This document shows, one piece after another, positions 1 to 64,000 of a DNA stretch of 64,000 nt. How positions within the stretch are numbered: the stretch's first letter is position 1; each line of letters opens with the position of its first letter. The DNA is taken from NCBI RefSeq assembly GCF_034044635.1, contig NZ_JAXCLX010000001.1, positions 248,001-312,000 of the forward strand, given 5' to 3'. The notes under the pieces are model-generated. The model was not told the DNA's origin, did no database searches, and saw only the letters and a list, made by a program, of their open reading frames with translations. This DNA comes from Dongia rigui (GTDB taxonomy: Bacteria > Pseudomonadota > Alphaproteobacteria > Dongiales > Dongiaceae). The translations under genes and the position numbers were made by a program.

Positions 1-28
1 GACGATCATGGCCTGTGGTCGTCAGTAC

Positions 29-1540
29 TCACGCTTTGGCGCGAACGGTGGTTTCCGCCGGCAGGTAATTGGCGAAATCCCCCTCGATCGCCTTGGCATC
101 GAGAGCCACGCCATTGAAGACGCCAGATGCCATCCCGCCAGGATAGATATCCTCCATCCGCGCGCGAAGGCCTTGGATCAGGGCCTCGGCTACCTGTTGC
201 GGGCGCATCTTCATGCCTTCGAAACCCGGCGTCATCGGTGTGTCGACGGCACCCGGCAGAACGCCCATCACATGCGTACCCTGCTTGCGCAGCTCGGCGC
301 GCAAGGCCTGGGTCAGCGACAGCAGTGCCGCTTTGGAGGCAGCATAAGTCGCCATCAACGGTACGTTGCTGTGGGCCACGACCGAGATGAGATTGGCCAG
401 CCCACCACCCCCGTTCTTGGCAAGGATCGGCTGGAACGCGCGCGAGAGCGCGAGCGTTCCCAGGTAGTTTGTTTCCATCTCCCGCCGCGCATTGTCGAGA
501 CCGTTGCCGCTGAACACGCCTTCATTGGAATTCCAGCCGGCATTGTTGATCAGGAGGCTGACATCGGGGCAGGCCCCGGCAGCCGCGGCGACGCTGGCCG
601 GGTCGGTCACGTCGAGCTGGACCGGAACCAGTTTGTCGGGCGCCACCGCCGTCAGCAGACGCAGGCTGTCGACGTGGCGGGCGCCGCAATAGATCTTGGC
701 AGCCCCCGCGCGCAGCAGGGCACGTGCGATTTCGCTGCCAATGCCGCCATTGGCACCGCTGACCAGGGCCACGGCATCCTTCACGAGGTCGGGCCCGGTG
801 CCGGTCCGCGCGTGCTTCACGGCACCCTTGGCCGGCTCCTGGATCAAGGCCTGGTCATAGGCAAGAACCACCCACTGGAAACCTTGTGCACGGCGGTCGG
901 CAGCAAAGCTCGCATAGGGCGTGAAGATGCCGCAAGTCTTGCCGGCGGCCTTGGCCGCCGTGAGGACGGATTGCACCGCCGCCTCATGCTTCGGCCCGAA
1001 ATCCGGGAAGGTGCCGATCGACATCGCGAGGTCAAAAGGGCCGACGAAGAGCATGTCGATGCCGGGCACGGCCGCGATCTCGGCCGCGTTGGCAACGGCT
1101 GTGGCCGTCTCGATCATGACGGCGACGACAATGTCGTCATTGGCGTTCGGAATATAGGATTTGTAATCCAGCATCGGCCGCGTGCCGCCACCGGAGCGGC
1201 CGCCCATGGGCGGATACTTCGCCGCGCGCACGACAGCGCGCGCCTGTTCGGCGGTATCGACCATCGGCACGATCAGCGCCCGGGCACCAGCATCGAGCAC
1301 ATGGCCGATGGCGTAGTCGCTGGCATCGACGCTGCGCACGGCGGGGATGGTCTTATGCCGCACGAGGCCGATCGCGTATTCCAGGCTGGCACGGTCCCAG
1401 AGGCCGTGCTGCATATCAAAAAGAATGCAGTCCGGCTCGGACTCCGCCAGCAATTCCGCGACCGATGGCGACCCAAGGGTAGCCCAATGGCAACCGATGC
1501 AGCCACCGGCGGCGAGTTTTTCCTTCAACGGATTGGACAT
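29..1540 (-). CDS. HpcH/HpaI-type aldolase fused to short-chain dehydrogenase
   Basis: A 503-residue two-domain protein. Residues 1-245 look like the class II HpcH/HpaI aldolase/citrate lyase family. His45 in the FDMQHG stretch, Arg69, Glu144 and Asp170 (GPFD) match the catalytic and divalent-metal positions known in HpaI. Residues 255-503 look like a classical SDR, with a G262-x3-G266-I-G268 nucleotide loop, NNAG at 332-335 and a Y399-x3-K403 catalytic pair. The family reactions are retro-aldol cleavage of 2-oxo-hydroxy acids and NAD(P)-dependent hydroxy/keto conversion; the substrate is unknown. Its ATG directly abuts the stop codon of the upstream dienelactone hydrolase gene, so the two are probably co-transcribed and work in one aromatic or sugar-acid degradation route. 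The fusion is uninterrupted in the reading frame. Domain calls are confident; the joint function is inferred. Confidence 0.85.
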   Translation of the reverse strand: MSNPLKEKLAAGGCIGCHWATLGSPSVAELLAESEPDCILFDMQHGLWDRASLEYAIGLVRHKTIPAVRSVDASDYAIGHVLDAGARALIVPMVDTAEQARAVVRAAKYPPMGGRSGGGTRPMLDYKSYIPNANDDIVVAVMIETATAVANAAEIAAVPGIDMLFVGPFDLAMSIGTFPDFGPKHEAAVQSVLTAAKAAGKTCGIFTPYASFAADRRAQGFQWVVLAYDQALIQEPAKGAVKHARTGTGPDLVKDAVALVSGANGGIGSEIARALLRAGAAKIYCGARHVDSLRLLTAVAPDKLVPVQLDVTDPASVAAAAGACPDVSLLINNAGWNSNEGVFSGNGLDNARREMETNYLGTLALSRAFQPILAKNGGGGLANLISVVAHSNVPLMATYAASKAALLSLTQALRAELRKQGTHVMGVLPGAVDTPMTPGFEGMKMRPQQVAEALIQGLRARMEDIYPGGMASGVFNGVALDAKAIEGDFANYLPAETTVRAKA

Positions 1541-2773
1541 TTACTTCCCCGCGCTTTCGGCCCAGCGCTTCATCAAGGTGTTCGACGGCTGCTTTTCATC
1601 GAGCAGCTTCTTAGCCGTCTCATTTCCCGCCGTCGGCAGCCCCTTGGGATCAAGAAGGCCGATCTGGACCAGGACCGAAGCCTGATCCCAATAGATATGT
1701 TCATGATAGAGCTTGTCGCCGCGGAAACAGACGATCGCCACCAGCGGGATCTCGACATACTTCCCGGTCGGCTTCACGCCGGGCAACATCCAGTCGATCT
1801 CGCGGTCGTGGGTAAAGCAGAACAACATCTCGTCGACGACACGATCGGCGCCAACTGTGCGCGAGATCGGGATGAGCTTGGTATCGGCCGGATTGGCATT
1901 GACGAAATGGTGCTGATAGAAGCGCGCCAATTCCTTTTGTCCGACACCCCCCGTCATGGTCGGGATGTGGTTGACGTAAGGCTGGTCGACCATCGTCTTC
2001 ATCGTCGCCGCCACATCGCGCGTCGCGAATTCGTGATAGCAATGGGCGTCCCACAGGGCCGAGAGATCAAAATGCGGCCCAAGCGCACGACGGAACACGG
2101 CGATCGAACGTGAATGCGCCATGATCGAGGCCGGCTTGTCGAAATGCTCGCCCATTGTCCGAGCAAAGGCGTGGTCGACGCCGGGATAGACATAGGTCTC
2201 GATGTCCGGCCGATCCTTGAACGCCGCGATGATCTGGTTGCGCGCGTTGGCGTCGCAATACTTGTCCAACTCAGCAAAGTGCAGCACGGTCGGGCATTTG
2301 ATGTTCTTGGCCTCGGCCAGCGAGCCTTCGATGCCGACGCCGTAATAGCCGACCGCCGCATCGACATCGACGCGCGCTGCCGTGAGATAAGCGAGCTTGC
2401 CTCCCAGGCAGTGGCCGAGCACGCCAACCTTGCCGGTACAGTCGCTCCGCGCGCGCATCGCCTTCACCGTGGCGGCGATGTCCTCGATGCCTTTATCGAC
2501 ATTGAAGTTCTGGAAATAGCCAAACGCCCGCTGCCATTCCTCGGGCGAATAGCCCATGTCGACATGGGGCTCCATGCGCCAGAAAAGATCCGGTGCAAGG
2601 ACCACGTAACCTTCCTCGGCATAATAATCGGCGGTTTCGCGCACATAGGCATTTACGCCGAAGATTTCCTGGCAGAGGACGATGCCCGGCCCCTTGCCGG
2701 CCTTCGGCAGCGCCAAATAGGCACGGAACTGACCACCATCTTGCGCGTTAATTGTCACGTAGCTGCCGGCCAT
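1541..2773 (-). CDS. Dienelactone hydrolase family protein with C-terminal NTF2/SnoaL-like domain
   Basis: 410 residues from the chosen ATG, which is preceded by a purine-rich AGGGGGC. A longer reading frame reaches 2938 but its extra 55 residues do not look like the family. Residues 1-235 form an alpha/beta hydrolase of the carboxymethylenebutenolidase type: nucleophile Cys122 in GHCLGG, Asp170 and His201 complete the triad, and Glu36 matches the conserved activating glutamate. Residues 238-400 resemble a SnoaL/NTF2-like fold, which often accompanies these hydrolases. Known members hydrolyse dienelactones in chlorocatechol degradation, but many homologues act on other lactones or esters. It heads a two-gene unit with the aldolase-SDR fusion, zero bases apart. 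Confidence 0.85.
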   Translation of the reverse strand: MAGSYVTINAQDGGQFRAYLALPKAGKGPGIVLCQEIFGVNAYVRETADYYAEEGYVVLAPDLFWRMEPHVDMGYSPEEWQRAFGYFQNFNVDKGIEDIAATVKAMRARSDCTGKVGVLGHCLGGKLAYLTAARVDVDAAVGYYGVGIEGSLAEAKNIKCPTVLHFAELDKYCDANARNQIIAAFKDRPDIETYVYPGVDHAFARTMGEHFDKPASIMAHSRSIAVFRRALGPHFDLSALWDAHCYHEFATRDVAATMKTMVDQPYVNHIPTMTGGVGQKELARFYQHHFVNANPADTKLIPISRTVGADRVVDEMLFCFTHDREIDWMLPGVKPTGKYVEIPLVAIVCFRGDKLYHEHIYWDQASVLVQIGLLDPKGLPTAGNETAKKLLDEKQPSNTLMKRWAESAGK

Positions 2774-2961
2774 GTTTGCCCCCTGGTCCATTTTTTCTGC
2801 TAGCTGCACGAAAACTGCCCCATCGAGCCAATCTTGGCAACTATATGTGCGATTGGCGGCGCAATAAGAGTCCGAGCCCGGAAGCCACGCAACCAGCAGT
2901 CTGTGACGCCATGTCGCTGCTGCAATCGGGGTCGCCAAGCCCCATATAAAAAAGCGCGCTC

Positions 2962-3207
2962 ATGCGCCTCATTGGACGGAATGAGATTGTGAAGACGCCT
3001 CAACGCTTCGGCAAATTGCCGATAGATGACCTGCTACGCCCCGAACCGAAGCCTGACGAGCCCGAAAGCTCTGCCGGGGGTTTGGGGTTGCTCGGTATTG
3101 TGATGGCCGCGACTGCCCTGGTCGTCATTTACAGCAGCACCCCGATCGACGCCCCGGAATGGCCCGATTGCCCCATCCAGTCGCTGGGCAGCTGCGGCGA
3201 GAAATAG
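2962..3207 (+). CDS. Small single-pass membrane protein, unknown function
   Basis: 81 residues. A charged, proline-rich N-terminal half is followed by one hydrophobic stretch around residues 40-59 and a short tail with two cysteines (DCP and SCG). No family is recognised. It lies alone between the divergent hydrolase operon and the convergent LysR gene. Support is an open frame with plausible composition and a membrane segment; the start is uncertain because no strong ribosome-binding site is visible. It could be spurious. Confidence 0.45.
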   Translation: MRLIGRNEIVKTPQRFGKLPIDDLLRPEPKPDEPESSAGGLGLLGIVMAATALVVIYSSTPIDAPEWPDCPIQSLGSCGEK

Positions 3208-3210
3208 CCG

Positions 3211-4107
3211 CTAATCGCCGGCAAGAAGCCGCCGCTTCTTGCGCAATGCCACCGACATGAAGTCGAGAAATGCCTTGATGCGCGCCGCCCGCCGCAGGTC
3301 CGGATGCGTCAACAGCCACAGATTTGTGGCATAGGCAGGATCGACCGGCTCCAGCCGTTGCAGAAAAGCGCTGCTGTCCCCCGCAAAGCAGGGCAGAACG
3401 GCGATCCCCATGCCTGCTTCGGCACCCGCAACCTGCGCCAGCAGCGAATTGCTGCGATAGGCAAAGCTGGGGCTGAGCCCGCGGTTGCGATAGAAACCGC
3501 CAAAGCGCAGCGTTTCCGCGCCATCCTCCCAGCCAACCCAAGGCAGCGCCCGCAGATCGTCACCATCGGCGATGCGGGCCGCGAACGCCGCCGTCCCATA
3601 GACTGTCATATTGAGGGGGCCGATATTGATGCCCGTCATCGCCTCCGGCGCGGATGCCGTTGGTCGTACCGCGATATCGGCTTCCCGACGTGAAAGATTG
3701 AGGAAGCGGTTGTCGACGATGACCTCCAGCTCGATCTTGGAATAGCGCGCGCGGAAATCGGCAAACATCGGCAGAAGCAGGCGCTGCGCCATGTCATCCG
3801 GTGCGGTCACCCGAATTGTCCCCGTCAGGCTGAGATCGCCCCCAGCCATGCGCCGCTCGGCGGCCAGGGTCTGCACTTCGATCGCCTCGGCTGCCGCCAG
3901 CGCCACCTCTCCCGCCGCCGTCAGGCCATAGCCGGAGCGATGGCGGTCGAACAGCCTGACCCCCAGCCGCCCCTCCATGGCGTTCACCTGACGGAAAACG
4001 GTGGCATGGTTGACACCCAGCAACCGGGCAGCGGGCGCCAGCCCCCCCGTTCGGTGGATCGCCAACACCACGCGATAATCATTCCATTCCAGCGAATTAG
4101 AAGGCAT
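3211..4107 (-). CDS. LysR family transcriptional regulator
   Basis: 298 residues from the ATG at 4107; a TTG 18 bases further upstream is possible but less likely. Residues 5-65 form the winged helix-turn-helix (the AARLLGVNHATVFRQVNAME stretch is the recognition part). Residues 88-298 resemble the periplasmic-binding-protein-like LysR effector domain. The gene is divergent from the doxX-family gene, the usual arrangement when a LysR protein controls its neighbour, so the DoxX gene is the most likely target (inference). The effector is unknown. Confidence 0.88.
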   Translation of the reverse strand: MPSNSLEWNDYRVVLAIHRTGGLAPAARLLGVNHATVFRQVNAMEGRLGVRLFDRHRSGYGLTAAGEVALAAAEAIEVQTLAAERRMAGGDLSLTGTIRVTAPDDMAQRLLLPMFADFRARYSKIELEVIVDNRFLNLSRREADIAVRPTASAPEAMTGINIGPLNMTVYGTAAFAARIADGDDLRALPWVGWEDGAETLRFGGFYRNRGLSPSFAYRSNSLLAQVAGAEAGMGIAVLPCFAGDSSAFLQRLEPVDPAYATNLWLLTHPDLRRAARIKAFLDFMSVALRKKRRLLAGD

Positions 4108-4221
4108 ACCTGTGCATTTCTGCAATAATGGATGGCAATTTATTGGCAGTTTATATCAGAAATTCAACAGCCGATATTGGTTTCACACCACCGCCCCCTC
4201 GAAACCAAAGGAAGCTCAACC

Positions 4222-4647
4222 ATGATCGACCAGAAGAATGCCGCCCTGGCGGCCTTTGCCCTGCGCCTGTCGCTGGGTGTCATGTATCTCGCCCATGGCG
4301 TGATCCTGAAATATCTGACCTTCACCCTGGCCGGCACGGCCCAGTTCTTCGAATCCCTCGGCCTTCCGGCCGCCCTCGCCTACCTGACCTTCGCCGGCGA
4401 GACGCTGGGCGGCATCGCCCTGGTGCTCGGCTTCAAGTCGCGCATCGTCTCCGTCGTCCTGATCCCGATCCTGCTCGGCGCACTTTGGGTCCACAGCGGC
4501 AATGGCTGGGTGTTCAGCGCTGCCAATGGCGGCTGGGAATATCCGCTGTTCCTGATCGTGATCTCCGGCATCGTCGCCCTGCTCGGCAACGGCGCCTTCG
4601 CGATCGACAATGTCCTTGGCAAATCGGCGCAGCCCGCCCGCGCCTAA
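4222..4647 (+). CDS. DoxX family integral membrane protein
   Basis: 141 residues with four hydrophobic segments. The family pattern is clear: RLSLGVMYLAHG near the N-terminus, LAYLTFAGETLGGIALVLG in the middle, and a GWVFSAANGGWEYPLFLI stretch. AAAGGAAG lies a few bases before the ATG, which fixes this start over the in-frame ATG 90 bases upstream. DoxX/MauD-like membrane proteins are linked to thiosulfate:quinone oxidoreductases and redox stress in some bacteria, but most members have no defined role. It is divergent from the LysR gene and followed by a strong terminator, so it is probably monocistronic. Confidence 0.85.
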   Translation: MIDQKNAALAAFALRLSLGVMYLAHGVILKYLTFTLAGTAQFFESLGLPAALAYLTFAGETLGGIALVLGFKSRIVSVVLIPILLGALWVHSGNGWVFSAANGGWEYPLFLIVISGIVALLGNGAFAIDNVLGKSAQPARA

Positions 4648-4670
4648 GCCACATCGATCTGCAAACGCGA

Positions 4671-4704
4671 AAGGGCGGCAGTGATGTTCACTGCCGCCCT
4701 TTTT
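4671..4704 (+). terminator. Rho-independent terminator after doxX-family gene
   Basis: A perfect 14-bp stem (AAGGGCGGCAGTGA paired with its complement across a TGT loop) followed by a run of five T. It lies 24 bases after the DoxX stop codon. Confidence 0.9.
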
Positions 4705-4717
4705 CATGACTGCAATC

Positions 4718-4794
4718 TGGCGACCCCAGCGTGATTCGAACACGCGACCTGCTGCTTAGAAGGCAGCTGCTCTATCCAGCTGAGCTATGGGGTC
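4718..4794 (-). tRNA. tRNA-Arg (anticodon TCT)
   Basis: A 77-base cloverleaf on the minus strand. The acceptor stem is GACCCCA paired with TGGGGTC, the D arm is GCTC/GAGC, and the anticodon stem is GCTGC/GCAGC around the loop CTTCTAA, giving anticodon TCT (AGA codons). The T arm contains GTTCGAATC. The 3' CCA is encoded in the DNA. Confidence 0.95.
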
Positions 4795-4811
4795 GGAGGC
4801 GTCGCGTCGTT

Positions 4812-5120
4812 TCAGTGCGTCCAGCGACCGACGCGGTCATATCTAAAATTGTCGGCATAAGCCTTGGTCGCCAGGTTGCGCTGCTTGGGCTGCTCGATCT
4901 CATAGGCGATGCCTTCGCGCGTCGCATAGGCCACGGCCTCTTCCTGCGTCGCAAAAACAAGGCGCACTTGACGGCGCGTATCATCGCTCGACGTCCAGCC
5001 CATCAACGGATCGGCGCGGCGCGGCGACTGCTGCGGGAATTCCAGGATCCAATCGCTGGACCGGCCCGAACGGCCGGACTGCATCGCCGATTTTGCCGGC
5101 TGATAGATTCGTGCAGCCAT
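4812..5120 (-). CDS. NDUFS4-type accessory subunit of respiratory complex I
   Basis: 102 residues, the normal length of the short alphaproteobacterial form. Conserved landmarks are the ARIYQPAKSAMQSG N-terminus, the WILEF strand, DPLMGWTSSDDTRRQV in the middle, and the YADNFRYDRVGRWTH C-terminus. These identify the ETC complex I subunit conserved region homologous to mitochondrial NDUFS4. It is expected to sit on the peripheral arm of NADH:ubiquinone oxidoreductase. The gene stands alone between two tRNA genes, away from any nuo operon in this window, which is common for this subunit in the class. Confidence 0.9.
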   Translation of the reverse strand: MAARIYQPAKSAMQSGRSGRSSDWILEFPQQSPRRADPLMGWTSSDDTRRQVRLVFATQEEAVAYATREGIAYEIEQPKQRNLATKAYADNFRYDRVGRWTH

Positions 5121-5256
5121 TTCCTAACCTCGCTTCCTTCATTCCTACGGCCCCGAATCGGGCGCCAAATTCAGGGCTCCAAACTGGCCCCCGCTCGGTG
5201 ACCCCGAATTTTTCGGGCCCTCCATGAGCGGCCCAGGTTGCCCCTCAAGCTTGAAA

Positions 5257-5274
5257 CATCCCGTTAACGGGATG
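5257..5274. terminator. Perfect 18-bp palindrome downstream of tRNA-Pro
   Basis: CATCCCGTTAACGGGATG reads the same on both strands and lies 8 bases downstream of the encoded CCA end of tRNA-Pro on the minus strand, followed there by TTT. It is most simply a weak tRNA terminator or processing hairpin; an operator is an alternative. Confidence 0.5.
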
Positions 5275-5281
5275 GTGCGAA

Positions 5282-5359
<78 letters not shown>

Positions 5360-5627
5360 ATCCCGCAAAATCAAGCATTTCCAGCCGTTTTATCAAAGCC
5401 CGCAGAAACTGCAACCGGCGTTTTGATGACCGTGCCGACCGAGCGGAAAGCAGCGGATTCGGCATTTATGCCAAACATGCCAGCATTCCACCGCATGGCA
5501 TTGCGCTGCAGAAAGGCCCGCGTCAAGCGGATTTCTATCGTTTTCAGGCTGCTTTCTTTGTTTGCGACTCATTCCCGCCGTCGTTATGCTCCGGCCTTGG
5601 GAATCATCCGTGACAGAGGGGCTTATT

Positions 5628-5936
5628 ATGGCAACCGCAACGAAGACCGCAGCAGCACAGAAGACCGTAACGCTCAAGCAGCTTGGCACCGACCTCGCCG
5701 AGAAGCACGAGCTGTCGAAGAAGCTGGCCAACGAAGTTCTCAGCGACCTCGTGGCGCTGATCGGCAAGCACCTGAAGAAGGGCGACAAGATCCGCATCCC
5801 GGCTCTGGGCATCCTTCAGGTTCGCAAGCGCCCGGCGCGCATGGGCCGCAACCCGGCCACCGGCGAAGCCATCAAGATTAAGGCCAGCAAGAAGGTCGCC
5901 TTCCGCGCTGCCAAGGAACTGAAGGAATCGATCTAA
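5628..5936 (+). CDS. HU family DNA-binding protein
   Basis: 102 residues. An Ala/Thr/Lys-rich N-terminal extension of about 14 residues precedes the HU/IHF fold: helices TLKQLGTDLAEKHELSKKLANEVLSDL, then the arm region with GDKIRIPALGILQVRKRPARMGRNPATGEAIKI. The RNPATGE signature of the DNA-binding arm is intact. HU-like proteins dimerise, bend DNA and compact the nucleoid. The start at 5628 is chosen over the upstream in-frame ATG because the family begins here. The 267 bases between tRNA-Pro and this start hold no gene that I can support. It is followed by a GC-rich hairpin. Confidence 0.9.
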   Translation: MATATKTAAAQKTVTLKQLGTDLAEKHELSKKLANEVLSDLVALIGKHLKKGDKIRIPALGILQVRKRPARMGRNPATGEAIKIKASKKVAFRAAKELKESI

Positions 5937-5970
5937 TCGATTCCTGGCAAGTTTCTGCGAGACTTGCGAC

Positions 5971-5998
5971 AACGCCGCGCCCCTTGGGGCGCGGCGTT
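5971..5998 (+). terminator. Hairpin terminator after the HU-like gene
   Basis: A 13-bp inverted repeat (AACGCCGCGCCCC and its complement) lies 34 bases after the HU stop codon. The following T tract is weak, so termination may be partial. It also lies downstream of cckA on the other strand and may serve both convergent genes. Confidence 0.65.
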
Positions 5999-6041
5999 CT
6001 CGTTTGGGCAACGGAATCCCCAGGCCACCATCCACAGGCCG

Positions 6042-8489
6042 TCAGTCGAGAACTTCCTTCACCTTCGTCGCCAGCTGCTTAAGGGTGAAGGGTTTCATCA
6101 GGAAATGCGCCTCCTCGCCGGCATCGACTTTGCGGCGGAAATCGTCCTCGGCATAGCCGGAGATGAAGATGACCTTCACGTCGGCCCGGCGCTGGCGCAC
6201 TTCCTTGATCAAGGTCGGACCGTCCATGCGCGGCATGACCACATCGCTGATGATGAGGTCGATGTCATTGAGCTGCTCGTTGATCAGTTCCAAGGCCGCC
6301 TCGCCGCTGCGGGCCTCCAGCACCTTGTAGCCCTTGTTCCGCAGGGCGCGCGCTGAGAACAGGCGCACGGCATCCTCATCCTCGACCAGCAGGACCGTGC
6401 CGATGCCGGTGAGGTCGCGGGGTTGGTCGTCGGCGCTGTCCGCCCGCGCCGCGGAATCGCCGGTCGCCGCATGCTGGGGCAGATAGATGCGGAAATTGGT
6501 GCCCTTGCCGACCGTGCTGTCGACAAAGACGAAGCCACCTGTCTGGCGCACGATGCCATAGACGGTCGAGAGGCCGAGCCCCGTTCCCGAACCGACCGCC
6601 TTGGTCGAAAAGAACGGCTCGAAGATGCGGTCCAGGATCTCGGCCGGAATGCCCGAACCGGTATCGGCGATTTCGACCAATACATAGGGGCCAGGCGGCA
6701 TGACCTCGACGCCGCGACTGATCGGCTCGGTCGTCGTCACGTTCCGGGTCCGAATGAGCAGGCGACCACCTTCGATCATCGCATCGCGCGCATTGACGGC
6801 GAGATTGATGATGACCTGTTCGAGCTGGCCGGCATCGACGCGGACGAACTTAAGGTCGCGGCCATGCTCCATCATCAGTTCGATGTTCTCGCCAATGAGC
6901 CGGCGCAGCAGATGCGACAACTCGGCCAGCACATCGGTCACGTCGAGCACGCGCGGCTGCAGCGTCTGCTGGCGCGAGAAGGCCAGCAGCTGGCGCACCA
7001 GATTGGCCGCACGATTGGCATTCTGCTTGATCTGCATGATGTCGGCGAAGGACTGGTCGCCGGCGCGATGGCGCAGCAGCAGCAAATCGCAGAAGCCGAT
7101 CATCGCGGTCAACAGATTGTTGAAGTCATGCGCGATACCGCCCGCCAGCAGGCCCACCGCCTGCATCTTTTGCGACTGGGCGAACTGGGCCTCCAGGCGC
7201 TTCTGTTCGGTGGCGTCGATGAGATGCACGATCATGCCGATGGCGCGGCCACGATCTTCGCGGCGCGAGGCATAGATGGTCACCGAACGCTGCTTGTCGC
7301 CGATCAGGCGCACGGTCAGGGGTTGGCCGGCACGGCCATCGGCCATTACCTGCCCCAGATGCGCCTCGGCAGCCGCCCGCTCTTCCGGTTGAACCAGTTT
7401 GACGAAGGGCATCTGCGACCATTCGGCGCCGATCAGCAGATGCTGGAAGGCCGGGTTGGCCTGTTCGACCCGCCCCTTCTCGTCGAGCAGCAGGATGCTG
7501 GCCGGCGCTTCTTCGAAGAAGCGCTGGAAGTACTGCTCGGAGACCTGCAACGCGCTTTCCAGTTCGCGCTCGCGGCTGAGGTCGTGTACCACGGAACGCG
7601 TGCGCAGCTTCATGCCCTTGCCATTGGGCGACTGGACATTGGCGACGTCATGGCGAATGAAGGCTTGAAAGGCACGTTCATTGGGGCCGCGCAGGGCCAC
7701 CTCGCCGCTGCGCGCCTGGGGGTCGCGGAACGGGCTGTAGGGGTGCGCATCGAGCGGCAGGTTGTCTGCCACCAAGTCGTGCAGCGTCTCGCGGTAGCCG
7801 CCTTCGTTGTCCGGCAGCAGGCCCAACCAGTTCGCCAGGGTCGAATTGACGAAGAGGAAGCGGCCATTCTCGTCGACCGAATAGAAGCCGATCGGGGCAT
7901 GCTCGATGAGATCGGCAAACGTCTCGTGGTCGGAACGGATAAAGTCTTCGATCTGCCGCTGCGCGGTGACCTTTTCCGCCCCCCACAGCACATGGCCGGG
8001 AAAGCCGATGATGGACCGTCCCGAGACATCAAACCAATCGGTCTGGCCATCGCCCTGCGGAATCTCGATCTCGGTGCGGCCGCGGCCACCCTCGGCCACG
8101 GTCAATATGAGCTGGCGCAGGATTTCCGCCGTGTCCGAGCCGGCGCTGACCCGCGACATCAGCAATTGCGGCAGGGCGGCGTTCGACCCCTGAAACAGGC
8201 GGCCAAAGGCATCGTTGGCAAGGACCACGCGACCGGTCGGGTCGATCAGCTGCCGCGCCCGGCTGGTGGCATTGAGGCTGCCCAGAAGAAGATCGCGGCG
8301 TGCCGCAGTCCGGCGCCAGCCGACCAGGCAGGCGGCCAGGGCGGCAATCAGCAGCACGATGACGCCAATGGCAACGATCGGCCAGAGCGGGCTGGTCGCC
8401 GCCATCTCGGCCGATTGGGCATTGGCGGGCGGCAAGGGTATGAGGCCAGCCGCCGCCAGGATTCCGCAAAGAATGGTCGCTCGGCGCAA
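6042..8489 (-). CDS. cckA: CckA-type hybrid sensor histidine kinase/response regulator
   Basis: 815 residues. An N-terminal signal-like or membrane segment (about 5-25) and a second transmembrane segment (about 34-58) are followed by PAS-like domains up to about residue 430. Next is a HisKA domain with phospho-acceptor His454 in [11 protein letters not shown], followed by the [10 protein letters not shown] stretch typical of CckA, an HATPase domain with DTGSGI and GTGLGLS boxes, and a C-terminal receiver with phospho-acceptor Asp749 ([10 protein letters not shown]). In Alphaproteobacteria CckA phosphorylates ChpT, which passes phosphate to CtrA and CpdR. It lies 65 bases after flhB on the same strand with no clear terminator, so it may be the last gene of the CtrA-boxed flgB operon. 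Assignment rests on domain order and the HisKA signature. Confidence 0.88.
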
Positions 8490-8554
8490 GGTCAGACCCT
8501 CGTTTCCATCAACGCGGGCCGAGTTTAGCCGATCCTCTTGCCAAATCCAGCCGC

Positions 8555-9625
8555 CTAGAGCCGCCTTTTCTTCAGCTTGAAGATATAGGAAATGAGCTCG
8601 GCGACCGCTTTGTAGTATTCCGATGGGATTTCCTGGTCGATCTCGACCGCCGCGTACAAACCACGCGCCAGTGGCGGGTTCTCGATCACCGGCACGTCGG
8701 CGCCTTCCGCCACTTCGCGAATGCGCAACGCGACCTTGTCAGTCCCCTTTGCCACGACCTTCGGTGCCGACATGGCGGTTTGATCATATTTCAGGGCCAC
8801 GGCGTAATGCGTCGGGTTGGTGACGACCACATCCGCTTTCGGCACCTCGCCCATCATGCGCCGGCGCGCACGTTCCATGCGCAGCTGCCGCAGGCGCCCT
8901 TTGACCAACGGATCACCTTCCGTCTGCTTGTATTCGTCACGCAGGTCCTGGCGCGACATACGCAGGCCCTTCAGATATTCGTAACGCTGATAGAAGATGT
9001 CGGCTCCGGCGATGACCCCCATCACCGCGAAAACACCGATCAGCAGGATATGCATCTTGTCATTGATGATCGCCATCAGCTGGACCATGTCCATGCCGAT
9101 CAGCCGATGGAGATCGCCAACGCTGGGCATGATGAACGCACCGACCACCGCCGCGACGATCGCGATCTTCATGATGCCCTTGATGAGCTCGGTGACCGAG
9201 TGCAACGAGAAGATGCGCTTGAAGCCTGCCATCGGTGAAATCTTGTCCAGGCTCGGCATCAAGTTCTCCGCCGACCAGAGCAAGCCGAACTGAAGATAGC
9301 TGGCGCCAAACGCAGCGAGGAATGCCAGCACCAGCGGCGCCGCGCCGGCCAGGAGGATCAAGCCCAGCGTTCGCCAGGCGATATTCAGAAGATGACCGAG
9401 ATCCGTCGGTATCTGGTCCGGCGCTTCCAGGAACGGCAGAGCGACGCTGGCGATCTGCTTGCCCGCGAACTGTCCGAACATCAGCACGGCCAAGGTCAGC
9501 GCCAGGATCATCAGCAGATGGTTGAATTCCTGCGATTTCGGAACCCGGCCTTCATTGCGGGCTTCGTCCAGCCGCTTTGACGTCGGGTCTTCGGTTTTTT
9601 GCGAGTCATCGCTGTCTTCGGACAT
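8555..9625 (-). CDS. flhB: Flagellar export apparatus switch protein FlhB
   Basis: 356 residues, normal length. The N-terminus EDPTSKRLDEARNEGRVPKSQE is the family signature, followed by four transmembrane segments and a cytoplasmic domain carrying the autocleavage motif N270-P271-T272-H273. FlhB is part of the inner-membrane type III export gate; cleavage between Asn and Pro switches specificity from rod/hook to filament substrates. It follows fliR closely in the order fliQ-fliR-flhB. A separate gene at 12204-12566 encodes only an FlhB-tail-like domain. Confidence 0.97.
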   Translation of the reverse strand: MSEDSDDSQKTEDPTSKRLDEARNEGRVPKSQEFNHLLMILALTLAVLMFGQFAGKQIASVALPFLEAPDQIPTDLGHLLNIAWRTLGLILLAGAAPLVLAFLAAFGASYLQFGLLWSAENLMPSLDKISPMAGFKRIFSLHSVTELIKGIMKIAIVAAVVGAFIMPSVGDLHRLIGMDMVQLMAIINDKMHILLIGVFAVMGVIAGADIFYQRYEYLKGLRMSRQDLRDEYKQTEGDPLVKGRLRQLRMERARRRMMGEVPKADVVVTNPTHYAVALKYDQTAMSAPKVVAKGTDKVALRIREVAEGADVPVIENPPLARGLYAAVEIDQEIPSEYYKAVAELISYIFKLKKRRL

Positions 9626-9637
9626 CGCCTATCCCAC

Positions 9638-10402
9638 CTATTCCGCAAAACCGGTGAGATGATTGCGATAGACCTCAAGGAACCAGATCATGGACGCCGA
9701 GACGGTCACCGCCATGAGGCCGAAGCCAACCAGAAGCTGTAGTGGCATGATGACAAAAAAGACCTGCAGCGTCGGCATAAGTCGCGCAAGCAGCCCCATG
9801 CCGACGACCAGAACGACGCCATAAACCAGGAATGGCGCGGACATCTGCAGCGCCAGCAGGATTGAATCGGCCGAGACGCGGGCGATCATGTTCGCCACGT
9901 CCTGCAACGGCGGCACTTCGCCCGGATGAAACACGCCGTACGTGCCGACCAAGGCACGCAAGGTCAGATGATCGAGATCGGTGGCAAAGATCAGCACGAC
10001 CGCGACAGCAATGAGAAAATTGCCGGTGATGGCACCTTGCTGTGCCGTCGTCGGGTCGCTTGAAAAGGCGTTGGCTATGCCGATCTGCAACGCGATGACC
10101 ATGCCCGCCGACAGCGTCGCCAGCAGGATGAGGCGGCAGATCATGCCGAAAAACAATCCCACCAGGATTTCGCTGATCACCAGCAATGCCATGGCCATCG
10201 GTTCCGGCGGCAATATGGGGATCATATCCTTGACCATCGGCATCAGGACAAAGGACATCAGCAAGGCAAAGGCGAGCCGCGAGCGCACGGCGACATAGAC
10301 CTCGCCAAAGCCCGGAATGAGCGAAATCGCCGCGCCGATTCGAGCGAAGATCAGGAGAAACTGGAAGAGCGACCCGGTGAGGAAGGCTTCGATGGACATC
10401 AC
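9638..10402 (-). CDS. fliR: Flagellar biosynthetic protein FliR
   Basis: 254 residues with about six hydrophobic segments and family landmarks such as RIGAAISLIPGFGEVYVAVRSRL near the N-terminus and the AAPFLVYGVVLVVGMGLLARLMPTLQVFF-like region. FliR is a component of the FliPQR export gate core. It lies 12 bases before flhB and 6 bases after fliQ, indicating one operon. Confidence 0.96.
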   Translation of the reverse strand: MMSIEAFLTGSLFQFLLIFARIGAAISLIPGFGEVYVAVRSRLAFALLMSFVLMPMVKDMIPILPPEPMAMALLVISEILVGLFFGMICRLILLATLSAGMVIALQIGIANAFSSDPTTAQQGAITGNFLIAVAVVLIFATDLDHLTLRALVGTYGVFHPGEVPPLQDVANMIARVSADSILLALQMSAPFLVYGVVLVVGMGLLARLMPTLQVFFVIMPLQLLVGFGLMAVTVSASMIWFLEVYRNHLTGFAE

Positions 10403-10408
10403 CCCGCC

Positions 10409-10669
10409 TCAGCCGCTCGCCCGCGCCATGATCTGTTCGAAGAAGTCCGTCAACGCATGCAGCATGAAAGGCGCCAGCAGCAGCAGCGAGATGAAGACGA
10501 TCACCACCTTCGGCACGAAGGTCAGTGTCGCTTCTTGAATCTGCGTCAACGCCTGGAACAGAGAAATCAGGAGGCCGACCGCCAGCGAGATCAACATGAT
10601 CGGCGCGCCCACTTTGAGTGTCACGATGACCGCGTCACGGGCAATTTCGAGAAGTGCTGCCTCATCCAT
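10409..10669 (-). CDS. fliQ: Flagellar biosynthetic protein FliQ
   Basis: 86 residues with two transmembrane hairpin helices and the family stretch GAPIMLISLAVGLLISLFQALTQIQEATLTFVPK. It is a gate subunit that assembles with FliP and FliR. It is translated just before fliR. Confidence 0.97.
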   Translation of the reverse strand: MDEAALLEIARDAVIVTLKVGAPIMLISLAVGLLISLFQALTQIQEATLTFVPKVVIVFISLLLLAPFMLHALTDFFEQIMARASG

Positions 10670-10720
10670 GGCGCAAGTGTATCACGAAGCCGACCGATCG
10701 CAGACTTGATGTTCTGCCAA

Positions 10721-11032
10721 TCAGATCGGCATACGCATGATTTCCTGGTAGGCGGAGATGACCCGGTCGCGCACGGCGGTCACGGCCTGCAGCGTCACTT
10801 CGGCGGCGGAAACCGCAGTCACGACATCAGTCACATTGGCCTGGCCGGCCGCTGCCAGCATGCTCTGCTTTTCGTCGTTCTTACCGGCCTGGACGGCATC
10901 GGTCTTGATGTTTTGCAGCAGCTCGCTGAAGCTCGGCCCTTCGGTTTCGCGGGCTTCCATGCCCCCCGTGCCCAAGGCCTTGGCGGCATTGTTGTAGGCA
11001 TTCAGGGCTGCGTTGATGGTCGAATCGGCCAT
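10721..11032 (-). CDS. fliE: Flagellar hook-basal body complex protein FliE
   Basis: 103 residues. The C-terminal part (VTDVVTAVSAAEVTLQAVTAVRDRVISAYQEIMRMPI) is the conserved FliE end that packs between the MS ring/export gate and the proximal rod. It sits between flgC and fliQ, the usual flgB-flgC-fliE order. Confidence 0.95.
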   Translation of the reverse strand: MADSTINAALNAYNNAAKALGTGGMEARETEGPSFSELLQNIKTDAVQAGKNDEKQSMLAAAGQANVTDVVTAVSAAEVTLQAVTAVRDRVISAYQEIMRMPI

Positions 11033-11051
11033 ATGCTTGGCTCCTCAGCCT

Positions 11052-11459
11052 TTAGCGCAGAACGTCGATTGTGCGGGACAGCATGGTGCGCGAGGCCTCG
11101 ATAACCTTGAGATTGGCTTCGTAGGAACGCTGGGCTTCACGCATATCGGTCATTTCGACGAGCGCGTTCACATTGGGCAGGCTGACATAGCCGTCCTTGT
11201 CGGCGGCTGGATTGCCGGGCTCGTACTTCTTGCGGAAATCGCTCCGATCCGTTCCGACCTTGGCCACCTTGACCAGATCGACGCCCATCTCGCGGTCGAG
11301 CTGGTTGCGGAAGGTAATGGTCTTGCGCCGGTAGGGATCAGCACCCGGCGTCTCGCCAACGGAATCGACGTTGGCAAGGTTCTCGGCGATGACGCGAAGG
11401 CGCTCACCCTGTACCCGCATGCCCGAGGCCGAGATGAACATTGAATCGAAGAGTTCCAT
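11052..11459 (-). CDS. flgC: Proximal rod protein FlgC
   Basis: 135 residues, normal length. The N-terminal rod signature SASGMRVQGERLRVIAENLANVDS and the C-terminal VNALVEMTDMREAQRSYEANLKVIEASRTMLSRTIDVLR are both present; these helices form the D0 coiled coil of axial proteins. It is the second gene of the flgB operon, exported through the type III gate to build the proximal rod. Confidence 0.97.
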   Translation of the reverse strand: MELFDSMFISASGMRVQGERLRVIAENLANVDSVGETPGADPYRRKTITFRNQLDREMGVDLVKVAKVGTDRSDFRKKYEPGNPAADKDGYVSLPNVNALVEMTDMREAQRSYEANLKVIEASRTMLSRTIDVLR

Positions 11460-11506
11460 GCTACGCTCCTATCGTCGCCGGAATATCGCCGCGCCGGCCC
11501 ATGCGC

Positions 11507-11914
11507 TCAGGCGCCACCGCGACCGATCGCCGTTTTGAACAGGTCGATGTGCTTGCGATAGAGATTGACCACCATGTTGTAATTCATCTGGGTCTCGGAG
11601 ACTTTCATCATCTGCTCTTCGACCACCACGGCATTGCCGACCGGCGCCGTTTCGTAAGTCTTTTTCGATTTCTTCGGATCGAAATCCCCAACGGGCGCGA
11701 CGGTGCCGACGAGGTGCTTTTTATTCGTACGGGCCGGTTCGACCGGCTCCAGCTTGCGCATCTCGGCTTCAAAATCGATCGGCTTCAGATCCTTGGGCTG
11801 GTAACTCGGCGTGTCGGCGTTGGCGATGTTCTGCGACAGGACGCGCGTGCGCTGGCCGAGCCAGTTCATGCGCTCGGTCAACCGCTCGAACAATGGGATG
11901 TTGGTAAAGTCCAT
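11507..11914 (-). CDS. flgB: Proximal rod protein FlgB
   Basis: 135 residues from the ATG at 11914; the frame extends 36 bases further upstream without family similarity. The N-terminus FTNIPLFERLTERMNWLGQRTRVLSQNIANADTP carries the rod motif, and the C-terminus ends in the MNYNMVVNLYRKHIDLFKTAIGR helix. It heads the minus-strand operon flgB-flgC-fliE-fliQ-fliR-flhB(-cckA). A perfect CtrA box lies 84-98 bases upstream of the start. Confidence 0.95.
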   Translation of the reverse strand: MDFTNIPLFERLTERMNWLGQRTRVLSQNIANADTPSYQPKDLKPIDFEAEMRKLEPVEPARTNKKHLVGTVAPVGDFDPKKSKKTYETAPVGNAVVVEEQMMKVSETQMNYNMVVNLYRKHIDLFKTAIGRGGA

Positions 11915-11997
11915 CCGCTTCGCTCCCGGACACCCGCCAAGGCAGGCCAAAATCCGCCTGTTAAGGCGGCGTTCCCGGCCACTTTGGCCGCCAGCCC

Positions 11998-12012
11998 TTA
12001 AGATCCCGTTAA
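11998..12012. promoter_or_regulatory. CtrA box upstream of flgB operon
   Basis: TTAAGATCCCGTTAA is a perfect TTAA-N7-TTAA match to the CtrA recognition sequence. It lies in the divergent intergenic region, 84 bases from the flgB start. Confidence 0.75.
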
Positions 12013-12116
12013 ATTACCTAAAATGCTATGAAAAATCTCGGCAAATTGGGCCTATCTCACGCACCCGGGTGTGGGCGTCACCGAAGATATTGATTCAGCA
12101 CCATATTGCCGCATCG

Positions 12117-12131
12117 TTAAGGCCTCGTTAA
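12117..12131. promoter_or_regulatory. CtrA box upstream of FlhB-tail/fliO/fliP operon
   Basis: TTAAGGCCTCGTTAA is a second perfect TTAA-N7-TTAA in the same intergenic region, 73 bases before the ATG at 12204. The two boxes would allow separate control of the two divergent flagellar operons. Confidence 0.75.
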
Positions 12132-12203
12132 GCAGCTGGCGAACATAGTATAAGAGGTCAGACACTTCCCGACGGGCCGAGAATCGGTCCCATGGAGCCG
12201 AGA

Positions 12204-12566
12204 ATGGGTGCGAGCGACGAGGATGAGATCGGCCCCCGGCGCCCCCGATGGCAAAAGCCAAAGGAGCGCGTGCCGATTGCCGTGGCGCTCGACCACAAGC
12301 CCAAGATGGGCGCTACCGCCGGCCAGACGGCTGGCGGCCCGCGCTCACCCAGGGTCGTCGCGACCGGTCGCGGCAACGTGGCCGAGCAGATTCTCGAGAT
12401 CGCTTTTGCCAAGGGCGTGCCGGTGCGCGAGGATCCCGATCTGGTCGAATTGCTGGCAGCCGTCGAAATTGACGCCGAGATCCCGGTCGATGCGATTGCC
12501 GCCGTCGCCGAGATCCTCAGTTATATCTACCGGGCCAATGGCCGACCGCAGGATGAGACACCATGA
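12204..12566 (+). CDS. FlhB cytoplasmic-domain-like protein (orphan FlhB tail)
   Basis: 120 residues. The ATG at 12204 is preferred over one at 12192 because GGAG lies six bases before it. The region VPIAVALDHKPKMGAT...PRVVATGRGNVAEQILEIAFAKGVPVREDPDLVELLAAVEIDAEIPVDAIAAVAEILSYIYR parallels the C-terminal half of FlhB after its cleavage point; compare the full-length FlhB of this window, which has [46 protein letters not shown]. The NPTH motif and all membrane segments are absent. Such stand-alone FlhB-tail proteins occur in other bacteria and can partly replace the FlhB tail. It is first in an operon with the next small gene (4-base overlap), fliO and fliP. Confidence 0.85.
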   Translation: MGASDEDEIGPRRPRWQKPKERVPIAVALDHKPKMGATAGQTAGGPRSPRVVATGRGNVAEQILEIAFAKGVPVREDPDLVELLAAVEIDAEIPVDAIAAVAEILSYIYRANGRPQDETP

Positions 12567-12928
12567 GCGCGCCCCAGTCACTGCCGGAGCACGAGGACCT
12601 CGCCACGGCAATTGCCGAACTGGCAGCCATGATCAACGAGACGAAAGTCATGGCCGATGCCGGGCAACTCGTTGAACTCGATCTGCTCGCCATGCGGATC
12701 GCGGTGCTTTGCGATGCCGTCGGGTCGCTGTCCGTCGACAAGGCGCGCCCGTTGCGCCCAGCGCTCGAGACGCTGATGGGGGAACTGGACCGCCTCGACT
12801 TCACCTTGCGGCGCAGAAATGTCGACCTGTCGCTCGACCTGCAGCAGGCCGACCGCCGGTTGCGTGCCCAGCTTGCCTATGGCCCTGGGCCTGGCAAGAA
12901 ACCCGGCTCCGCGCCCGAGCGGAAGTGA
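12563..12928 (+). CDS. Small helical protein of the fliO-fliP operon, unknown function
   Basis: 121 residues, overlapping the previous gene by four bases (ATGA). Predicted almost wholly alpha-helical, acidic in the first half, ending in a Pro/Gly/Lys-rich tail. No family is recognised; size and helicity would fit an export chaperone or a FlgN-like protein, but no signature supports that. The translational coupling to the FlhB-tail gene and position before fliO make a flagellar export role likely by context only. Confidence 0.7.
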   Translation: MSAPQSLPEHEDLATAIAELAAMINETKVMADAGQLVELDLLAMRIAVLCDAVGSLSVDKARPLRPALETLMGELDRLDFTLRRRNVDLSLDLQQADRRLRAQLAYGPGPGKKPGSAPERK

Positions 12929-12969
12929 TCCCGTGTCCTCGCCGAGCCTAGTCCGACCCGGATCCCGCC

Positions 12970-13365
12970 ATGGAGTATGAGACCTATCTCCGCTTCGTTC
13001 TGGCGCTGCTGCTGGTTCTCGGCCTCATTGCCATTTTTGCTTGGGCATTGCGTCGCTTCGGATTCGGCGGGGCTTTGCGCGCCGACAATCGGCGGCGCAT
13101 CCAGGTACTCGAAACAACCCCCTTGGGTCCGCGGCATCGCCTTGTGCTCGTTCGCCGCGATCACATCGAGCATCTGCTACTGCTCGGACCGCAAGGCGAT
13201 GTGGTGGTCGAGCGCGGTATCGAACGCGCGACCTTCGAGCAGGAGATGACTCGTCCAACCCCATCCCGCCTTGCCGCCGCGCGCGGTTTGGTCCGTCAGG
13301 AACCGCCGTCCCTCCGCCCGGCCGCTGGATCCGGTGCGGAACCCCAGGAAAACCATCAGCCATGA
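12970..13365 (+). CDS. fliO: Flagellar biosynthetic protein FliO
   Basis: 131 residues. One N-terminal transmembrane segment (about 8-28) is followed by the FliO/MopB cytoplasmic domain, with RRIQVLETTPLGPRHRLVLVRRDHIEHLLLLGPQGDVVVERGI as the recognisable core, and a Pro-rich tail. FliO helps assemble the FliP gate ring. Its stop overlaps the fliP ATG by four bases. Confidence 0.9.
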   Translation: MEYETYLRFVLALLLVLGLIAIFAWALRRFGFGGALRADNRRRIQVLETTPLGPRHRLVLVRRDHIEHLLLLGPQGDVVVERGIERATFEQEMTRPTPSRLAAARGLVRQEPPSLRPAAGSGAEPQENHQP

Positions 13366-14153
13366 ACCCATCGTCGACACCGAGCCGCCGCACAAATGCC
13401 TGGCGGCTTGCTTCAATCGGCCTGCCCCTGCTGACGGTGCTGCCAATCTTGTTGCTGAGCGCCTGTCCGGCACTTGCACAAAGCCTCAACCTTGATCTGG
13501 GCAGCGGCCCGAATGGCGGCACCACTGGCCGCATCATCCAGTTGCTTGCCTTGATGACGGTCCTGTCGCTAGCACCCGGCATCCTCATCATGGTTACCAG
13601 CTTCACCCGCGTGGTGATCGTCCTTTCCTTGTTACGCTCGGCGCTTGGCGCACAGCAGACGCCGCCCAACATGGTCCTCACCAGCCTTGCCCTCTTCCTC
13701 ACTGTCTTCATCATGGCGCCGACTTTCCAGAAGGCCTATGACGACGGCATCGCCCCGCTGATCGCAGAAAAGATCAACGAGGAACAGGCCTTCAACCTCA
13801 GCGTCGCCCCTTTCCGCACCTTCATGCTGTCCCAGGTGCGCGAAAAGGATTTGCGGCTGTTCATGGATATGGGGCAGATCGACGAAGTGGCGACGCCTGA
13901 GGAAACACCGCTGAAGGTGCTGGTGCCCGCCTTCATGATCTCGGAATTGCGGCGCGCCTTCGAGATCGGATTTCTCGTCTTCTTACCCTTCCTCATCATC
14001 GACATGGTGGTCGCTTCGGTCCTTATGTCGATGGGCATGATGATGCTGCCGCCAGTGATGATCGCCTTGCCGTTCAAGCTCATCTTCTTCGTGATGGTCG
14101 ACGGCTGGTATCTGGTGGCCGGCAGTCTGGTCCGCAGCTTCGGCACGACCTGA
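13362..14153 (+). CDS. fliP: Flagellar biosynthetic protein FliP
   Basis: 263 residues. An N-terminal cleavable-signal-like segment of about 35 residues precedes the core: MTVLSLAPGILIMVTSFTRVVIVLSLLRSALG and QTPPNMVLTSLALFLTVFIMAP are diagnostic, and the C-terminus carries MSMGMMMLPPVMIALPFKLIFFVMVDGW. FliP pentamers form the export gate with FliQ and FliR. The start is fixed by the ATGA overlap with fliO. A longer upstream frame overlaps fliO and is not used. Confidence 0.96.
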   Translation: MNPSSTPSRRTNAWRLASIGLPLLTVLPILLLSACPALAQSLNLDLGSGPNGGTTGRIIQLLALMTVLSLAPGILIMVTSFTRVVIVLSLLRSALGAQQTPPNMVLTSLALFLTVFIMAPTFQKAYDDGIAPLIAEKINEEQAFNLSVAPFRTFMLSQVREKDLRLFMDMGQIDEVATPEETPLKVLVPAFMISELRRAFEIGFLVFLPFLIIDMVVASVLMSMGMMMLPPVMIALPFKLIFFVMVDGWYLVAGSLVRSFGTT

Positions 14154-14165
14154 CCCGTCAACCGG

Positions 14166-17100
14166 CTATGGCGTGGGCGTGGCCTCCGGCGGGGGCGCTG
14201 CATCCGCTGCCGTCTCCGGCGCACTGAGGCTTTCCTTCTTGAGCCGCTCGCGATAGTCGTCGACGAAAGCGCCGAGTTGGTCGACGCTTTTCATGGCCGC
14301 GCTGATGCTGTCGGCAAGGCTGCTGCTCGGTGATGTCAGTGTTGCAAACGCCGTGGCGTAGGGCCCTTTCTCCATCTGCTTGCCTTGCGCCTTGGCCAGC
14401 ATGCGCAAACCGGGGCGGTCGTTGGCAAGCGACAATGCGACCGCCTGATTGAGCACCAGCGGCGCCAGGACCTTGTTGAACAGCTCGTCGCGCTTGGCGG
14501 CGGCGGCACCATCGTCGCCAGTCTCTGCAAGTGCCGCAGCAGGATCGGCCGTGATATCTGCCGGCGGCCGCATCGACGGCTCCTCCTCAGCGAGGCGGTC
14601 GGTCTCGGCAGCGACCAGATTTGCCAGGGCGCTGGCGGCGGCCGGCCATTCGCGCATGCGCCAGGCAAGATCTGCCTTCAGCCAAAGCCCATCGAGGCTG
14701 TTGTCGTCGCGCACCAGCGCCATGCCCTTCAGCGTATCGCCGGTTTCAAAGAGGGCGCGCCCCTGCAAGCGGCGACGCTGGGCCGTAACCTCTGGCGGAA
14801 TATCCGGCACTTCGCTGTCCTTGATCGCCTCGAGCGCCAGGTCCGGCTTTCCGTCGAGCAGCCGAATGGCCGCCAATCGCGTGCCGGCCTTTGCCCTGTC
14901 GAGGCCCGTGAGGCGCTTGGCAACCTGGTTCTCAAGCAGCTTTGCGGCACCGTCCAGCAGATCGACCTTCACCAGGCGATCGGCAAGGGCAGTCACCATC
15001 TTGTCGCCGTCGGCGCCGCTCGGCGTCAGTTCCCGGAATTCGTCATAGAGTGCCACGGCGGTGAGCGGCGGCAATTGGTCGGCCCGGTTGCCCAGATAAA
15101 GATCGTGAAAGGCTTTGCTCATTTCCTCGGCGGCATGTTTCGCCTTCGGATTCTTCGGGAAGTTCGTGGCCGCCTGGCGCAAGGTCGTGAGGCCTTTGCG
15201 CGGCTGATCCGATTCAACATAGAGCCCGCCCAAACGATCAAGCAGATCAAACTCGAAATCCGTTCCGCGAAAGACGAAGCGCAATGCTTCAAGCTGTTTT
15301 GCAGCTTGCCGCGCGTCGATCTTCCCTTCCTTCAACTGCAACTCGGTCAGGTCGAATTGCGAGCGCGCACGAACTTCGCTGACGGGGCTTTCGGCCAAGG
15401 CGGACCAGGTCTTGATGGCCGGTTCCTTGTCCTCTCCCGCCGCCTGCTGCAGGCCGGTAAGATAGTCATAATAGGCCTGGTCCTCGGCACTCGGCATATC
15501 GAGCCGCATGGCATCCAAGAACGACTGGCCGCCCACCGCATTGCCGGCCCGGATCAGCGCTTCGGCACCTGCACGCCGCAACAACATGCGCGCCGTCTTC
15601 GGGTAGTCGTCGAGACCGGGCAAGGCCTTGCCGAACGCCGTGGCCGCTGCCGGCCAGTCGTGCTGGCGCGCAGCGACGTAACCACGAAACAGATTGGCTT
15701 CCGGAACGTCGGCAAGTTCGGGCCGGTTGAGGTCCGCCGCAGCATCGGCCTCCCGGTCCAACAAAGCCTGCGCAGCGCCACGCAATGTGAGCACGTCTTT
15801 GTTGCCGTCATCGGCGAGTTTGTCGAGCAAGGCAAGATCCTCGATTGCCTCGGGATAGCGGCCATGCGCGAAGTGAAACTGCGCCAGCGCCAGCCGTGCC
15901 TGCGGCTTGTCATGCTCGGGTGCTTGTTCGATCGCCGCCGTCAAGGCAGCTTCATCCTCGGCAAATGCCGCCTCGCCACCACGCCGCCAGCGCGGCAGGT
16001 CGAAGATGCCGTCGGCCACGGCCGGCGCCGCCTCCGCCGTGGGTGACGTCGTGGCCGGCGGGTTGGCCTCGGCCACGGGTTCCGGCGCAGCCGCAACGGT
16101 TGCCGGCGCACCGCCCTCAACCGGGGGTGGCTCTGTTTCCGCCATCGGTTGGGGAACGGTCGGGCTCGGCGGCGAACCGGGCTGGCCATCGGTCGTCACC
16201 ACGACGCCGTTCGGCAGCGCCTCGACCCGCGTGCGGTCGCTGATGGGTACAACGACGACGCCTTGAAAGCTGGGCAGGACCCGAAAGTCGGGCCAGGCAG
16301 CGCCGTCGGCAATGCCGGCGCCAGCCGCCGTCACCGGAATGACGGATAGTGCGTCGCCGGCGTCGGGATCGTTGAGCGTCACCACCGGTCCAGGCCTGGT
16401 CGCCTGCAGCAACAGGGAAGCGCCGCCATTCGCCAAGGATTCACGCCGCTGATCGATCACTTTCCCCGGCCGCAGATTGCGCCCCCGACCAAGCGTCACC
16501 TGCCAGCTGCGGCCGTCGCCGCTGACCGTGGCGCCGGCCTCGGCACCGCCCAGGCGGTCAAGGCCGGGAATGCGAAGGGCTGTCGCATAGGGTGTCTCCA
16601 CCTGTGACAGGCCGGTCAGCGCCGGCGCCGACTTGACCAGCCCCGCAATATCGACCGGCCCCGGGCGATCGAACACCAGCCACAGTGAATCGCCGCGCTT
16701 GAAGACAGCAAGCCCAGTCGCTTTGGGAAAACCGAAATTGAGCACGGCGCCGTTCTCGGCCGGCGCTGCCGATGCGACAATCGCGACCGGTGCGGGCGGC
16801 TTGGCCGTCTTCGTCACTGCCGGTTCCTTGGTCACGACGACCGGTGGCGCAATCTCCACCGCGGGTGCCGGCGACGCCGTCGCCGATGGCAGTTCCGCGC
16901 CGACCGGTGGCGCCGTTTCCAGGGCCGGAACCGGGAAGCTTGGTTCCGCCGCAACGGCTGGTGCCGGTGCCGGTTGCGCCGGGGCTGGTTCGGCAGGCTG
17001 TTCGGCGACGGCAGGCTGTTCGGCGACGGTTGGCGATTTTTCGGCAGCAGGTGGTTCGGCCACCGCTGCCACTGCGGCCGGTGTTGCAACCGGTGCCCTG

Positions 17101-17912
17101 CCGTCGACCAGATCGAACACGACCGTGCCGCCGTTGCGGAAGGCATTGACGCCGACATTGGGTAACAGCTGCAGCTCCAGCGCCAGGCCGCCATCGGCCG
17201 TCGACGTCGCTCTCACGCCGCGCAGGCGCGGCGGCAGGCGGAAGCCGGAATCGAGCTGGCCGGGCTTGGCAAAGGTGATGATCGCCTTGTCGCCCTCCTG
17301 ACGAACCGAGAAATCGACGCCCGGCCAATCCAGGGCGAGGCGCGAATAGCCGCTGTGTTCGCCACTGCGCAACTTCACCTTCGGCCCGGATGTCGGTGCC
17401 GCCGGGTTCAACGTCGGTGGCGCGGATGGCGTGGCCGGCGGTTGCGTGCTGGCCTGTGCCGCGGGCGGTTCCGCCGGGGCATTTGCCTTGTTGGCAAACA
17501 CGGCCTCGCCGGGCTGCGCCAGGTCAAGCTGCAGGCGACTACCCGTCCGATCGAGGCGATAAGTCACCGGCTTTTTAAGTGAGAGTTCCAGCGTTTTGCC
17601 ATCGGCACTGAGGCTGGCGCCGCGGATATAGGCCTTGAGCCCAGCGCGCAAAGCAGCCGGGTCGATCGCCACTGGCCGGTCGAAGCGCAATGTCATCAAC
17701 TGGGGAGTAACGCCCACATCGACCTTGGGCGCAGCCTTCGGCCAGTCCAGCGTCAAACGGCCATAATCGTCGAAGAGTTGCCCACGGACGCCGACGGTTT
17801 CCTGGGCCAATGCAATGCCGGCCGGCAGGGCCAGTGCCAGCGCCAAAAACGACACGGTCGCCAAACGGCGCCCGCGCTGCAAAATGGCCGACTCAGGTGT
17901 GGGCTTGATCAT
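14166..17912 (-). CDS. Large secreted TPR-repeat protein with AMIN-like N-terminal domains
   Basis: 1248 residues from the ATG at 17912, which begins a good signal peptide (residues about 1-36, cleavage near ALAQE). Three similar beta-rich segments follow at about 40-135, 185-280 and 385-480, each with a pattern like YGRLTLDWP or YSRLALDWP; they resemble AMIN-type periplasmic domains. They are separated by long Pro/Ala/Glu linkers. From about 630 to 1200 come helical TPR-like repeats. Expected location is periplasm. It is the last gene behind cheY and the CheZ-like gene on the minus strand and converges on fliP. Flagellar context suggests a motor- or pole-associated scaffold, but the precise function is unknown. 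Confidence 0.8.
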   Translation of the reverse strand: MIKPTPESAILQRGRRLATVSFLALALALPAGIALAQETVGVRGQLFDDYGRLTLDWPKAAPKVDVGVTPQLMTLRFDRPVAIDPAALRAGLKAYIRGASLSADGKTLELSLKKPVTYRLDRTGSRLQLDLAQPGEAVFANKANAPAEPPAAQASTQPPATPSAPPTLNPAAPTSGPKVKLRSGEHSGYSRLALDWPGVDFSVRQEGDKAIITFAKPGQLDSGFRLPPRLRGVRATSTADGGLALELQLLPNVGVNAFRNGGTVVFDLVDGRAPVATPAAVAAVAEPPAAEKSPTVAEQPAVAEQPAEPAPAQPAPAPAVAAEPSFPVPALETAPPVGAELPSATASPAPAVEIAPPVVVTKEPAVTKTAKPPAPVAIVASAAPAENGAVLNFGFPKATGLAVFKRGDSLWLVFDRPGPVDIAGLVKSAPALTGLSQVETPYATALRIPGLDRLGGAEAGATVSGDGRSWQVTLGRGRNLRPGKVIDQRRESLANGGASLLLQATRPGPVVTLNDPDAGDALSVIPVTAAGAGIADGAAWPDFRVLPSFQGVVVVPISDRTRVEALPNGVVVTTDGQPGSPPSPTVPQPMAETEPPPVEGGAPATVAAAPEPVAEANPPATTSPTAEAAPAVADGIFDLPRWRRGGEAAFAEDEAALTAAIEQAPEHDKPQARLALAQFHFAHGRYPEAIEDLALLDKLADDGNKDVLTLRGAAQALLDREADAAADLNRPELADVPEANLFRGYVAARQHDWPAAATAFGKALPGLDDYPKTARMLLRRAGAEALIRAGNAVGGQSFLDAMRLDMPSAEDQAYYDYLTGLQQAAGEDKEPAIKTWSALAESPVSEVRARSQFDLTELQLKEGKIDARQAAKQLEALRFVFRGTDFEFDLLDRLGGLYVESDQPRKGLTTLRQAATNFPKNPKAKHAAEEMSKAFHDLYLGNRADQLPPLTAVALYDEFRELTPSGADGDKMVTALADRLVKVDLLDGAAKLLENQVAKRLTGLDRAKAGTRLAAIRLLDGKPDLALEAIKDSEVPDIPPEVTAQRRRLQGRALFETGDTLKGMALVRDDNSLDGLWLKADLAWRMREWPAAASALANLVAAETDRLAEEEPSMRPPADITADPAAALAETGDDGAAAAKRDELFNKVLAPLVLNQAVALSLANDRPGLRMLAKAQGKQMEKGPYATAFATLTSPSSSLADSISAAMKSVDQLGAFVDDYRERLKKESLSAPETAADAAPPPEATPTP

Positions 17913-17981
17913 CCCAGCAAGATAATCGGGATCGGCGGCAATCGCCACCTGGGCGGGCCATCGGCCGCGCTGGGAAGTCGA

Positions 17982-18653
17982 TCAGTCGAAACTGGCCAGC
18001 AAGGCGTCGATCTCGGCCTGTTTCGAGGCATCGTCGGGCAATTGCGGCCCGTTGAGGAGGTCGGCATCGCTGGGCTTCTGCTCTACGAGCGGCGCCGGTT
18101 CCGCTTCGGGGTGCGCCTTCTTGTACTTGGCGATTTCATCACCAAAGGCCGCCACCAGCGCGTCGACCTTTTCCTCGATATGTTTGAGGGCTCGCACCAC
18201 CTTGGTAATGCGCTGGCCGGTAATGTCTTGGAAGTTGCAGGCCTCATAGACCTGGGTCACGGCCTCGCTGACTTTTTCCCCGAGTTCCGGCGGCAGTTCG
18301 CCGGCCACATTCTCAAGGCTTTCCATGGCGCCAAGGATCGCATTCGTCGCCTCCTCGGTCGCACCGACGATGGCGTCCAATTCATCGGTCGCCTTGGGCA
18401 GGTGCTGGGCGGTAATTTCATCGGGCCGCAGCGCTGCGATCTCGCTCTTGGCGGTGGCAATGTATTTGGCGAGTGATTCGAGTTCGGAATAGAGCTTCAG
18501 ATTGTCATCCGAAAGATCGCCCTCCATCGTCGCCAGAAGACTACTGACGACTTCGGCGATTTCATCACGGCTGACTGTCTGCATACGGCCCTTAAGCGCG
18601 GTCAAACGGTGAACTAATTCTGGCGGAACTGTCGCAGTCATACCGGCCCCCAT
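17982..18653 (-). CDS. CheZ-like protein phosphatase
   Basis: 223 residues (an in-frame ATG four codons later is also possible). The conserved core YEACNFQDITGQRITKVVRALKHIEEKV matches the catalytic helix of CheZ-family phosphatases, with the acidic-x-x-Gln arrangement around D-I-T-G-Q. The C-terminal peptide KQAEIDALLASFD resembles the CheY-binding tail. The substrate is probably the CheY encoded immediately upstream (37 bases between genes). CheZ-like proteins are known in several Alphaproteobacteria. Confidence 0.85.
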   Translation of the reverse strand: MGAGMTATVPPELVHRLTALKGRMQTVSRDEIAEVVSSLLATMEGDLSDDNLKLYSELESLAKYIATAKSEIAALRPDEITAQHLPKATDELDAIVGATEEATNAILGAMESLENVAGELPPELGEKVSEAVTQVYEACNFQDITGQRITKVVRALKHIEEKVDALVAAFGDEIAKYKKAHPEAEPAPLVEQKPSDADLLNGPQLPDDASKQAEIDALLASFD

Positions 18654-18690
18654 GCCGCTGGCTCTCTAATGCTGGCTCGGTTCGATCGGC

Positions 18691-19077
18691 TTAGAATGCG
18701 CCGAGAACGGAAGTCAGCTTGGTCTTGAGCGTGGCGGCGTTGAACGGCTTCACGATGTAGTTGTTCACACCCGCTTCCTTCGCCGCGATCACGTTCTCGG
18801 TCTTGCTTTCCGCCGTGATCATGATGAAGGGAAGATTCTTGAGACGCGCATCGGCACGTACTTCGCGCAGCAACTGGATGCCGGTCATCGGCTCCATGTT
18901 CCAGTCCGAGATGACCATGCCGTAATCCTTATCGCGCAGCTTCTGCAGCGCCATGGATCCATCCGTCGCCTCATCGACGTTGTTGAAACCAAGCTGCTTC
19001 AAAAGGTTACGGATGATGCGGAGCATCGTCTTGTAATCGTCGACGATGAGCACCTGCATATTGAGATCGACCGACAT
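18691..19077 (-). CDS. cheY: Single-domain response regulator CheY
   Basis: 128 residues, a complete receiver domain. The acidic pair Asp13-Asp14, phospho-acceptor Asp58 in VISDWNM, Thr88 and Lys110 (VKPF) are all present. The WNMEPMTG stretch and length match chemotaxis CheY proteins that bind FliM at the switch. It is followed by the CheZ-like gene. A perfect CtrA box lies 79-93 bases upstream and a GCAGTTTCTGCC element 36-50 bases upstream. Confidence 0.93.
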   Translation of the reverse strand: MSVDLNMQVLIVDDYKTMLRIIRNLLKQLGFNNVDEATDGSMALQKLRDKDYGMVISDWNMEPMTGIQLLREVRADARLKNLPFIMITAESKTENVIAAKEAGVNNYIVKPFNAATLKTKLTSVLGAF

Positions 19078-19112
19078 CAGTTCCCTCTCACTCCAACTCT
19101 GTCCGTTTATGA

Positions 19113-19127
19113 AGCAGTTTCTGCCCC
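19113..19127 (-). promoter_or_regulatory. Putative FlbD-type element upstream of cheY
   Basis: AGCAGTTTCTGCCCC on the plus strand is identical at 14 of 15 positions to the element upstream of flgF at 22323-22337. It lies between the CtrA box and the cheY start. Assignment to FlbD is inference from its recurrence at flagellar promoters. Confidence 0.5.
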
Positions 19128-19155
19128 GTACGGTCTTGAATTTGCAGCAAATAGG

Positions 19156-19170
19156 TTAAACCGGAGTTAA
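19156..19170. promoter_or_regulatory. CtrA box upstream of cheY
   Basis: TTAAACCGGAGTTAA is a perfect TTAA-N7-TTAA site in the short gap between motE and cheY, suggesting that cheY and cheZ have their own CtrA-dependent promoter. Confidence 0.75.
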
Positions 19171-19199
19171 GCCCCGTTGAAACAAATTTGCCAATTATT

Positions 19200-19970
19200 T
19201 CAAGGCGCCAGGGGGAGGGTTTTCTGTTGCGCCAGCTCAAAGGTCAGTTCCTTGACCTTCGTCGGCGTCACCATCGCCAGAATCGGTGCCGACTTTGAGG
19301 GCTTCATCCGGCTGACCAAATCGGCCAGCAGGTCCATGTCGAGTTCCTCGAAAACCTGCGCCGCGTCTTTGGGCTTCATCTTTTCATAGGTGAGGACCAG
19401 GGCCTGCAACCGCTGCTCCTCCTCATCGGAGCGCTTCTTCAGAATATCCTCGACCGTGGATTGCAGGGCCTTGAGCTCCGCCATCTTCTGTTCCATGCGC
19501 TGTTCGGCCGCTGCCACCATCGCCTCGCGTTCGTCGAGCTGCCTGGATTTCAGCTCCAGTTCCTCGCGACGCTTGGCGAGCTGCTGCAGCACCTCGACCT
19601 CTTCATCGGTGTATTCGAGCGGATCTTTGGGTGGCGTCGCTTCGGATGTCGCCGCCGGTTCGGTCGGGGCGGCATTGCCGGCGGGCGTAGTCGCGGCAGC
19701 ATTCTGAGTGGGAGCGGCATTGGCTGGCTGCGTTGCCGCCGCATTCTGCGCGGGTGCCGCCGTTGAGGCGGCATTGGTGGCGGGCGTGGTCTGCGCCTGC
19801 GTCTCGCTGCCAATTCCCACCGAAATGCTGCGATAAACGTCGCCGACACGGATCGTCAAGACCAGCGCCATGACACCCGCCAAGGCTGGCAACAGGCGAA
19901 CGCGGGGCATGGTTGTTTTGGCCCCCTGCCCGGCAGCCGTCGTCAATTCAGTATGAGCGCTGTCGGGCAT
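19200..19970 (-). CDS. MotE-like flagellar motor chaperone (MgtE-N domain)
   Basis: 256 residues. An N-terminal transmembrane segment (about 28-42) is followed by an Ala/Thr/Pro/Asn-rich low-complexity linker (about 60-115), a charged coiled coil (about 125-190), and a C-terminal MgtE-N-like domain with YEKMKPKDAAQVFEELDMDLLADLVSRMKPSKSAPILAMV. This architecture matches MotE/FlbB-like proteins, which help MotB/MotC or stator placement in the periplasm. It is the last gene of fliL-fliM-DUF6468-motE. Confidence 0.82.
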   Translation of the reverse strand: MPDSAHTELTTAAGQGAKTTMPRVRLLPALAGVMALVLTIRVGDVYRSISVGIGSETQAQTTPATNAASTAAPAQNAAATQPANAAPTQNAAATTPAGNAAPTEPAATSEATPPKDPLEYTDEEVEVLQQLAKRREELELKSRQLDEREAMVAAAEQRMEQKMAELKALQSTVEDILKKRSDEEEQRLQALVLTYEKMKPKDAAQVFEELDMDLLADLVSRMKPSKSAPILAMVTPTKVKELTFELAQQKTLPLAP

Positions 19971-19979
19971 GGAGCGGTC

Positions 19980-20429
19980 CTAACGAATGCGGCCCAGGGC
20001 CGACAGGAGAGCTTGGGTTTGCGGATCCTGTGCCACGGCGCTGTCCCCGTCGCTGCGCACCTTGGGAGGTGGCGGCGGCGCCTGGCGGCTGGCGCCCAGT
20101 TGCGTCTCCAACTTGTCCGACGCTGCCTCGGCGCGGGCGATCAGCATTTTCAGATCTTCGCTGCTGCGCTGCAATTCGCCGATGACACCCTGCCCTTTAC
20201 CGATGCGCTCGCCGAGCTCGCGCCCGACACCATCGGCGCCGATACGCAGATCGGCCAAGGCCCGATCGGCTTGCGTTGTCGCGGCCGTGAAATCCTGGAT
20301 CAGTTTTTGAAAGCTGTCGCGGTCCTTCTGCAATTCGCCCAATCGCCGCAGCAATTTGAGAACATAGAAGAGCGTCGCTGCCAGCAAGGCAACGAGTATG
20401 AAATCGGTGATGAGACCGAATGACATCAT
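19980..20429 (-). CDS. DUF6468-like membrane-anchored coiled-coil protein
   Basis: 149 residues. One N-terminal transmembrane helix (about 5-25) precedes a long helical region (KDRDSFQKLIQDFTAATTQADRAL...) and a Pro-rich tail. The DUF6468 name is from memory of proteins found between fliM and motE in related genomes and is not checked. No biochemical function is known; tight linkage (10 bases to motE, 24 bases after fliM) argues for a motor or stator role. Confidence 0.72.
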   Translation of the reverse strand: MMSFGLITDFILVALLAATLFYVLKLLRRLGELQKDRDSFQKLIQDFTAATTQADRALADLRIGADGVGRELGERIGKGQGVIGELQRSSEDLKMLIARAEAASDKLETQLGASRQAPPPPPKVRSDGDSAVAQDPQTQALLSALGRIR

Positions 20430-20453
20430 CAGCTATCTTGCCTGCCGATCCGT

Positions 20454-21536
20454 TTACTTGATCAGGCGGTCGTGGAGCTTGACGGCAATATGCTTGCCCT
20501 TGCGGCCCATCTGGCCGTTGAACAGCTTCACATCGCCGCAGCGCAGCTCCACCAATGAATCGGGCGTCACTTCGAGGTCGAGCCGGCTTCCAGGCTTCCA
20601 GTTAAGGACCTCGTTGAGCGACACAGATACTTCGTCGAGCACGGCATTGATCTTCACATCCGTCTGCCACAGCTCGCCGGAAAGATGGGTTTCCCAAATG
20701 GAATCGCGACCGAACTTCTCGCCCATGAACATCTGCAACAGCAGTTCGCGAACCGGTTCCAGGGTCGCATAGGGCAGCATCAGTTCGAGCCGTCCGCCGC
20801 GGTCTTCCATGTCGACGCGCAGACGCGCCAGAATGGCGGCATTCGCCGGACGGGCAATGGCGGCGAAACGCGGATTGGTTTCCAGGCGTTCGAAACGAAA
20901 GGTCACCGGTGACAGCGGATCGAAGGTCGCGGTCAGGTCATTGAGCACAACATTGACCAGGCGCTCGACCAGGTTGCGCTCGATCGTCGTGTAAGGACGG
21001 CCCTCGATGCGCATCGCGGCCGTGCCGCGGCGACCGCCCAGCAGCACATCGACGATGGAATAGGTGAGCGAGGAATCGACCATCAGCAGGCCGTAATTGT
21101 CCCACTCCTCAGCCTTGAACACGCCCAGCATGGCCGGGAGCGGGATCGAATTGAGGTAATCGCCGAAACGGATGGCCGTGATGTTGTCGAGGCTGACTTC
21201 GACGTTGTCCGACGTGAAATTGCGCAGGCTGGTCGAGAGCATGCGCACCAGCCGGTCGAAGACGATTTCCAGCATCGGCAGACGCTCGTAGGACACGAGC
21301 GCGCTGTTGAGCATGGCCTGGATGCCGGAGGTCTTTTCTTCGCCCTCACCGCCCTTGGCGATGCCGAGCAGGCTGTCGATCTCATCCTGGTCGAGGACGC
21401 GATTGGACATTGGCCCAGTGGGCTGGCCAGCACCATCGGCCCCGTCGCCACCGCCGTCGTCATCGGCCATGTCGCCCCAGGCAGCGGCTGCTGCCTTTTC
21501 CTCTTCCGAGAGTTCCTCTTCAGGATCGTCGATCAT
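20454..21536 (-). CDS. fliM: Flagellar motor switch protein FliM
   Basis: 360 residues. The usual CheY-binding N-terminal peptide LSQxEIDxLL appears further in, as VLDQDEIDSLLG at about residues 47-58, after an acidic/Gly-rich extension. The middle CheC-like domain (YERLPMLEIVFDRLVRMLSTSLRNF and MLGVFKAEEWDNYGLLMVDSSLTYSIVDVLLGG) and the C-terminal SpoA domain (LRCGDVKLFNGQMGRKGKHIAVKL) are intact. FliM sits in the C ring and receives CheY-P. Confidence 0.95.
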   Translation of the reverse strand: MIDDPEEELSEEEKAAAAAWGDMADDDGGGDGADGAGQPTGPMSNRVLDQDEIDSLLGIAKGGEGEEKTSGIQAMLNSALVSYERLPMLEIVFDRLVRMLSTSLRNFTSDNVEVSLDNITAIRFGDYLNSIPLPAMLGVFKAEEWDNYGLLMVDSSLTYSIVDVLLGGRRGTAAMRIEGRPYTTIERNLVERLVNVVLNDLTATFDPLSPVTFRFERLETNPRFAAIARPANAAILARLRVDMEDRGGRLELMLPYATLEPVRELLLQMFMGEKFGRDSIWETHLSGELWQTDVKINAVLDEVSVSLNEVLNWKPGSRLDLEVTPDSLVELRCGDVKLFNGQMGRKGKHIAVKLHDRLIK

Positions 21537-21591
21537 GCCCTAACCTCGATTGGCGCCAGTATCGCACGAATCAAGCAATTCCGATGCCATC

Positions 21592-22122
21592 TTATTGCTG
21601 AACCAGCATTTCCTTAAAGAGGATATCTTTCACCTTGGCCGGTTTCGCCGCCGCCTTGACCCGCAGCAGCAACTCCTCGCGCAGGCGCTGCAGGCCGGCC
21701 GCCCCCTGGATATCCTCCGGTCGCAGGCTGCGCAGATAGGTCACGATCTCGTTTTCGATTCGCGGCTGCAATTCCTCAACCAGCTTCTGCTCCTCAGGCG
21801 ATCCCACCTCCAGAACCAGCGTCGTCACCATGAAAGGCTGCTTCTTGCCCGTCATGATGAGGTTGGCCTGCATCTTCGGGAGTTCGATGAAGACGGGGGG
21901 ATGCGCCTCGTCCTCGGCGGCGGCTTCTTCTTCGGCCGCCGCAGCATCGGCTTCACCTTCGTGACCGGCCTCGGCTTTCTTTGGATCCTCTTTGAACAGG
22001 AGGAAATAGGCCGCCGCACCGCCGCCGCCCAGCAGCAACAATGGCAGCACGATGAACAGCACCAGTTTCTTGCCGCTCATCTTCTTCTTTTGTGGTGCGC
22101 CTTCTGCGCCTTCCTCAGCCAT
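21592..22122 (-). CDS. fliL: Flagellar basal body-associated protein FliL
   Basis: 176 residues from the ATG at 22122; the longer frame to 22227 lacks similarity. A Lys-rich cytoplasmic start (KKKMSGKK) is followed by a transmembrane segment (about 17-36), an acidic linker, and a periplasmic domain with QANLIMTGKKQPFMVTTLVLEV and a C-terminus RVKAAAKPAKVKDILFKEMLVQ. FliL binds stators around the motor. It heads the operon with fliM. Confidence 0.93.
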   Translation of the reverse strand: MAEEGAEGAPQKKKMSGKKLVLFIVLPLLLLGGGGAAAYFLLFKEDPKKAEAGHEGEADAAAAEEEAAAEDEAHPPVFIELPKMQANLIMTGKKQPFMVTTLVLEVGSPEEQKLVEELQPRIENEIVTYLRSLRPEDIQGAAGLQRLREELLLRVKAAAKPAKVKDILFKEMLVQQ

Positions 22123-22251
22123 TTTCCCTCGACATCCCAAATGGCCCCTGGCCGCCATGCGGCGCCAAAACCGGGGCTGGTGGTGCTGGCCACGTGGCGC
22201 TGGCGCCGAAAATATGCAGCCGGGCAATGGGGTTAAACTAGGCGAGGATGG

Positions 22252-22266
22252 TTAATATCCGGTGAA
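22252..22266 (-). promoter_or_regulatory. Candidate CtrA box upstream of fliL (one mismatch)
   Basis: On the minus strand TTCACCGGATATTAA fits TTAA-N7-TTAA with one mismatch. It lies 130 bases before fliL, which is expected to be an early gene by analogy with Caulobacter. Weak support. Confidence 0.35.
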
Positions 22267-22319
22267 CCGATGGCCCGTCCCGGCGTCGCAAATTGTGCCG
22301 GGCCGGCACATTTTTTGCC

Positions 22320-22338
22320 GGGGGCAGTTTCTGCCCCC
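22320..22338 (+). promoter_or_regulatory. Palindromic FlbD-type element upstream of flgF
   Basis: GGGGGCAGTTTCTGCCCCC has perfect 8-base arms around TTT. It lies about 50-70 bases upstream of the sigma-54 promoter at 22387, the distance expected for an enhancer-type activator site. Its core GGCAGTTTCTGCC recurs near cheY, flgI, flgE and fliF. Confidence 0.55.
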
Positions 22339-22386
22339 ATGACCGTGCAGTCTGATTAAGTAGTTGATTTATATGATATTATTTAA

Positions 22387-22402
22387 TGGCATGGCGTCTG
22401 CA
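22387..22402 (+). promoter_or_regulatory. Sigma-54 promoter of flgF operon
   Basis: TGGCATGGCGTCTGCA has the invariant GG-N10-GC spacing and matches TGGCAC-N5-TTGC with two changes. It lies 57 bases before the flgF ATG. The 336-base region from fliL to flgF holds no gene, only this promoter and the elements listed. Confidence 0.8.
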
Positions 22403-22458
22403 TATAGGTCGCTACCAGCCGCAGAGCTGGACGAAACTGACCCTTTGAGGGCACCGTC

Positions 22459-23202
22459 ATGGAAACACCGACTTACATCGTGCTGTCGCGGCAGCTCGGT
22501 TTGACACGACAGATGGACGTGGTGGCCAACAATCTGGCCAACACCAACACCCCCGGCTTCAAATCCGAGGGGATGGTCTTCAGCGAATACCTCATCAAGG
22601 CGGAAAAGCCGGTGAAGCTGTCCTATGTGCAGGACCTCGCCAGCTATCGCGACCTCAAGGAAGGCCCGCTGCAAACGACCGGCAACGACCTTGACGTCGC
22701 CATCCAGGGCAAGGGCTACTTTGTCGTCCAGACCCCCGACGGGCCGCGCTATACGCGCAACGGCCGCTTCCAGTTGAATGCGGCGAGCGAGGTCGTGAAC
22801 AGCGACGGCTTCCGGGTCCTCGCCGGCGGCGCACCGCTCATCATCAATCCGGATGACGGCCCCATTCAGATCGCCGCCGATGGCACCGTTTCCGCCGATC
22901 GCACGCAAGGCGGCAACACCCCGGTCATTTATGGCCGGATGGATGTCGTCACCTTTGCCGATGATGCCGCCCTCAAGCCGGGCAGCGGCACCTTGTTCGC
23001 AAGCGATCAGGCGCCACAGCCGGCAACCACCGATCAGTTCAAGGTACAGCAGCGCATGATCGAAGGATCGAATGTGGAATCGATCCGCGAGATGACCAGC
23101 ATGATCTGGGTCCAGCGCAACTACCAGGCCGCCCAGAAATTCCTGGAAGGCGAGCATGAGCGCATGCGCCGTGCTGTCAACTACATCATCCCCAGCTCCT
23201 AA
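22459..23202 (+). CDS. flgF: Flagellar basal-body rod protein FlgF
   Basis: 247 residues. The rod signature LSRQLGLTRQMDVVANNLANTNTPGFKSE is present at the N-terminus, LDVAIQGKGYFVVQTPDGPRYTRNGRFQLN in the middle, and the axial-protein C-terminus MIEGSNVESIREMTSMIWVQRNYQAAQKFLEGEHERMRRAVN closes it. FlgF is a proximal rod subunit. It is the first gene of flgF-flgG-flgA-flgH, and the first gene behind a sigma-54 promoter. Confidence 0.97.
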   Translation: METPTYIVLSRQLGLTRQMDVVANNLANTNTPGFKSEGMVFSEYLIKAEKPVKLSYVQDLASYRDLKEGPLQTTGNDLDVAIQGKGYFVVQTPDGPRYTRNGRFQLNAASEVVNSDGFRVLAGGAPLIINPDDGPIQIAADGTVSADRTQGGNTPVIYGRMDVVTFADDAALKPGSGTLFASDQAPQPATTDQFKVQQRMIEGSNVESIREMTSMIWVQRNYQAAQKFLEGEHERMRRAVNYIIPSS

Positions 23203-23223
23203 CACCGGACGGGAGACAGCATC

Positions 23224-24009
23224 ATGAGATCGCTCACCACAGCCGCGACCGGCATGTTCGCCCAACAGCTGAACATCGACGTCATCGCCAACAACATCGC
23301 CAACGTGACGACCACCGGTTTCAAGCGCAGCCGCTCGGAATTCGCCGACCTGCTCTACCAGGACCAACGTCGCGTCGGCACGCAATCGTCCGATACAGCG
23401 ACCATCGTGCCAGCCGGCGTGCAGATCGGCGTCGGCGTCAAGGCCGTTGCCGTCTATCGCATCAACGAGCAGGGCTCGCTCATTCCCACCGACAATCCGC
23501 TGGACATCGCCATCAAGGGGCGCGGCTATCTGCAGGTCACCCTGCCCGATGGCACCACCGCCTACACGCGCGATGGCGCGCTGCGCCTGGCCAATGACGG
23601 CACGCTCGTCACCGCCGACGGCTTTGCCATCGTGCCGAACATCACCGTTCCCAACAACGCAACCGACATCACCATCAATGGCAACGGCCAGGTGGAAGTC
23701 ACGATCCCCGGCCAGGTGGCGCCGACCCTGCTCGGCCAGATCCAGCTGGCAACCTTCATCAACGACGCCGGCATGCAGCAGAGCGGCGATAATCTGTTGC
23801 TCGAAACCGAGGCCTCGGGTGGCCCCACCACGGGTAATCCGGGCGCCGTCGGCTTCGGCCTGCTGCAGCAGAACTTCCTGGAACAGTCGAACGTCAACAT
23901 GGTCAGCGAGATGACGGACCTCATCGCCGCCCAGCGCGCCTATGAGATCAATTCAAAGGTCATCCAGGCGTCTGACGACATGATGGCGACCGTCACCAAC
24001 ATCCGGTAG
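23224..24009 (+). CDS. flgG: Distal rod protein FlgG
   Basis: 261 residues, the canonical length. N-terminal AATGMFAQQLNIDVIANNIANVTTTGFKRSR, the FlgG-specific LYQDQRRVG region, and C-terminal LEQSNVNMVSEMTDLIAAQRAYEINSKVIQASDDMM identify the distal rod subunit. It follows flgF by 21 bases. Confidence 0.98.
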   Translation: MRSLTTAATGMFAQQLNIDVIANNIANVTTTGFKRSRSEFADLLYQDQRRVGTQSSDTATIVPAGVQIGVGVKAVAVYRINEQGSLIPTDNPLDIAIKGRGYLQVTLPDGTTAYTRDGALRLANDGTLVTADGFAIVPNITVPNNATDITINGNGQVEVTIPGQVAPTLLGQIQLATFINDAGMQQSGDNLLLETEASGGPTTGNPGAVGFGLLQQNFLEQSNVNMVSEMTDLIAAQRAYEINSKVIQASDDMMATVTNIR

Positions 24010-24020
24010 GGAGGCGTAGC

Positions 24021-25046
24021 ATGACACATCGTTCAATTCATGCGAGCGTCCTTGCCCTCGCATTGATGATAAGTACCGCCGCCATGCACACCGCGGTCCG
24101 GGCCGAAGAGCTGATCGCCAGCACCGGCGACGGCGAGGTGGTGCCGGCGGAAGCCGCGCAAGGTCTGAGTCTGCGCAACAACGTCATGGTCGATGACGAT
24201 GTCGTGCGGCTGGGCGACCTATTCATGGAATCGCTTTCGGTCGGCGACACCCCGATCGCCCAGGCACCGGCGCCCGGCCAGACGATCGCTCTCGACGCGC
24301 GCTTCCTGCGTCAGCTGGCCCGCGCCTATCATCTCGACTGGCAGCCGGATTCGAAATTCGAGAAGGTGCTGGTCGGGCGCATGAGCCAGCGCATCGACAC
24401 GACCCAGGTTGTGGCGACCATCAACGACGCCATTCACGAGCGCGCGGGCAATGATGCCCGGCTGGATCTCGTGCTGGACGGTGGCGATGTAGAATTCACT
24501 TTGCCGACGAACATCTCGCCGACCATCGGCATTCGCAACTTGCAATACGACCCGACCAGCCAGCGCTTCGCTGCGACCCTGGTCGTGCCGGCCGACGGTC
24601 CGACGGTCCTGCAGCGCCAGGTTTCCGGGTCGATCTTCGAAACCATCGACATTCCCGTCTTCAATCACGCCATGGGTGCCGGTGTCACGGTCCAGGAAGC
24701 GGACCTGCAATGGATTTCGGTGCGCACTGATCGGCTGATCGGCAATGTCGTCACCGACAGCCGCCAATTGGTCGGCATGACGACCAAGCGCCCCTTGCGC
24801 ACCGGCCAGATGCTACGCGGCAGCGATCTGGTGATGACCCCGGCCATTCGAAAGAACACCTTGATTACCCTGGCCCTGCAGTCGGGGCAGATGAACCTCA
24901 CCGTGACCGGGCGCGCGCTTGAAGATGCGGCGATCGGCCAGCCGATCCGCGTCATCAACGTCAACAGCAAAAAAGAACTGACCGGCATCGTTCGGGATGC
25001 GAGCACGATCGTGATCCCCGTCGCCGGCCAGCTCACCCTGAACTGA
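24021..25046 (+). CDS. flgA: P-ring assembly chaperone FlgA
   Basis: 341 residues, longer than the enterobacterial form but usual for Alphaproteobacteria. A signal peptide (about 1-28, ending AVRAEE) is followed by a long N-terminal region and a C-terminal SAF-like domain with VTVQEADLQWISVRTDRLIGNVVTDSRQLVGMTTKRPLRTGQMLRGSDL, ending in GIVRDASTIVIP. FlgA assists periplasmic assembly of FlgI into the P ring. Confidence 0.93.
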   Translation: MTHRSIHASVLALALMISTAAMHTAVRAEELIASTGDGEVVPAEAAQGLSLRNNVMVDDDVVRLGDLFMESLSVGDTPIAQAPAPGQTIALDARFLRQLARAYHLDWQPDSKFEKVLVGRMSQRIDTTQVVATINDAIHERAGNDARLDLVLDGGDVEFTLPTNISPTIGIRNLQYDPTSQRFAATLVVPADGPTVLQRQVSGSIFETIDIPVFNHAMGAGVTVQEADLQWISVRTDRLIGNVVTDSRQLVGMTTKRPLRTGQMLRGSDLVMTPAIRKNTLITLALQSGQMNLTVTGRALEDAAIGQPIRVINVNSKKELTGIVRDASTIVIPVAGQLTLN

Positions 25047-25057
25047 AGGAGGCCGCC

Positions 25058-25831
25058 ATGGCCCGCCCATGCCACCATCGCCGCTTCACGCTATCCGTCA
25101 CGCTCGCATCGCTCCTCGGCGCCGGCATGCTCAGCGGCTGCGGCAACATGATCGATCGCGTTGCCGGAATCGGCAATGAACCATCGATGGATCCGATCGA
25201 GAACCCGCAGAAAGACCCGAACTATCAACCGGTCAGCCTGCCGATGCCCTCGCCCTCGGTCGATGTCCGCCAGCCCAATTCGCTGTGGCGCCAGGGCAGC
25301 CGTGCCTTCTTCAAGGATCAGCGCGCCGCCAAGATCGGCGATATCCTGACGGTCGTGATCGAGATCGACGACGAAGCCAAGCTCGACAACAAGACCGATC
25401 AAACCCGCGACGGCAGCAACAGCGCCGGCCTCGACAATCTGCTGGGCTATGAGACGATGCTGAAGGATATCTTTCCCGACGGTATCGACGCCGGCAATTT
25501 GGTGAACTCGGACAGCAAATCGACCACCACGGGATCCGGCACGGTCGACCGATCGGAAGCCATCAAGCTGCGCGTCGCCGCCGTGGTCACGCAGGTTTTG
25601 CCCAACGGCAATTTGGTGCTGCAGGGGTCACAGCAGGTGCGCGTGAACTACGAATTGCGCCAGCTCACGGTGGGCGGCGTGATCCGGCCCGAAGACATCT
25701 CCAACGTCAATGAGATCAATTACGACAAGATCGCCGAGGCCCGCATCGCCTATGGCGGCAAGGGCACGCTGTCCGACGTCCAGCAGCCACGCTTCGGCCA
25801 ACAGGTCTACGACATCTTCTTCCCCTTCTAA
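25058..25831 (+). CDS. flgH: L-ring lipoprotein FlgH
   Basis: 257 residues. A lipoprotein signal with lipobox L-S-G-C at about residues 26-29 is followed by the FlgH core: SLWRQGSRAFFKDQRAAKIGDILTVVIEI, VNSDSKSTTTGSGTVDRSE, and the end VQQPRFGQQVYDIFFPF. It forms the outer-membrane L ring. It is the last gene of its operon, followed by a strong terminator. Confidence 0.97.
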   Translation: MARPCHHRRFTLSVTLASLLGAGMLSGCGNMIDRVAGIGNEPSMDPIENPQKDPNYQPVSLPMPSPSVDVRQPNSLWRQGSRAFFKDQRAAKIGDILTVVIEIDDEAKLDNKTDQTRDGSNSAGLDNLLGYETMLKDIFPDGIDAGNLVNSDSKSTTTGSGTVDRSEAIKLRVAAVVTQVLPNGNLVLQGSQQVRVNYELRQLTVGGVIRPEDISNVNEINYDKIAEARIAYGGKGTLSDVQQPRFGQQVYDIFFPF

Positions 25832-25909
25832 ACTTTCCTGGTACGCGATTGCAGGCTGAGCGCAACCGTTCGCGGATGCGCCTCACGCCAGAGTTCATGA
25901 CGGCGACTT

Positions 25910-25943
25910 CCCTTCCATCCACCCGGATGGAAGGGTTTTTTTT
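25910..25943 (+). terminator. Rho-independent terminator of flgFGAH operon
   Basis: An 11-bp perfect stem CCCTTCCATCC/GGATGGAAGGG with loop ACCC is followed by eight T. It lies 78 bases after flgH. Confidence 0.93.
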
Positions 25944-25992
25944 AGCCGTCTATCCGCTTAGCCAATTCAGGAATTGTTGTTAAGCTCGCGGC

Positions 25993-26565
25993 ATGGTCGA
26001 TATCGTCAACGCGGCGCTTGCCAATCCGATCAACCGATCCATCTTGCAGCGTCTGCCGATGCTGGGGCTGAAAGACGCATGGCTCGTCGCCGGCAGCGTC
26101 TTTCAGTCTTACTGGAATGTACTGTCCGGCCGACCGGCGACGGAAGGTATCAAGGATTACGACATCTTCTATTTCGACGATGCCGATCTGTCCTACGCGG
26201 CGGAGGATGCGGCGATCCAGCGCGCGCAGATGGTCTTTGCCGATCTCGACGCACTGATCGACTTGAAGAACCAGGCGCGTGTGCATCTTTGGTATCGGGA
26301 TCGCTTCGGGGGCAACTATCCGCCGGTCGCCAGGGCCGCCGAAGCCATCGGGCGCTTCCAGATCCGCTGCACCTGTGTCGGATTGCGGCCGCAGAGCGAT
26401 GGCAGCCTGGAACTGCATGCGCCGTTTGGATTGGCGGAACTCACGCGCGGTGAACTGGTCGCCAACGCGCACTGCCCCAGCATGAAGGGTGTCAGCGCAA
26501 AAGCCGAAAGCTATCGCCAGCGATGGCCGTGGTTGACCATCGTCCCGGTCGATCGAGAGAGCTGA
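25993..26565 (+). CDS. Nucleotidyltransferase family protein (DUF925-like)
   Basis: 190 residues. The nucleotidyltransferase-like pattern is visible: AWLVAGSVFQSYWNVLSGRP followed by GIKDYDIFYFDD, where Gly-Ser and the D-x-D of DYD would bind metal and nucleotide. The ADLDALIDLKNQARVHLWY and TCVGLRP segments are typical of this uncharacterised family. It lies alone between the flgH terminator and dksA on the other strand. Substrate unknown; a link to motility is not implied. Confidence 0.8.
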   Translation: MVDIVNAALANPINRSILQRLPMLGLKDAWLVAGSVFQSYWNVLSGRPATEGIKDYDIFYFDDADLSYAAEDAAIQRAQMVFADLDALIDLKNQARVHLWYRDRFGGNYPPVARAAEAIGRFQIRCTCVGLRPQSDGSLELHAPFGLAELTRGELVANAHCPSMKGVSAKAESYRQRWPWLTIVPVDRES

Positions 26566-26583
26566 ACCGATCGATTGGGTCGA

Positions 26584-27000
26584 TCAATCGTCGCGGTGAG
26601 TTCGCTCCATGCGCTCGTGGCGCTCCTGCGCTTCCAGCGACAAGGTGGCGATGGGCCGGGCTTCCAGACGCTTCAAGGAAATCGGCTCGCCGGTCTCCTC
26701 GCAAAACCCGTAGGACCCGTCCTCGATCCGGCCGATGGCCTCGTCGATTTTCTGGATCAACTTGCGTTCGCGGTCGCGGGTGCGCAGTTCCAGGGAACGG
26801 TCGGTCTCCAGCGAGGCGCGGTCGGCCAGATCTGGCTCGGACAAGCTCTCTTCTTGGAGATGGCTCAAGGTCTCGCCCGATTCACGAAGCAGCTCACCCT
26901 TCCAGGCCAGCAACTTCTGGCGGAAGTACTCAAGCTGTACAGGGTTCATGAAAGGCTCTTTGTCGGAGGGCCGGTAGTCAGGCGACAGCAAAGGCTTCAT
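26584..27000 (-). CDS. dksA: DksA-type RNA polymerase-binding protein
   Basis: 138 residues from the ATG at 27000. A coiled-coil hairpin (YFRQKLLAWKGELLRESGETLSHLQ, with DLADRASLETDRSLELRTRDRERKLIQKIDEAI) precedes the C-terminal globular part YGFCEETGEPISLKRLEARPIATLSLEAQERHER. Tip acidic residues D-x-x-D/A are present as DLAD. Only the first of the four classical zinc-finger cysteines remains, as in other alphaproteobacterial DksA proteins. DksA with ppGpp adjusts transcription initiation in the secondary channel. It lies downstream of fliX on the same strand. Confidence 0.9.
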   Translation of the reverse strand: MKPLLSPDYRPSDKEPFMNPVQLEYFRQKLLAWKGELLRESGETLSHLQEESLSEPDLADRASLETDRSLELRTRDRERKLIQKIDEAIGRIEDGSYGFCEETGEPISLKRLEARPIATLSLEAQERHERMERTHRDD

Positions 27001-27168
27001 GCGTGGTCTCGACTTGTCGTTGCCACTTCGCCCCTCAAACGGGTTGGAATCGGGGACGAATTTGGCGCGGAGTATAGGCAAAAGGCCGCTGCCCGCAAGT
27101 GCGTTTTATCGCTCCTTCGGTCAGTCAAATTATTGAAATGATTAATTTCTTGACCAATTGGACAATGG

Positions 27169-27600
27169 TCAGCGGCTGAGCTTGGCCAATTCCACGGCAG
27201 CACGCAGTTCAATCTCGTCAAGAATCGCCGTGAGCTTGGGATCGTCAATCTGTTCCCGCTTCGCGCGCACCATCTGCGCCAGTTGCTCCAAGCGCTCGCG
27301 CGGAATGGCGCCCATCAGGAGACCGACCCGGATCTCCTCGAGGAAATCGAGCATCTTGAGGCCACGGTCGCGGGCACGTTGGCGCGCCCGACCCTTGGCC
27401 GCATCCGGGGTTTCCTGCACCGCCAAGACGACGGCCAGCGAGTTGACGCTCATCGACATCGACACGGGATGGCCGCCACCCGCCTGGGTTTCTCCCAGAG
27501 CCTTGGCGAACTCCCCGCCACCGGTAGCCGACGCCGTACCGCCAACACGACGATTGGCAGAGACCGGTTTTGGCGAAACTGGGTCGATTTTTATGGCCAC
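27169..27600 (-). CDS. fliX: Flagellar assembly regulator FliX
   Basis: 143 residues. A flexible Gly/Ser/Ala N-terminus is followed by the conserved C-terminal helical part RARQRARDRGLKMLDFLEEIRVGLLMGAIPRERLEQLAQMV and DDPKLTAILDEIELRAAVELAKL. In Caulobacter FliX couples completion of the early basal body to FlbD activity and is divergent from flgI, exactly the arrangement seen here. Confidence 0.9.
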   Translation of the reverse strand: MAIKIDPVSPKPVSANRRVGGTASATGGGEFAKALGETQAGGGHPVSMSMSVNSLAVVLAVQETPDAAKGRARQRARDRGLKMLDFLEEIRVGLLMGAIPRERLEQLAQMVRAKREQIDDPKLTAILDEIELRAAVELAKLSR

Positions 27601-27710
27601 GCACTCACCTGGATCGGGGGGACCGATTCATCCTCATATAGTAGCATGGCGGGCTAATAAAAGATTAAAAGAATTAACAACTTGGCCGTGCAAAGACGGC
27701 GGGCAGAGCG

Positions 27711-27725
27711 GGCAAATTCTGCCGC
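27711..27725 (+). promoter_or_regulatory. Putative FlbD-type element upstream of flgI
   Basis: GGCAAATTCTGCCGC shares the GGCA-N4/5-CTGCC pattern with sites near flgF, flgE and fliF. It lies about 117 bases upstream of the flgI sigma-54 promoter, a plausible enhancer distance. Confidence 0.5.
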
Positions 27726-27841
27726 GCGCGTACTGTCGAAACCAGGCATTTCGCCCCCACCGGGACCACCGCGTCTCGGCATCGCCGCATGATTTGCGAC
27801 TAACCAACTGAAATAATTCATTTATCCAAGAAGCTAACGCG

Positions 27842-27857
27842 TGGCACGGAACTCGCA
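27842..27857 (+). promoter_or_regulatory. Sigma-54 promoter of flgI operon
   Basis: TGGCACGGAACTCGCA has a perfect TGGCACG -24 block, GG-N10-GC spacing, and lies 48 bases before the flgI ATG. The 304-base gap between fliX and flgI otherwise holds only the element at 27711. Confidence 0.85.
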
Positions 27858-27904
27858 TCGCCCAGGGCGGACAAAGATCCGACCCGATTGGACGCAAGTG
27901 CGCA

Positions 27905-29068
27905 ATGACGACCAACCTTCATCACCGCCGATATCGTCGACTGAGGCAGCTGACCTCGCTGTTGGCCTCCGTAGCGATCATCCTGACCGCCGCTTTGCCG
28001 GCAAGGCCGGCGCATGCTCTCTCACGAATCAAGGACATCGCCGAGTTCGAAGGCGTGCGTGAGAACCAGCTTGTTGGCTATGGCTTGGTCGTGGGCCTCG
28101 ACGGTACCGGCGATGACGTGAAGAAAAAGGCGCCGTTTACCCGCGAGAGCTTGATCGGCATGCTGGAGCGCCTGGGCGTCAAGGTGAACCAGGCCAATGC
28201 CGACCTCGAGCCGAAGAATGTGGCCGCCGTCATGGTGACCGCCACCCTGCCCGCCTTCGCCCGCCAAGGCTCCGAGATCGACATCACCGTTTCCTCGCTT
28301 GGCGATGCCACCAGCCTGCAGGGCGGCACGTTGCTCGCAACCCCGATGTTGGGTGCCGATGGCGAGATCTATGCCGTCGGCCAGGGCCAGTTGACGATCG
28401 GCGGCTTCAAGGTGACAGGCGCCGCCGAGACTGTTGTTCGCGGCGTGCCGACTTCCGGCCGTATCACACGCGGCGCCATCGTCGAGCGCGAAGTGCCATT
28501 CGATTTCTCGCAATTGCAATCGCTTAAGATCGCTCTTCGCAATCCCGACTTCACCACGTCGCGGCGGATTGCCGATGCGATCAATGAGTTCGTCGGCGCA
28601 GGGACCGCCAGCGCCATGGATTCTGGCACCGTGCAACTCAACGTCGCCCAATATGGCGGCAATCCGACCTCCCTCATCACCGATATCGAACAACTCCCAA
28701 TCGAGCCTGACCAGCAGGCGCGGGTCATTATCGACGAGAATACCGGCGTCGTGGTGATCGGGCAGAACGTGCGCATCAGTAAGGTGGCGATTGCCCAGGG
28801 CAACCTCACTATTCGCGTGACGGAAACGCCCCAAGTCTCTCAACCTTCACCATTTTCCAATACCGGCGTTACGACCGTCGTCCCGCGCACCAATATCGAT
28901 GTGCAGGAAGACCCCAACCGCAAGCTGGCTATCCTCAACGATGGCGTGACGCTCGAAGAACTCGTGGCCGGCCTCAATTCGCTGGGCGTCGGCCCGCGCG
29001 ACCTGATCTCAATCCTGCAATCGATCAAGACCGCCGGCGCTATGCAGGCCGATATCACGGTGCAATAG
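27905..29068 (+). CDS. flgI: P-ring protein FlgI
   Basis: 387 residues. A signal peptide of about 38 residues (cleavage near AHALSRIKD) is followed by the near-invariant RIKDIAEFEGVRENQLVGYGLVVGLDGTGD. Other landmarks are NVAAVMVTATLPAFARQGSEIDITVSSLGDA and the C-terminal LNSLGVGPRDLISILQSIKTAGAMQADI. It forms the periplasmic P ring with FlgA help. flgJ starts one base after its stop. Confidence 0.98.
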   Translation: MTTNLHHRRYRRLRQLTSLLASVAIILTAALPARPAHALSRIKDIAEFEGVRENQLVGYGLVVGLDGTGDDVKKKAPFTRESLIGMLERLGVKVNQANADLEPKNVAAVMVTATLPAFARQGSEIDITVSSLGDATSLQGGTLLATPMLGADGEIYAVGQGQLTIGGFKVTGAAETVVRGVPTSGRITRGAIVEREVPFDFSQLQSLKIALRNPDFTTSRRIADAINEFVGAGTASAMDSGTVQLNVAQYGGNPTSLITDIEQLPIEPDQQARVIIDENTGVVVIGQNVRISKVAIAQGNLTIRVTETPQVSQPSPFSNTGVTTVVPRTNIDVQEDPNRKLAILNDGVTLEELVAGLNSLGVGPRDLISILQSIKTAGAMQADITVQ

Positions 29069-29069
29069 G

Positions 29070-29384
29070 ATGACCGATCTCAGCACCAGCCCCGTCATGA
29101 TGGATCCACGCCTGCAGGCAACGCCGGGCGTGAAGCAGATGCCGCGCAACGCCGCCGGGATCGCCAAGGTTGCCGAGGATTTCGAGGCCTTCTTTGCGGG
29201 CCTCGTCTTCGACCAGATCTCGTCCGACGTCGAGCCCGACCCCGTCACCGGCGGTGGCGAGGGCGAGGATATGTTCAAAGGGTTGCTCAATCAGGAATAC
29301 GGCAAGGCCATCGCCCGCACGCATTCCTTGGGTATCGCCGATATCGTGCAGAAGCAATTGCTGCAAATTCAGGAGGTTGCGTGA
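29070..29384 (+). CDS. flgJ: Rod-binding/capping protein FlgJ (N-terminal domain only)
   Basis: 104 residues. It has the rod-binding signature AKVAEDFEAFFAGLVFDQI and GEGEDMFKGLLNQEYGKAIARTHSLGIADIVQKQLLQ. The C-terminal muramidase domain of enterobacterial FlgJ is absent, as is common in Alphaproteobacteria, so a separate lytic enzyme is presumably needed to open the cell wall for the rod. Confidence 0.93.
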   Translation: MTDLSTSPVMMDPRLQATPGVKQMPRNAAGIAKVAEDFEAFFAGLVFDQISSDVEPDPVTGGGEGEDMFKGLLNQEYGKAIARTHSLGIADIVQKQLLQIQEVA

Positions 29385-29821
29385 TGGACAAGACAACGCG
29401 GATGACGGAATTGCTGGCCATCACCTCGCAGCTCATCAGCTGCATGGAGCGCGAACTGGAACTGATGCGCAGCCTGAAGCCCACCGAGCTCAAGCAGCTG
29501 CAGATGGACAAGGTCGCCTTGGCGGACGCCTACCAGGCCTTCACCCTGGCCTTGCGCGAACCCGGCGAAGATATCAGCAACGTGAGCGCCGCCCTCCGCG
29601 ACGAACTTACCGAGGCGACCGAGCGCTTCCAGACCGCGGTCCAGGACAATCTTCGCGCGCTCAAAGCTATGCGCGACGTCAACGAGCGCGTGATGCGTGC
29701 GGTTGTTCAGGCGCTTGACGACAAGCGCGCCGCCGTCACCGGCTATAACAATCGCGGCAGTGCAACCAAGTCGCGGCGCCAAGCTGCTGCCTGCCCCGTT
29801 GCCGTTCAGCAGCGTGCATGA
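29384..29821 (+). CDS. FlgN-like flagellar export chaperone
   Basis: 145 residues from the ATG at 29384. AGGAGG seven bases upstream and a one-base overlap with the flgJ stop favour it over the GTG at 29381. Helical coiled-coil protein: TRMTELLAITSQLISCMERELELMRSLKPTELKQLQMDKVALADAYQ resembles FlgN, which delivers FlgK and FlgL to the export gate. The C-terminal 30 residues are basic and disordered. The function is inferred from fold type and position after flgI-flgJ. Confidence 0.78.
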   Translation: MDKTTRMTELLAITSQLISCMERELELMRSLKPTELKQLQMDKVALADAYQAFTLALREPGEDISNVSAALRDELTEATERFQTAVQDNLRALKAMRDVNERVMRAVVQALDDKRAAVTGYNNRGSATKSRRQAAACPVAVQQRA

Positions 29822-29869
29822 TTGTGGGCGACACTTCACGTCACCATTCAATCGTCTGATTTTGCAGAA

Positions 29870-30430
29870 TTAAACGGTCAGATTGACGGGTGCGCTCGGG
29901 CTGGCCCCAGCACTCGGCAAAGCAGGTGCCGATGGCAGGGACGGGGCGGCTGGCGCCACACTTGGCGCGGGCTGCTGCGGAGCAGGCGATGGTGTGGTCG
30001 TAACAACCGGGGTCGAACCCGCCGATGTCTGCTTTGTGCCGGTGCCGGTGCCGGTCCCGGTACTGGTGCCAGGACGAAAACCGGTATTTGACTGCTCGTT
30101 GGCGGCACTCTGCGCCACACGTTGGCTGTCGGCATATTTGCGCAAATAGTATTCGGACGGAAACTGCTGGACGAGTTCACCGGTATCCGGCCTCTGCCGG
30201 ATCAGGACGATCTTGCCAAAATCCTGCCGGTAGGAGAATTCGAAGCTGTTGTAGCGGTAGGAGCGGTCGACCGACAGAACCGTCTGCTCTGCGGGCAACG
30301 CTGCCGCAGCTTCGGGAGCCGCCGCGTTATCCACCGGCTCAGTCGACCAGGCAGCCGAGGCCGCAGACGCCCGCGCGTATTGCGCAGCGCCGCTGACTCC
30401 CGAACTCAATGCCTGTGCGACATTTACCAT
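29870..30430 (-). CDS. FlaG-like protein
   Basis: 186 residues. The middle VDRSYRYNSFEFSYRQDFGKIVLIRQRPDTGELVQQFPSEYYLRKYADSQR resembles FlaG, where a D-x-x-T-G-E-x-x-x-Q-x-P motif precedes the C-terminal helix. A long Thr/Gly/Pro/Ala-rich tail follows, including a TGTGTGTGT run. FlaG proteins influence filament length in some bacteria. It is convergent with flgN and divergent from flagellin 1. Moderate confidence in the family. Confidence 0.6.
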   Translation of the reverse strand: MVNVAQALSSGVSGAAQYARASAASAAWSTEPVDNAAAPEAAAALPAEQTVLSVDRSYRYNSFEFSYRQDFGKIVLIRQRPDTGELVQQFPSEYYLRKYADSQRVAQSAANEQSNTGFRPGTSTGTGTGTGTKQTSAGSTPVVTTTPSPAPQQPAPSVAPAAPSLPSAPALPSAGASPSAPVNLTV

Positions 30431-30960
30431 TCCGAAACGTTCCTCGCCTATGTTGCCCGCCTCTCACGGGTGAGAGTGCAACATGAAGGGGTGAACTAAA
30501 CGGTGCAGGTGTCGGAATAGAAAACTGACAAACCTACACCAACTTAAAGTCACCCAGATTCCAAGATAGGACGACCCCTCAAAACTTGCAATAGGATGAA
30601 GTGCCCAACCACATCATATTGTGGTGAAGCGATGGCCTCCTCCCTTGCCTGCGTCAACCTTGCACAGGCACGCACAATCATCGGCAAAACAGCTGACCGG
30701 CCCCGCGACAGGCGCATCCAACGCCGCGCATTTTACGAAAAGTAAGCAAAAGCTGCCCCGTCCACTGGTCTGATTCTTCCAGACCCGGCAAAGGCGGCAT
30801 AGCCGCTCACAATCAAAAATATGCTTTTTATCATTTTATATCAATAATTTATGAATTGGCACGATAGCTGCATTAAAGCCTCCCGAGACGTGGCGACAGG
30901 CGCCACAAGGTGGTCAGAAACAATCCACCCAAGTCGCAGAACACATTCGGGAGAACCCAG
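30431..30960. promoter_or_regulatory. Intergenic regulatory region upstream of flagellin 1
   Basis: 530 bases with no supported gene. It holds two FlbD-type candidates (AGCAAAAGCTGCCCC at 30745-30759 and CCCGGCAAAGGCGGCA at 30784-30799), the sigma-54 promoter at 30857-30872, and a 6-bp leader hairpin (GTGGCG/CGCCAC at 30890-30906) in the predicted untranslated leader, which could matter for FlbT control of flagellin mRNA. Confidence 0.55.
30857..30872 (+). promoter_or_regulatory. Sigma-54 promoter of flagellin 1
   Basis: TGGCACGATAGCTGCA: perfect TGGCACG block and GG-N10-GC spacing, 89 bases before the ATG. This is the best sigma-54 match in the window. Confidence 0.9.
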
Positions 30961-33195
30961 ATGGCGACCAATGACATTCAATTAACCGGCGGCATCCGCA
31001 GCAACCTCCTCCTGCTGCAGCAGATCTCCGGGAAACTGGACCGGACCCAGCAGCGCCTTGCCACGGGCAACAAGATCAACGGCGCGATCGACGGTCCAGT
31101 GGCGTATTTCGCGTCCAAGGGCCTCAACCGTCGCGCCGACGATCTCGCCACTTTGAAGGACTCGATCAATCAGTCGGTCTCGACGATCAGGGCTGCCGAC
31201 ACCGGCATGACCAAGATCGAAACCCTGATCGAGCAGGCGAAGGGGCTCATCACCTCCGCCTATCAGAACCTCGGCAGCGACGCCAACTCGGTCGACCTCC
31301 GCAAGTCGCTGGCCGAACAGTTCAACACGTTGCTGCGTCAGATCGACAAGCTGGCCGAGGATTCGAGCTATCAGGGTAAAAACCTGTTGCTTGGCTCCGG
31401 CTTGCGTCTTGATGCGACCTCGTCGTCGAAGAGCGCCACCAACGCGCTGCCCGGCGTGACTGCAGCACGTGTTACCAACGTCACCAAGGTGGACGATTAC
31501 GTCATCGATGTGTCGGGCGACGGCCGCATTGCGCCGAATGCCAGCGACGTTGCCGATGCGGAGCGTGACCGCGGCATCAGCAATCTGGTGATCAGCGGCT
31601 TCCAAAGCAAGACGGCCGGCAACCTTGACCCAGTCTCGATCCGCTACACCGGCGGCAAGGGCAAGGCGAAGACCTTCACCATCACAGAGGGCGACGTCGC
31701 TGTCACCAAGACCTTCACACTGCAGCAGTGGGCAGATGCAAAGTCGACTGGCCAGGTGCTCAACTTCGACCACCAGTTCGCCAGCGGCACGCACATCAAC
31801 TTTGACATCGATTTTGATCAGATCGACGACGTTGCCGATACCAACGGTCTCGGCACCTCGGTCGTCGAGAAGCTTATCGACCTCGGCGTGAATGTCTCCA
31901 ACTTCAACGGCGTGGGCCAGGAGATTACACGTTCGGCCAACAATCTGCTGGGACAGCAGAAACTGGCCGATGGCGAAAACAGCTGGGACTTCGACACCGG
32001 TACACCGCGCCTGACCATCGACGAGCGCACAATCCTGCAGTCGTCGGCCTACAGCGCCGCGATCGGCGAGTCCTACGGCCGTGCGTCGAGCGGCATCGTC
32101 GGCACGCCTGTGATTTCGACGTCGGGAATCTCAAACGACTTCACCTACAACATCACGGCGTCGGCGACCGCCGGCAATTTCAATTTCACGACCGGCCATT
32201 TCGACATCTATACCGTGACGGCGACGGGTCCCTTTTCGACAGCGGCAATCTCTGTCAGCGCCGATGGCGTCGTCACATTCAGCTCGATCGCCGATAACGG
32301 CCAAAGCGTCGATATCAACTTCCTGCGCAGCGGCCTGAACGGCATCACCGTCGCCTCGGCATCGGATGCGACGCAGGCCAACGCCACAGAGAACGTCACG
32401 GGCGGCGCAGTCTCTGCCGGCAACGTCACTCTGACCAGCATCACCGGCATGGCCGACAATCTGGCGCACAAGATCACCATCAATTTGAAGACCGATGGCT
32501 CGGCGTCGACATTCGTGCTGGACGACGGATATGGCGGCAAGGCGCTTATCACGGGCGACCTCAATTCCGCCCAGGTTCTGAGCTTCGTCATCAGCGGCGG
32601 CGTTAATAGCGGCGCTGTCGTGCAGATCACAATCGGCGGCACGTCATTGCGCGCCGATGCCGAAGCGACGCTGCATTACAACGCGATCGGCGCTTTCACC
32701 GCACCGGATGAGTTGCGCTTCGATGTCCGTGCCGCACAAACCGGTTTCACCTCGACCCTTAATACGATCCAGGTGACGGATGGTACCGACCAGAACAATC
32801 TGACGGTGCAGCTCAACGAGACCAACACCAACCAGGTTACGGTCATCAGCCGAAACGTGAAGACCGACGGACAAGGGCTCGCCATCGATTTCGCGCAGAA
32901 CAATTGGCTCGACAGGGCAGACATCGACAATGCCGCTGCCATGATCGATGCGGCCAAGATCAGACTCCGATCTACCGCCTCGGCGCTCAACAACAATCTC
33001 GACGTCATCACAACCAGGTTGGACTACACCAAGGAGTTCATCGACGTGCTGGCGGAGGGCGCCAACAAGCTGGTGCAAGCCGACCAAAACGAAGAAGGCG
33101 CCAACATGCTGCAGCTGCAGACAAGGCAGCAGCTCGGCACCATCTCACTCAGCCTCGCCAATCAGGCGCAGCAGGCCATCCTGCGCCTGTTCTGA
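30961..33195 (+). CDS. Flagellin 1, very large (744 aa)
   Basis: 744 residues from the ATG at 30961, preceded by GGGAG. Residues 1-165 contain the flagellin D0/D1 signature (SNLLLLQQISGKLDRTQQRLATGNKINGAIDGPVAYFASKGLNRRADDL) and the last 90 the C-terminal one, ending LGTISLSLANQAQQAILRLF. About 480 residues of beta-rich, Ser/Thr/Asn/Asp-rich variable sequence lie between, far more than in typical alphaproteobacterial flagellins of 270-500 residues. It is paralogous along its length to flagellin 2 at 38339. Filament subunit, exported by the flagellar type III system; the surface region is a likely glycosylation target. Confidence 0.93.
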   Translation: MATNDIQLTGGIRSNLLLLQQISGKLDRTQQRLATGNKINGAIDGPVAYFASKGLNRRADDLATLKDSINQSVSTIRAADTGMTKIETLIEQAKGLITSAYQNLGSDANSVDLRKSLAEQFNTLLRQIDKLAEDSSYQGKNLLLGSGLRLDATSSSKSATNALPGVTAARVTNVTKVDDYVIDVSGDGRIAPNASDVADAERDRGISNLVISGFQSKTAGNLDPVSIRYTGGKGKAKTFTITEGDVAVTKTFTLQQWADAKSTGQVLNFDHQFASGTHINFDIDFDQIDDVADTNGLGTSVVEKLIDLGVNVSNFNGVGQEITRSANNLLGQQKLADGENSWDFDTGTPRLTIDERTILQSSAYSAAIGESYGRASSGIVGTPVISTSGISNDFTYNITASATAGNFNFTTGHFDIYTVTATGPFSTAAISVSADGVVTFSSIADNGQSVDINFLRSGLNGITVASASDATQANATENVTGGAVSAGNVTLTSITGMADNLAHKITINLKTDGSASTFVLDDGYGGKALITGDLNSAQVLSFVISGGVNSGAVVQITIGGTSLRADAEATLHYNAIGAFTAPDELRFDVRAAQTGFTSTLNTIQVTDGTDQNNLTVQLNETNTNQVTVISRNVKTDGQGLAIDFAQNNWLDRADIDNAAAMIDAAKIRLRSTASALNNNLDVITTRLDYTKEFIDVLAEGANKLVQADQNEEGANMLQLQTRQQLGTISLSLANQAQQAILRLF

Positions 33196-33223
33196 GGACC
33201 GATCCCCCGATCGGCTCTCGGCA

Positions 33224-33260
33224 AACCCGGCCCAGCGATTCGCTCCCGCTGGGCCGGGTT
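33224..33260 (+). terminator. Terminator of flagellin 1
   Basis: A 14-bp stem AACCCGGCCCAGCG with its exact complement around a 9-base loop lies 29 bases after the stop codon. The following sequence CATCTTTTGG is only moderately T-rich. Confidence 0.75.
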
Positions 33261-33287
33261 CATCTTTTGGGAGCCATCCGGACAACA

Positions 33288-33321
33288 AAAAACGGCGCCA
33301 GCTTTCGCAGGCGCCGTTTTT
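33288..33321. terminator. Bidirectional terminator between flagellin 1 and TPR gene
   Basis: AAAAACGGCGCC and GGCGCCGTTTTT form a 12-bp stem with A and T tracts on either side, so it can terminate transcripts from both convergent genes. Confidence 0.88.
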
Positions 33322-33341
33322 ACGTTGGCCAATGAGGAAGG

Positions 33342-34520
33342 TCAGCCGATCTTGAGGACCGTGAGATCGACAATATGGGGTTCACCACCGGTCTGGGGCT
33401 TGTCAGCCTTCGCGGCCGCAGGTGCCTTGGCCGGTGTTGCCGCTACGTTGCGGCCGTTGGTCGCGCCCTGATCAAAGGTGACCTCGATACCGCCGACAGG
33501 CAGATCCGGCCCCGTCGCGCCGTCGCCGAGATGGAAATCCCACATGGTCGGCGGCGCTTTGACGGCCGACGGGGCAGTTCCTGGGCTGCGGGCAGCGTCG
33601 ATCCGACGCAACAAATCGCCGGCCGCCGTCGAACTGGGCCGCAACGCATGCGCACGCTTGGCAGAGACAAGGGCTTCGTCAATCTGGCCAACTTTCAGCA
33701 GAAGGTCAGCGAGCATCAGCCACGCATCGTCGCTGCGATGATCGACAGCTGTGGCGCGGCGCAGCCATTGAATTGCCAGATCCGTCTGGCCAGTTCCCTC
33801 GAGCGCCCGCGCATAATTGAATGCCGCCGAATACTTCTTCCGATCGGCAGCTGTCGCCGCTTCAAGACAGGGCAGCGCCTCGGCGTATTTGTGGCGCGCG
33901 ACAAGCACCGCGCCAAGATTGCCAAGCGTTTCGATGTCGCCGGGCAGGCTGGCGCGCAGTGCTTTGAGGCATTCTTCCGCCTCTTCCAGACGGCCGAGGT
34001 TGATTAGGCAATTGGCAATCTGCTTTTGGACCGCCGGCTCGGCCCCCGCCAATGTCGTATAGCGCTGATAGGCGTCGCAGGCATGGGCGAAATCGCGGAT
34101 GTCGCTCAGCGCGTCGCCGAGGCGCACCCAGGCCATGGCATAACCAGGCTCCAAAGTGACTGCCTTGCGCGCAGCATCGACTGCCTCGGCGAGCATGCGT
34201 GCCGCGGTGTAACTGGTAGCCAAGTTGTTCCAATAGAGTGCTTCGTTCGGCTTCAGGGCGGTTGCCTTCTTCAGAAACTCGACGCCCTCAATTGTGCGAC
34301 CAGTGCTGGACATCGCCATGCCCATCATGTGCGCTGCCTCGGCGTGGTCCGGGTCAACCGCCAGCAGGTGGTTCAGAATTTTCTCGGCATCCAACCAATT
34401 GCCGGCCTGCGCCGCCGCCACCGCCTGGTTGAGCAACAGGGCGACGGAATTCTCGTCGGTCCCCTTGACGTCCGCTGTGCGCAGCTGCTTGGCTGCTGTG
34501 CGGCGAGATTTGCGGTTCAT
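33342..34520 (-). CDS. TPR-repeat protein next to flagellin genes
   Basis: 392 residues from the ATG at 34520 (AAGG lies about eight bases upstream). From residue 30 to about 300 there are consecutive TPR units (for example LLNQAVAAAQAGNWLDAEKILNHLLAVDPDHAEAAHMMGMAM). The C-terminal 90 residues are Pro/Ala/Lys-rich with no recognisable domain. No signal peptide. It lies between the two flagellin genes and 64 bases downstream of the large TPR-glycosyltransferase gene on the same strand, so it is probably co-transcribed and helps flagellin modification or export (inference). Confidence 0.8.
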   Translation of the reverse strand: MNRKSRRTAAKQLRTADVKGTDENSVALLLNQAVAAAQAGNWLDAEKILNHLLAVDPDHAEAAHMMGMAMSSTGRTIEGVEFLKKATALKPNEALYWNNLATSYTAARMLAEAVDAARKAVTLEPGYAMAWVRLGDALSDIRDFAHACDAYQRYTTLAGAEPAVQKQIANCLINLGRLEEAEECLKALRASLPGDIETLGNLGAVLVARHKYAEALPCLEAATAADRKKYSAAFNYARALEGTGQTDLAIQWLRRATAVDHRSDDAWLMLADLLLKVGQIDEALVSAKRAHALRPSSTAAGDLLRRIDAARSPGTAPSAVKAPPTMWDFHLGDGATGPDLPVGGIEVTFDQGATNGRNVAATPAKAPAAAKADKPQTGGEPHIVDLTVLKIG

Positions 34521-34583
34521 TTCAAACACCTTTCGCGACGCCTGACCGTCTTATTCTTGCTGGACAGGCCGCCACCAATCGCG

Positions 34584-37500
34584 TCAAGCCTGCGCGATAG
34601 CGGCGCCGATGGCGCGGTTGATCACGTCATTCTGTCCGGAACCGTCTCCATGGAAGACAGTCGTCACATTCTTATACCACGGCTGCTGGAAGTTTGGGCC
34701 ACCCCAGTACCAATGGTCAACACGCGATACCGGCTTGACCACCCGCTTCCCAAGCTGCGCGGCCAGATGGGCGGTCATGTCATCGATGGCGATGACACCA
34801 TCAAGTGCCGCGATCTGAGCGGCCATGGCCTCGATACTCGCCTGGCCGCGCGGATCGACGATCATATTCCGGCCGGTGGCCGCCAGTTCATCGAGATCGG
34901 CTTGGGGCATGTCGCGCTGAATCGCCACAACCGCGATGCCATCGGCATCCATCAGTTCCAGCCAGTCGACCAGCCTGGACTTCATAGACCAGTCACCCCC
35001 CCGCCAGCTGAGACCGATCAATCTGCGGTTCGGCATGACCTCGCGGTATTCGCCAGCCAATTGCCGGGTAAGCGCTTCGTCCGGCTTCAAGGCAAAGGCC
35101 GGTGCCTGATTGAACTGAGCCGCGTTTGCACGATACCGCGCCGCGAGGTCACCGAGGCTGGTCTGGATCTGAATTCGTTTATCTAGGAAGTCCTTGGGGT
35201 CCAATGTCCCTGCCGGCACGAATTCGACCTTGGGGAAAACCGGCTGCAACAGCGGGATGAGTTCGCGGTCGCATTCAGCGAGGACGTATCGTGCCTCAGT
35301 CACGGCTTCCGCCAGCAGCGGCGCGAATAGCAACTGCTCGGCCTTCGACCTCTCAGCCCTTAGGAACAACCGTTTGCGCTTCAGATGATTGCCGTCCCAG
35401 GCAGCAGGATACTTCTTGGGGTCGATCGTCTCCAGATGGCGCGGAAGCAGACCGGGACGGGTGCCGAAACGCCAGCCAAACTCCAGCCAGCCCGCCGCCC
35501 AATCCCCTTGCCGTAGAGATGCTTCTGCCACGCCGACATGGGCGACAGCCGACGTGGGCGCGAACTTCAACGCCTTGTCATAATTTGCGCGCGCCAGCCC
35601 CCACTCGCCCTGGGCCCCCATCATCTTGGCCAAGCGGACCCGGCTTGGAATATGGCCGGCATCCTTGCGCAGTATACGCGCGAAGAAATCGCCGGCCTCG
35701 TCATAGCGTTCCTCGCGGACCAGGATCTGGCCCATGGCGGTCAGGGCCTCCTCGCTGTCGCCGAACCGGCGCAGCGTCTCGCGGGCAATGCGCTCAGCGG
35801 CACCGGTCTCACCGGTGGCGGCCAGCGCCACAGCCAGTTCGGCGTGCAATTCAGCGCGTTCAGGTGCCAACTCCAAGGCGCGCATCAGAATTCCCACGGC
35901 ATCCCCAGGCTTACCGACATTCATCGCGGCGATCGCAATGCCATGAAGCGCCACATCCTTGCAGGCGTCTTCCTCGAGCAGCATACGACAGTAATCTTCC
36001 GTGTCCGAGGTGCGCCCGAACTTCTGCAATGTCTCTGCGCAACGCTTCAGCATGCCGACATGCGCGCGATGCAATTCGCCGACGTCGACGTTGGCCAGCA
36101 TGCCGCCGACCTTCGCCGTCATCTCTTCCCAGGTGTCGCCCTTGTGTTGGCGCAAGAGGAGCAGGCTGTCGTACCAGATGGACTTGTCCCCCTCGGTCAG
36201 CCAGCGCCAGTCGCAATTGATCGGCAGCATCGCCCAGACAGGCTTGCCGAGCCCCGCCGCGTAATGGATCGTGCTGTTGTCTACGGAAATGATGATGTCC
36301 ATCGCCGCCACCTGGCAGGTGAAGGGATCCATGTTGCCCATGGCATCGACCGTCGGATCGTGCAGCACCTCGACGCCGAATTCACTTTTCAGCACCTCGA
36401 TGTCGCGGCTGACATCACCGTATTGCAGACTGACAAATCCGCAGTTCGGATTCTGCAAAATCGGCAGCCAGTTCTCCAATTCCAACGAACGAACGCCGGC
36501 ACTGTCCCGGTTTCCGGAACGCCAGGAAATCCCCACCAGGAGCTTGCCGGGGAACTTTTCCTGATACTTCTTGCGCAACTTACGCAGCAGATCCGGGTGC
36601 GGAATGAGGAAACCTTCGCGTCCCGGCAGGTTCCGGTAGTCTTCGCCCAACACATAAGCGAGATCGCCCGCCGCGACCTTGGCCTTTACTTCCTCCATCC
36701 GCCAATGCGGCGGCAGATTGGTTCTTTCGATGATCTCGAAATCCGGGAAGCTACGCTGGAACAACGTCGTCTGGCGCGGCGATATCTCGAAGACAATATG
36801 GCTGGCACGCTCCCTGACCGGGATCATATGTCCAGCATACATGACGTGGTCGCCGACGCCCTGTTCAGCATAGATGACCAGCTTGCCGTCGCGAATTTCC
36901 TCGCCGTTCCACGCGGGAACGGGGAAGTCGAGCTTGCCGCCGTTGTGTTCGCGCCCCCAGCGGGACTCCATCAGCGGCATCGCTTCGTCGAACCTGCCCA
37001 AGCGAAACAAATTGAGGGCGCGGGACATCTGCAACTGCATCTTGTCCGGGAACTGGGCCGCCAGCTTCTCGACGATGCGATGCGCTTCGACAAAGTCGCC
37101 GTCTTGCATCGTCGCCTGAATAGTTGCTGCTTCGGCCTCCGGGTCGGACTCGTGATGAGCCAGGTATTCGTTAAGATAGAGTACGGATTTGTCTGCCGCG
37201 TCCGACCAATGATACATGTCCCGCACGCAGCGAAAGTCAGCGATCGTGCCGCGGCGCATCCGTTCGAGCAGCCAGGCCTCGACCTCGCGTCGGGTCTCCT
37301 CGTCACCCATCTCGGCGCAAATGCGCTCCTTCACCGCCAGCGAGCGGACGTGATCGGGCGTGACTTCGAGTGCGCGATCAATATACGTGAGAGCCTCTGT
37401 CAAATCCTTTTTCTGCAGCCACAGGCTCCATGCCAGGTAACAAAGGACGTCGGCTTCCTTGGGTTCAATGAGGAGAATGCGGCGCGCCAGGGCCTCGACA

Positions 37501-38000
37501 TCGCGCGGGTTGCGCAGGGCAATGCGCGCGCGCATCAAGTTGACCAGCATCGTTAAGTTGTTGGGCGCGCGTTCCAGACCCTGTTCATAGGCCTTCACCG
37601 CTGAAAGGGCATGCTTGAGACTAAAGAGCATGTCCCCCAGTGCCAGATAGCATTCCACTCGTTCCGGGTTCGCCTTGATGGCCCGGCGGAACATCAACTC
37701 GGCCCTGCCGTTAACATTGGCATCGCGCAGAACGATGCCCAAGTTGAACAGAGCCAGATCATTATCTGACTGGATTTCAATAACTTGCTCAAGGAGTAGG
37801 CGGACCCTCTCAATCTTGCCCTGACGATGTGCCTGGCCGGCTTGGTCCATCAGTTGATCGAGTTTGCGCTGATCGCCAGGGTTCAGTTTCGTCTTCTGAG
37901 CAGCCACGAGAGGACCGGTCGTCGGCAGCTTCGCCTGTGCTTTCAACTCCGGTGCAATTCCGCGCCCGGTGAAATCGATCACGTCCAACATGGTGTCCAC
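34584..38000 (-). CDS. Tandem TPR / GT9-like glycosyltransferase protein, probable flagellin glycosyltransferase
   Basis: About 1138 residues. The frame opens at 38024, but the sigma-54 promoter at 38042-38057 would start the transcript near 38031, and a GTG at 38000 follows GAGGAG, so that start is preferred. Organisation: TPR units to about residue 360, a glycosyltransferase region at about 380-640 (AEQGVGDHVMYAG, VGISWRSGNRDS, SVDNSTIHYAAGLGKPVW, as in ADP-heptose-type GT9 enzymes), a second TPR block to about 850, and a second GT-like region to the end (LIGLSWRGGDW, IAIDDMTAHLAAQLGK). Caulobacter FlmG also joins TPRs that hold flagellin to a glycosyltransferase. Position between two flagellins supports the same job; acceptor and sugar are unknown. 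Confidence 0.8.
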   Translation of the reverse strand: MDTMLDVIDFTGRGIAPELKAQAKLPTTGPLVAAQKTKLNPGDQRKLDQLMDQAGQAHRQGKIERVRLLLEQVIEIQSDNDLALFNLGIVLRDANVNGRAELMFRRAIKANPERVECYLALGDMLFSLKHALSAVKAYEQGLERAPNNLTMLVNLMRARIALRNPRDVEALARRILLIEPKEADVLCYLAWSLWLQKKDLTEALTYIDRALEVTPDHVRSLAVKERICAEMGDEETRREVEAWLLERMRRGTIADFRCVRDMYHWSDAADKSVLYLNEYLAHHESDPEAEAATIQATMQDGDFVEAHRIVEKLAAQFPDKMQLQMSRALNLFRLGRFDEAMPLMESRWGREHNGGKLDFPVPAWNGEEIRDGKLVIYAEQGVGDHVMYAGHMIPVRERASHIVFEISPRQTTLFQRSFPDFEIIERTNLPPHWRMEEVKAKVAAGDLAYVLGEDYRNLPGREGFLIPHPDLLRKLRKKYQEKFPGKLLVGISWRSGNRDSAGVRSLELENWLPILQNPNCGFVSLQYGDVSRDIEVLKSEFGVEVLHDPTVDAMGNMDPFTCQVAAMDIIISVDNSTIHYAAGLGKPVWAMLPINCDWRWLTEGDKSIWYDSLLLLRQHKGDTWEEMTAKVGGMLANVDVGELHRAHVGMLKRCAETLQKFGRTSDTEDYCRMLLEEDACKDVALHGIAIAAMNVGKPGDAVGILMRALELAPERAELHAELAVALAATGETGAAERIARETLRRFGDSEEALTAMGQILVREERYDEAGDFFARILRKDAGHIPSRVRLAKMMGAQGEWGLARANYDKALKFAPTSAVAHVGVAEASLRQGDWAAGWLEFGWRFGTRPGLLPRHLETIDPKKYPAAWDGNHLKRKRLFLRAERSKAEQLLFAPLLAEAVTEARYVLAECDRELIPLLQPVFPKVEFVPAGTLDPKDFLDKRIQIQTSLGDLAARYRANAAQFNQAPAFALKPDEALTRQLAGEYREVMPNRRLIGLSWRGGDWSMKSRLVDWLELMDADGIAVVAIQRDMPQADLDELAATGRNMIVDPRGQASIEAMAAQIAALDGVIAIDDMTAHLAAQLGKRVVKPVSRVDHWYWGGPNFQQPWYKNVTTVFHGDGSGQNDVINRAIGAAIAQA

Positions 38001-38041
38001 GACACTCCGCTCCTCACCGGGCATGATTTTCTCAGACTCCC

Positions 38042-38057
38042 TGCATTTTTCGTACCA
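38042..38057 (-). promoter_or_regulatory. Candidate sigma-54 promoter of TPR-glycosyltransferase gene
   Basis: On the minus strand TGGTACGAAAAATGCA shows GG-N10-GC spacing and differs from TGGCACG-N4-TTGCA at two positions. It is divergent from the flagellin 2 promoter. Confidence 0.65.
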
Positions 38058-38073
38058 GCGCCTAGGCAGGATA

Positions 38074-38088
38074 TTAACATTCTGTTAG
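38074..38088. promoter_or_regulatory. Near-consensus CtrA box in flagellin 2 / glycosyltransferase intergenic region
   Basis: TTAACATTCTGTTAG fits TTAA-N7-TTAA with one mismatch. The 314-base region to flagellin 2 holds no gene but also three FlbD-type candidates: 38109-38122, 38159-38173 and 38196-38209. Confidence 0.4.
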
Positions 38089-38108
38089 CGCTAAACCATT
38101 GCAAACTG

Positions 38109-38173
38109 GGCAGCTTTTTCCCTTAGGACAATTTCGCCTAGGCAATAATTGCCGAAAGCGGCAGAATTTACCC
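38109..38173 (-). promoter_or_regulatory. Pair of FlbD-type elements upstream of flagellin 2
   Basis: Read on the minus strand, GGGAAAAAGCTGCC (38109-38122) and GGGTAAATTCTGCCG (38159-38173) share the purine/AT core plus CTGCC seen at flgI and fliF. They lie between the divergent sigma-54 promoters at 38042 and 38240 and could activate both. Confidence 0.45.
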
Positions 38174-38239
38174 AGCATACAACTGTTTGGCCCTGCGAAA
38201 AACGGCCAACTCCCTGGACTTTCGGCAAAAATTTCCACT

Positions 38240-38255
38240 TGGCAGGGAAATTGCT
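38240..38255 (+). promoter_or_regulatory. Sigma-54 promoter of flagellin 2
   Basis: TGGCAGGGAAATTGCT: GG-N10-GC spacing with a perfect TTGCT -12 block, 84 bases before the ATG at 38339. Confidence 0.85.
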
Positions 38256-38338
38256 TCCCTGTCTGAGCCGCCTGCATTCTGCCTGCGGCTGTTGGGGCAA
38301 AGCCTCGACATAACGTCGACTCCAAAGGGAGCATTCTT

Positions 38339-40597
38339 ATGGCACAGAACGAAGTCCAGCTTGCCGCTGGCACACGCAGCAACCTCCTGCTGCTGCAAAA
38401 CACGACAACCAAGTTGGAGCGGACCCAGCTCCGCCTGGCGACCGGCAACAAGATCAACTCTGCTCTGGAAGGTCCGGCCCAGTTCTTCGCGGCTAAGGGT
38501 CTCAACCAGCGCGCTGGCGACTTGAACAGCCTCAAAGACGGTATCGGCCAGGCGATCAGCACGATCAAATCGGCAGATACCGGCATCACGAACATTGAAA
38601 AGCTGGTCGAGCAGGCCCGCGGTCTCACCACCCAGGCTCTCGGCTCGTTGGGCACCGACGCGTCGTCCGTGTCGCTGCGTAACAGTCTCGCCAACCAGTA
38701 CAACACCCTGCTTCGCCAGATCGATCGCCTCGCGGCCGACTCAGGCTACCAGGGCAAAAACCTGCTGATTGGCTCGGGTCTTACGATCGATGCAACCTCG
38801 TCGTCCAAGGCGGCGGTCAATGCCCTCTCAGGCATCGGCAATGCCATCACGACCAACGTCGTTTCGGCCGACAAATACAAGATCGCTGTTACAGGTGATG
38901 GTGCGATCTCCGGCTCCAGCGCCGATATCGCCCGGGCACAGACCGATCGTGGCATCTCGAACCTCGAGATCAACGGTTTTGCTTCTACGACCAATGCCAA
39001 CTACGACTCCGTTATCGTCAAGCTGTCTGGCGGTACCGGCAAGGACAAGACCTTCACCGTGTCGGAAGGCGATCAGACGGTTACCCAGACCTTCACCAAT
39101 TTGGATTGGCAGATCGCCAAATCCAATGGTGTCGATCTGCGCTTCTCGACCAAGTTCACCAGCGGCACCGTGGTCAGCTTCAACATCGATTTCGAAGCCA
39201 TTGAGGACGTCCCGGATACCGCCGGCGTCGGCACCTCGGTGATCGAAAAGAATGTCAACCTGCAGCTGCAAGTGACCAACCAGAACGGTGAAATTATCAC
39301 GCGTGACGGGCTCAATCTGCTCGGTCAGGGAAAGCTGGCGAATGGTGAAAACGCCTTCGCCTTCGATTCCGGCACGGCCCGCCTCACCGTCGACGAGCGC
39401 CAGTTGCTGCAATCGTCGAAGTACAACGCTGCCGTGGGCGCTGCCTATGGTACTGGCTCGAACGCGATTGCGTCGATCAACATCAACTCCATCACCGCCG
39501 TGTCGGCCGACTATAACGTGTCGATCGCCGTGGTCGGTACGTCCTTCAACTACACCGAGAACAACTTCCAAACCTTCAGCGTCGTGGCTCATGCCGTTGG
39601 CAGTACATCTGCCACCGTCACTGTCGTGGTGTCTGTGGGCGCGACCAACTCGGTCGAGAACAACTTTGCCGCCCTGGTCGACGGTCAAGGTGCCTCGATT
39701 GCCTTCAACTATGGTGAATTGAAGTTCACTGCCTCTGCCGCAGCCGCCGCAGCCAGCGAAGTCAGCACGACCTTGACCGGCGTGGACTTCAGCATCGGGG
39801 CGGTGGCCGTGCACAGCGCCGAGAGCTTTGCCGACAACACGGTGACCAGCGTTAATATCACGATCACCGCGACATCGACCTCGGCGACCTTCCAATACAC
39901 CGACGAGTTCGGTGGGACGGCGTCGAAGACGGTGACGCTCTCTGGCTTCTCCAACGCCGCAGCTATCGCCGTGGCATCGCTGACGTTCAGCGTTCAGGGC
40001 GGTCTCAATAGCGGTGCCGTGTTCGTTCTCTCGCTTTCCGCCAATACGTTGTTCCAAACGACTGGTCAGGAATTGAACTTCAAGGTTCGCGGTGAATTCA
40101 CCGCCGAGCGACCGATCGCCTTCGACGTTCGCAAGGCCAATACCGGCGGAACGGCCGTCCTGTCGACCAAACAGGCAACGGACGCATCGGATGCCAACAA
40201 CCTTGCGGTGCAGCTGAACGAAGCCAACACCAGCAACGTGACGGTCGTCAGTCAGAACGTGCAAACCAACGGACAGGGATTGAGGCTCGACTTCGCCCAG
40301 AACGGATGGAATGACCGATCCGACATCGACAATGCGATCAAGCAGTTGGATGCCGCAAAGCTCTCGCTGCGAGCCGCATCGTCGAACCTCAGTACCAACT
40401 TGAACATCATCCAAACCCGAGAGGACTACACCAAGGAATTCTCGGACGTGCTGACCGAAGGCGCCAGTAAACTGGTTGCCGCCGATCAGAACGAAGAAGG
40501 TGCGAACATCCTGACCCTGCAGACCAGGCAGCAGTTGGGTACGATCTCGCTTTCTCTTGCCAACCAGGCGCAGCAGGCGATCTTGCGATTGTTCTAA
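38339..40597 (+). CDS. Flagellin 2, very large (752 aa)
   Basis: 752 residues; AGGGAG precedes the ATG. N-terminal SNLLLLQNTTTKLERTQLRLATGNKINSALEGPAQFFAAKGLNQRA and C-terminal ANILTLQTRQQLGTISLSLANQAQQAILRLF are standard flagellin ends. The central roughly 490 residues are beta-rich and paralogous to flagellin 1: both carry a GTGKDKTFTVSEGDQTVTQTF-like strand pair, a FNIDFEAIEDVPDTAGVGTSVIEK-like block, and an LTVDERQLLQSS-like block, but diverge strongly at about residues 390-620. This suggests ancient duplication with faster change in the most exposed part. The flbT-flaF genes follow. Confidence 0.93.
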   Translation: MAQNEVQLAAGTRSNLLLLQNTTTKLERTQLRLATGNKINSALEGPAQFFAAKGLNQRAGDLNSLKDGIGQAISTIKSADTGITNIEKLVEQARGLTTQALGSLGTDASSVSLRNSLANQYNTLLRQIDRLAADSGYQGKNLLIGSGLTIDATSSSKAAVNALSGIGNAITTNVVSADKYKIAVTGDGAISGSSADIARAQTDRGISNLEINGFASTTNANYDSVIVKLSGGTGKDKTFTVSEGDQTVTQTFTNLDWQIAKSNGVDLRFSTKFTSGTVVSFNIDFEAIEDVPDTAGVGTSVIEKNVNLQLQVTNQNGEIITRDGLNLLGQGKLANGENAFAFDSGTARLTVDERQLLQSSKYNAAVGAAYGTGSNAIASININSITAVSADYNVSIAVVGTSFNYTENNFQTFSVVAHAVGSTSATVTVVVSVGATNSVENNFAALVDGQGASIAFNYGELKFTASAAAAAASEVSTTLTGVDFSIGAVAVHSAESFADNTVTSVNITITATSTSATFQYTDEFGGTASKTVTLSGFSNAAAIAVASLTFSVQGGLNSGAVFVLSLSANTLFQTTGQELNFKVRGEFTAERPIAFDVRKANTGGTAVLSTKQATDASDANNLAVQLNEANTSNVTVVSQNVQTNGQGLRLDFAQNGWNDRSDIDNAIKQLDAAKLSLRAASSNLSTNLNIIQTREDYTKEFSDVLTEGASKLVAADQNEEGANILTLQTRQQLGTISLSLANQAQQAILRLF

Positions 40598-40618
40598 TCG
40601 TAGGAGCTTGGGTAGGAT

Positions 40619-40643
40619 CGGGCAGCGGCGTCGCCGCTGCCCG
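40619..40643 (+). terminator. GC-rich hairpin after flagellin 2
   Basis: An 11-bp perfect stem CGGGCAGCGGC/GCCGCTGCCCG around GTC, 21 bases after the stop codon. There is no T tract, so it may stabilise the 3' end of flagellin mRNA or reduce read-through into flbT rather than fully terminate. Confidence 0.55.
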
Positions 40644-40739
40644 TCCATCCCAAAGGTTCGATTGACCACCGGAGAGCTACCGGGGGTTTAGGGGAACTAG
40701 GCGCGTTAACGGGTATCCGAGATCTCATGGAGGCCCGCC

Positions 40740-41096
40740 TTGCCGCTCAAATTTACCCTTCGTCCCGGCGAAAAAGTGATCGTTAATGGTGCTGTCATTG
40801 GACGTGGTGAAGAGCCGGGTAGCTTCTATCTCTTTAACAAGGCGAATTTTCTGCGTGGCCGTGAGGTCATGAAAGATGGTGCCGCCGATACGATCGAGAA
40901 GCAGCTCTACCTTATTATCCAGCTTATTTACCTGTTTCCGGAGAACGCGCAGGAAAACCTTGTGAAATTCGAGGCCATCCTAGCGGAAACCATGCGACAC
41001 CGGTCCGACGATCTTGTTGCGCTTACGGAAGTGGCACGCTTGGTGCATAGCGGTGACTACTACCGGGCTCTCAAGGCGACGGCGAAGCTCTTCTAG
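40740..41096 (+). CDS. flbT: Flagellin post-transcriptional regulator FlbT
   Basis: 118 residues beginning at a TTG with GGAGG a few bases upstream; the nearby ATG at 40726 is out of frame. The signature MPLKFTLRPGEKVIVNGAVIGRGEE and KANFLRGREVM, then IQLIYLFPENAQENLVKFE, are typical FlbT. In Caulobacter FlbT binds the flagellin mRNA leader and promotes its decay until the hook is complete. It lies directly after flagellin 2, before flaF. Confidence 0.94.
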   Translation: MPLKFTLRPGEKVIVNGAVIGRGEEPGSFYLFNKANFLRGREVMKDGAADTIEKQLYLIIQLIYLFPENAQENLVKFEAILAETMRHRSDDLVALTEVARLVHSGDYYRALKATAKLF

Positions 41097-41169
41097 GGTA
41101 TAGTGGAAGGCAAAGCAGTCGGCCCTTCCCGCCGAATTAGCGGCTGGATGGCGCCACGGAGGGAATGGA

Positions 41170-41625
41170 ATGAAGCCGGCGACTGGTTACGCAAGTCAAC
41201 CGAGAGCGATGGATCCGCGCAGCACCGAGGCCTGGGCGCTGGCCGAGGCATCCCGTCGTCTCGTCCTTGCCGCCCGAATCACCGACGACAATGGCGAGGC
41301 TCTGCGGACCGCTCTGATCCTCAATCAGCGCTTATGGTCGATCTTCCAGGCCTCGCTCATCGACCCGTCTTGCGAGTTGCCAAAGGACATCAGAGACAAC
41401 GTTCTGGCGCTTTCAATTCTCGTCGATCGGCACTTGATGCAGCGCCTCGGCGATCTCGATGGCAGCAAGATCCAACCGATTCTCGACATCAACCGCTCCA
41501 TTGCCGAAGGACTTTCCGCCCAGCCGGAACGGGCAACCGATGTCGGCGCGGCACCTGCGGCTCCAGCCAATCCCGCGCCAGTGACGGGCAAGAATGCGCA
41601 ACCATTCATGAATTTGACGGCCTGA
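41170..41625 (+). CDS. flaF: Flagellin synthesis regulator FlaF
   Basis: 151 residues with GGAGGG before the ATG. The FlaF core is clear: GYASQPRAMDPRSTEAWALAEASRRLVLAAR, ALILNQRLWSIFQASL, and KDIRDNVLALSILVDRHLM. FlaF promotes flagellin translation or export and opposes FlbT. A Pro/Ala-rich C-terminal extension of about 40 residues is longer than usual. Confidence 0.92.
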   Translation: MKPATGYASQPRAMDPRSTEAWALAEASRRLVLAARITDDNGEALRTALILNQRLWSIFQASLIDPSCELPKDIRDNVLALSILVDRHLMQRLGDLDGSKIQPILDINRSIAEGLSAQPERATDVGAAPAAPANPAPVTGKNAQPFMNLTA

Positions 41626-41652
41626 ACCGGCTCATCTGCGGAGGCGAAGAAT

Positions 41653-42501
41653 ATGGTTGACTATGTCGGTGCAGGGACCAAGGCAGCGAATGCAGAGGCA
41701 GCGGCACTCATTGCCAAGAATGCCGCTATTCTGGCGCAGGCGCGGAAAGACACAGCCAAGGCCATCGAAGACAGCAATGTAAAGCCCGCACCAAATGCCG
41801 CCGATGACCTTGCTGCCATCAACGAACAAGTGAAGGTTCTGGTCGATCAGAAAGAGATCGACGATTCCGGCCGGAAGCAGGAATACCAGAAAAACACCAA
41901 CGACGTTCAGATCGACAACAACATGACGGCGCGGGATATCGGTATCCTGCGTAAGAATGACAGCCGCCTCAATCTGTTCAGTTCGCTGACCGAGGGCGAT
42001 AAGGTTGATGTTTTTAAGTTCCGGGTGACGACGACGGCCAATACCAAGCTCGGCACGCTGGCGGCGGATGAGCAGTCCAAGGAATTGCTGCGCGTTCAGG
42101 TCTTTTCCAAGTCGAGCGGTGCCTTGATTGCAGATCAGGATCCCAAATCCGGCGACGCCTACGAAAATTTCAAAGCACTCCAGGCCGGCACGTTCGAGCT
42201 GGATAAGGGCGATTACCTGGTGCGGGTTTCGCGCCTGCCAGGCCTGGATGTGCGATCGGAAAAGGCGGTCCAGTACGTGATCCAGTTGAGCCAAGGCGTT
42301 TACCGGAATGATTTCGACACTGTCGAGAAAGGTGTTTCGGAAGACCAGGATGCGTTTGGCCAACCGCTGAGCCTCGGTGCCGGTCACGATGCCCTGATGA
42401 GCGGGCTTTCATCGGCATCGAGCTTCATTTCAAGCCTGCCCGCGATCGGCACGTCGGCCACCGACAAGCTGACCGGCGCGATGTACGACGCCTTGTCCTA
42501 A
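41653..42501 (+). CDS. Unknown protein of the flbT-flaF operon with PPC-like beta domain
   Basis: 282 residues with GGAGG and good spacing before the ATG. No family recognised with certainty. The first 90 residues are helical and Ala/Asp/Asn-rich with no signal peptide. About 105-220 read as a beta-sandwich (VDVFKFRVTTTANTKLG, LLRVQVFSKSSGALIADQD, KGDYLVRVSRLPG, AVQYVIQLSQ), resembling bacterial pre-peptidase C-terminal domains. The end is Ser/Gly-rich. It is 27 bases after flaF and 12 before a glycosyltransferase, so a filament-associated or export-linked role is likely by context. A type III exported filament accessory is possible but unproven. Confidence 0.72.
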   Translation: MVDYVGAGTKAANAEAAALIAKNAAILAQARKDTAKAIEDSNVKPAPNAADDLAAINEQVKVLVDQKEIDDSGRKQEYQKNTNDVQIDNNMTARDIGILRKNDSRLNLFSSLTEGDKVDVFKFRVTTTANTKLGTLAADEQSKELLRVQVFSKSSGALIADQDPKSGDAYENFKALQAGTFELDKGDYLVRVSRLPGLDVRSEKAVQYVIQLSQGVYRNDFDTVEKGVSEDQDAFGQPLSLGAGHDALMSGLSSASSFISSLPAIGTSATDKLTGAMYDALS

Positions 42502-42513
42502 CTGGAAAGAACG

Positions 42514-43239
42514 ATGTCCGGCCAAACCTACGAACAGCCACTGCGCATCTTCATCGGCTACGATCACCGTCAAGCTGTTTCCTATAACGTCCTTCAATTC
42601 AGCATTTTGCGCCGCTGCTCAAAGCCCGTCGCAATCACGCCCCTGGTGCTGCCCACCTTGCCGATGACCCGTCAGGGGCTGACCCCCTTCACCTTCAGTC
42701 GGTTCTTGACTCCCTGGTTGTCCGGCTACCAGGGTTGGTCAATGTTCATGGACACAGACTATCTTTGCCTTGCGGATCTCGCCGAGCTCTTTGCCCTGTG
42801 CGACGACCGGTATGCAGCGATGGTGTCGAAGAATGTGAAGAAGTTCGAATGGGCGTCGATGATCATGTTCAATTGCGGTCATCCGGCCAACCGGATCCTG
42901 ACCCCCGACTATGTCGAAGACCCCAAACAGGCCCGGGCGCCGCACGGGCTGGACTGGCTGCCAGATCAATTGGTCGGCGACCTTCCGCGAGAATGGAACC
43001 ATCTGGTCGGTTACGACAAACCCCGCACAGACGCCAAACTCGTGCATTACACTCAGGGCATGCCGGTGTTCGAGGAAACTCAGGGCAGCGAATACACCCA
43101 GGAATGGCTGGCCGAGCATCAGGCCTCCAATCAGACGCAGAGCTGGCAGGACCTGATGGCACGCTCGGTTCACTCGGCAAAGACCGCATCCGGCCGGCGC
43201 GTCGCCAAGCTTCACAAAGAAGCAATTCTTCAGCCCTGA
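42514..43239 (+). CDS. GT8-like glycosyltransferase
   Basis: 241 residues. Start IFIGYDHRQAVSYNVLQFSI is typical of a family of nucleotide-sugar transferases whose DXD motif here is Asp80-Thr-Asp82 in GWSMFMDTDYLC, followed by a FNCGHP-like segment. The pattern places it near GT8-type retaining enzymes. It ends the flbT-flaF unit and may decorate flagellin or a surface glycan (inference). Confidence 0.82.
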   Translation: MSGQTYEQPLRIFIGYDHRQAVSYNVLQFSILRRCSKPVAITPLVLPTLPMTRQGLTPFTFSRFLTPWLSGYQGWSMFMDTDYLCLADLAELFALCDDRYAAMVSKNVKKFEWASMIMFNCGHPANRILTPDYVEDPKQARAPHGLDWLPDQLVGDLPREWNHLVGYDKPRTDAKLVHYTQGMPVFEETQGSEYTQEWLAEHQASNQTQSWQDLMARSVHSAKTASGRRVAKLHKEAILQP

Positions 43240-43256
43240 CGATCCTTGAGATCCAA

Positions 43257-43287
43257 AAAAAGGCCCGAACAATGTTCGGGCCTTTTT
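43257..43287. terminator. Bidirectional terminator between glycosyltransferase and methyltransferase
   Basis: AAAAAGGCCCGAACA and its complement TGTTCGGGCCTTTTT form a 15-base inverted repeat centred at 43272, with A and T tracts for both strands. Confidence 0.92.
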
Positions 43288-43304
43288 GTTTGATAATCCG
43301 GCGC

Positions 43305-43868
43305 TTAGACCGGCTCGACCAGGATCGGCTTTTCCGGCTTCCGTTCGACCAGCACCCAGAAGCCCTGCGGCATCTTCTGGAAGACGGTGAGATCGAAGCG
43401 CTCCATGAACTTCGGCAACCACCAAGCTGGTCCTTCCTGGATCAGGTGGGCATTGCGGCCATCCGGCAAGACCTTGATCGCCGGCCCGGTATGAACGGTG
43501 AAGAAACCGCGCTTCATTACCAGCCGCTTCAGGTGATCGAGCACGCTGTCCAGATAATCGGGCTCGATATGTTCAAGAACATCGATGCAGCACACGAAGC
43601 CGCACGGTGACGGCTCGGCAGCCCATTCGGGCCGCGCCGGGTCGTAGTGGTGGATATTCAGCGGCGTGCTGATGAGCTGACGAAGGGTCTCGCCCAGCCG
43701 GCCCTTCCCCGCACCGTAGTCCAGAAGCTCGCTGGTCCCGGTCTGCTGCATGATCTTGGCAACGACCGGGGCATATTGCACGGACGCGACGCCGTAATTG
43801 GGGTTCTCGTGCAGTTTTTCCTGCATGCGGCGGTATTCTTCGCTGATCTGTCCACTTGGGGTCGCCAT
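43305..43868 (-). CDS. Class I SAM-dependent methyltransferase
   Basis: 187 residues from the ATG at 43868 (the frame opens further upstream without similarity, and the sigma-54 promoter at 43909-43924 leaves a short leader for this start). SAM-binding motif I is ELLDYGAGKGRLG with Asp50, and CCIDVLEHIEPDYLDSVLDHL gives motif II/III. The substrate is unknown. The EEYRRMQEKLHENPNYGVASVQYAP N-terminus is shared with sugar or lipid methyltransferases of glycan clusters. It is divergent from the FkbM gene with a back-to-back sigma-54 promoter, so it should be expressed with late flagellar genes. Confidence 0.85.
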   Translation of the reverse strand: MATPSGQISEEYRRMQEKLHENPNYGVASVQYAPVVAKIMQQTGTSELLDYGAGKGRLGETLRQLISTPLNIHHYDPARPEWAAEPSPCGFVCCIDVLEHIEPDYLDSVLDHLKRLVMKRGFFTVHTGPAIKVLPDGRNAHLIQEGPAWWLPKFMERFDLTVFQKMPQGFWVLVERKPEKPILVEPV

Positions 43869-43908
43869 GACATCGCTCCATTTCGTGGCTTTGGCCTGCG
43901 CAGATACT

Positions 43909-43924
43909 AGCAGTTTTTGTGCCA
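43909..43924 (-). promoter_or_regulatory. Sigma-54 promoter of class I methyltransferase gene
   Basis: Minus strand TGGCACAAAAACTGCT: TGGCAC block, GG-N10-GC spacing, about 41 bases before the ATG. Confidence 0.75.
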
Positions 43925-43956
43925 CCGCGTCTCGAATGGCGGCTTAACGCCGCGAT

Positions 43957-43972
43957 TGGCACGGATTCTGCT
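43957..43972 (+). promoter_or_regulatory. Sigma-54 promoter of FkbM-oxygenase operon
   Basis: TGGCACGGATTCTGCT: perfect TGGCACG block and GG-N10-GC spacing, 50 bases before the FkbM ATG. Confidence 0.82.
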
Positions 43973-44021
43973 CAACATTCCTGGACATTTCATTAATGGC
44001 CACCTACCGTTGGAGCGGAAA

Positions 44022-44846
44022 ATGTTCCCGATGCGAGCCGATACGGAGCCGAAGGCACAGCATATGCAGATTGATCCGCGTGTCATGGATGCCGTCAAGA
44101 AGTACGAGGCTGGCATGCCGGTCATTGCCGTTCCTTACCGAGGTAGGAAGCTGCGCTACGCCCTGCCGGGGAAGACGCCGTTGTGGCGCGTCCAGACCCT
44201 TTTCACGAAAGAACCATGCACCATCGAGTGGCTTGAATCGATCGAGCCCGGCGCGGTCCTCCTTGATGTTGGAGCGAATGTCGGCATGTATACGGTCTTT
44301 GCCGCCGTCATGCGCGACGCTCGCGTTTTCGCCTTCGAACCGGAATCGCAGAATTACGGCCTGCTGTGCCGCAACTTGGTGGGCAACAACATCTCGGATC
44401 GGGTCAGCGCCTTCTGCTGCGCGCTGTCCGACGAAGCCAAGTTCAGCATGATCCATCTTTCGCAGTTCACGATTGGCGGCTCTTGCCATAGCTTTGACCA
44501 GTCGGTGGATTTCAAGCTGGAGCAACGCGAGTCCCCCTTCATCCAGGGCTGTTTCTCCGCGCGCATCGACCAACTCGTGGCGGATGGCGTGATGCCGGTT
44601 CCTCACTACGTCAAGCTCGATGTCGACGGGTTCGAACACAAGGTCATCGCCGGCGGCATGGAGACTTTGCGCAAGCCTGACGTGCGGTCGTTGATCATTG
44701 AGATCAACCCCCATCTTGCCGAGCATCGCGAGATCATCGATATCCTGGCAGGTCTTGGTTTTCAGTGCGATCCGGCGCAAGTCGCTAAGGCCGCACGTAC
44801 CGAAGGCGCTTTCACTGGAGTGGGCGAGTATGTTTTCCGACGTTAA
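44022..44846 (+). CDS. FkbM family methyltransferase
   Basis: 274 residues from the ATG at 44022 (GGAG upstream). Motif I is LLDVGANVGMYT at residues 80-91, followed by VFAFEPESQNYGLLCRNLVGNN, typical of FkbM enzymes, and KLDVDGFEHKVIAGG near the C-terminus. FkbM enzymes methylate hydroxyl groups of sugars or polyketides. The gene overlaps the following oxygenase by 17 bases and lies behind a sigma-54 promoter, so it likely modifies a late flagellar or surface glycan (inference). Confidence 0.9.
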   Translation: MFPMRADTEPKAQHMQIDPRVMDAVKKYEAGMPVIAVPYRGRKLRYALPGKTPLWRVQTLFTKEPCTIEWLESIEPGAVLLDVGANVGMYTVFAAVMRDARVFAFEPESQNYGLLCRNLVGNNISDRVSAFCCALSDEAKFSMIHLSQFTIGGSCHSFDQSVDFKLEQRESPFIQGCFSARIDQLVADGVMPVPHYVKLDVDGFEHKVIAGGMETLRKPDVRSLIIEINPHLAEHREIIDILAGLGFQCDPAQVAKAARTEGAFTGVGEYVFRR

Positions 44847-45558
44847 ATTTCATCTGATCTATCAGATCGCCAACTGCCAGGTTCGCAACTTTCCGTTCCC
44901 GCACATCTACGTGAAGGACGTCTTCCCGGACGGATTTTACCAGGAATTGCGGCGCAACCTGCCGCCGAACGAGGGTTACATCGCGTTGGTTGACACAAAG
45001 CGCGTTGGCACCGGTTATTCACGGGCGCGCCTGGCGTTGTTCCCATCCGATCTCGACAAAGCCCATATCACGCCGGCACAACGCGATTTCTGGCGCAACG
45101 TCTTCAACACGCTAGGCGACGGTGAATTCGCAGCCTGCGTGTTCGACCGCTTTCGCCCCTGGATCGAACAGCGCTTTAAAACCGATGGAGCCAATCGCGG
45201 TCTCAAAGTGTGGCACGAGACGTTTCTTATGCGTGATCTTGAAACATATTCTTTGGGGCCGCATACGGACGCTGTGGCGAAGCTGGTTTCCATGCTGTTT
45301 TACCTACCGGGTGACGATTCATCGTCCGAGCTCGGCACGGCACTCTATCTGCCCAAGGATCGCAGCTTCACCAGTGAAGGCGGACCGCATCTGGAGTTTG
45401 AGGATTTCGATCACGTCATGTCGGTGCCTTATGCGCCGAATGTCGTGGCCTCTTTTCCGAAGACCAAGGCCTGCTTTCATGGTGTCGAGCCGGTGAAAGG
45501 CCCCAACAAGCAGCGCGACATTCTGTTCTTCGACCTCAAAGGCAAGGTCAGCGAATAG
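44830..45558 (+). CDS. 2-oxoglutarate/Fe(II) oxygenase
   Basis: 242 residues. The facial triad His145-Thr-Asp147 (GPHTDAVAKLVSMLFYLP) and His217 (KACFHGVEPV), with Arg229 as the 2OG carboxylate ligand, match the 2OG-Fe(II) dioxygenase superfamily; the N-terminal PFPHIYVKDVFPDGFYQEL is typical of prolyl-4-hydroxylase-like members. Predicted reaction: hydroxylation of a protein residue or a small molecule using 2OG and oxygen. It is translationally coupled to the FkbM gene (17-base overlap), hinting that one hydroxylates what the other methylates. It overlaps the convergent rfbB by 11 bases. Confidence 0.87.
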   Translation: MFSDVKFHLIYQIANCQVRNFPFPHIYVKDVFPDGFYQELRRNLPPNEGYIALVDTKRVGTGYSRARLALFPSDLDKAHITPAQRDFWRNVFNTLGDGEFAACVFDRFRPWIEQRFKTDGANRGLKVWHETFLMRDLETYSLGPHTDAVAKLVSMLFYLPGDDSSSELGTALYLPKDRSFTSEGGPHLEFEDFDHVMSVPYAPNVVASFPKTKACFHGVEPVKGPNKQRDILFFDLKGKVSE

Positions 45559-46615
45559 CACCGGCGCCGAGGCGTTCCGCGCGGTAGCCGCCGGCGAGTT
45601 TTGCCTGCCACCATGCCTCGTTCGCGACATACCAGGCGATGGTTTGGGCAAGGCCGGAATCGAGATCCGTCGTCTGGCGCCAGCCGATTTCGCGTTCCGT
45701 CTTGCCGGGATCGATGGCGTAGCGCAGATCGTGGCCGGGGCGATCGGTGACGAAGGTGATGAGATCGGCATAGCTGCCGCGGGCTCTTGGCCGCAAGCGG
45801 TCGAGATGTCCGCAGATCGTGCGCACGACGTCGATGTTTCGGCGCTCGCCATGGCCACCGACATTGTACTTCTCGCCGAGCCGGCCCTTTTGCGCGATCG
45901 CCAGCAACGCGGTGACATGGTCATCGACAAAGAGCCAGTCCCGCACGTTCTCGCCCGTGCCGTAGACGGGCAGGTTTTCGCCTTTGAGGGCCCGGATGAT
46001 CATGTGCGGGATCAGCTTTTCGGGAAACTGGTAAGGCCCGTAGTTATTGGAACAATTGCTGACAATGACGGGCAGGCCATAGGTCACTTGCCAGGCCCGC
46101 GCCAGATGATCGGCAGACGCCTTGCTTGCCGCGTATGGTGAATTCGGCCGGTAGGGGCTTTCTTCGGTAAAGCTGCCGGCGGCGCCCAGCGTCCCATAGA
46201 CTTCGTCGGTCGATACATGGATGAAGCGGAAGGCAGTTCTGACATCGGCGCCAAGGCTGCGCCAGTAGTCCAGGGCGGCCCCCAACAGGCGCTGTGTGCC
46301 GACAACATTGGTCTCGATGAACGCATCCGGGCTGTCGATTGAGCGATCGACATGCGTTTCCGCCGCGAGATGGAAGACCCACTCCGGACGGAACCTGGCG
46401 AAGATCTCACCCAATTTCTCACGCGCACAGATATCGGCGACTTCGAGGGCGTAATTCGGCTGCGCGGCGACGTCAGCCAGGGCTGCGAGGTCGGCCGCAT
46501 AGGTCAGCTTGTCGAGATTGAGCACCTCATAGCCGCCGCTCTTCATCAGATGGCGACACAGCGCCGAGCCGATGAAGCCCGCGCCACCCGTCACCAAAAC
46601 ACGCCTGTTGGCCAT
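45548..46615 (-). CDS. rfbB: dTDP-glucose 4,6-dehydratase
   Basis: 355 residues from the ATG at 46615; the frame continues upstream without similarity. The NAD-binding T9-G-G-A-G-F-I-G16, catalytic T136-D137-E138, and Y161-x3-K165 are all present, as are NLDKLTYAADLAAL and VSNCSNNYGPYQFPEKLIP, which mark RfbB/RmlB. It converts dTDP-glucose to dTDP-4-keto-6-deoxyglucose. The other rml genes are absent here, so the sugar made is unclear; supply for flagellin or O-antigen glycosylation is plausible. Confidence 0.93.
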   Translation of the reverse strand: MANRRVLVTGGAGFIGSALCRHLMKSGGYEVLNLDKLTYAADLAALADVAAQPNYALEVADICAREKLGEIFARFRPEWVFHLAAETHVDRSIDSPDAFIETNVVGTQRLLGAALDYWRSLGADVRTAFRFIHVSTDEVYGTLGAAGSFTEESPYRPNSPYAASKASADHLARAWQVTYGLPVIVSNCSNNYGPYQFPEKLIPHMIIRALKGENLPVYGTGENVRDWLFVDDHVTALLAIAQKGRLGEKYNVGGHGERRNIDVVRTICGHLDRLRPRARGSYADLITFVTDRPGHDLRYAIDPGKTEREIGWRQTTDLDSGLAQTIAWYVANEAWWQAKLAGGYRAERLGAGAIR

Positions 46616-46685
46616 GCTTGCTCCCGCTCTTCCCGCCCACTCCGGCACGCGGCAGATGCTACCGCGCCCCTGCAGAAAAGGTGAC

Positions 46686-46697
46686 GCCATTTCTGCC
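46686..46697 (+). promoter_or_regulatory. Putative FlbD-type element upstream of flgE
   Basis: GCCATTTCTGCC, part of a larger inverted repeat (GCAGAAA at 46672-46678 with TTTCTGC at 46690-46696), lies about 65-75 bases upstream of the flgE sigma-54 promoter. Confidence 0.45.
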
Positions 46698-46759
46698 TAG
46701 AGTGCCGGCCCATGTCCATAAGCATTTGAATTGTATTGTAGAAATGGGGCGCCGCAGGT

Positions 46760-46775
46760 TGGCCCAAGACTTGCT
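46760..46775 (+). promoter_or_regulatory. Sigma-54 promoter of flgE operon
   Basis: TGGCCCAAGACTTGCT: GG-N10-GC spacing, TTGCT -12 block, 45 bases before the flgE ATG. Confidence 0.85.
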
Positions 46776-46819
46776 TTAGGAGTGAAAACCAAAACTCTCT
46801 CGAACCTGGCGAGGCCTAA

Positions 46820-49093
46820 ATGAGTATTCTCGGGGCAATGTTTACGGCGGTCAGCGGTGTAAACGCCCAGTCGAAATCCCTCGGCCATATCTCAGACAAC
46901 ATCGCGAACTCACAGACCACCGGCTACAAAAAGGTGGATACGCGCTTCGAAACGCTGATCACCGTTTCGAATGCCAATCTGCATCAGCCGGGCGGTGTCG
47001 TCGCCTCGCCTTCGTATGCCAATTCTCTGCAGGGCAACGTCAACCAGACGCAGACCCTCACCAATATGGCAATCAGTGGCCAGGGGTTCTTCGTCGTCAG
47101 CCGCCCGGAATCACAGACGGCGAACCAGACGCTGTTCAACGACCTGCCCTATTACACCCGCGCTGGCGATTTCGAAGTCAATCGCGACGGATATCTCGTC
47201 AACAACGGTGGTTATTACCTGAACGGCTGGGCGGTTGATGAGCAAACCGGTGTCGCCGATACCTCGACACTGGCGCCGATCCGCATCACCCAGACAATCG
47301 ACGAGCCGACCCCGACGAGCGAACTCGAATTCGTCGGCAACCTGCCGGCATCTTCCAAAGTCAACCCGACGCCCGCCCTGGCACCGACCAATATCAAGGT
47401 CTATGACGCCCTGGGCAACCCCCACACCGTGTCATTGGTCTGGGCCAAGCGCGCTGACAACCTGTGGAAGCTCGATATCGTGGCAGCCGATAGCACGCTG
47501 GACCCGGTTTCGGGTACGCTGGTCGGCGTCAACGACCAGGCGATGGCAGTCGCCAACACGACGGCGAACGTGCCCGCGGTCTCGCAGGTCGATACCATCA
47601 CCCTGCCCTCTGATGGATTGGCTTTCGGCCAGTCATTGACGTTCACGATCGGCTCGAATTCTGTCACTGTCACGGCGCCAGTCGGCGGCTACACACAGTC
47701 CACAGTCGGCTCTGCGCTCATCGCCGCCATCAACGGCAATCCCGGGCTTTCCGCCCAGGTGACAGCCGGCAACCTCACCGCCACAACCTTCGACGTCTCG
47801 GCGGATGTCGGCGGCACCCCCTTCTCGCTGACCCTTGGCGGCAGCGGTTCGGGCCAAACAGATACCGTGACGATCCCAAATACCGGCCTTGCCGCCGGCG
47901 ACACGATCAGCGTCACCATCAACGGCACGCTCATCACCTATACCGCCGTTGGTGTCGAAACCGCGCAGACAGCGCGCGACGGCCTCATTGCCCTCATCAA
48001 CGCCAATGTGACCGTGAACGCTCAGGTCACCGCATCGCCAGGCGCTACGAATACGCTTCTGATCAACGCTGACGCGGCGCAGGGCACCTTCACCAATGCC
48101 GTGTCGGATACGCTGACAGTCGGCGCCCTGACGCTCGGCACCGCGACCGGCGCTTCGTCCGTCAATACGGTGGCGAACGGTCTGCCGACGGCGCAGGTCG
48201 ATACCGTCACCCTCTCCGGCACCGTCGGCCCCGGTGAAATCGGCGATACCTACACCATCAATGTCGGCTCGCAGACGATTTCCTATATCGCCAATGGGAC
48301 CGAGACGAGCCTCAATGACGTTGCCATTGGCATCGCGGCGCTGATAAATGCCAATTCGTCGCTCGGCGTCACCGCAACGGCGCTCGGCAGCACCGTCCAG
48401 CTGACCGCGATCAATGCCGGTACACCGTTCACCTCGACGGTCGCCGCATCGAACGGGTCGACCAACTCGTTCATTGACGTCCAGTTCGGCGCCACGGCAG
48501 CAACTGCCGGTCAGTTGGTGGGCATCAGCAATGCCTACAATATCAATGGCAATGCGGTCACCCCGACGGCACAGAACTCTGGCGCCGACGCCGTTATAAC
48601 TTTCCAGGTCGATTACGGTGTCGGTCCGCAGACGATCGAGCTGAACCTCGGCAAGTTCCAGACGACCGAAGGTGTCACGCAGTTCTCCGGCAACACCATC
48701 GACGTCCGCCGCTTCACCCAGGACGGCGTGCCGCAAGGCATCTTCAAGGATCTCAATATCCGCGACAATGGCGACGTCGAGCTCAACTACGACAACGGCC
48801 GCAGCCGCATCTTCTTCAAGGTGCCGATCGCCCAGTTCTACGACGCCAATACCTTGAAGCGTGAAAGCGGCCAGGCCTTCACCGAAACCTTCGACAGTGG
48901 CTCAGCACGCATGTCGGGAGCGGGCGAAAACGGCGCCGGTACGTTGCGTGGCTCTGCAGTCGAAGGCTCGAACGTCGATATCGCCGAGGAATTCTCGAAG
49001 ATGATCGTCACGCAGCGATCCTACTCGGCCAACACCCGCGTCATCACCACGGCCGACGAGATGCTGCAGGATATCATCAACATCAAGCGTTAA
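46820..49093 (+). CDS. flgE: Flagellar hook protein FlgE, enlarged
   Basis: 757 residues, nearly twice the enteric length (about 400). N-terminal MFTAVSGVNAQSKSLGHISDNIANSQTTGYKKVDTRFETLI and C-terminal GSAVEGSNVDIAEEFSKMIVTQRSYSANTRVITTADEMLQDIINIKR are standard hook ends; LSFVGNLPAS-type and IKVYDALGNPHTVSLVWAK segments mark the hook D1. Residues 254-545 are an insertion of three tandem modules of about 90 residues each, discussed under the repeat entry. The hook is the universal joint between rod and filament; its export stops when FlhB switches. Confidence 0.95.
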   Translation: MSILGAMFTAVSGVNAQSKSLGHISDNIANSQTTGYKKVDTRFETLITVSNANLHQPGGVVASPSYANSLQGNVNQTQTLTNMAISGQGFFVVSRPESQTANQTLFNDLPYYTRAGDFEVNRDGYLVNNGGYYLNGWAVDEQTGVADTSTLAPIRITQTIDEPTPTSELEFVGNLPASSKVNPTPALAPTNIKVYDALGNPHTVSLVWAKRADNLWKLDIVAADSTLDPVSGTLVGVNDQAMAVANTTANVPAVSQVDTITLPSDGLAFGQSLTFTIGSNSVTVTAPVGGYTQSTVGSALIAAINGNPGLSAQVTAGNLTATTFDVSADVGGTPFSLTLGGSGSGQTDTVTIPNTGLAAGDTISVTINGTLITYTAVGVETAQTARDGLIALINANVTVNAQVTASPGATNTLLINADAAQGTFTNAVSDTLTVGALTLGTATGASSVNTVANGLPTAQVDTVTLSGTVGPGEIGDTYTINVGSQTISYIANGTETSLNDVAIGIAALINANSSLGVTATALGSTVQLTAINAGTPFTSTVAASNGSTNSFIDVQFGATAATAGQLVGISNAYNINGNAVTPTAQNSGADAVITFQVDYGVGPQTIELNLGKFQTTEGVTQFSGNTIDVRRFTQDGVPQGIFKDLNIRDNGDVELNYDNGRSRIFFKVPIAQFYDANTLKRESGQAFTETFDSGSARMSGAGENGAGTLRGSAVEGSNVDIAEEFSKMIVTQRSYSANTRVITTADEMLQDIINIKR
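47579..48454 (+). repeat. Three tandem beta modules inside FlgE
   Basis: Residues 254-341, 346-433 and 457-545. Each begins Q-x-D-T-x-T-[IL], then a G-D/Q-x-x-x-[FV]-x-I-x-G strand pair, a variable Ala/Ser/Thr loop with L-x-x-x-I-N-A/G, and ends in a [VL]-T-A...L-T/N-A-x-x-G-T-x-F strand. The same module occurs once in FlgK and five times in FlgL. Alignment was by eye. Confidence 0.75.
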
Positions 49094-49121
49094 GCTGAAT
49101 AGTGAAGTGGGATAGGCAGTC

Positions 49122-50834
49122 ATGTCGCTGACAGGCGCCCTCAACGCAGCCGTCGCCAGTCTTCGGGTCAATCAGGCCAGCATCTCGGTGCTGTCCGCGA
49201 ACATCGCGCATGTGAACGACCCGAACTACACCAAGAAGACGCTCAATCGCGAATCCATCGTGCTGGGTGACTCCCAGGTCGGCAGCGTCGCCGTCGCCGG
49301 CTATTCCACCGCGGTCAGCGAAAACCTGCGCAAGCAGATGGAAACCCTGATCGCCGGCAGCGGTACCAGCGGCGCTCAGAACGAACTGATGTCGCGCGTG
49401 CAGCAGCTGCTGGGCACCAGCACCGACCAGGCGGCACTCCCTAGCCTGCTGTCGCAGTTCACGGCCGCCTGGCAGACATTGCAGGCAACGCCTGAGTCGA
49501 AATCGGCGCAGACAGCGGTCATCCGCTATGGCCAGCAATTGACCGAAGAGGTCAATCGCGTGGCAGCCGGCATCGACTCCCTCGACAGCGAAGTCAAGGA
49601 CGAGACGACCCAATCAGTCGACGCCCTCAATGGCCTGCTGGAACAAGTCTTCGAGCTCAATGTCCGCTTACGTTCGGCAAGCGAGAACGGCGCCGAGCGC
49701 GCCGACCTCATCGATCAACGCGACAATCTGGTGCGCCAGGTCGCCCAATATGTCGATGTGCGAACGGTCGAGCGGGAGAATGGCGCGATCGCATTGTTTA
49801 CGCCCGCCGGCCTCAGCCTGGTTGACGGTCCGCCCTCAAATTTCACCTTCGACGGGACCAACATTTTCCGTGCCGAAGATCCGAAGACGCCGATCGAAAG
49901 CCTCTTCCGGGAAGGAAAAATCCGCGCCCTTGTCGATTTTCGGCTGGACAACAGCTCCAAGGCCGTGCCGGTCAGCACCGATCCGGCGACTGAGGTGCTG
50001 CGCAAGCTCCGCTCCCAGCTCGACCAGGTCGCCAAGGCGATGACATCAACAACCGGGTCGACCTTCAGTTCGGCCTATGATGCCGCGGGTCAATCGCTGC
50101 GGGTGGTGATGAGCTTCCAGACCACCGTCGCCGCCCAGCCCGCGTCTCCGCAATATACGACGGTCGGCCTCACCGGTGACCTGCGCCCAGGTGACGTGTT
50201 CGAGATTGATATCAACGGCCGGACCTTCAGCTATACGGCCCAGGCCAACGACGCAACGTTGGATGCAATCGCTGGAAAGCTTGCGGGTCTTATCAATGGC
50301 GATACGACGCTCGGCGTCACCGCCGTCGCCGGTGCCGGTGCGATCCAGCTTTCCGGAACGGCAAACGACACCCCTTATTCCGTCAAGACGCTTGCCAACG
50401 GGGAGCCGCCGGAACTGAAGAGTGGCTTCTTCATCGGCTCGGACCGCTTTACTTTCGCAGTCAATGAATCCCTGCTCGACGGCACGCAGCAGTTGAAGAA
50501 GAACTCGGCCTCCGATGTCGTGACGGCCCTCAACAGCACGGACCGGACCTTTGTGGCGGCGGGGCTCACCGTCAGCGGCGTCTCCTACAAGGGGATGATG
50601 ATCAACATCGTCGGCACGTCGGTCGCCAATGCCAAGAGCATCGCCGACCAGGCCAAGTTCGATTCCGAAAGCCTTAAGCAAACCGAACAGCGTTATCAGG
50701 CGGATGTCGGCGTCAATCTGGATGAAGAGCTCGCCAATCTCCAGGTCCTGCAGAATGCCTACGCTGCCTCGGCACGCCTGTTGACGGTCGTGCAGCAGCT
50801 GTTCGACACACTGCAAGCCGCAGTTAGCCGGTAG
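49122..50834 (+). CDS. flgK: Hook-filament junction protein FlgK
   Basis: 570 residues. N-terminal LNAAVASLRVNQASISVLSANIAHVNDPNYTKKTLNRES and C-terminal VNLDEELANLQVLQNAYAASARLLTVVQQLFDTLQAAVSR are the HAP1 ends. The middle has FlgK-specific DQRDNLVRQVAQYVDV and IALFTPAG-like segments. Residues 344-424 hold one copy of the module found in FlgE and FlgL. It caps the hook and starts the filament junction; FlgN is its likely chaperone. Confidence 0.93.
   Translation: MSLTGALNAAVASLRVNQASISVLSANIAHVNDPNYTKKTLNRESIVLGDSQVGSVAVAGYSTAVSENLRKQMETLIAGSGTSGAQNELMSRVQQLLGTSTDQAALPSLLSQFTAAWQTLQATPESKSAQTAVIRYGQQLTEEVNRVAAGIDSLDSEVKDETTQSVDALNGLLEQVFELNVRLRSASENGAERADLIDQRDNLVRQVAQYVDVRTVERENGAIALFTPAGLSLVDGPPSNFTFDGTNIFRAEDPKTPIESLFREGKIRALVDFRLDNSSKAVPVSTDPATEVLRKLRSQLDQVAKAMTSTTGSTFSSAYDAAGQSLRVVMSFQTTVAAQPASPQYTTVGLTGDLRPGDVFEIDINGRTFSYTAQANDATLDAIAGKLAGLINGDTTLGVTAVAGAGAIQLSGTANDTPYSVKTLANGEPPELKSGFFIGSDRFTFAVNESLLDGTQQLKKNSASDVVTALNSTDRTFVAAGLTVSGVSYKGMMINIVGTSVANAKSIADQAKFDSESLKQTEQRYQADVGVNLDEELANLQVLQNAYAASARLLTVVQQLFDTLQAAVSR
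50151..50393 (+). repeat. Single copy of the shared beta module in FlgK
   Basis: Residues 344-424: TTVGLTGDLRPGDVFEIDI, YTAQANDATLDAIAGKLAGL, INGDTTLGVTA, IQLSGTANDTPYS follow the module pattern point by point. Confidence 0.75.
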
Positions 50835-50851
50835 CGGCCAAGGAGAATATC

Positions 50852-53398
50852 ATGAGCCTCAACGCCTATAGCTCCTACGCCAACTACCTCAGCAATATCT
50901 CAGGGGTAAAGAACCTGCAGGTTTCGCTGGCGCAGCTGACCCAGCAGCTCAATACCGGCAAGAAGTCGCTCGACCTGACGACATATGGCGTCCAGGGTTC
51001 GCGCCTTCTGGATCTGCGGGCCGATATTCAGCGTCGCGAAGGCTATCTCGATGCGATCAAGGCCGTCACCCCGGACATCAAGGCCTATGACAACGTCTTC
51101 AACAGCATGGAGAAGCTGACGAGCAACATGTACAGCGCCTTCCTTAGCCCGTTGAGCGACCCACCCGTAGCGCAGAAGGACAAGATCGTCCTCGAGGGCG
51201 ATATCAGCGACGTGGGCGACATCTACAAGGTAACGGTCGACGGCAAGCTGTTTTCCTATGTGACCGGCGGGATCGAAGGCAGCCTCGACGACATCGCAGG
51301 GAACCTTGCCAACCAAATCAATGCCGAACCGGGCATGCGCGTAAAGGCGAAGGCCGTCAGTGGCGAGATTACGATTACGTCGATCGAAGTCGGCGCCACC
51401 TACAACGTTACGGCAAGCGTCACCAATGTCGCCGGTGGTGCCGAGAACAAGGTGACGACCACGCAGCTCCAGCAGGGCAAGGTCTCCCCCATCGTCGGGC
51501 AGATCGACAGCTCCCTCAGCCAGCTGCAATCGCTGCTGAATGAACAGATCAATGATCGGTTTCTTTTCGGTGGCTTGACGGCCAATGACAAGCTGCCGGT
51601 GGTCGATCTTCACAAGCTCCCGGATCCGAGCGGCAGTGCCAACGCCATCACGTCCTCGACCGTACAGCAATTGGCAACAGGGACGACGGTACAGAAGGTG
51701 CGCGTTTCAACCGACTATCTCGGTGCGCTGCAGACCGAGACCTTCACCATCAACGCCCAGGCCTTCACCTTCACCGGCCCGTTGACTGCCCAGGAACTGG
51801 CCGACCAGTTGCGGACCGCCATCAACGGGTCGGTGCCCCTGACAGGCGTCGTCACGGTCAGCGATGTCGACGCCAATGGACTGACCATCACGGCGACGAC
51901 CCCCGGCACTGCCTTCAGCGCGGTCATCACGGGTACCGATCCGACACCGGCAACCGTTGCAACCGTGCAGCCCAATGTCCCGATCGGCGCGTCCCAGGTC
52001 GATACCCTGCAGCTTTCAGGTCCGGTCGGCACAATCAACGAGATCTTCAGCGTGACGATCATGGATCCGCCGAACAACACGTTACCGGTGACCATCTCGT
52101 ACCAGACCACGGGCGACGAAAAGAGCCTTGACGATATCGTCACCAAGCTGGTCGACAAGATCAACTCGTACCAGCCGCCATTCACGGTCACTGTCACCGC
52201 GCCAGGCAACGGCCGGATTCAGTTGAGCTCGACGACCGCCTTCGAATCTCATGGCGGCGTGCAAAGCCAACCGACCATCGCCACGACCCAGCGCACCGTC
52301 GTACCGGTCGCCCAGAAAGACGAAGTGACCTTCCCCGGCCCGTTCGGCGATGCCGGCGACGTCTATACCATGAACTTTACCGCCCCAGTCGCCGGCGGCC
52401 CGTTCACCGTGACAACGACCTCGGTCGATGATGCGCAATCGGTGGCCCAGAAATTTGCGGGCCTGATCAATGCCGCCGGCCTCGGTGTCACGGCAGCCAT
52501 CAAGGGCAGCAAACTGGTCCTCAGCTCCGACACGCCCGGCACCGCCTTTACCTATACCGCGGTCCTCACGACAGATGTCGGGCAGGTGACCGCGGCGCCA
52601 TCGACGGCCACCACAATCGCCAACATTCCGGCCGGTCCGTTGCCGCAGATCGATACGGTGAGCCTCTCCGGCCCCGTCGGTCGCAAGGGGGACGCTTATG
52701 AATTGACTGTCGGTGGCCGCACCGTGCGCTATCTGACGACCGGCGCCGAACGCGACATGGACGCGATCGCCATCAATCTGGTGGCGCTGGTCAACGCGGC
52801 CGTCCCGGCCATGTCGGTAACAGCCAATGCCGGCGCAACCGGCACCGGCAGCTTCACGCTGACGTCGAATACGCCAGGCGTCGTCCTCGACACTGCGCTG
52901 AAGGTGGTCCAGCCCACCGTGGTCACGGATCCGGTCGCCCCCATCTACAACGAGCACCAGGAGCCGAACGATTCAGCCAATGCCTGGCAGCGCGGTAAGA
53001 TCACAGTTGCAGACCAATTGACGCTGCGCAGCACGTTCTCGGCCAACGAGGCCGCGTTCCAGAAGCTGCAGCTGGCATTGCGCTATGCCCAATCCGCCGT
53101 GAACGACCTCGATCACTACCAGGAAAAGATCGATGTCGCTCGGCAACTGGCAAACGATGCACTTACCGGTATTCGCGCACTGCACGCCGACAATACCGTG
53201 AACGACGCCGTCATTACGGCGACCTCATTGTCGCACCAGACGTCGATCAATCTTTATACCGACGGCACCGAACAAATCGAGGGTGTCGACAAGAACGAGG
53301 TCGCGGCAAAGCTGGATGTGGCCCAAACCCAGTTGCAGGCAATCTTTGCGGTGATGGGCACGACCAGTCAGATCTCGCTCGTGAACTTTCTGGCCTGA
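50852..53398 (+). CDS. flgL: Hook-filament junction protein FlgL, greatly enlarged
   Basis: 848 residues, against about 300-330 for enteric FlgL. Flagellin-like N-terminus (NYLSNISGVKNLQVSLAQLTQQLNTGKKSLDLTTYG, RREGYLDAIKAV) and C-terminus (LVNFLA after a coiled coil) are intact, and VGQIDSSLSQLQSLLNEQINDRFLFGG matches the FlgL ring-forming stretch. One module (105-195) interrupts the N-terminal helical hairpin, and four more (279-688) replace the usual small outer domain. The protein should project strongly from the hook-filament junction. Confidence 0.92.
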   Translation: MSLNAYSSYANYLSNISGVKNLQVSLAQLTQQLNTGKKSLDLTTYGVQGSRLLDLRADIQRREGYLDAIKAVTPDIKAYDNVFNSMEKLTSNMYSAFLSPLSDPPVAQKDKIVLEGDISDVGDIYKVTVDGKLFSYVTGGIEGSLDDIAGNLANQINAEPGMRVKAKAVSGEITITSIEVGATYNVTASVTNVAGGAENKVTTTQLQQGKVSPIVGQIDSSLSQLQSLLNEQINDRFLFGGLTANDKLPVVDLHKLPDPSGSANAITSSTVQQLATGTTVQKVRVSTDYLGALQTETFTINAQAFTFTGPLTAQELADQLRTAINGSVPLTGVVTVSDVDANGLTITATTPGTAFSAVITGTDPTPATVATVQPNVPIGASQVDTLQLSGPVGTINEIFSVTIMDPPNNTLPVTISYQTTGDEKSLDDIVTKLVDKINSYQPPFTVTVTAPGNGRIQLSSTTAFESHGGVQSQPTIATTQRTVVPVAQKDEVTFPGPFGDAGDVYTMNFTAPVAGGPFTVTTTSVDDAQSVAQKFAGLINAAGLGVTAAIKGSKLVLSSDTPGTAFTYTAVLTTDVGQVTAAPSTATTIANIPAGPLPQIDTVSLSGPVGRKGDAYELTVGGRTVRYLTTGAERDMDAIAINLVALVNAAVPAMSVTANAGATGTGSFTLTSNTPGVVLDTALKVVQPTVVTDPVAPIYNEHQEPNDSANAWQRGKITVADQLTLRSTFSANEAAFQKLQLALRYAQSAVNDLDHYQEKIDVARQLANDALTGIRALHADNTVNDAVITATSLSHQTSINLYTDGTEQIEGVDKNEVAAKLDVAQTQLQAIFAVMGTTSQISLVNFLA
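51164..52915 (+). repeat. Five beta modules inside FlgL
   Basis: Residues 105-195, 279-365, 380-480, 485-575 and 598-688. The starts V-A-Q-K-D, T-V-Q-K-V, S-Q-V-D-T, V-A-Q-K-D and P-Q-I-D-T show the repeat, each followed by the same D/G-x-x-x-x-V strand, G-x-E-x-S-L-D-D-I-A-like helix and V-T-A...L-x-S-x-T-P-G-T-x-F end. Copies 1 and 4 and copies 3 and 5 are most alike. Confidence 0.78.
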
Positions 53399-53408
53399 AG
53401 GATTGGAA

Positions 53409-55085
53409 ATGGAAACAAATCGGATCGATCTCGCTTTTGCGCTGGCCAGCAAGAACACCCAGGTCAAATCCGCGAATGGCGGGAGCGGCAGCGCCTTTGC
53501 CGACATGCTGCTTGGTGCCACAACTCAGAAGATGGGTTCTTTCGGCATCGGTCAGTCGCAGGTGAAGCCCACGGAGACCTACACGCCGCGACGGCGCTTC
53601 GACGACTACACGACATCGCAGTTCGACGCGCATAGCGGGGCCAGCAGCCACATTGATCACCGGGTGGATAACAGTCAGTCGCGCTCGCGCTGGAGCGTGG
53701 ACGATGCCTCGGTCAATCCCGGCCGCGGGCCGCAGGATCGCTCCGAACACGTCGTCCATCAGGGGCGCGCGGTGCAAAGCCAGAACGGCGGCGAAGCTCA
53801 GCCGGCGGATGCCCTCGAGGTTGGTACCGATGGCGGCGTCGATCCGGTCACCGAGACCGAGGTGACGGAAGAGGATCGGGACGCCATGATTGGCGGCGAC
53901 GAGTGCGGCACCGGGGATTCCGACCAGGACACCACGCAATCCGATACGCCCGTTATTTCCAGCGCTGCGCCGATGCCCCTCCCCGAGGAAATGCCGGCAA
54001 CCACTGAGCTTGAGCCCGCGGCAGTCGCGCCGGCCGCTGCCGGATCGGCCGAGCCCGCTGGCAAGGTTGCCGAGAGCGAGGCCTCGCCCGAGGAGATTGC
54101 TGCAGCTGCGGTCGCAACCGCCACTTCCGCCCTGCCGGAGGGGGCAGCCACGACCGCCGAACCAGCCAGTGACGGAATTGAAGCCGATCTGGACAAGTCG
54201 GAAAAGGATACTGGCGATGCACCGGCCAAGCAGGGCATCACCTTCTCGGCCACCCTCGCCTTGACCGATACGGCCGATGACATGGCGGCCGAAGCAGAAA
54301 GCCAGGCCAACGCGATCACCGGCCGCAACGAGCAGCAGCTCGAAGACGCAGGGTCGTCTTTTCGCCGTAACAACGCCAATGCGCGCCGCAATCAGGGCAA
54401 TGGCGCGGGGGCCACCGGGGCTCAGGCCACGACAGTTCACCAGGCGGCGGCCGCAGTCGCCGCGACCGAGGCCCATGCTGCCAGCACGGCCACCCAGGGT
54501 ACGGCATCAGCGGCGAGTGGCGTGGCCCCGCTCGGTTTCGATACCGGCCTTGGTAATGCAGCCGGCCTGCCCGGCTGGAACGTCCACCTCGCGCAGGGAT
54601 CGGCCATCCGCCGTGGCGATTTCGTCGCCAATTTGCGCCAGCACCTGCAAAATTTGCCGGCCCATGAGCAGGTGGCGCTCAGCATTCAGCGGTCATTGAA
54701 GGATGGCGGCGGCAATATCACCCTGCAGCTGTCACCGGCCGAGCTCGGCCGCATCCACCTGAAGCTCAAGATTGACGAGGAAAACAACGTCCAGGCCTCA
54801 GTAACGGTCGAGCGCCCGGCGACCCTCGAGCTGCTGCAGCGCGACATGAAGGCGTTGGAACGGGCCTTGCAAGAGGCTGGTCTGAAAGCCGGTCCCGGCG
54901 ACCTTTCCTTCAGTTTGCAAGGGGGTGACCCGGAAGCCTTTGCCCGTGAGTTCGGTTCCGGCAGCGGAAGCGGGCCAAACGGGTCGGCACGCGGCGCCGG
55001 CAGCGATGGCGCCGAGGACGCGCCCGGGGCCGTGGCGGCCGCAATCGTCGATACAGCCGATGGCTGGGTCGATGTGCAGGTTTAG
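53409..55085 (+). CDS. fliK: FliK-like hook-length control protein
   Basis: 558 residues from the ATG at 53409 (AAGGA six bases upstream; a TTG at 53403 is less likely). Residues 1-400 are an Ala/Glu/Thr-rich disordered ruler. Residues about 415-510 are the Flg_hook domain: VALSIQRSLKDGGGNITLQLSPAELGRIHLKLKIDEENNVQASVTVERPATLELLQRDMKALERALQEAGLKAG. It measures hook length and triggers the FlhB switch. It lies between flgL and flgD. Confidence 0.88.
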   Translation: METNRIDLAFALASKNTQVKSANGGSGSAFADMLLGATTQKMGSFGIGQSQVKPTETYTPRRRFDDYTTSQFDAHSGASSHIDHRVDNSQSRSRWSVDDASVNPGRGPQDRSEHVVHQGRAVQSQNGGEAQPADALEVGTDGGVDPVTETEVTEEDRDAMIGGDECGTGDSDQDTTQSDTPVISSAAPMPLPEEMPATTELEPAAVAPAAAGSAEPAGKVAESEASPEEIAAAAVATATSALPEGAATTAEPASDGIEADLDKSEKDTGDAPAKQGITFSATLALTDTADDMAAEAESQANAITGRNEQQLEDAGSSFRRNNANARRNQGNGAGATGAQATTVHQAAAAVAATEAHAASTATQGTASAASGVAPLGFDTGLGNAAGLPGWNVHLAQGSAIRRGDFVANLRQHLQNLPAHEQVALSIQRSLKDGGGNITLQLSPAELGRIHLKLKIDEENNVQASVTVERPATLELLQRDMKALERALQEAGLKAGPGDLSFSLQGGDPEAFAREFGSGSGSGPNGSARGAGSDGAEDAPGAVAAAIVDTADGWVDVQV

Positions 55086-55107
55086 ACGAGATTAGGTGGA
55101 GACAAAC

Positions 55108-55824
55108 GTGGCAGACATTCCCAGCATCAGCCAGACCCTCGCAGAGCGGAACGCCGCTGCGGCTGCCAATGCCACGTCGACCACAAAGGACGCGACCGCC
55201 AACCTGTCGGACAATTACGACAACTTCCTGACCTTGCTGACCACACAGTTGCGCAACCAGGATCCGCTGTCGCCGATGGATACCGCCCAGTTCACGCAGC
55301 AATTGGTCGCCTTCTCGACCGTCGAACAGCAGATCCAGTCGAACAAGAACCTGGAAAAACTGATCAATCTGCAGTCCTCGACCAACGCCTATTCGGCCGT
55401 GGCCTTCATCGGCACCAGTGTCGCCATCGATAGCGACAAGGTCATGCTGAAGAACAAGGCCGCCCGCTTCGATTACACAATCGACCAAGCCGCCACCAAG
55501 GCGACGATGACCATTCGCGATAAGAATAACCAGGTCGTCATGATCACCGACGCCGATCCGCGCGCTGGTATTCATCCGGCCCAGTGGGATGGCACCGATG
55601 TCTTCGGCAATCAGTTAGCGGATGGCGAATACACCGTTGCCGTGAGCTATGAGGACGCCGCCGGCAAGAAATACACCGCCGATGTCACCAGCTACGGTGT
55701 GGTCGATTCAGCCGATATCGAAGATGGCACGGTCTATCTGAATGTCGGCACCATCCGCGTGCCGCTCGACAAGGTGCAGCATATTACGAAAACCGCGGCC
55801 GCGAGCCTGACTGACGACGCCTAG
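55108..55824 (+). CDS. flgD: Hook cap/assembly protein FlgD
   Basis: 238 residues from a GTG with AGGTGGAG upstream; a GTG 12 bases earlier is also possible. DNYDNFLTLLTTQLRNQDPLSPMDTAQFTQQLVAFSTVEQQIQSNKNL is the FlgD N-terminal signature, followed by the FlgD Ig-like and Tudor-like region (ADPRAGIHPAQWDGTDVFGNQLADGEYTVAV). It scaffolds hook assembly. It ends the flgE-flgK-flgL-fliK-flgD set. Confidence 0.94.
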   Translation: MADIPSISQTLAERNAAAAANATSTTKDATANLSDNYDNFLTLLTTQLRNQDPLSPMDTAQFTQQLVAFSTVEQQIQSNKNLEKLINLQSSTNAYSAVAFIGTSVAIDSDKVMLKNKAARFDYTIDQAATKATMTIRDKNNQVVMITDADPRAGIHPAQWDGTDVFGNQLADGEYTVAVSYEDAAGKKYTADVTSYGVVDSADIEDGTVYLNVGTIRVPLDKVQHITKTAAASLTDDA

Positions 55825-55839
55825 TCGAAGCAGCTGTAT

Positions 55840-55910
55840 TTAAAGACATTTTAGTCGTTTACGGCGGTGGCTCGGCAGCTCTGTCAGTAACCAGTTTAGG
55901 ACTTTCTTAA
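55840..55910. promoter_or_regulatory. Two near-consensus CtrA boxes upstream of sciP
   Basis: TTAAAGACATTTTAG (55840-55854) and TTAGGACTTTCTTAA (55896-55910) each match TTAA-N7-TTAA with one change. sciP is directly CtrA-activated in Caulobacter, and SciP then restrains CtrA, a feedback this layout would support. Confidence 0.6.
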
Positions 55911-55979
55911 ATGGCCTTGGCGTATGAATGGTCCGAACGAAGATCGGAATCACGGGAAATCCTGCAGAGGATGCCCAGA

Positions 55980-56291
55980 ATGGCCATGGCAGATATACGA
56001 CCCATGCAAGGCAATATCGGCGACGCTCCGCCGAAGAGCATTGATGATCTGCCCCCGCCGGGCACGCGGCGCTGGGTCATCCGTCGCAAGGCGGAGGTGG
56101 TCGCGGGCGTTCGTGCCGGGCTGATCAGCATCGAAGAAGCCTGCAAACGCTACTCACTCTCTGTGGAAGAATTCCTATCTTGGCAGCGGGCCATCGATCG
56201 CCATGGCCTGCGCGGCCTCCGCACGACCCGAATTCAGGACTACCGAACTATCGATCGGGTCGAGCCTGAGGATGAATCCCCACGATCGTGA
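55980..56291 (+). CDS. sciP: CtrA inhibitor SciP (DUF1153)
   Basis: 103 residues from the ATG at 55980 (AGAGG nine bases upstream; the frame opens at 55911, where the upstream residues lack similarity). The stretch DLPPPGTRRWVIRRKAEVVAGVRAGLISIEEACKRYSLSVEEFLSWQRAIDRHGLRGLRTTR is near-identical in kind to the SciP/DUF1153 helix-turn-helix. In Caulobacter SciP blocks CtrA-RNA polymerase contact in G1-like cells and represses CtrA targets including flagellar genes. The gene lies between flgD and fliF, as in Caulobacter. Confidence 0.9.
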   Translation: MAMADIRPMQGNIGDAPPKSIDDLPPPGTRRWVIRRKAEVVAGVRAGLISIEEACKRYSLSVEEFLSWQRAIDRHGLRGLRTTRIQDYRTIDRVEPEDESPRS

Positions 56292-56401
56292 TGGCTTCGG
56301 GTAATATTCCTTAATGCCTGTGGATTACTGAAGATATATTAACCATATCAATGTGCTAGATGGGCAAGTTTTTCTCCATCCCTAGGCAATTTTTACCGCC
56401 A

Positions 56402-56416
56402 TTAACTTCTCTTTAA
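56402..56416. promoter_or_regulatory. CtrA box upstream of fliF operon
   Basis: TTAACTTCTCTTTAA is a perfect TTAA-N7-TTAA, 137-151 bases before the fliF start. It implies CtrA control of the fliF-fliG-fliH-fliN-motA-flbD-flhA operon. Confidence 0.75.
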
Positions 56417-56472
56417 ACCCTCGCTCCTACACTCCCCTGATCCGCGCAGCAGTTTCCGGACCAAACCCAAGC

Positions 56473-56513
56473 AATTCGTCGAAAATTTTAGTATATAAAA
56501 TTTTAGACGAATT
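56473..56513. repeat. 41-bp AT-rich inverted repeat upstream of fliF
   Basis: Two 18-base arms (56473-56490 and 56496-56513), 17 of 18 positions complementary, flank GTATA. Core arm sequence is AAAATTTTA bordered by GACGAATT and its complement. It lies between the CtrA box and the FlbD-type element. It could be a protein-binding dyad or, in RNA, a leader hairpin; no T tract follows, so it is not an obvious terminator. Confidence 0.75.
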
Positions 56514-56526
56514 AGTGCGGCCGAGT

Positions 56527-56540
56527 CGGCAAAAGCTGCC
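56527..56540 (+). promoter_or_regulatory. FlbD-type element just before fliF
   Basis: CGGCAAAAGCTGCC lies 13-26 bases before the GTG start. In Caulobacter FlbD represses fliF through a site close to its promoter, so this position suggests a repressor role here too (inference). Confidence 0.55.
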
Positions 56541-56552
56541 TATCTGGAGCGA

Positions 56553-58241
56553 GTGGCGAACGTGAACTCTTTTACGCAGATGTTGCGCAATCTGGGGCCT
56601 GTGCGACTTGCCAGCCTTGCCGCAGTCGGCCTTGCGTTAATCGCCTTCTTCTTCTTTATCGGCAGCCGTCTCACCACGCCAGGCATGGCGCTCCTTTATG
56701 GCGGACTGGATTCCACCGATTCCGCCGCCATCGCCGCCAAACTGGAGGAGACCCAGGTCCCGTTCGAGGTGAAGGGCGACGGCTCTCAGATATATGTGCC
56801 GGACGATCAGGTGGGCCGCATCCGCCTCGCCATGGCGGGCGAAGGCCTGCCCAATGGCGGCACCATCGGATACGAGATCTTTGATCGCGCCGATGCCCTA
56901 GGAACAACAAATTTCGTCCAGCAGATCAATCAGTTACGCGCCCTTGAGGGCGAATTGGGCCGCACGATCCGAGCGTTGCGCCAAGTCAAGGGTGCCCGCG
57001 TCCATCTGGTGATGCCCAAGCGCGAGTTGTTCTCTCGCGACAAGGCCGAACCCACGGCCTCGGTTGTTGTGACGCTGCAGGGCCAGCTGGAGAAGGAACA
57101 GGTCGCGGCCATCCAGCACCTCGTGGCCTCTTCCGTTCCCGGCATGAAGACAGCCAATGTCTCGGTCATCGACGACAAGGGGCACCTCCTCGCCCGCGGT
57201 GGCTCGGAAGATGAGCTCAGCAGCGCCAACGCTGATGAAATGCGCCGCGGATATGAGTTGCGCCTGACGCAGGCAGTCGAGGATTTGCTGGCCCAGACAC
57301 TGGGCGCCGGCAAAGTGCGCGCCGAAGTGAATGCCGAGCTCGACTTCAACCAGCTCACCACCAATACCGAGAGCTTCGATCCCGACGGTCAGGTCGTGCG
57401 TTCGACGCAAACGGTAGACGAGAACGAGCAGAGCCAGGAAAAGAGCTCCAACAACAACGTTTCGGTCGCCAACAACGTACCGAACCCCCCGGCGGCGGCG
57501 AATGCCGGTGGCGACACCAGCAACAGCAACACGCAGCGGACCGAAGAAACGGTCAATTATGAAATTTCCAAGAAGACCCAGACCGAGGTCAAACACAGCG
57601 GCGACGTGAAGAAGCTGTCGGTCGCGGTCCTCGTCGATGGCACCTATACCACGGCCGCCGACGGCACACAGACCTATGCCGCCCGCCCCCAGGCCGAACT
57701 CGACCAGATCTCGACGCTGGTGAAATCGGCGGTCGGCTTCAGCGCCCCGCGCGGCGATGTGGTCGAAGTGATCAACATGCAGTTCGCCGCACCCGAGGTC
57801 ACCGAACAGGGCTTCAGCGTTCTTGGCCTAGAGAAGCCCGACTTGATGCGGATTGCCGAACTTGTCGTGCTGTCGCTTGTCGCTGTTCTGGTGCTGCTGC
57901 TGGTCGTGCGTCCGCTGCTCAACCGCCTCCTGGCCATTCCGGGTGCCGCCCCTGAGCAATTCGCCATCGCCGGTCCGGGTGGCGCGGCACTGCCGCCGGG
58001 CGCCGCTGCGGCACTCGCTTTGCCCGGTGCCCCCAGCGATCTGGCGGCATTGACCAGTGGCCAACCGACCTCGATGGGCGAAATCACCAACATCGCCAAC
58101 GAGATCGAGCAGATGATCGACATCAACCAGGTCGAAGGCAGGGTCCGCGCCTCGTCCTTGAAGCGCATTGCCGAACTGGTTGAACAGCATCCCGAACAGG
58201 CGGTGAATATCATGCGTCAGTGGATGTATCAGGAAGCCTAA
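56553..58241 (+). CDS. fliF: Flagellar MS-ring protein FliF
   Basis: 562 residues, with start at a GTG after GGAG (spacing is only three, and a GTG nine bases later is possible). N-terminal transmembrane helix (about 18-38), the ring-building [29 protein letters not shown] and [15 protein letters not shown]-type segments (here [39 protein letters not shown]), a Gln/Asn/Ser-rich loop (about 280-335), a second transmembrane helix (about 432-455), and the cytoplasmic FliG-binding tail. It forms the MS ring and nucleates the motor. Confidence 0.96.
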
Positions 58242-58243
58242 AG

Positions 58244-59260
58244 ATGCGCACAAAAGATGATTATAGGTCGCTGACCGGTGCGCAAAAGGCCGCCCTCCTC
58301 CTCATGTCGGTGGGCGAGGAAAGCGCCTCGAAGCTTTTTGCCATGATGCATGACGACGAGATCCGTGAGATTTCGCAGACCATGGCCAATCTCGGCACGG
58401 TGAGCGCCACGGTGGTCGAGCGCCTGTTCGTCGAATTCGCCGACGGCATCTCCTCGACCGGCTCGTTGACCGGCACCTTCGAATCCACCGAGCGCCTGCT
58501 GATGAAGGTGCTCGACAAGTCGAAGGTCGACCAGATCATGGAGGAAATCCGTGGTCCTGCCGGCCGCACGATGTGGGACAAGCTTTCGAACGTTAACGAG
58601 AGCGTGCTCGCCAACTATTTGAAGAACGAGTACCCGCAGACGGTTGCGGTCGTCCTCTCCAAGATCAAATCCGATCACGCCTCGCGCGTGGTCGCGCTGC
58701 TGCCGGAAGCCTTCGCCATGGAAGTGGTGATGCGCATGTTGCGCATGGAATCGATCCAGAAGGATGTCATCGACGATGTCGAGCGCACCCTGCGCAACGA
58801 GTTCCTCTCGAACCTCGCCCGCTCGTCGAAGCGCGACGCACACGAATTGATCGCCGAAATCTTCAACAACCTGGACCGCGCCACCGAACAACGCTTCATC
58901 ACCGCCCTCGAAGAACGCAACCGCGATTCTGCCGAGAAGGTGAAATCGCTGATGTTCACCTTCGAGGATCTCGGCAAGCTCGACCCGGGCGGCGTCCAGA
59001 CCCTGATGCGCGGCGTCGACAAGACCAAGCTGCCGGTCGCCCTCAAGGGTGCATCGGAGACGATCCGCGACCTGTTCCTGTCCAACATGTCCGAACGCGC
59101 CTCGAAGATGCTGAAGGAGGACATGGCGGCGATGGGCCCGGTCCGCCTGAAGGACGTCGAGGAAGCGCAGATGTCGATGGTCAATCTGGCAAAGGAGTTG
59201 GCGGCAAAGGGCGAACTGATCCTTGCCGACAGCAAGGGCGAAGACGAACTGATTTATTGA
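58244..59260 (+). CDS. fliG: Flagellar motor switch protein FliG
   Basis: 338 residues from the ATG at 58244, two bases after the fliF stop. All three FliG domains are visible: [26 protein letters not shown], the EHPQTVA-like middle part (here [27 protein letters not shown]) with torque-related [33 protein letters not shown], and [32 protein letters not shown] with charged residues that contact MotA. It is part of the C ring. Confidence 0.97.
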
Positions 59261-59268
59261 TCTGACGG

Positions 59269-60069
59269 ATGAAACAGGAGAAACCCGGTTTGAAGCCCGT
59301 GCGCAAATTCCTCTTCGACAACGATTTCGATGCCGGCAACGAAATGCCGGCGCGAAACGTCGTGCGCAAGAAGGTTGAGGCGCCGGCTGAACCGCCGCCG
59401 CCGCCGCCGCCTCCCCCGCCGCCGGAGCCGACCTTCAGCGAGGCCGAACTTGCTGCGGCCGTCGCCGAAGCCAAGGCGAAAGCGCTGAAGGACGGGCAAG
59501 CCAAAGGCAAAGCCGACGCCCAGGCGCAGATCGAAGCGCAGATCGCCAATGTCCTTGGCAATATCGGCAGCCAGATTGCCACCATGACGGCGGCCCTGGC
59601 GCAGGATCGCAGCGTCATCCTGGGCGAGGCCGCAGGTCTGGCAATGGCCATGATGCGCAAGATGCTGCCGGAATTCACGCAACGCGGTGGCCTGGTCGAA
59701 GTCGAGGCCATCATCGAACGTTGCCTGATCGACCAGCGCCGGGAAAAGCGCCTTAATATCCGCGTACCCGCCGATCTGCTGCCGGCATTGCAGGCGAAAA
59801 TCGCCGAACTCGCCGCCGAGAAGCATTTCGAAGGGCGCGTCAATCTGATCGCCGATGCAGCATTGCAGCCGGCCAGCTGCCAGATCGAATGGGCCGATGG
59901 CGGCCTGGAGCGCAATGGCGAGGCGATCTGGCGCGATGTCTCGGCAGCCCTCGACCGTTGCTTGACCACACAGGGTATCGAAGCGGTCACAGTCGCTGAT
60001 GAAACAACCACGGAGCCGGCATCCGACATGCCTGGCGACACTGTCGGCAGCACACAAGCTGGCGACTGA
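59269..60069 (+). CDS. fliH: FliH-like flagellar assembly protein
   Basis: 266 residues from ATG 59269; a TTG at 59290 has AGGAG nine bases upstream and would start the conserved KPVRKFLFDNDFD, so it may be the true start. A run of ten prolines around residues 43-53 lies between the N-terminal peptide and a long helical E/A/K/Q region (AELAAAVAEAKAKALKDGQAKGKADAQAQIEAQI). C-terminal half resembles FliH/HrpE. FliH regulates FliI ATPase and links it to FliN. fliI is not in this window. Confidence 0.82.
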   Translation: MKQEKPGLKPVRKFLFDNDFDAGNEMPARNVVRKKVEAPAEPPPPPPPPPPPEPTFSEAELAAAVAEAKAKALKDGQAKGKADAQAQIEAQIANVLGNIGSQIATMTAALAQDRSVILGEAAGLAMAMMRKMLPEFTQRGGLVEVEAIIERCLIDQRREKRLNIRVPADLLPALQAKIAELAAEKHFEGRVNLIADAALQPASCQIEWADGGLERNGEAIWRDVSAALDRCLTTQGIEAVTVADETTTEPASDMPGDTVGSTQAGD

Positions 60070-60083
60070 CCAAGGAGCGGGAA

Positions 60084-60419
60084 ATGGGTGACGAGGAGAA
60101 CCTGCAGCTGCAGGAATTCGAAGAGCAAGGCGGCACCGACGTTGCCACCGATGCCAGTCGCGTGCCGACCAACGCGAAGGAGCTGGATGCCGTCTATGAC
60201 GTGCCGGTCCAGGTGTCGGCGGTGCTCGGGCGTGCCACAATGCAGGTGAGCCAATTGCTCAAGCTCGGCCGCGGCGCCGTTGTCGAACTTGACCGCAAGG
60301 TGGGCGAAGCCGTCGACATCTACGTCAACAACCGACTGGTCGCCCGCGGTGAAGTCGTTGTCGTGGAAGATCGCCTGGGTGTCACGATGACGGAAATCAT
60401 CAAATCCGATCGCGGTTGA
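60084..60419 (+). CDS. fliN: Flagellar motor switch protein FliN
   Basis: 111 residues. The SpoA domain is clear: DAVYDVPVQVSAVLGRATMQVSQLLKLGRGAVVELDRKVGEAVDIYVNNRLVARGEVVVVEDRLGVTMTEII. An N-terminal acidic extension of about 30 residues precedes it. FliN forms the base of the C ring and docks FliH. It follows fliH by 14 bases. Confidence 0.97.
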   Translation: MGDEENLQLQEFEEQGGTDVATDASRVPTNAKELDAVYDVPVQVSAVLGRATMQVSQLLKLGRGAVVELDRKVGEAVDIYVNNRLVARGEVVVVEDRLGVTMTEIIKSDRG

Positions 60420-60450
60420 TAACGGCACTCAGAGAGCCAGGAACAGACAC

Positions 60451-61302
60451 ATGTCCGATACCGCCAACGATCCGATCCAGAGCTTCACGGCCAAGAGTGA
60501 CCTGCCCTTGCGCCTCGAACCAGCACGCCATGGCTTCGACATGGCGACGGCTCTGGGCCTGATCGGTGCGCTGGCACTTATTGTCATCGCGATCTTCCTC
60601 GGCGGCAATTGGCTGGCTTTCGTCGATGTCCCTTCGGTCCTGATCGTGGTTTGCGGCACGTTTGCGATCACCACGGTCTCCTATTCCATGACCGAGATCA
60701 TGCAGGCCCAGCCGCTGATGTTCCGAACGCTGTTCTCGATCGGCCATACGCCGAACGAGGCGGCGGCCAAGGTGCTGCAGCTGGCAGAGCGGGCCCGCCG
60801 CCGCGGGTTGCTCGCCATGCAGAACGAGCTCTACAGCCTGAAGAACGAGCCCTTCCTGCTGCGCGGCATGACCATGCTGGTCGACGGCATGCCGATCGAG
60901 GAAGTGGAGCGCAACCTCACCTTCGAGACCCACGCCATGGCGCAGCGCCACCAGCGCTCAACCGGCATCCTGCGGCGTGCGGCCGAGGTGTCGCCGGCGA
61001 TGGGCCTCATTGGCACGCTGATCGGCCTGGTGCAGATGCTGGGGTCGCTGAACCAGCCTGAGGGCATCGGCCCGGCCATGGCGGTGGCGTTGCTCACAAC
61101 ATTCTACGGCGCGGTTCTCGCCAACGTCTTCTTTCTGCCGATCGCCAGCAAGCTGGAGCGCAATTCGGCGATCGAGTTGCTGATCAACCAGATCTTCATC
61201 CTTGGCACGCTGTCGATTGCGCGCCAGGAAAATCCGCGGCGGTTGGAGCTGGTGCTGAACACCATCCTGCCGGCCAACCAACGCGTCAAATATTTCGATT
61301 AA
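60451..61302 (+). CDS. motA: Flagellar stator subunit MotA
   Basis: 283 residues, the usual length of MotA. Transmembrane segments at about 30-52 and 54-75 and two more near 180-240 flank a cytoplasmic loop rich in Arg/Glu (ERARRRGLLAMQNELYSLKNEPFLLRGMTMLVDGMPIEEVERNLTFE), with the conserved MGLIGTLIGLVQMLGSL and AVALLTTFYGAVLANVFFLPIASKL. The cytoplasmic charges contact FliG. No motB is adjacent, so its partner is encoded elsewhere. Confidence 0.93.
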   Translation: MSDTANDPIQSFTAKSDLPLRLEPARHGFDMATALGLIGALALIVIAIFLGGNWLAFVDVPSVLIVVCGTFAITTVSYSMTEIMQAQPLMFRTLFSIGHTPNEAAAKVLQLAERARRRGLLAMQNELYSLKNEPFLLRGMTMLVDGMPIEEVERNLTFETHAMAQRHQRSTGILRRAAEVSPAMGLIGTLIGLVQMLGSLNQPEGIGPAMAVALLTTFYGAVLANVFFLPIASKLERNSAIELLINQIFILGTLSIARQENPRRLELVLNTILPANQRVKYFD

Positions 61303-61315
61303 CGGAGACTAACCG

Positions 61316-62713
61316 ATGCGACTTCTGATCGTCGGGTCCCTTGATGGACACATCGCCGCTGCCGGCAAGATCGCGCTGAGCCGCGGTGCCAAGGTGGCCC
61401 ATGTCAATGATGTCGATCAGGCGATGAACGCCTTGCGCAACGGCCAGGGCGCAGAATTGATCATGTTCGATGTCAGCCTCGACATCACCCAGATGATCGA
61501 CAGCCTGAAGCGCGAGCGGATTAGCATCCCGGTCGTCGCGTGCGGCATCGGCACGTCCGCCGAGATCGCCGTTCGCGCCATCAAGGCGGGCGCCAAGGAA
61601 TACATCCCCCTGCCGCCGGATGCCGAGTTGATCGCCGCGGTGCTCGCGGCCGTCACCGAGGAAAGCTCGGCCTTCATCTTCAACGATCCGATCATGAAGT
61701 CGACCTTGAAACTGGCCGATCAGGTGGCGCCATCCGATGCCAGCATCCTGGTGACCGGCGAGAGCGGCACCGGCAAAGAAGTGATGGCGCGATATATTCA
61801 CGCCCATTCCAAGCGCGCCACCAAGTCCTTCGTCTCGGTCAATTGCGCGGCGATCCCGGAAAACCTGCTGGAATCCGAGCTGTTCGGCCATGAGAAAGGC
61901 GCCTTCACCGGCGCCATCGCACGCCGCATCGGCAAGTTCGAGGAAGCGACGGGCGGCACGTTGCTACTTGATGAAATCAGCGAAATGCATCCGCGCCTGC
62001 AGGCCAAGCTCCTGCGCGCGGTCCAGGAGCGGGTGATCGACCGCGTCGGCGGCTCGCAGCCGGTGAAGGTGGATATCCGCCTCATCGCGACATCGAACCG
62101 CGACATGCAGGAGGAAGTGCGCAAAGGCACGTTCCGCGAGGATCTCTATTTCCGCCTCAATGTCATGTCGCTGGAACTGCCGCCGCTGCGCGAGCGGCCG
62201 GGCGACATTGCACTGCTGGCCGAACATTTCATCCACAAATACGCCGCCGCCAACGGCGTCCATATCGACTCCATCGATCCGGACGTGATGGACATGTTGC
62301 GGGCCCATGAGTGGCGCGGCAATGTGCGCGAATTGGAGAACACGATGCATCGCGCCGTGCTGCTGGCGCAGGGACCGATCATCCAGAAGGACGCCATCCT
62401 CCTGACCGGCGGACGCGGGCTGCCCACCGTCGGCGCCGGCATGATCGCCGCCAGCAGCCCGACCGACAGTGCTGTCGCCAAGGCGGCGGCGGTCGCTGCG
62501 GCCGGGACGACAGCGCTGGTCGGCCGCACCGTTGCGGCGGTTGAGCGCGATCTCATCATCGATACGCTCAGCCATTGCCTCGGCAACCGCACGCATGCGG
62601 CAAATATCCTCGGTATCTCGATCCGCACGCTGCGCAACAAGTTGAAGCAATACAACGAGGAAGGCTTTGCCGTCCCGGCCGCCCATGGCGAGAGCGAAGC
62701 CGCGAGCGCCTGA
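61316..62713 (+). CDS. flbD: Sigma-54-dependent flagellar regulator FlbD
   Basis: 465 residues. N-terminal receiver-like domain (1-115) is degenerate: the first acidic pocket reads GSLD, and the usual Lys near position 98 is replaced (EYIPLPP). The AAA+ domain has Walker A G148-ESGTGKE, the sigma-54-contact loop G195-AFTGA, and Walker B GGTLLLDEIS. A Fis-type helix-turn-helix is at about 423-446. FlbD activates late flagellar promoters and represses fliF in Caulobacter; FliX controls it. Its position between motA and flhA is typical of the class. Confidence 0.93.
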   Translation: MRLLIVGSLDGHIAAAGKIALSRGAKVAHVNDVDQAMNALRNGQGAELIMFDVSLDITQMIDSLKRERISIPVVACGIGTSAEIAVRAIKAGAKEYIPLPPDAELIAAVLAAVTEESSAFIFNDPIMKSTLKLADQVAPSDASILVTGESGTGKEVMARYIHAHSKRATKSFVSVNCAAIPENLLESELFGHEKGAFTGAIARRIGKFEEATGGTLLLDEISEMHPRLQAKLLRAVQERVIDRVGGSQPVKVDIRLIATSNRDMQEEVRKGTFREDLYFRLNVMSLELPPLRERPGDIALLAEHFIHKYAAANGVHIDSIDPDVMDMLRAHEWRGNVRELENTMHRAVLLAQGPIIQKDAILLTGGRGLPTVGAGMIAASSPTDSAVAKAAAVAAAGTTALVGRTVAAVERDLIIDTLSHCLGNRTHAANILGISIRTLRNKLKQYNEEGFAVPAAHGESEAASA

Positions 62714-62769
62714 CCCTCGGAACATTTCGAACTTTTGCAAGCCGGATTGAAACAAGGGGATAGCGGTCG

Positions 62770-64000
62770 ATGACCGATGCGGCGACGGGCAATGGCACTC
62801 CAGGCGGCGGCATGCAGTCGCTCGGCCACGCACTCAAGTTCCTCAAGCGCGGCGAGATTGCGCTGGCACTGGGCCTCGTGTCTGTGCTGTCGGTGCTCAT
62901 CTTCCCGATGCCGGCTTGGCTGCTCGATATCTCGCTAGCCTTCTCGATCACCATCTCAATCCTCATCCTGATGACGGTGCTGTTCATCGAGAAGCCGCTC
63001 GACTTCTCCAGCTTTCCGACCGTCCTCCTTCTGGTAACGATGCTGCGCTTGGCGCTCAACCTCGCCTCAACCCGCCTCATCCTTACCCATGGCCATGAAG
63101 GCACTGATGCCGCCGGTCACGTCATCCAGGCCTTCGGCGGCTTCATCATGGGTGGCAACTACGTCATCGGCATCATCGTCTTCGCCATCCTGGTGCTGGT
63201 AAACTTCGTCGTCATCACCAAGGGTTCGGGCCGTATCGCCGAAGTGTCGGCGCGCTTCAGCCTGGACGCCATGCCCGGCAAGCAGATGGCGGTCGACGCC
63301 GACCTGTCGGCCGGCCTGATCGACGAAAAGGAAGCCAAGGCAAGGCGCAAGAACCTCGAAGACGAAAGCAACTTCTTCGGCTCCATGGACGGTGCGGCGA
63401 AGTTCGTTCGCGGTGACGCCATCGCCGGCCTCATCATCGTCTTCATCAACGTCATTGGCGGCATCATCATCGGCGTGGCGCAAGAGGGCCTCTCGATGAG
63501 CGAGGCGGCCTCGACCTACACCTTGCTGACGGTCGGCGACGGCCTGGTTTCGCAGATTCCGGCGCTCATCGTTTCGACCGGCGCCGGCATGCTGGTCACC
63601 AAGGCAGGCGTTTCCGGCTCGACAGACAAGGCGCTCTTCAAGCAGTTGTCCGGCTATCCGGCGGCGTTGGGGCTTGCTGCCTTCCTGATGACGCTCATGT
63701 CGCTGATGCCGGGCATCCCAACCCTGCCTTTTCTCAGCTTGGCGGGACTGACCGGCCTCATGGCCTATCTGGTCATGCGCCATCAGAAGAAAGCCGCCGT
63801 TGTCGCGGTGCAACAGCAGGTGGCCGAGCAATCCCATGTGCCTGTCGCCGAAGAGCCGATTTCGACCGCGTTGTCGCTCGATGCCATCCGCCTCGAGCTC
63901 GGCTACGGGCTTCTTGGCCTCATCAATACGGAGCGCGGGCATCGCTTGACCGACCAGGTCAAGGCGCTGCGCCGGCAGCTCGCCGGCGAAATGGGCTATA
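62770..64000 (+). CDS. flhA: Flagellar export gate protein FlhA (partial, runs off the window)
   Basis: The first 410 codons of about 690 are present; no stop codon occurs before 64000. Start ATG 62770 is 56 bases after flbD. The membrane half is complete in sequence terms: FPMPAWLLDISLAFSITISILILM, the FHIPEP signature RLALNLASTRLILTHG, DADLSAGLIDEKEAKARRK and several transmembrane helices. The C-terminal docking domain lies outside the window. Confidence 0.95.
   Translation, partial: MTDAATGNGTPGGGMQSLGHALKFLKRGEIALALGLVSVLSVLIFPMPAWLLDISLAFSITISILILMTVLFIEKPLDFSSFPTVLLLVTMLRLALNLASTRLILTHGHEGTDAAGHVIQAFGGFIMGGNYVIGIIVFAILVLVNFVVITKGSGRIAEVSARFSLDAMPGKQMAVDADLSAGLIDEKEAKARRKNLEDESNFFGSMDGAAKFVRGDAIAGLIIVFINVIGGIIIGVAQEGLSMSEAASTYTLLTVGDGLVSQIPALIVSTGAGMLVTKAGVSGSTDKALFKQLSGYPAALGLAAFLMTLMSLMPGIPTLPFLSLAGLTGLMAYLVMRHQKKAAVVAVQQQVAEQSHVPVAEEPISTALSLDAIRLELGYGLLGLINTERGHRLTDQVKALRRQLAGEMGY

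Follow-up and report, generated by a model that had tools for sequence, protein, structure and literature searches.

One homologous module repeated in the hook protein and both junction proteins of a Dongia rigui flagellum

The flgE, flgK and flgL genes and their nine modules

The DNA analysed here (the window, a stretch of 64,000 nucleotides from Dongia rigui) contains a flagellar gene cluster in the order flgE, flgK, flgL, followed by fliK and flgD. The first three genes, all on the forward strand, encode the hook protein FlgE (757 aa; 46820..49093), the first junction protein FlgK (570 aa; 49122..50834) and the second junction protein FlgL (848 aa; 50852..53398); the sizes of FlgE and FlgL given in an original prediction made from the letters alone agree with these coordinates. 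FlgE matches Pfam Flg_bbr_C (8e-18), FlgE/F/G D1 and FlgE_D2 and exceeds the FlgEFG subfamily cut-off, and FlgK matches TIGR02492 (8.2e-67) and FlgK_D1 (8.4e-39) and exceeds its NCBIfam cut-off. The FlgL family profiles PRK06008 (2e-16) and TIGR02550 (5.5e-9) match significantly, yet under their curated cut-offs, and FlgL was also assigned by alignment with a 318-aa orthologue. Upstream of flgE are two large flagellin genes (30910-33195, 761 aa, and 38339-40597, 752 aa). Between the flagellin and flgE genes are those for a TPR protein with a glycosyltransferase-9 match, an FkbM methyltransferase and a sugar-nucleotide dehydratase. A scan for promoters and terminators gave counts no higher than those in shuffled sequences.

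A module of about 90 residues is present nine times in the three proteins, with three copies in FlgE, one in FlgK and five in FlgL, all encoded on the forward strand. The FlgE copies are E1 (47579..47854, FlgE residues 254-345), E2 (47849..48121, 344-434), the least conserved slot, and E3 (48188..48460, 457-547). The single FlgK copy is K (50145..50408, FlgK residues 342-429). FlgL carries L1 (51167..51433, FlgL residues 106-194), L2 (51680..51946, 277-365), L3 (51989..52273, 380-474), L4 (52307..52579, 486-576) and L5 (52640..52918, 597-689). Alignment of the nine copies gives the consensus xxQxDTVxLxG...GD...TIxG....YT.GxE......A..L..LINA...LxVTATA...L....GTxF, in which the features listed by eye in the original prediction can all be found. 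Only one column is invariant, the N within the I-N-A turn; the residue before it is I in eight copies and V in the ninth.

The claim that these nine segments represent one module stands, because profile comparison between the proteins, which could have refuted it, revealed clear similarity. A profile of the nine copies recovered these nine from the organism's own genome, each at E <= 5.3e-23, and no tenth match below E 0.37. In single-copy searches against window frames of at least 60 aa, E3 found L1 (1.7e-11), L5 (9e-11) and FlgK (2e-10); L2 found FlgE weakly (6.5e-4) and did not find FlgK. Profiles were also made leaving proteins out, each from the copies of one protein in ten genomes (30 copies for FlgE, 50 for FlgL and 10 for FlgK). 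The FlgE-only profile detected all five FlgL copies at 23.5-45.0 bits and the FlgK copy at 46.4, and the FlgL-only profile all three FlgE copies at 18.1-56.8 bits and the FlgK copy at 46.6, while the FlgK-only profile detected four of the five FlgL copies (L2 was missed) and two of the three FlgE copies (E1 was missed). At the copy boundaries the cross-protein scores were 16.9-56.8 bits versus at most 10.4 for shuffled proteins (600 for each profile), whose maxima were 6.3, 10.4 and 6.9 bits with the FlgE, FlgK and FlgL profiles, respectively. These sequence profiles confirm that the nine copies are homologous, far beyond chance. Unrelated inserts in three proteins are ruled out by the same profiles.

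With the exception of L1, the insertions are situated at the D2 positions of the chains. Comparison of FlgE with five hook proteins of 414-523 aa places its three copies within a single insertion, at about residues 235-580, in one D2 loop; the hook-protein frame of the family mate G011 has 456 aa. The FlgK copy is positioned after the D1 domain, and the 463-aa FlgK of G011 matches only FlgK residues 2-323 and 430-565, that is, the module is absent from it as one block. Alignment with the 318-aa orthologue shows that L2-L5 occupy the D2 position of FlgL, and the FlgL of G011 (318 aa) is without L1 and without the L2-L5 block. L1 lies between two predicted N-terminal helices (FlgL residues 49-98 and 213-229), and the model thus supports the proposal that one copy interrupts the N-terminal helical region. 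In the Salmonella junction, both FlgK and FlgL are described as exposing their D2 domains, the D1 helices being buried except in FlgE (PMC12221982); L1 is therefore the odd one out.

Fold and relatives of the module

E3 was modelled by itself from an alignment (A4) of 65 module sequences, for which ten chosen sources supplied every copy that scored above 38 bits; weaker copies were excluded. The model has a mean pLDDT of 93.9 and the order b-b-b-a-b-b-b. A model of FlgL built from 10 sequences (pLDDT 66.2, pTM 0.35) is better within the modules, the mutual placement of which is not reliable, and has the same order in all five copies. Comparison of the E3 model with known structures by VIA-align gave, among the matches listed, several phage proteins: the cyanophage A-1(L) sheath (Z 10.9), a P-SCSP1u portal-tail protein (10.4), the PhiTE tail (10.0) and the T7 tail complex (9.2), and also the phage Mu sheath with Z 9.6 over residues 101-201. 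P. aeruginosa FliC (4nx9, residues 171-266) matched with Z 9.0 over 85 aligned residues at an rmsd of 2.3, and S. maltophilia flagellin with Z 8.4; FliD chains scored Z 5.1-6.7, below 8, where common arrangements can score as well. No FlgE chain was among the 50 matches listed. The module is thus predicted to have the fold of a flagellin outer domain over most of its length. The rows that are neither flagellar nor phage include the LPMO protein GbpA (Z 9.8), CbpD (9.2) and CTLA-4 (4.6). Because the LPMO rows score equally high, fold alone is no proof of kinship, and fold comparison as the sole proof of homology was set aside. Foldseek with the E3 model returned six matches from BFVD and none from the PDB at E <= 0.001 (best 2.5e-3).

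Sequence comparison points to two groups of relatives. Nine of the 65 module sequences match Pfam Flagellin_IN (PF07196) at E <= 1, the best at 2.3e-6. In the window it is L4 that matches this family, with 22.3 bits in the genome scan, or 23.4 counted with its neighbours, relative to a curated cut-off of 22.7; the whole FlgL chain scores 18.8 bits, and whole FlgE and whole FlgK have no match at E <= 1. Flagellin_IN proteins conserve I-N at the centre of their motif, and this centre is present in the modules as the invariant N with I before it in eight of nine. With a profile of six FliC/FliD copies, at least one of them from FliD, the nine window copies all scored above the best shuffle (11.7-30.6 versus 9.1 bits). 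The second group comprises phage tail sheaths. The sheath family PHROG 165 is matched by 28 of the 65 module sequences, the best at 9.7e-11, over profile positions of about 102-184, where the inserted domain of the sheath lies. With a profile of ten sheath copies, E3 scored 26.0 bits, FlgK 13.2 and three FlgL copies 13.1-14.9 (best of 900 shuffles, 8.9), with E1, E2, L2 and L3 not above 5 bits. Conversely, all ten supplied sheath proteins were recovered, with 16.0-28.2 bits, by a module profile made from Dongia copies only, and no shuffle among 600 exceeded 9.3. The copies from sheaths and from FliC/FliD had been picked via the module profile, so their choice was not blind, and the shuffles control for composition only.

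A sequence search of solved chains gave 9zdk_S (gp76) as the best match (1.1e-7), and the sheath chains 9hz7_L (1.4e-4) and 8fop_T (8.5e-4). Matches near 1e-3 in this search are distrusted, as the designed proteins OR327 (3.3e-4) and Top7 (0.0047-0.0055) and ribosomal protein L6 (from 9.4e-4) appear there too. A sheath from the family mate G012 has matches in 192 phage records, of which 183 span at least 80% of the protein; many of those listed (15) are annotated as tail sheath. The sheath core domains PF04984 and PF17482, found in two loci (L047 and L170), are absent from FlgE, FlgK and FlgL at E <= 1.

The module appears, then, to be of a known kind of outer domain, that of flagellin D2 and FliD (Flagellin_IN), and one that Mu-like sheaths have as their inserted domain. 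With the flagellin outer domain it shares the fold, which FliD chains match more weakly; with Flagellin_IN it shares the central IN and, for some of the copies, profile matches; and a sequence profile links it to FliC/FliD copies, but here the domain sits in FlgE, FlgK and FlgL in a 3+1+5 layout. With the Mu-like sheath (PHROG 165, near Phage_sheath_domII PF17481) it shares the inserted domain only, whereas the sheath core is missing from the three flagellar proteins and the four sheath copies in the careful tree described below form a branch of their own. The original prediction was therefore right about homology within the locus and overlooked the kinship to known outer domains of flagellin, FliD and phage sheaths. 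Flagellin has been said to "somewhat resemble" sheath proteins in having a core built from both chain ends (PMC9230969). In the literature searched, mostly open-access, neither one module in FlgE, FlgK and FlgL together nor a sequence link from it to phage sheaths is described. What appears to be new is the repetition of one homologous module in three adjacent axial genes; the kind of domain itself was already known.

The two window flagellins had been predicted to be without the module, and at the sequence level this is the case: they do not match the module, sheath or FliC/FliD profiles, and hhalign against the module gives a probability of 2.1 and E 0.022. As module carriers they were rejected at this level.

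Distribution and history of the copies

A search of 61 genomes gave matches in 12. Ten of these, the organism's own genome included, show the 3+1+5 layout, and all ten belong to the Dongia group. The module was not found in five flagellated family mates (G007, G008, G010, G011 and G014), and in two genus mates (G002 and G004) neither FlgK nor FlgE was found. Wider scans, in which at most 13 candidates per genome were scored so that the counts are lower bounds, gave matches at the limits used in at least 30 of 387 genomes of the class and at least 25 of 397 of the phylum. Judged by Pfam domains or chain ends, the loci from the class scan comprise further FlgE proteins, flagellins, one FliD, phage sheaths and a few others, and a frame for a large cadherin-repeat protein has two module copies.

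Named loci allow the three proteins to be compared side by side. Via FlgK, 80 loci were found, of which 41 were kept, as all three genes were above the length and E-value limits. Nine of them are 3+1+5; 14 have four to six copies in FlgE, none in FlgK and two in FlgL; 17 have none, and one has a single FlgL copy. Of these 14 Azospirillum-type loci, 13 carry the name Azospirillum and one that of Roseomonas genomospecies 6. Modules are thus present in both FlgE and FlgL in 23 loci, in FlgE alone in none, in FlgL alone in one and in neither in 17, although the 23 represent only two lineages. The lengths of FlgE and FlgL are correlated across the 41 loci (rho 0.67), and those of FlgE and FlgK (-0.37) and of FlgK and FlgL (-0.05) are not positively so, and a simple rule by which all three axial proteins scale together fails on these values. 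The proposed coordinated growth of the three proteins accordingly holds for FlgE with FlgL and not for FlgK, which is without the module in all 14 Azospirillum-type loci; joint growth of all three is therefore limited to the Dongia group.

The copies have kept their places. When the window copies were compared with those of other genomes, 79 of 81 best matches were in the same slot, both exceptions being E2. A careful tree was calculated from 78 of 94 copies over 95 alignment columns, excluding the flagellin, FliD and other copies and six sheath copies. In this tree one branch (starred; 98/98) unites E1 and E2 of FlgE with L2 of FlgL. Trees constrained to a single group of FlgE copies, or of FlgL copies, were rejected at p 0.035 and p 0.046, respectively, values that are marginal and come from tests made after a quick tree had been seen. 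The quick tree also contains mixed FlgE/FlgL groups, and is less trustworthy than the careful one. Given the marginal p values, the order of the tests and the 95 columns, copying of the module between the neighbouring flgE and flgL genes, in either direction, is likely but not proven. An origin of the module from a phage sheath is unsupported, and the place of the sheath branch in the careful tree is unsure.

A possible outer layer on hook and junction

On balance we think it probable that, in the Dongia group, the module was multiplied in flgE, flgK and flgL and that the resulting outer layer makes the hook and junction thicker and braces them. The copies would have been added mostly at loops where outer domains leave the conserved core, and the hook and both junction rings would thereby gain an added, surface-exposed layer outside the conserved tube, with a greater diameter. 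As the domain is the same in every layer, contact between adjacent modules is probable, and they may form a sleeve. The filament driven through hook and junction consists of large flagellins (752-761 aa), and a sleeve that thickens and braces these two parts would be of mechanical benefit. The sleeve would not extend in kind onto the filament, since the window flagellins have no detectable copy. The single copy in FlgK, and its absence in the Azospirillum-type loci, speak against a sleeve; the layer therefore need not be continuous. Judged by analogy, a thicker hook seems the likeliest of the functions that the original prediction had offered.

Precedents exist for parts of this proposal. Insertions and divergence in FlgE, which has a hyper-variable part, are associated with hooks of variable diameter (PMC5069557). 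The larger hook of Campylobacter, which like the present one combines a D2 insertion in FlgE with a very large FlgL, is accompanied by a changed FlgK and by FlgL proteins of 750-950 residues (PMC5691160, PMC5069557); its FlgK is reported to have no third domain but a changed D2 (PMC5691160), and relative to these accounts a shared repeated module is described only here. In Xanthomonas and Burkholderia, the D2 domains of FlgL and FlgK can likewise share one outer fold, and quasi-homotypic contacts between them have been proposed, but that fold is a beta-sandwich of two sheets, with one D2 in each protein, and is not in FlgE (PMC6155364). Giant flagellins with thick filaments offer another case of an enlarged outer region in an axial protein (PMC6248924); they exceed 1000 aa, compared with 752 and 761 aa for the window flagellins, and here the hook and junction proteins are enlarged as well. 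With respect to bracing, a network of outer domains in the flagellin of P. aeruginosa PAO1 is reported to stabilize the flagella and to be required for motility under viscous conditions (PMC10256154); as a P. aeruginosa FliC has the predicted fold of the module, a similar role may be inferred by analogy for the hook and junction. Against bracing, Salmonella carrying the D3-D4 insert of C. jejuni FlgE was motile and swam worse than the wild type, and with D3 alone it had no flagella (PMC5069557). The Dongia polar flagellum itself appears in the literature searched in a taxonomic description only.

The copies could instead be neutral or weakly selected padding, an easily duplicating surface domain in insertion-tolerant loops with no particular role. 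The variable copy number of the Azospirillum-type loci, the poor conservation of E2 and the known hyper-variability of part of FlgE (PMC5069557) are all consistent with this. However, the layout is constant in all ten module-bearing genomes of the Dongia group, which together with the 79 of 81 best matches in the same slot suggests that the copies are kept, and we regard padding as unlikely. Less likely again is a mainly adhesive or sugar-binding function, in which the modules would stick the hook and junction to surfaces or to other flagella and any thickening would be a side effect. The fold shared with domains of chitin-active GbpA and of CbpD, and the two copies in the cadherin-repeat protein frame, favor adhesion, but the hook and junction make up a minor share of a flagellum's surface, and the flagellins have no detectable copy. 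That the modules mainly carry a post-translational modification, such as glycosylation of Thr-rich inserts, is very improbable: Ser+Thr do make up 26% of the FlgE insert, whose 331 residues include about one Lys/Arg, the glycosyltransferase-9, FkbM and dehydratase genes noted above lie between the flagellin genes and flgE, and the polar flagellin of A. brasilense is reported to be glycosylated (PMC12826043), but those genes may serve only flagellin or a surface polysaccharide, and the FlgK insert is no richer in Ser+Thr than the core (0.18 in both).

Flagellar outer domains are usually treated protein by protein, and here one domain is found in three consecutive parts, in a fixed number in each. 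The link to the inserted domain of phage sheaths suggests a common stock of domains that decorate helical tubes. Tentatively, one outer-surface cassette may circulate among extracellular helical tubes (hook, junctions, flagellin, cap and contractile phage sheaths), and copying between flgE and flgL in the Dongia group may have produced a homotypic sleeve across hook, FlgK and FlgL, its copy number tuned in each layer; this wider picture is possible and at present speculative.

A module-bearing and a module-free flagellum are encoded in one genome, which is a natural comparison for the role of the outer layer of hook and junction, and bears also on whether layers that match can fit together only if they have a domain in common. 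Recognizable caps are distributed in line with the second system: FliD_C was found in G000, G001 and G003, all of which have a second system, and not in any of the seven genomes that carry the module and have just one FlgK, of which one is only 68% complete. From these sequence searches the module-bearing flagellum therefore probably lacks a recognizable FliD; a Caulobacter control genome is likewise without a FliD_C match. The second flagellar system of the organism's own genome is compact, with FlgE of 424 aa, FlgK of 576, FlgL of 301, flagellin of 275 and FliD of 595 aa, and none of it matches the nine-copy profile below E 0.37. Matches to PF07196 itself do occur in this system, in the frames for FliD and FlgK.

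Module copies beyond the axial proteins of the window

The approximately 90-residue module, of which FlgE, FlgK and FlgL carry nine copies in the window, is also present in other proteins. A 669-aa flagellin from an Alphaproteobacteria MAG (L154:778-2784) has a single strong copy (68.8 bits), and two copies are found in the frame of a cadherin-repeat protein at L166:4-3261, which is 1786 aa long in its own genome. No module copy was detected in the FlgK frames of 904-913 aa at four further loci (L111, L114, L115, and L118), which are a different kind of enlarged junction protein.

Flagellar gene context

The interval that separates the first flagellin gene from the hook gene (window 33342-46690) encodes TPR proteins, one of which matches glycosyltransferase-9, together with an FkbM methyltransferase and a sugar-nucleotide dehydratase, and this gene content suggests flagellar glycosylation. 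Ser and Thr together make up 26% of the FlgE insert (window 47537-48529), where Lys/Arg occur at about 1 per 331 residues. FliD_C matches were found in 0/7 of the module-bearing genomes with a single FlgK (G005, G006, G009, G012, G013, G015, and G016), implying that the module-bearing flagellum may be assembled without a recognizable cap protein. The genome of D. rigui itself (G000) also encodes a compact second flagellar system (L006, G000:C1:452000-470000), which has separate genes for FlgE, FlgK, FlgL, flagellin, and FliD. This gene set resembles the rpoE6/fliC2 cluster reported from Azospirillum brasilense (PMC12826043).

Phage tail sheaths

The solved sheath chains matching the module include 9hz7_L and 8fop_T (PDB), from the Agrobacterium phages 7-7-1 and Milano. 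Infection by these two phages requires rotating flagella. The occurrence of flagella-dependent phages among the matching solved sheaths is perhaps a sampling accident, because the Mu sheath also matches. The genome of the family mate G012 also encodes, at L047:6518-8014, a phage tail sheath protein that carries the related inserted domain.
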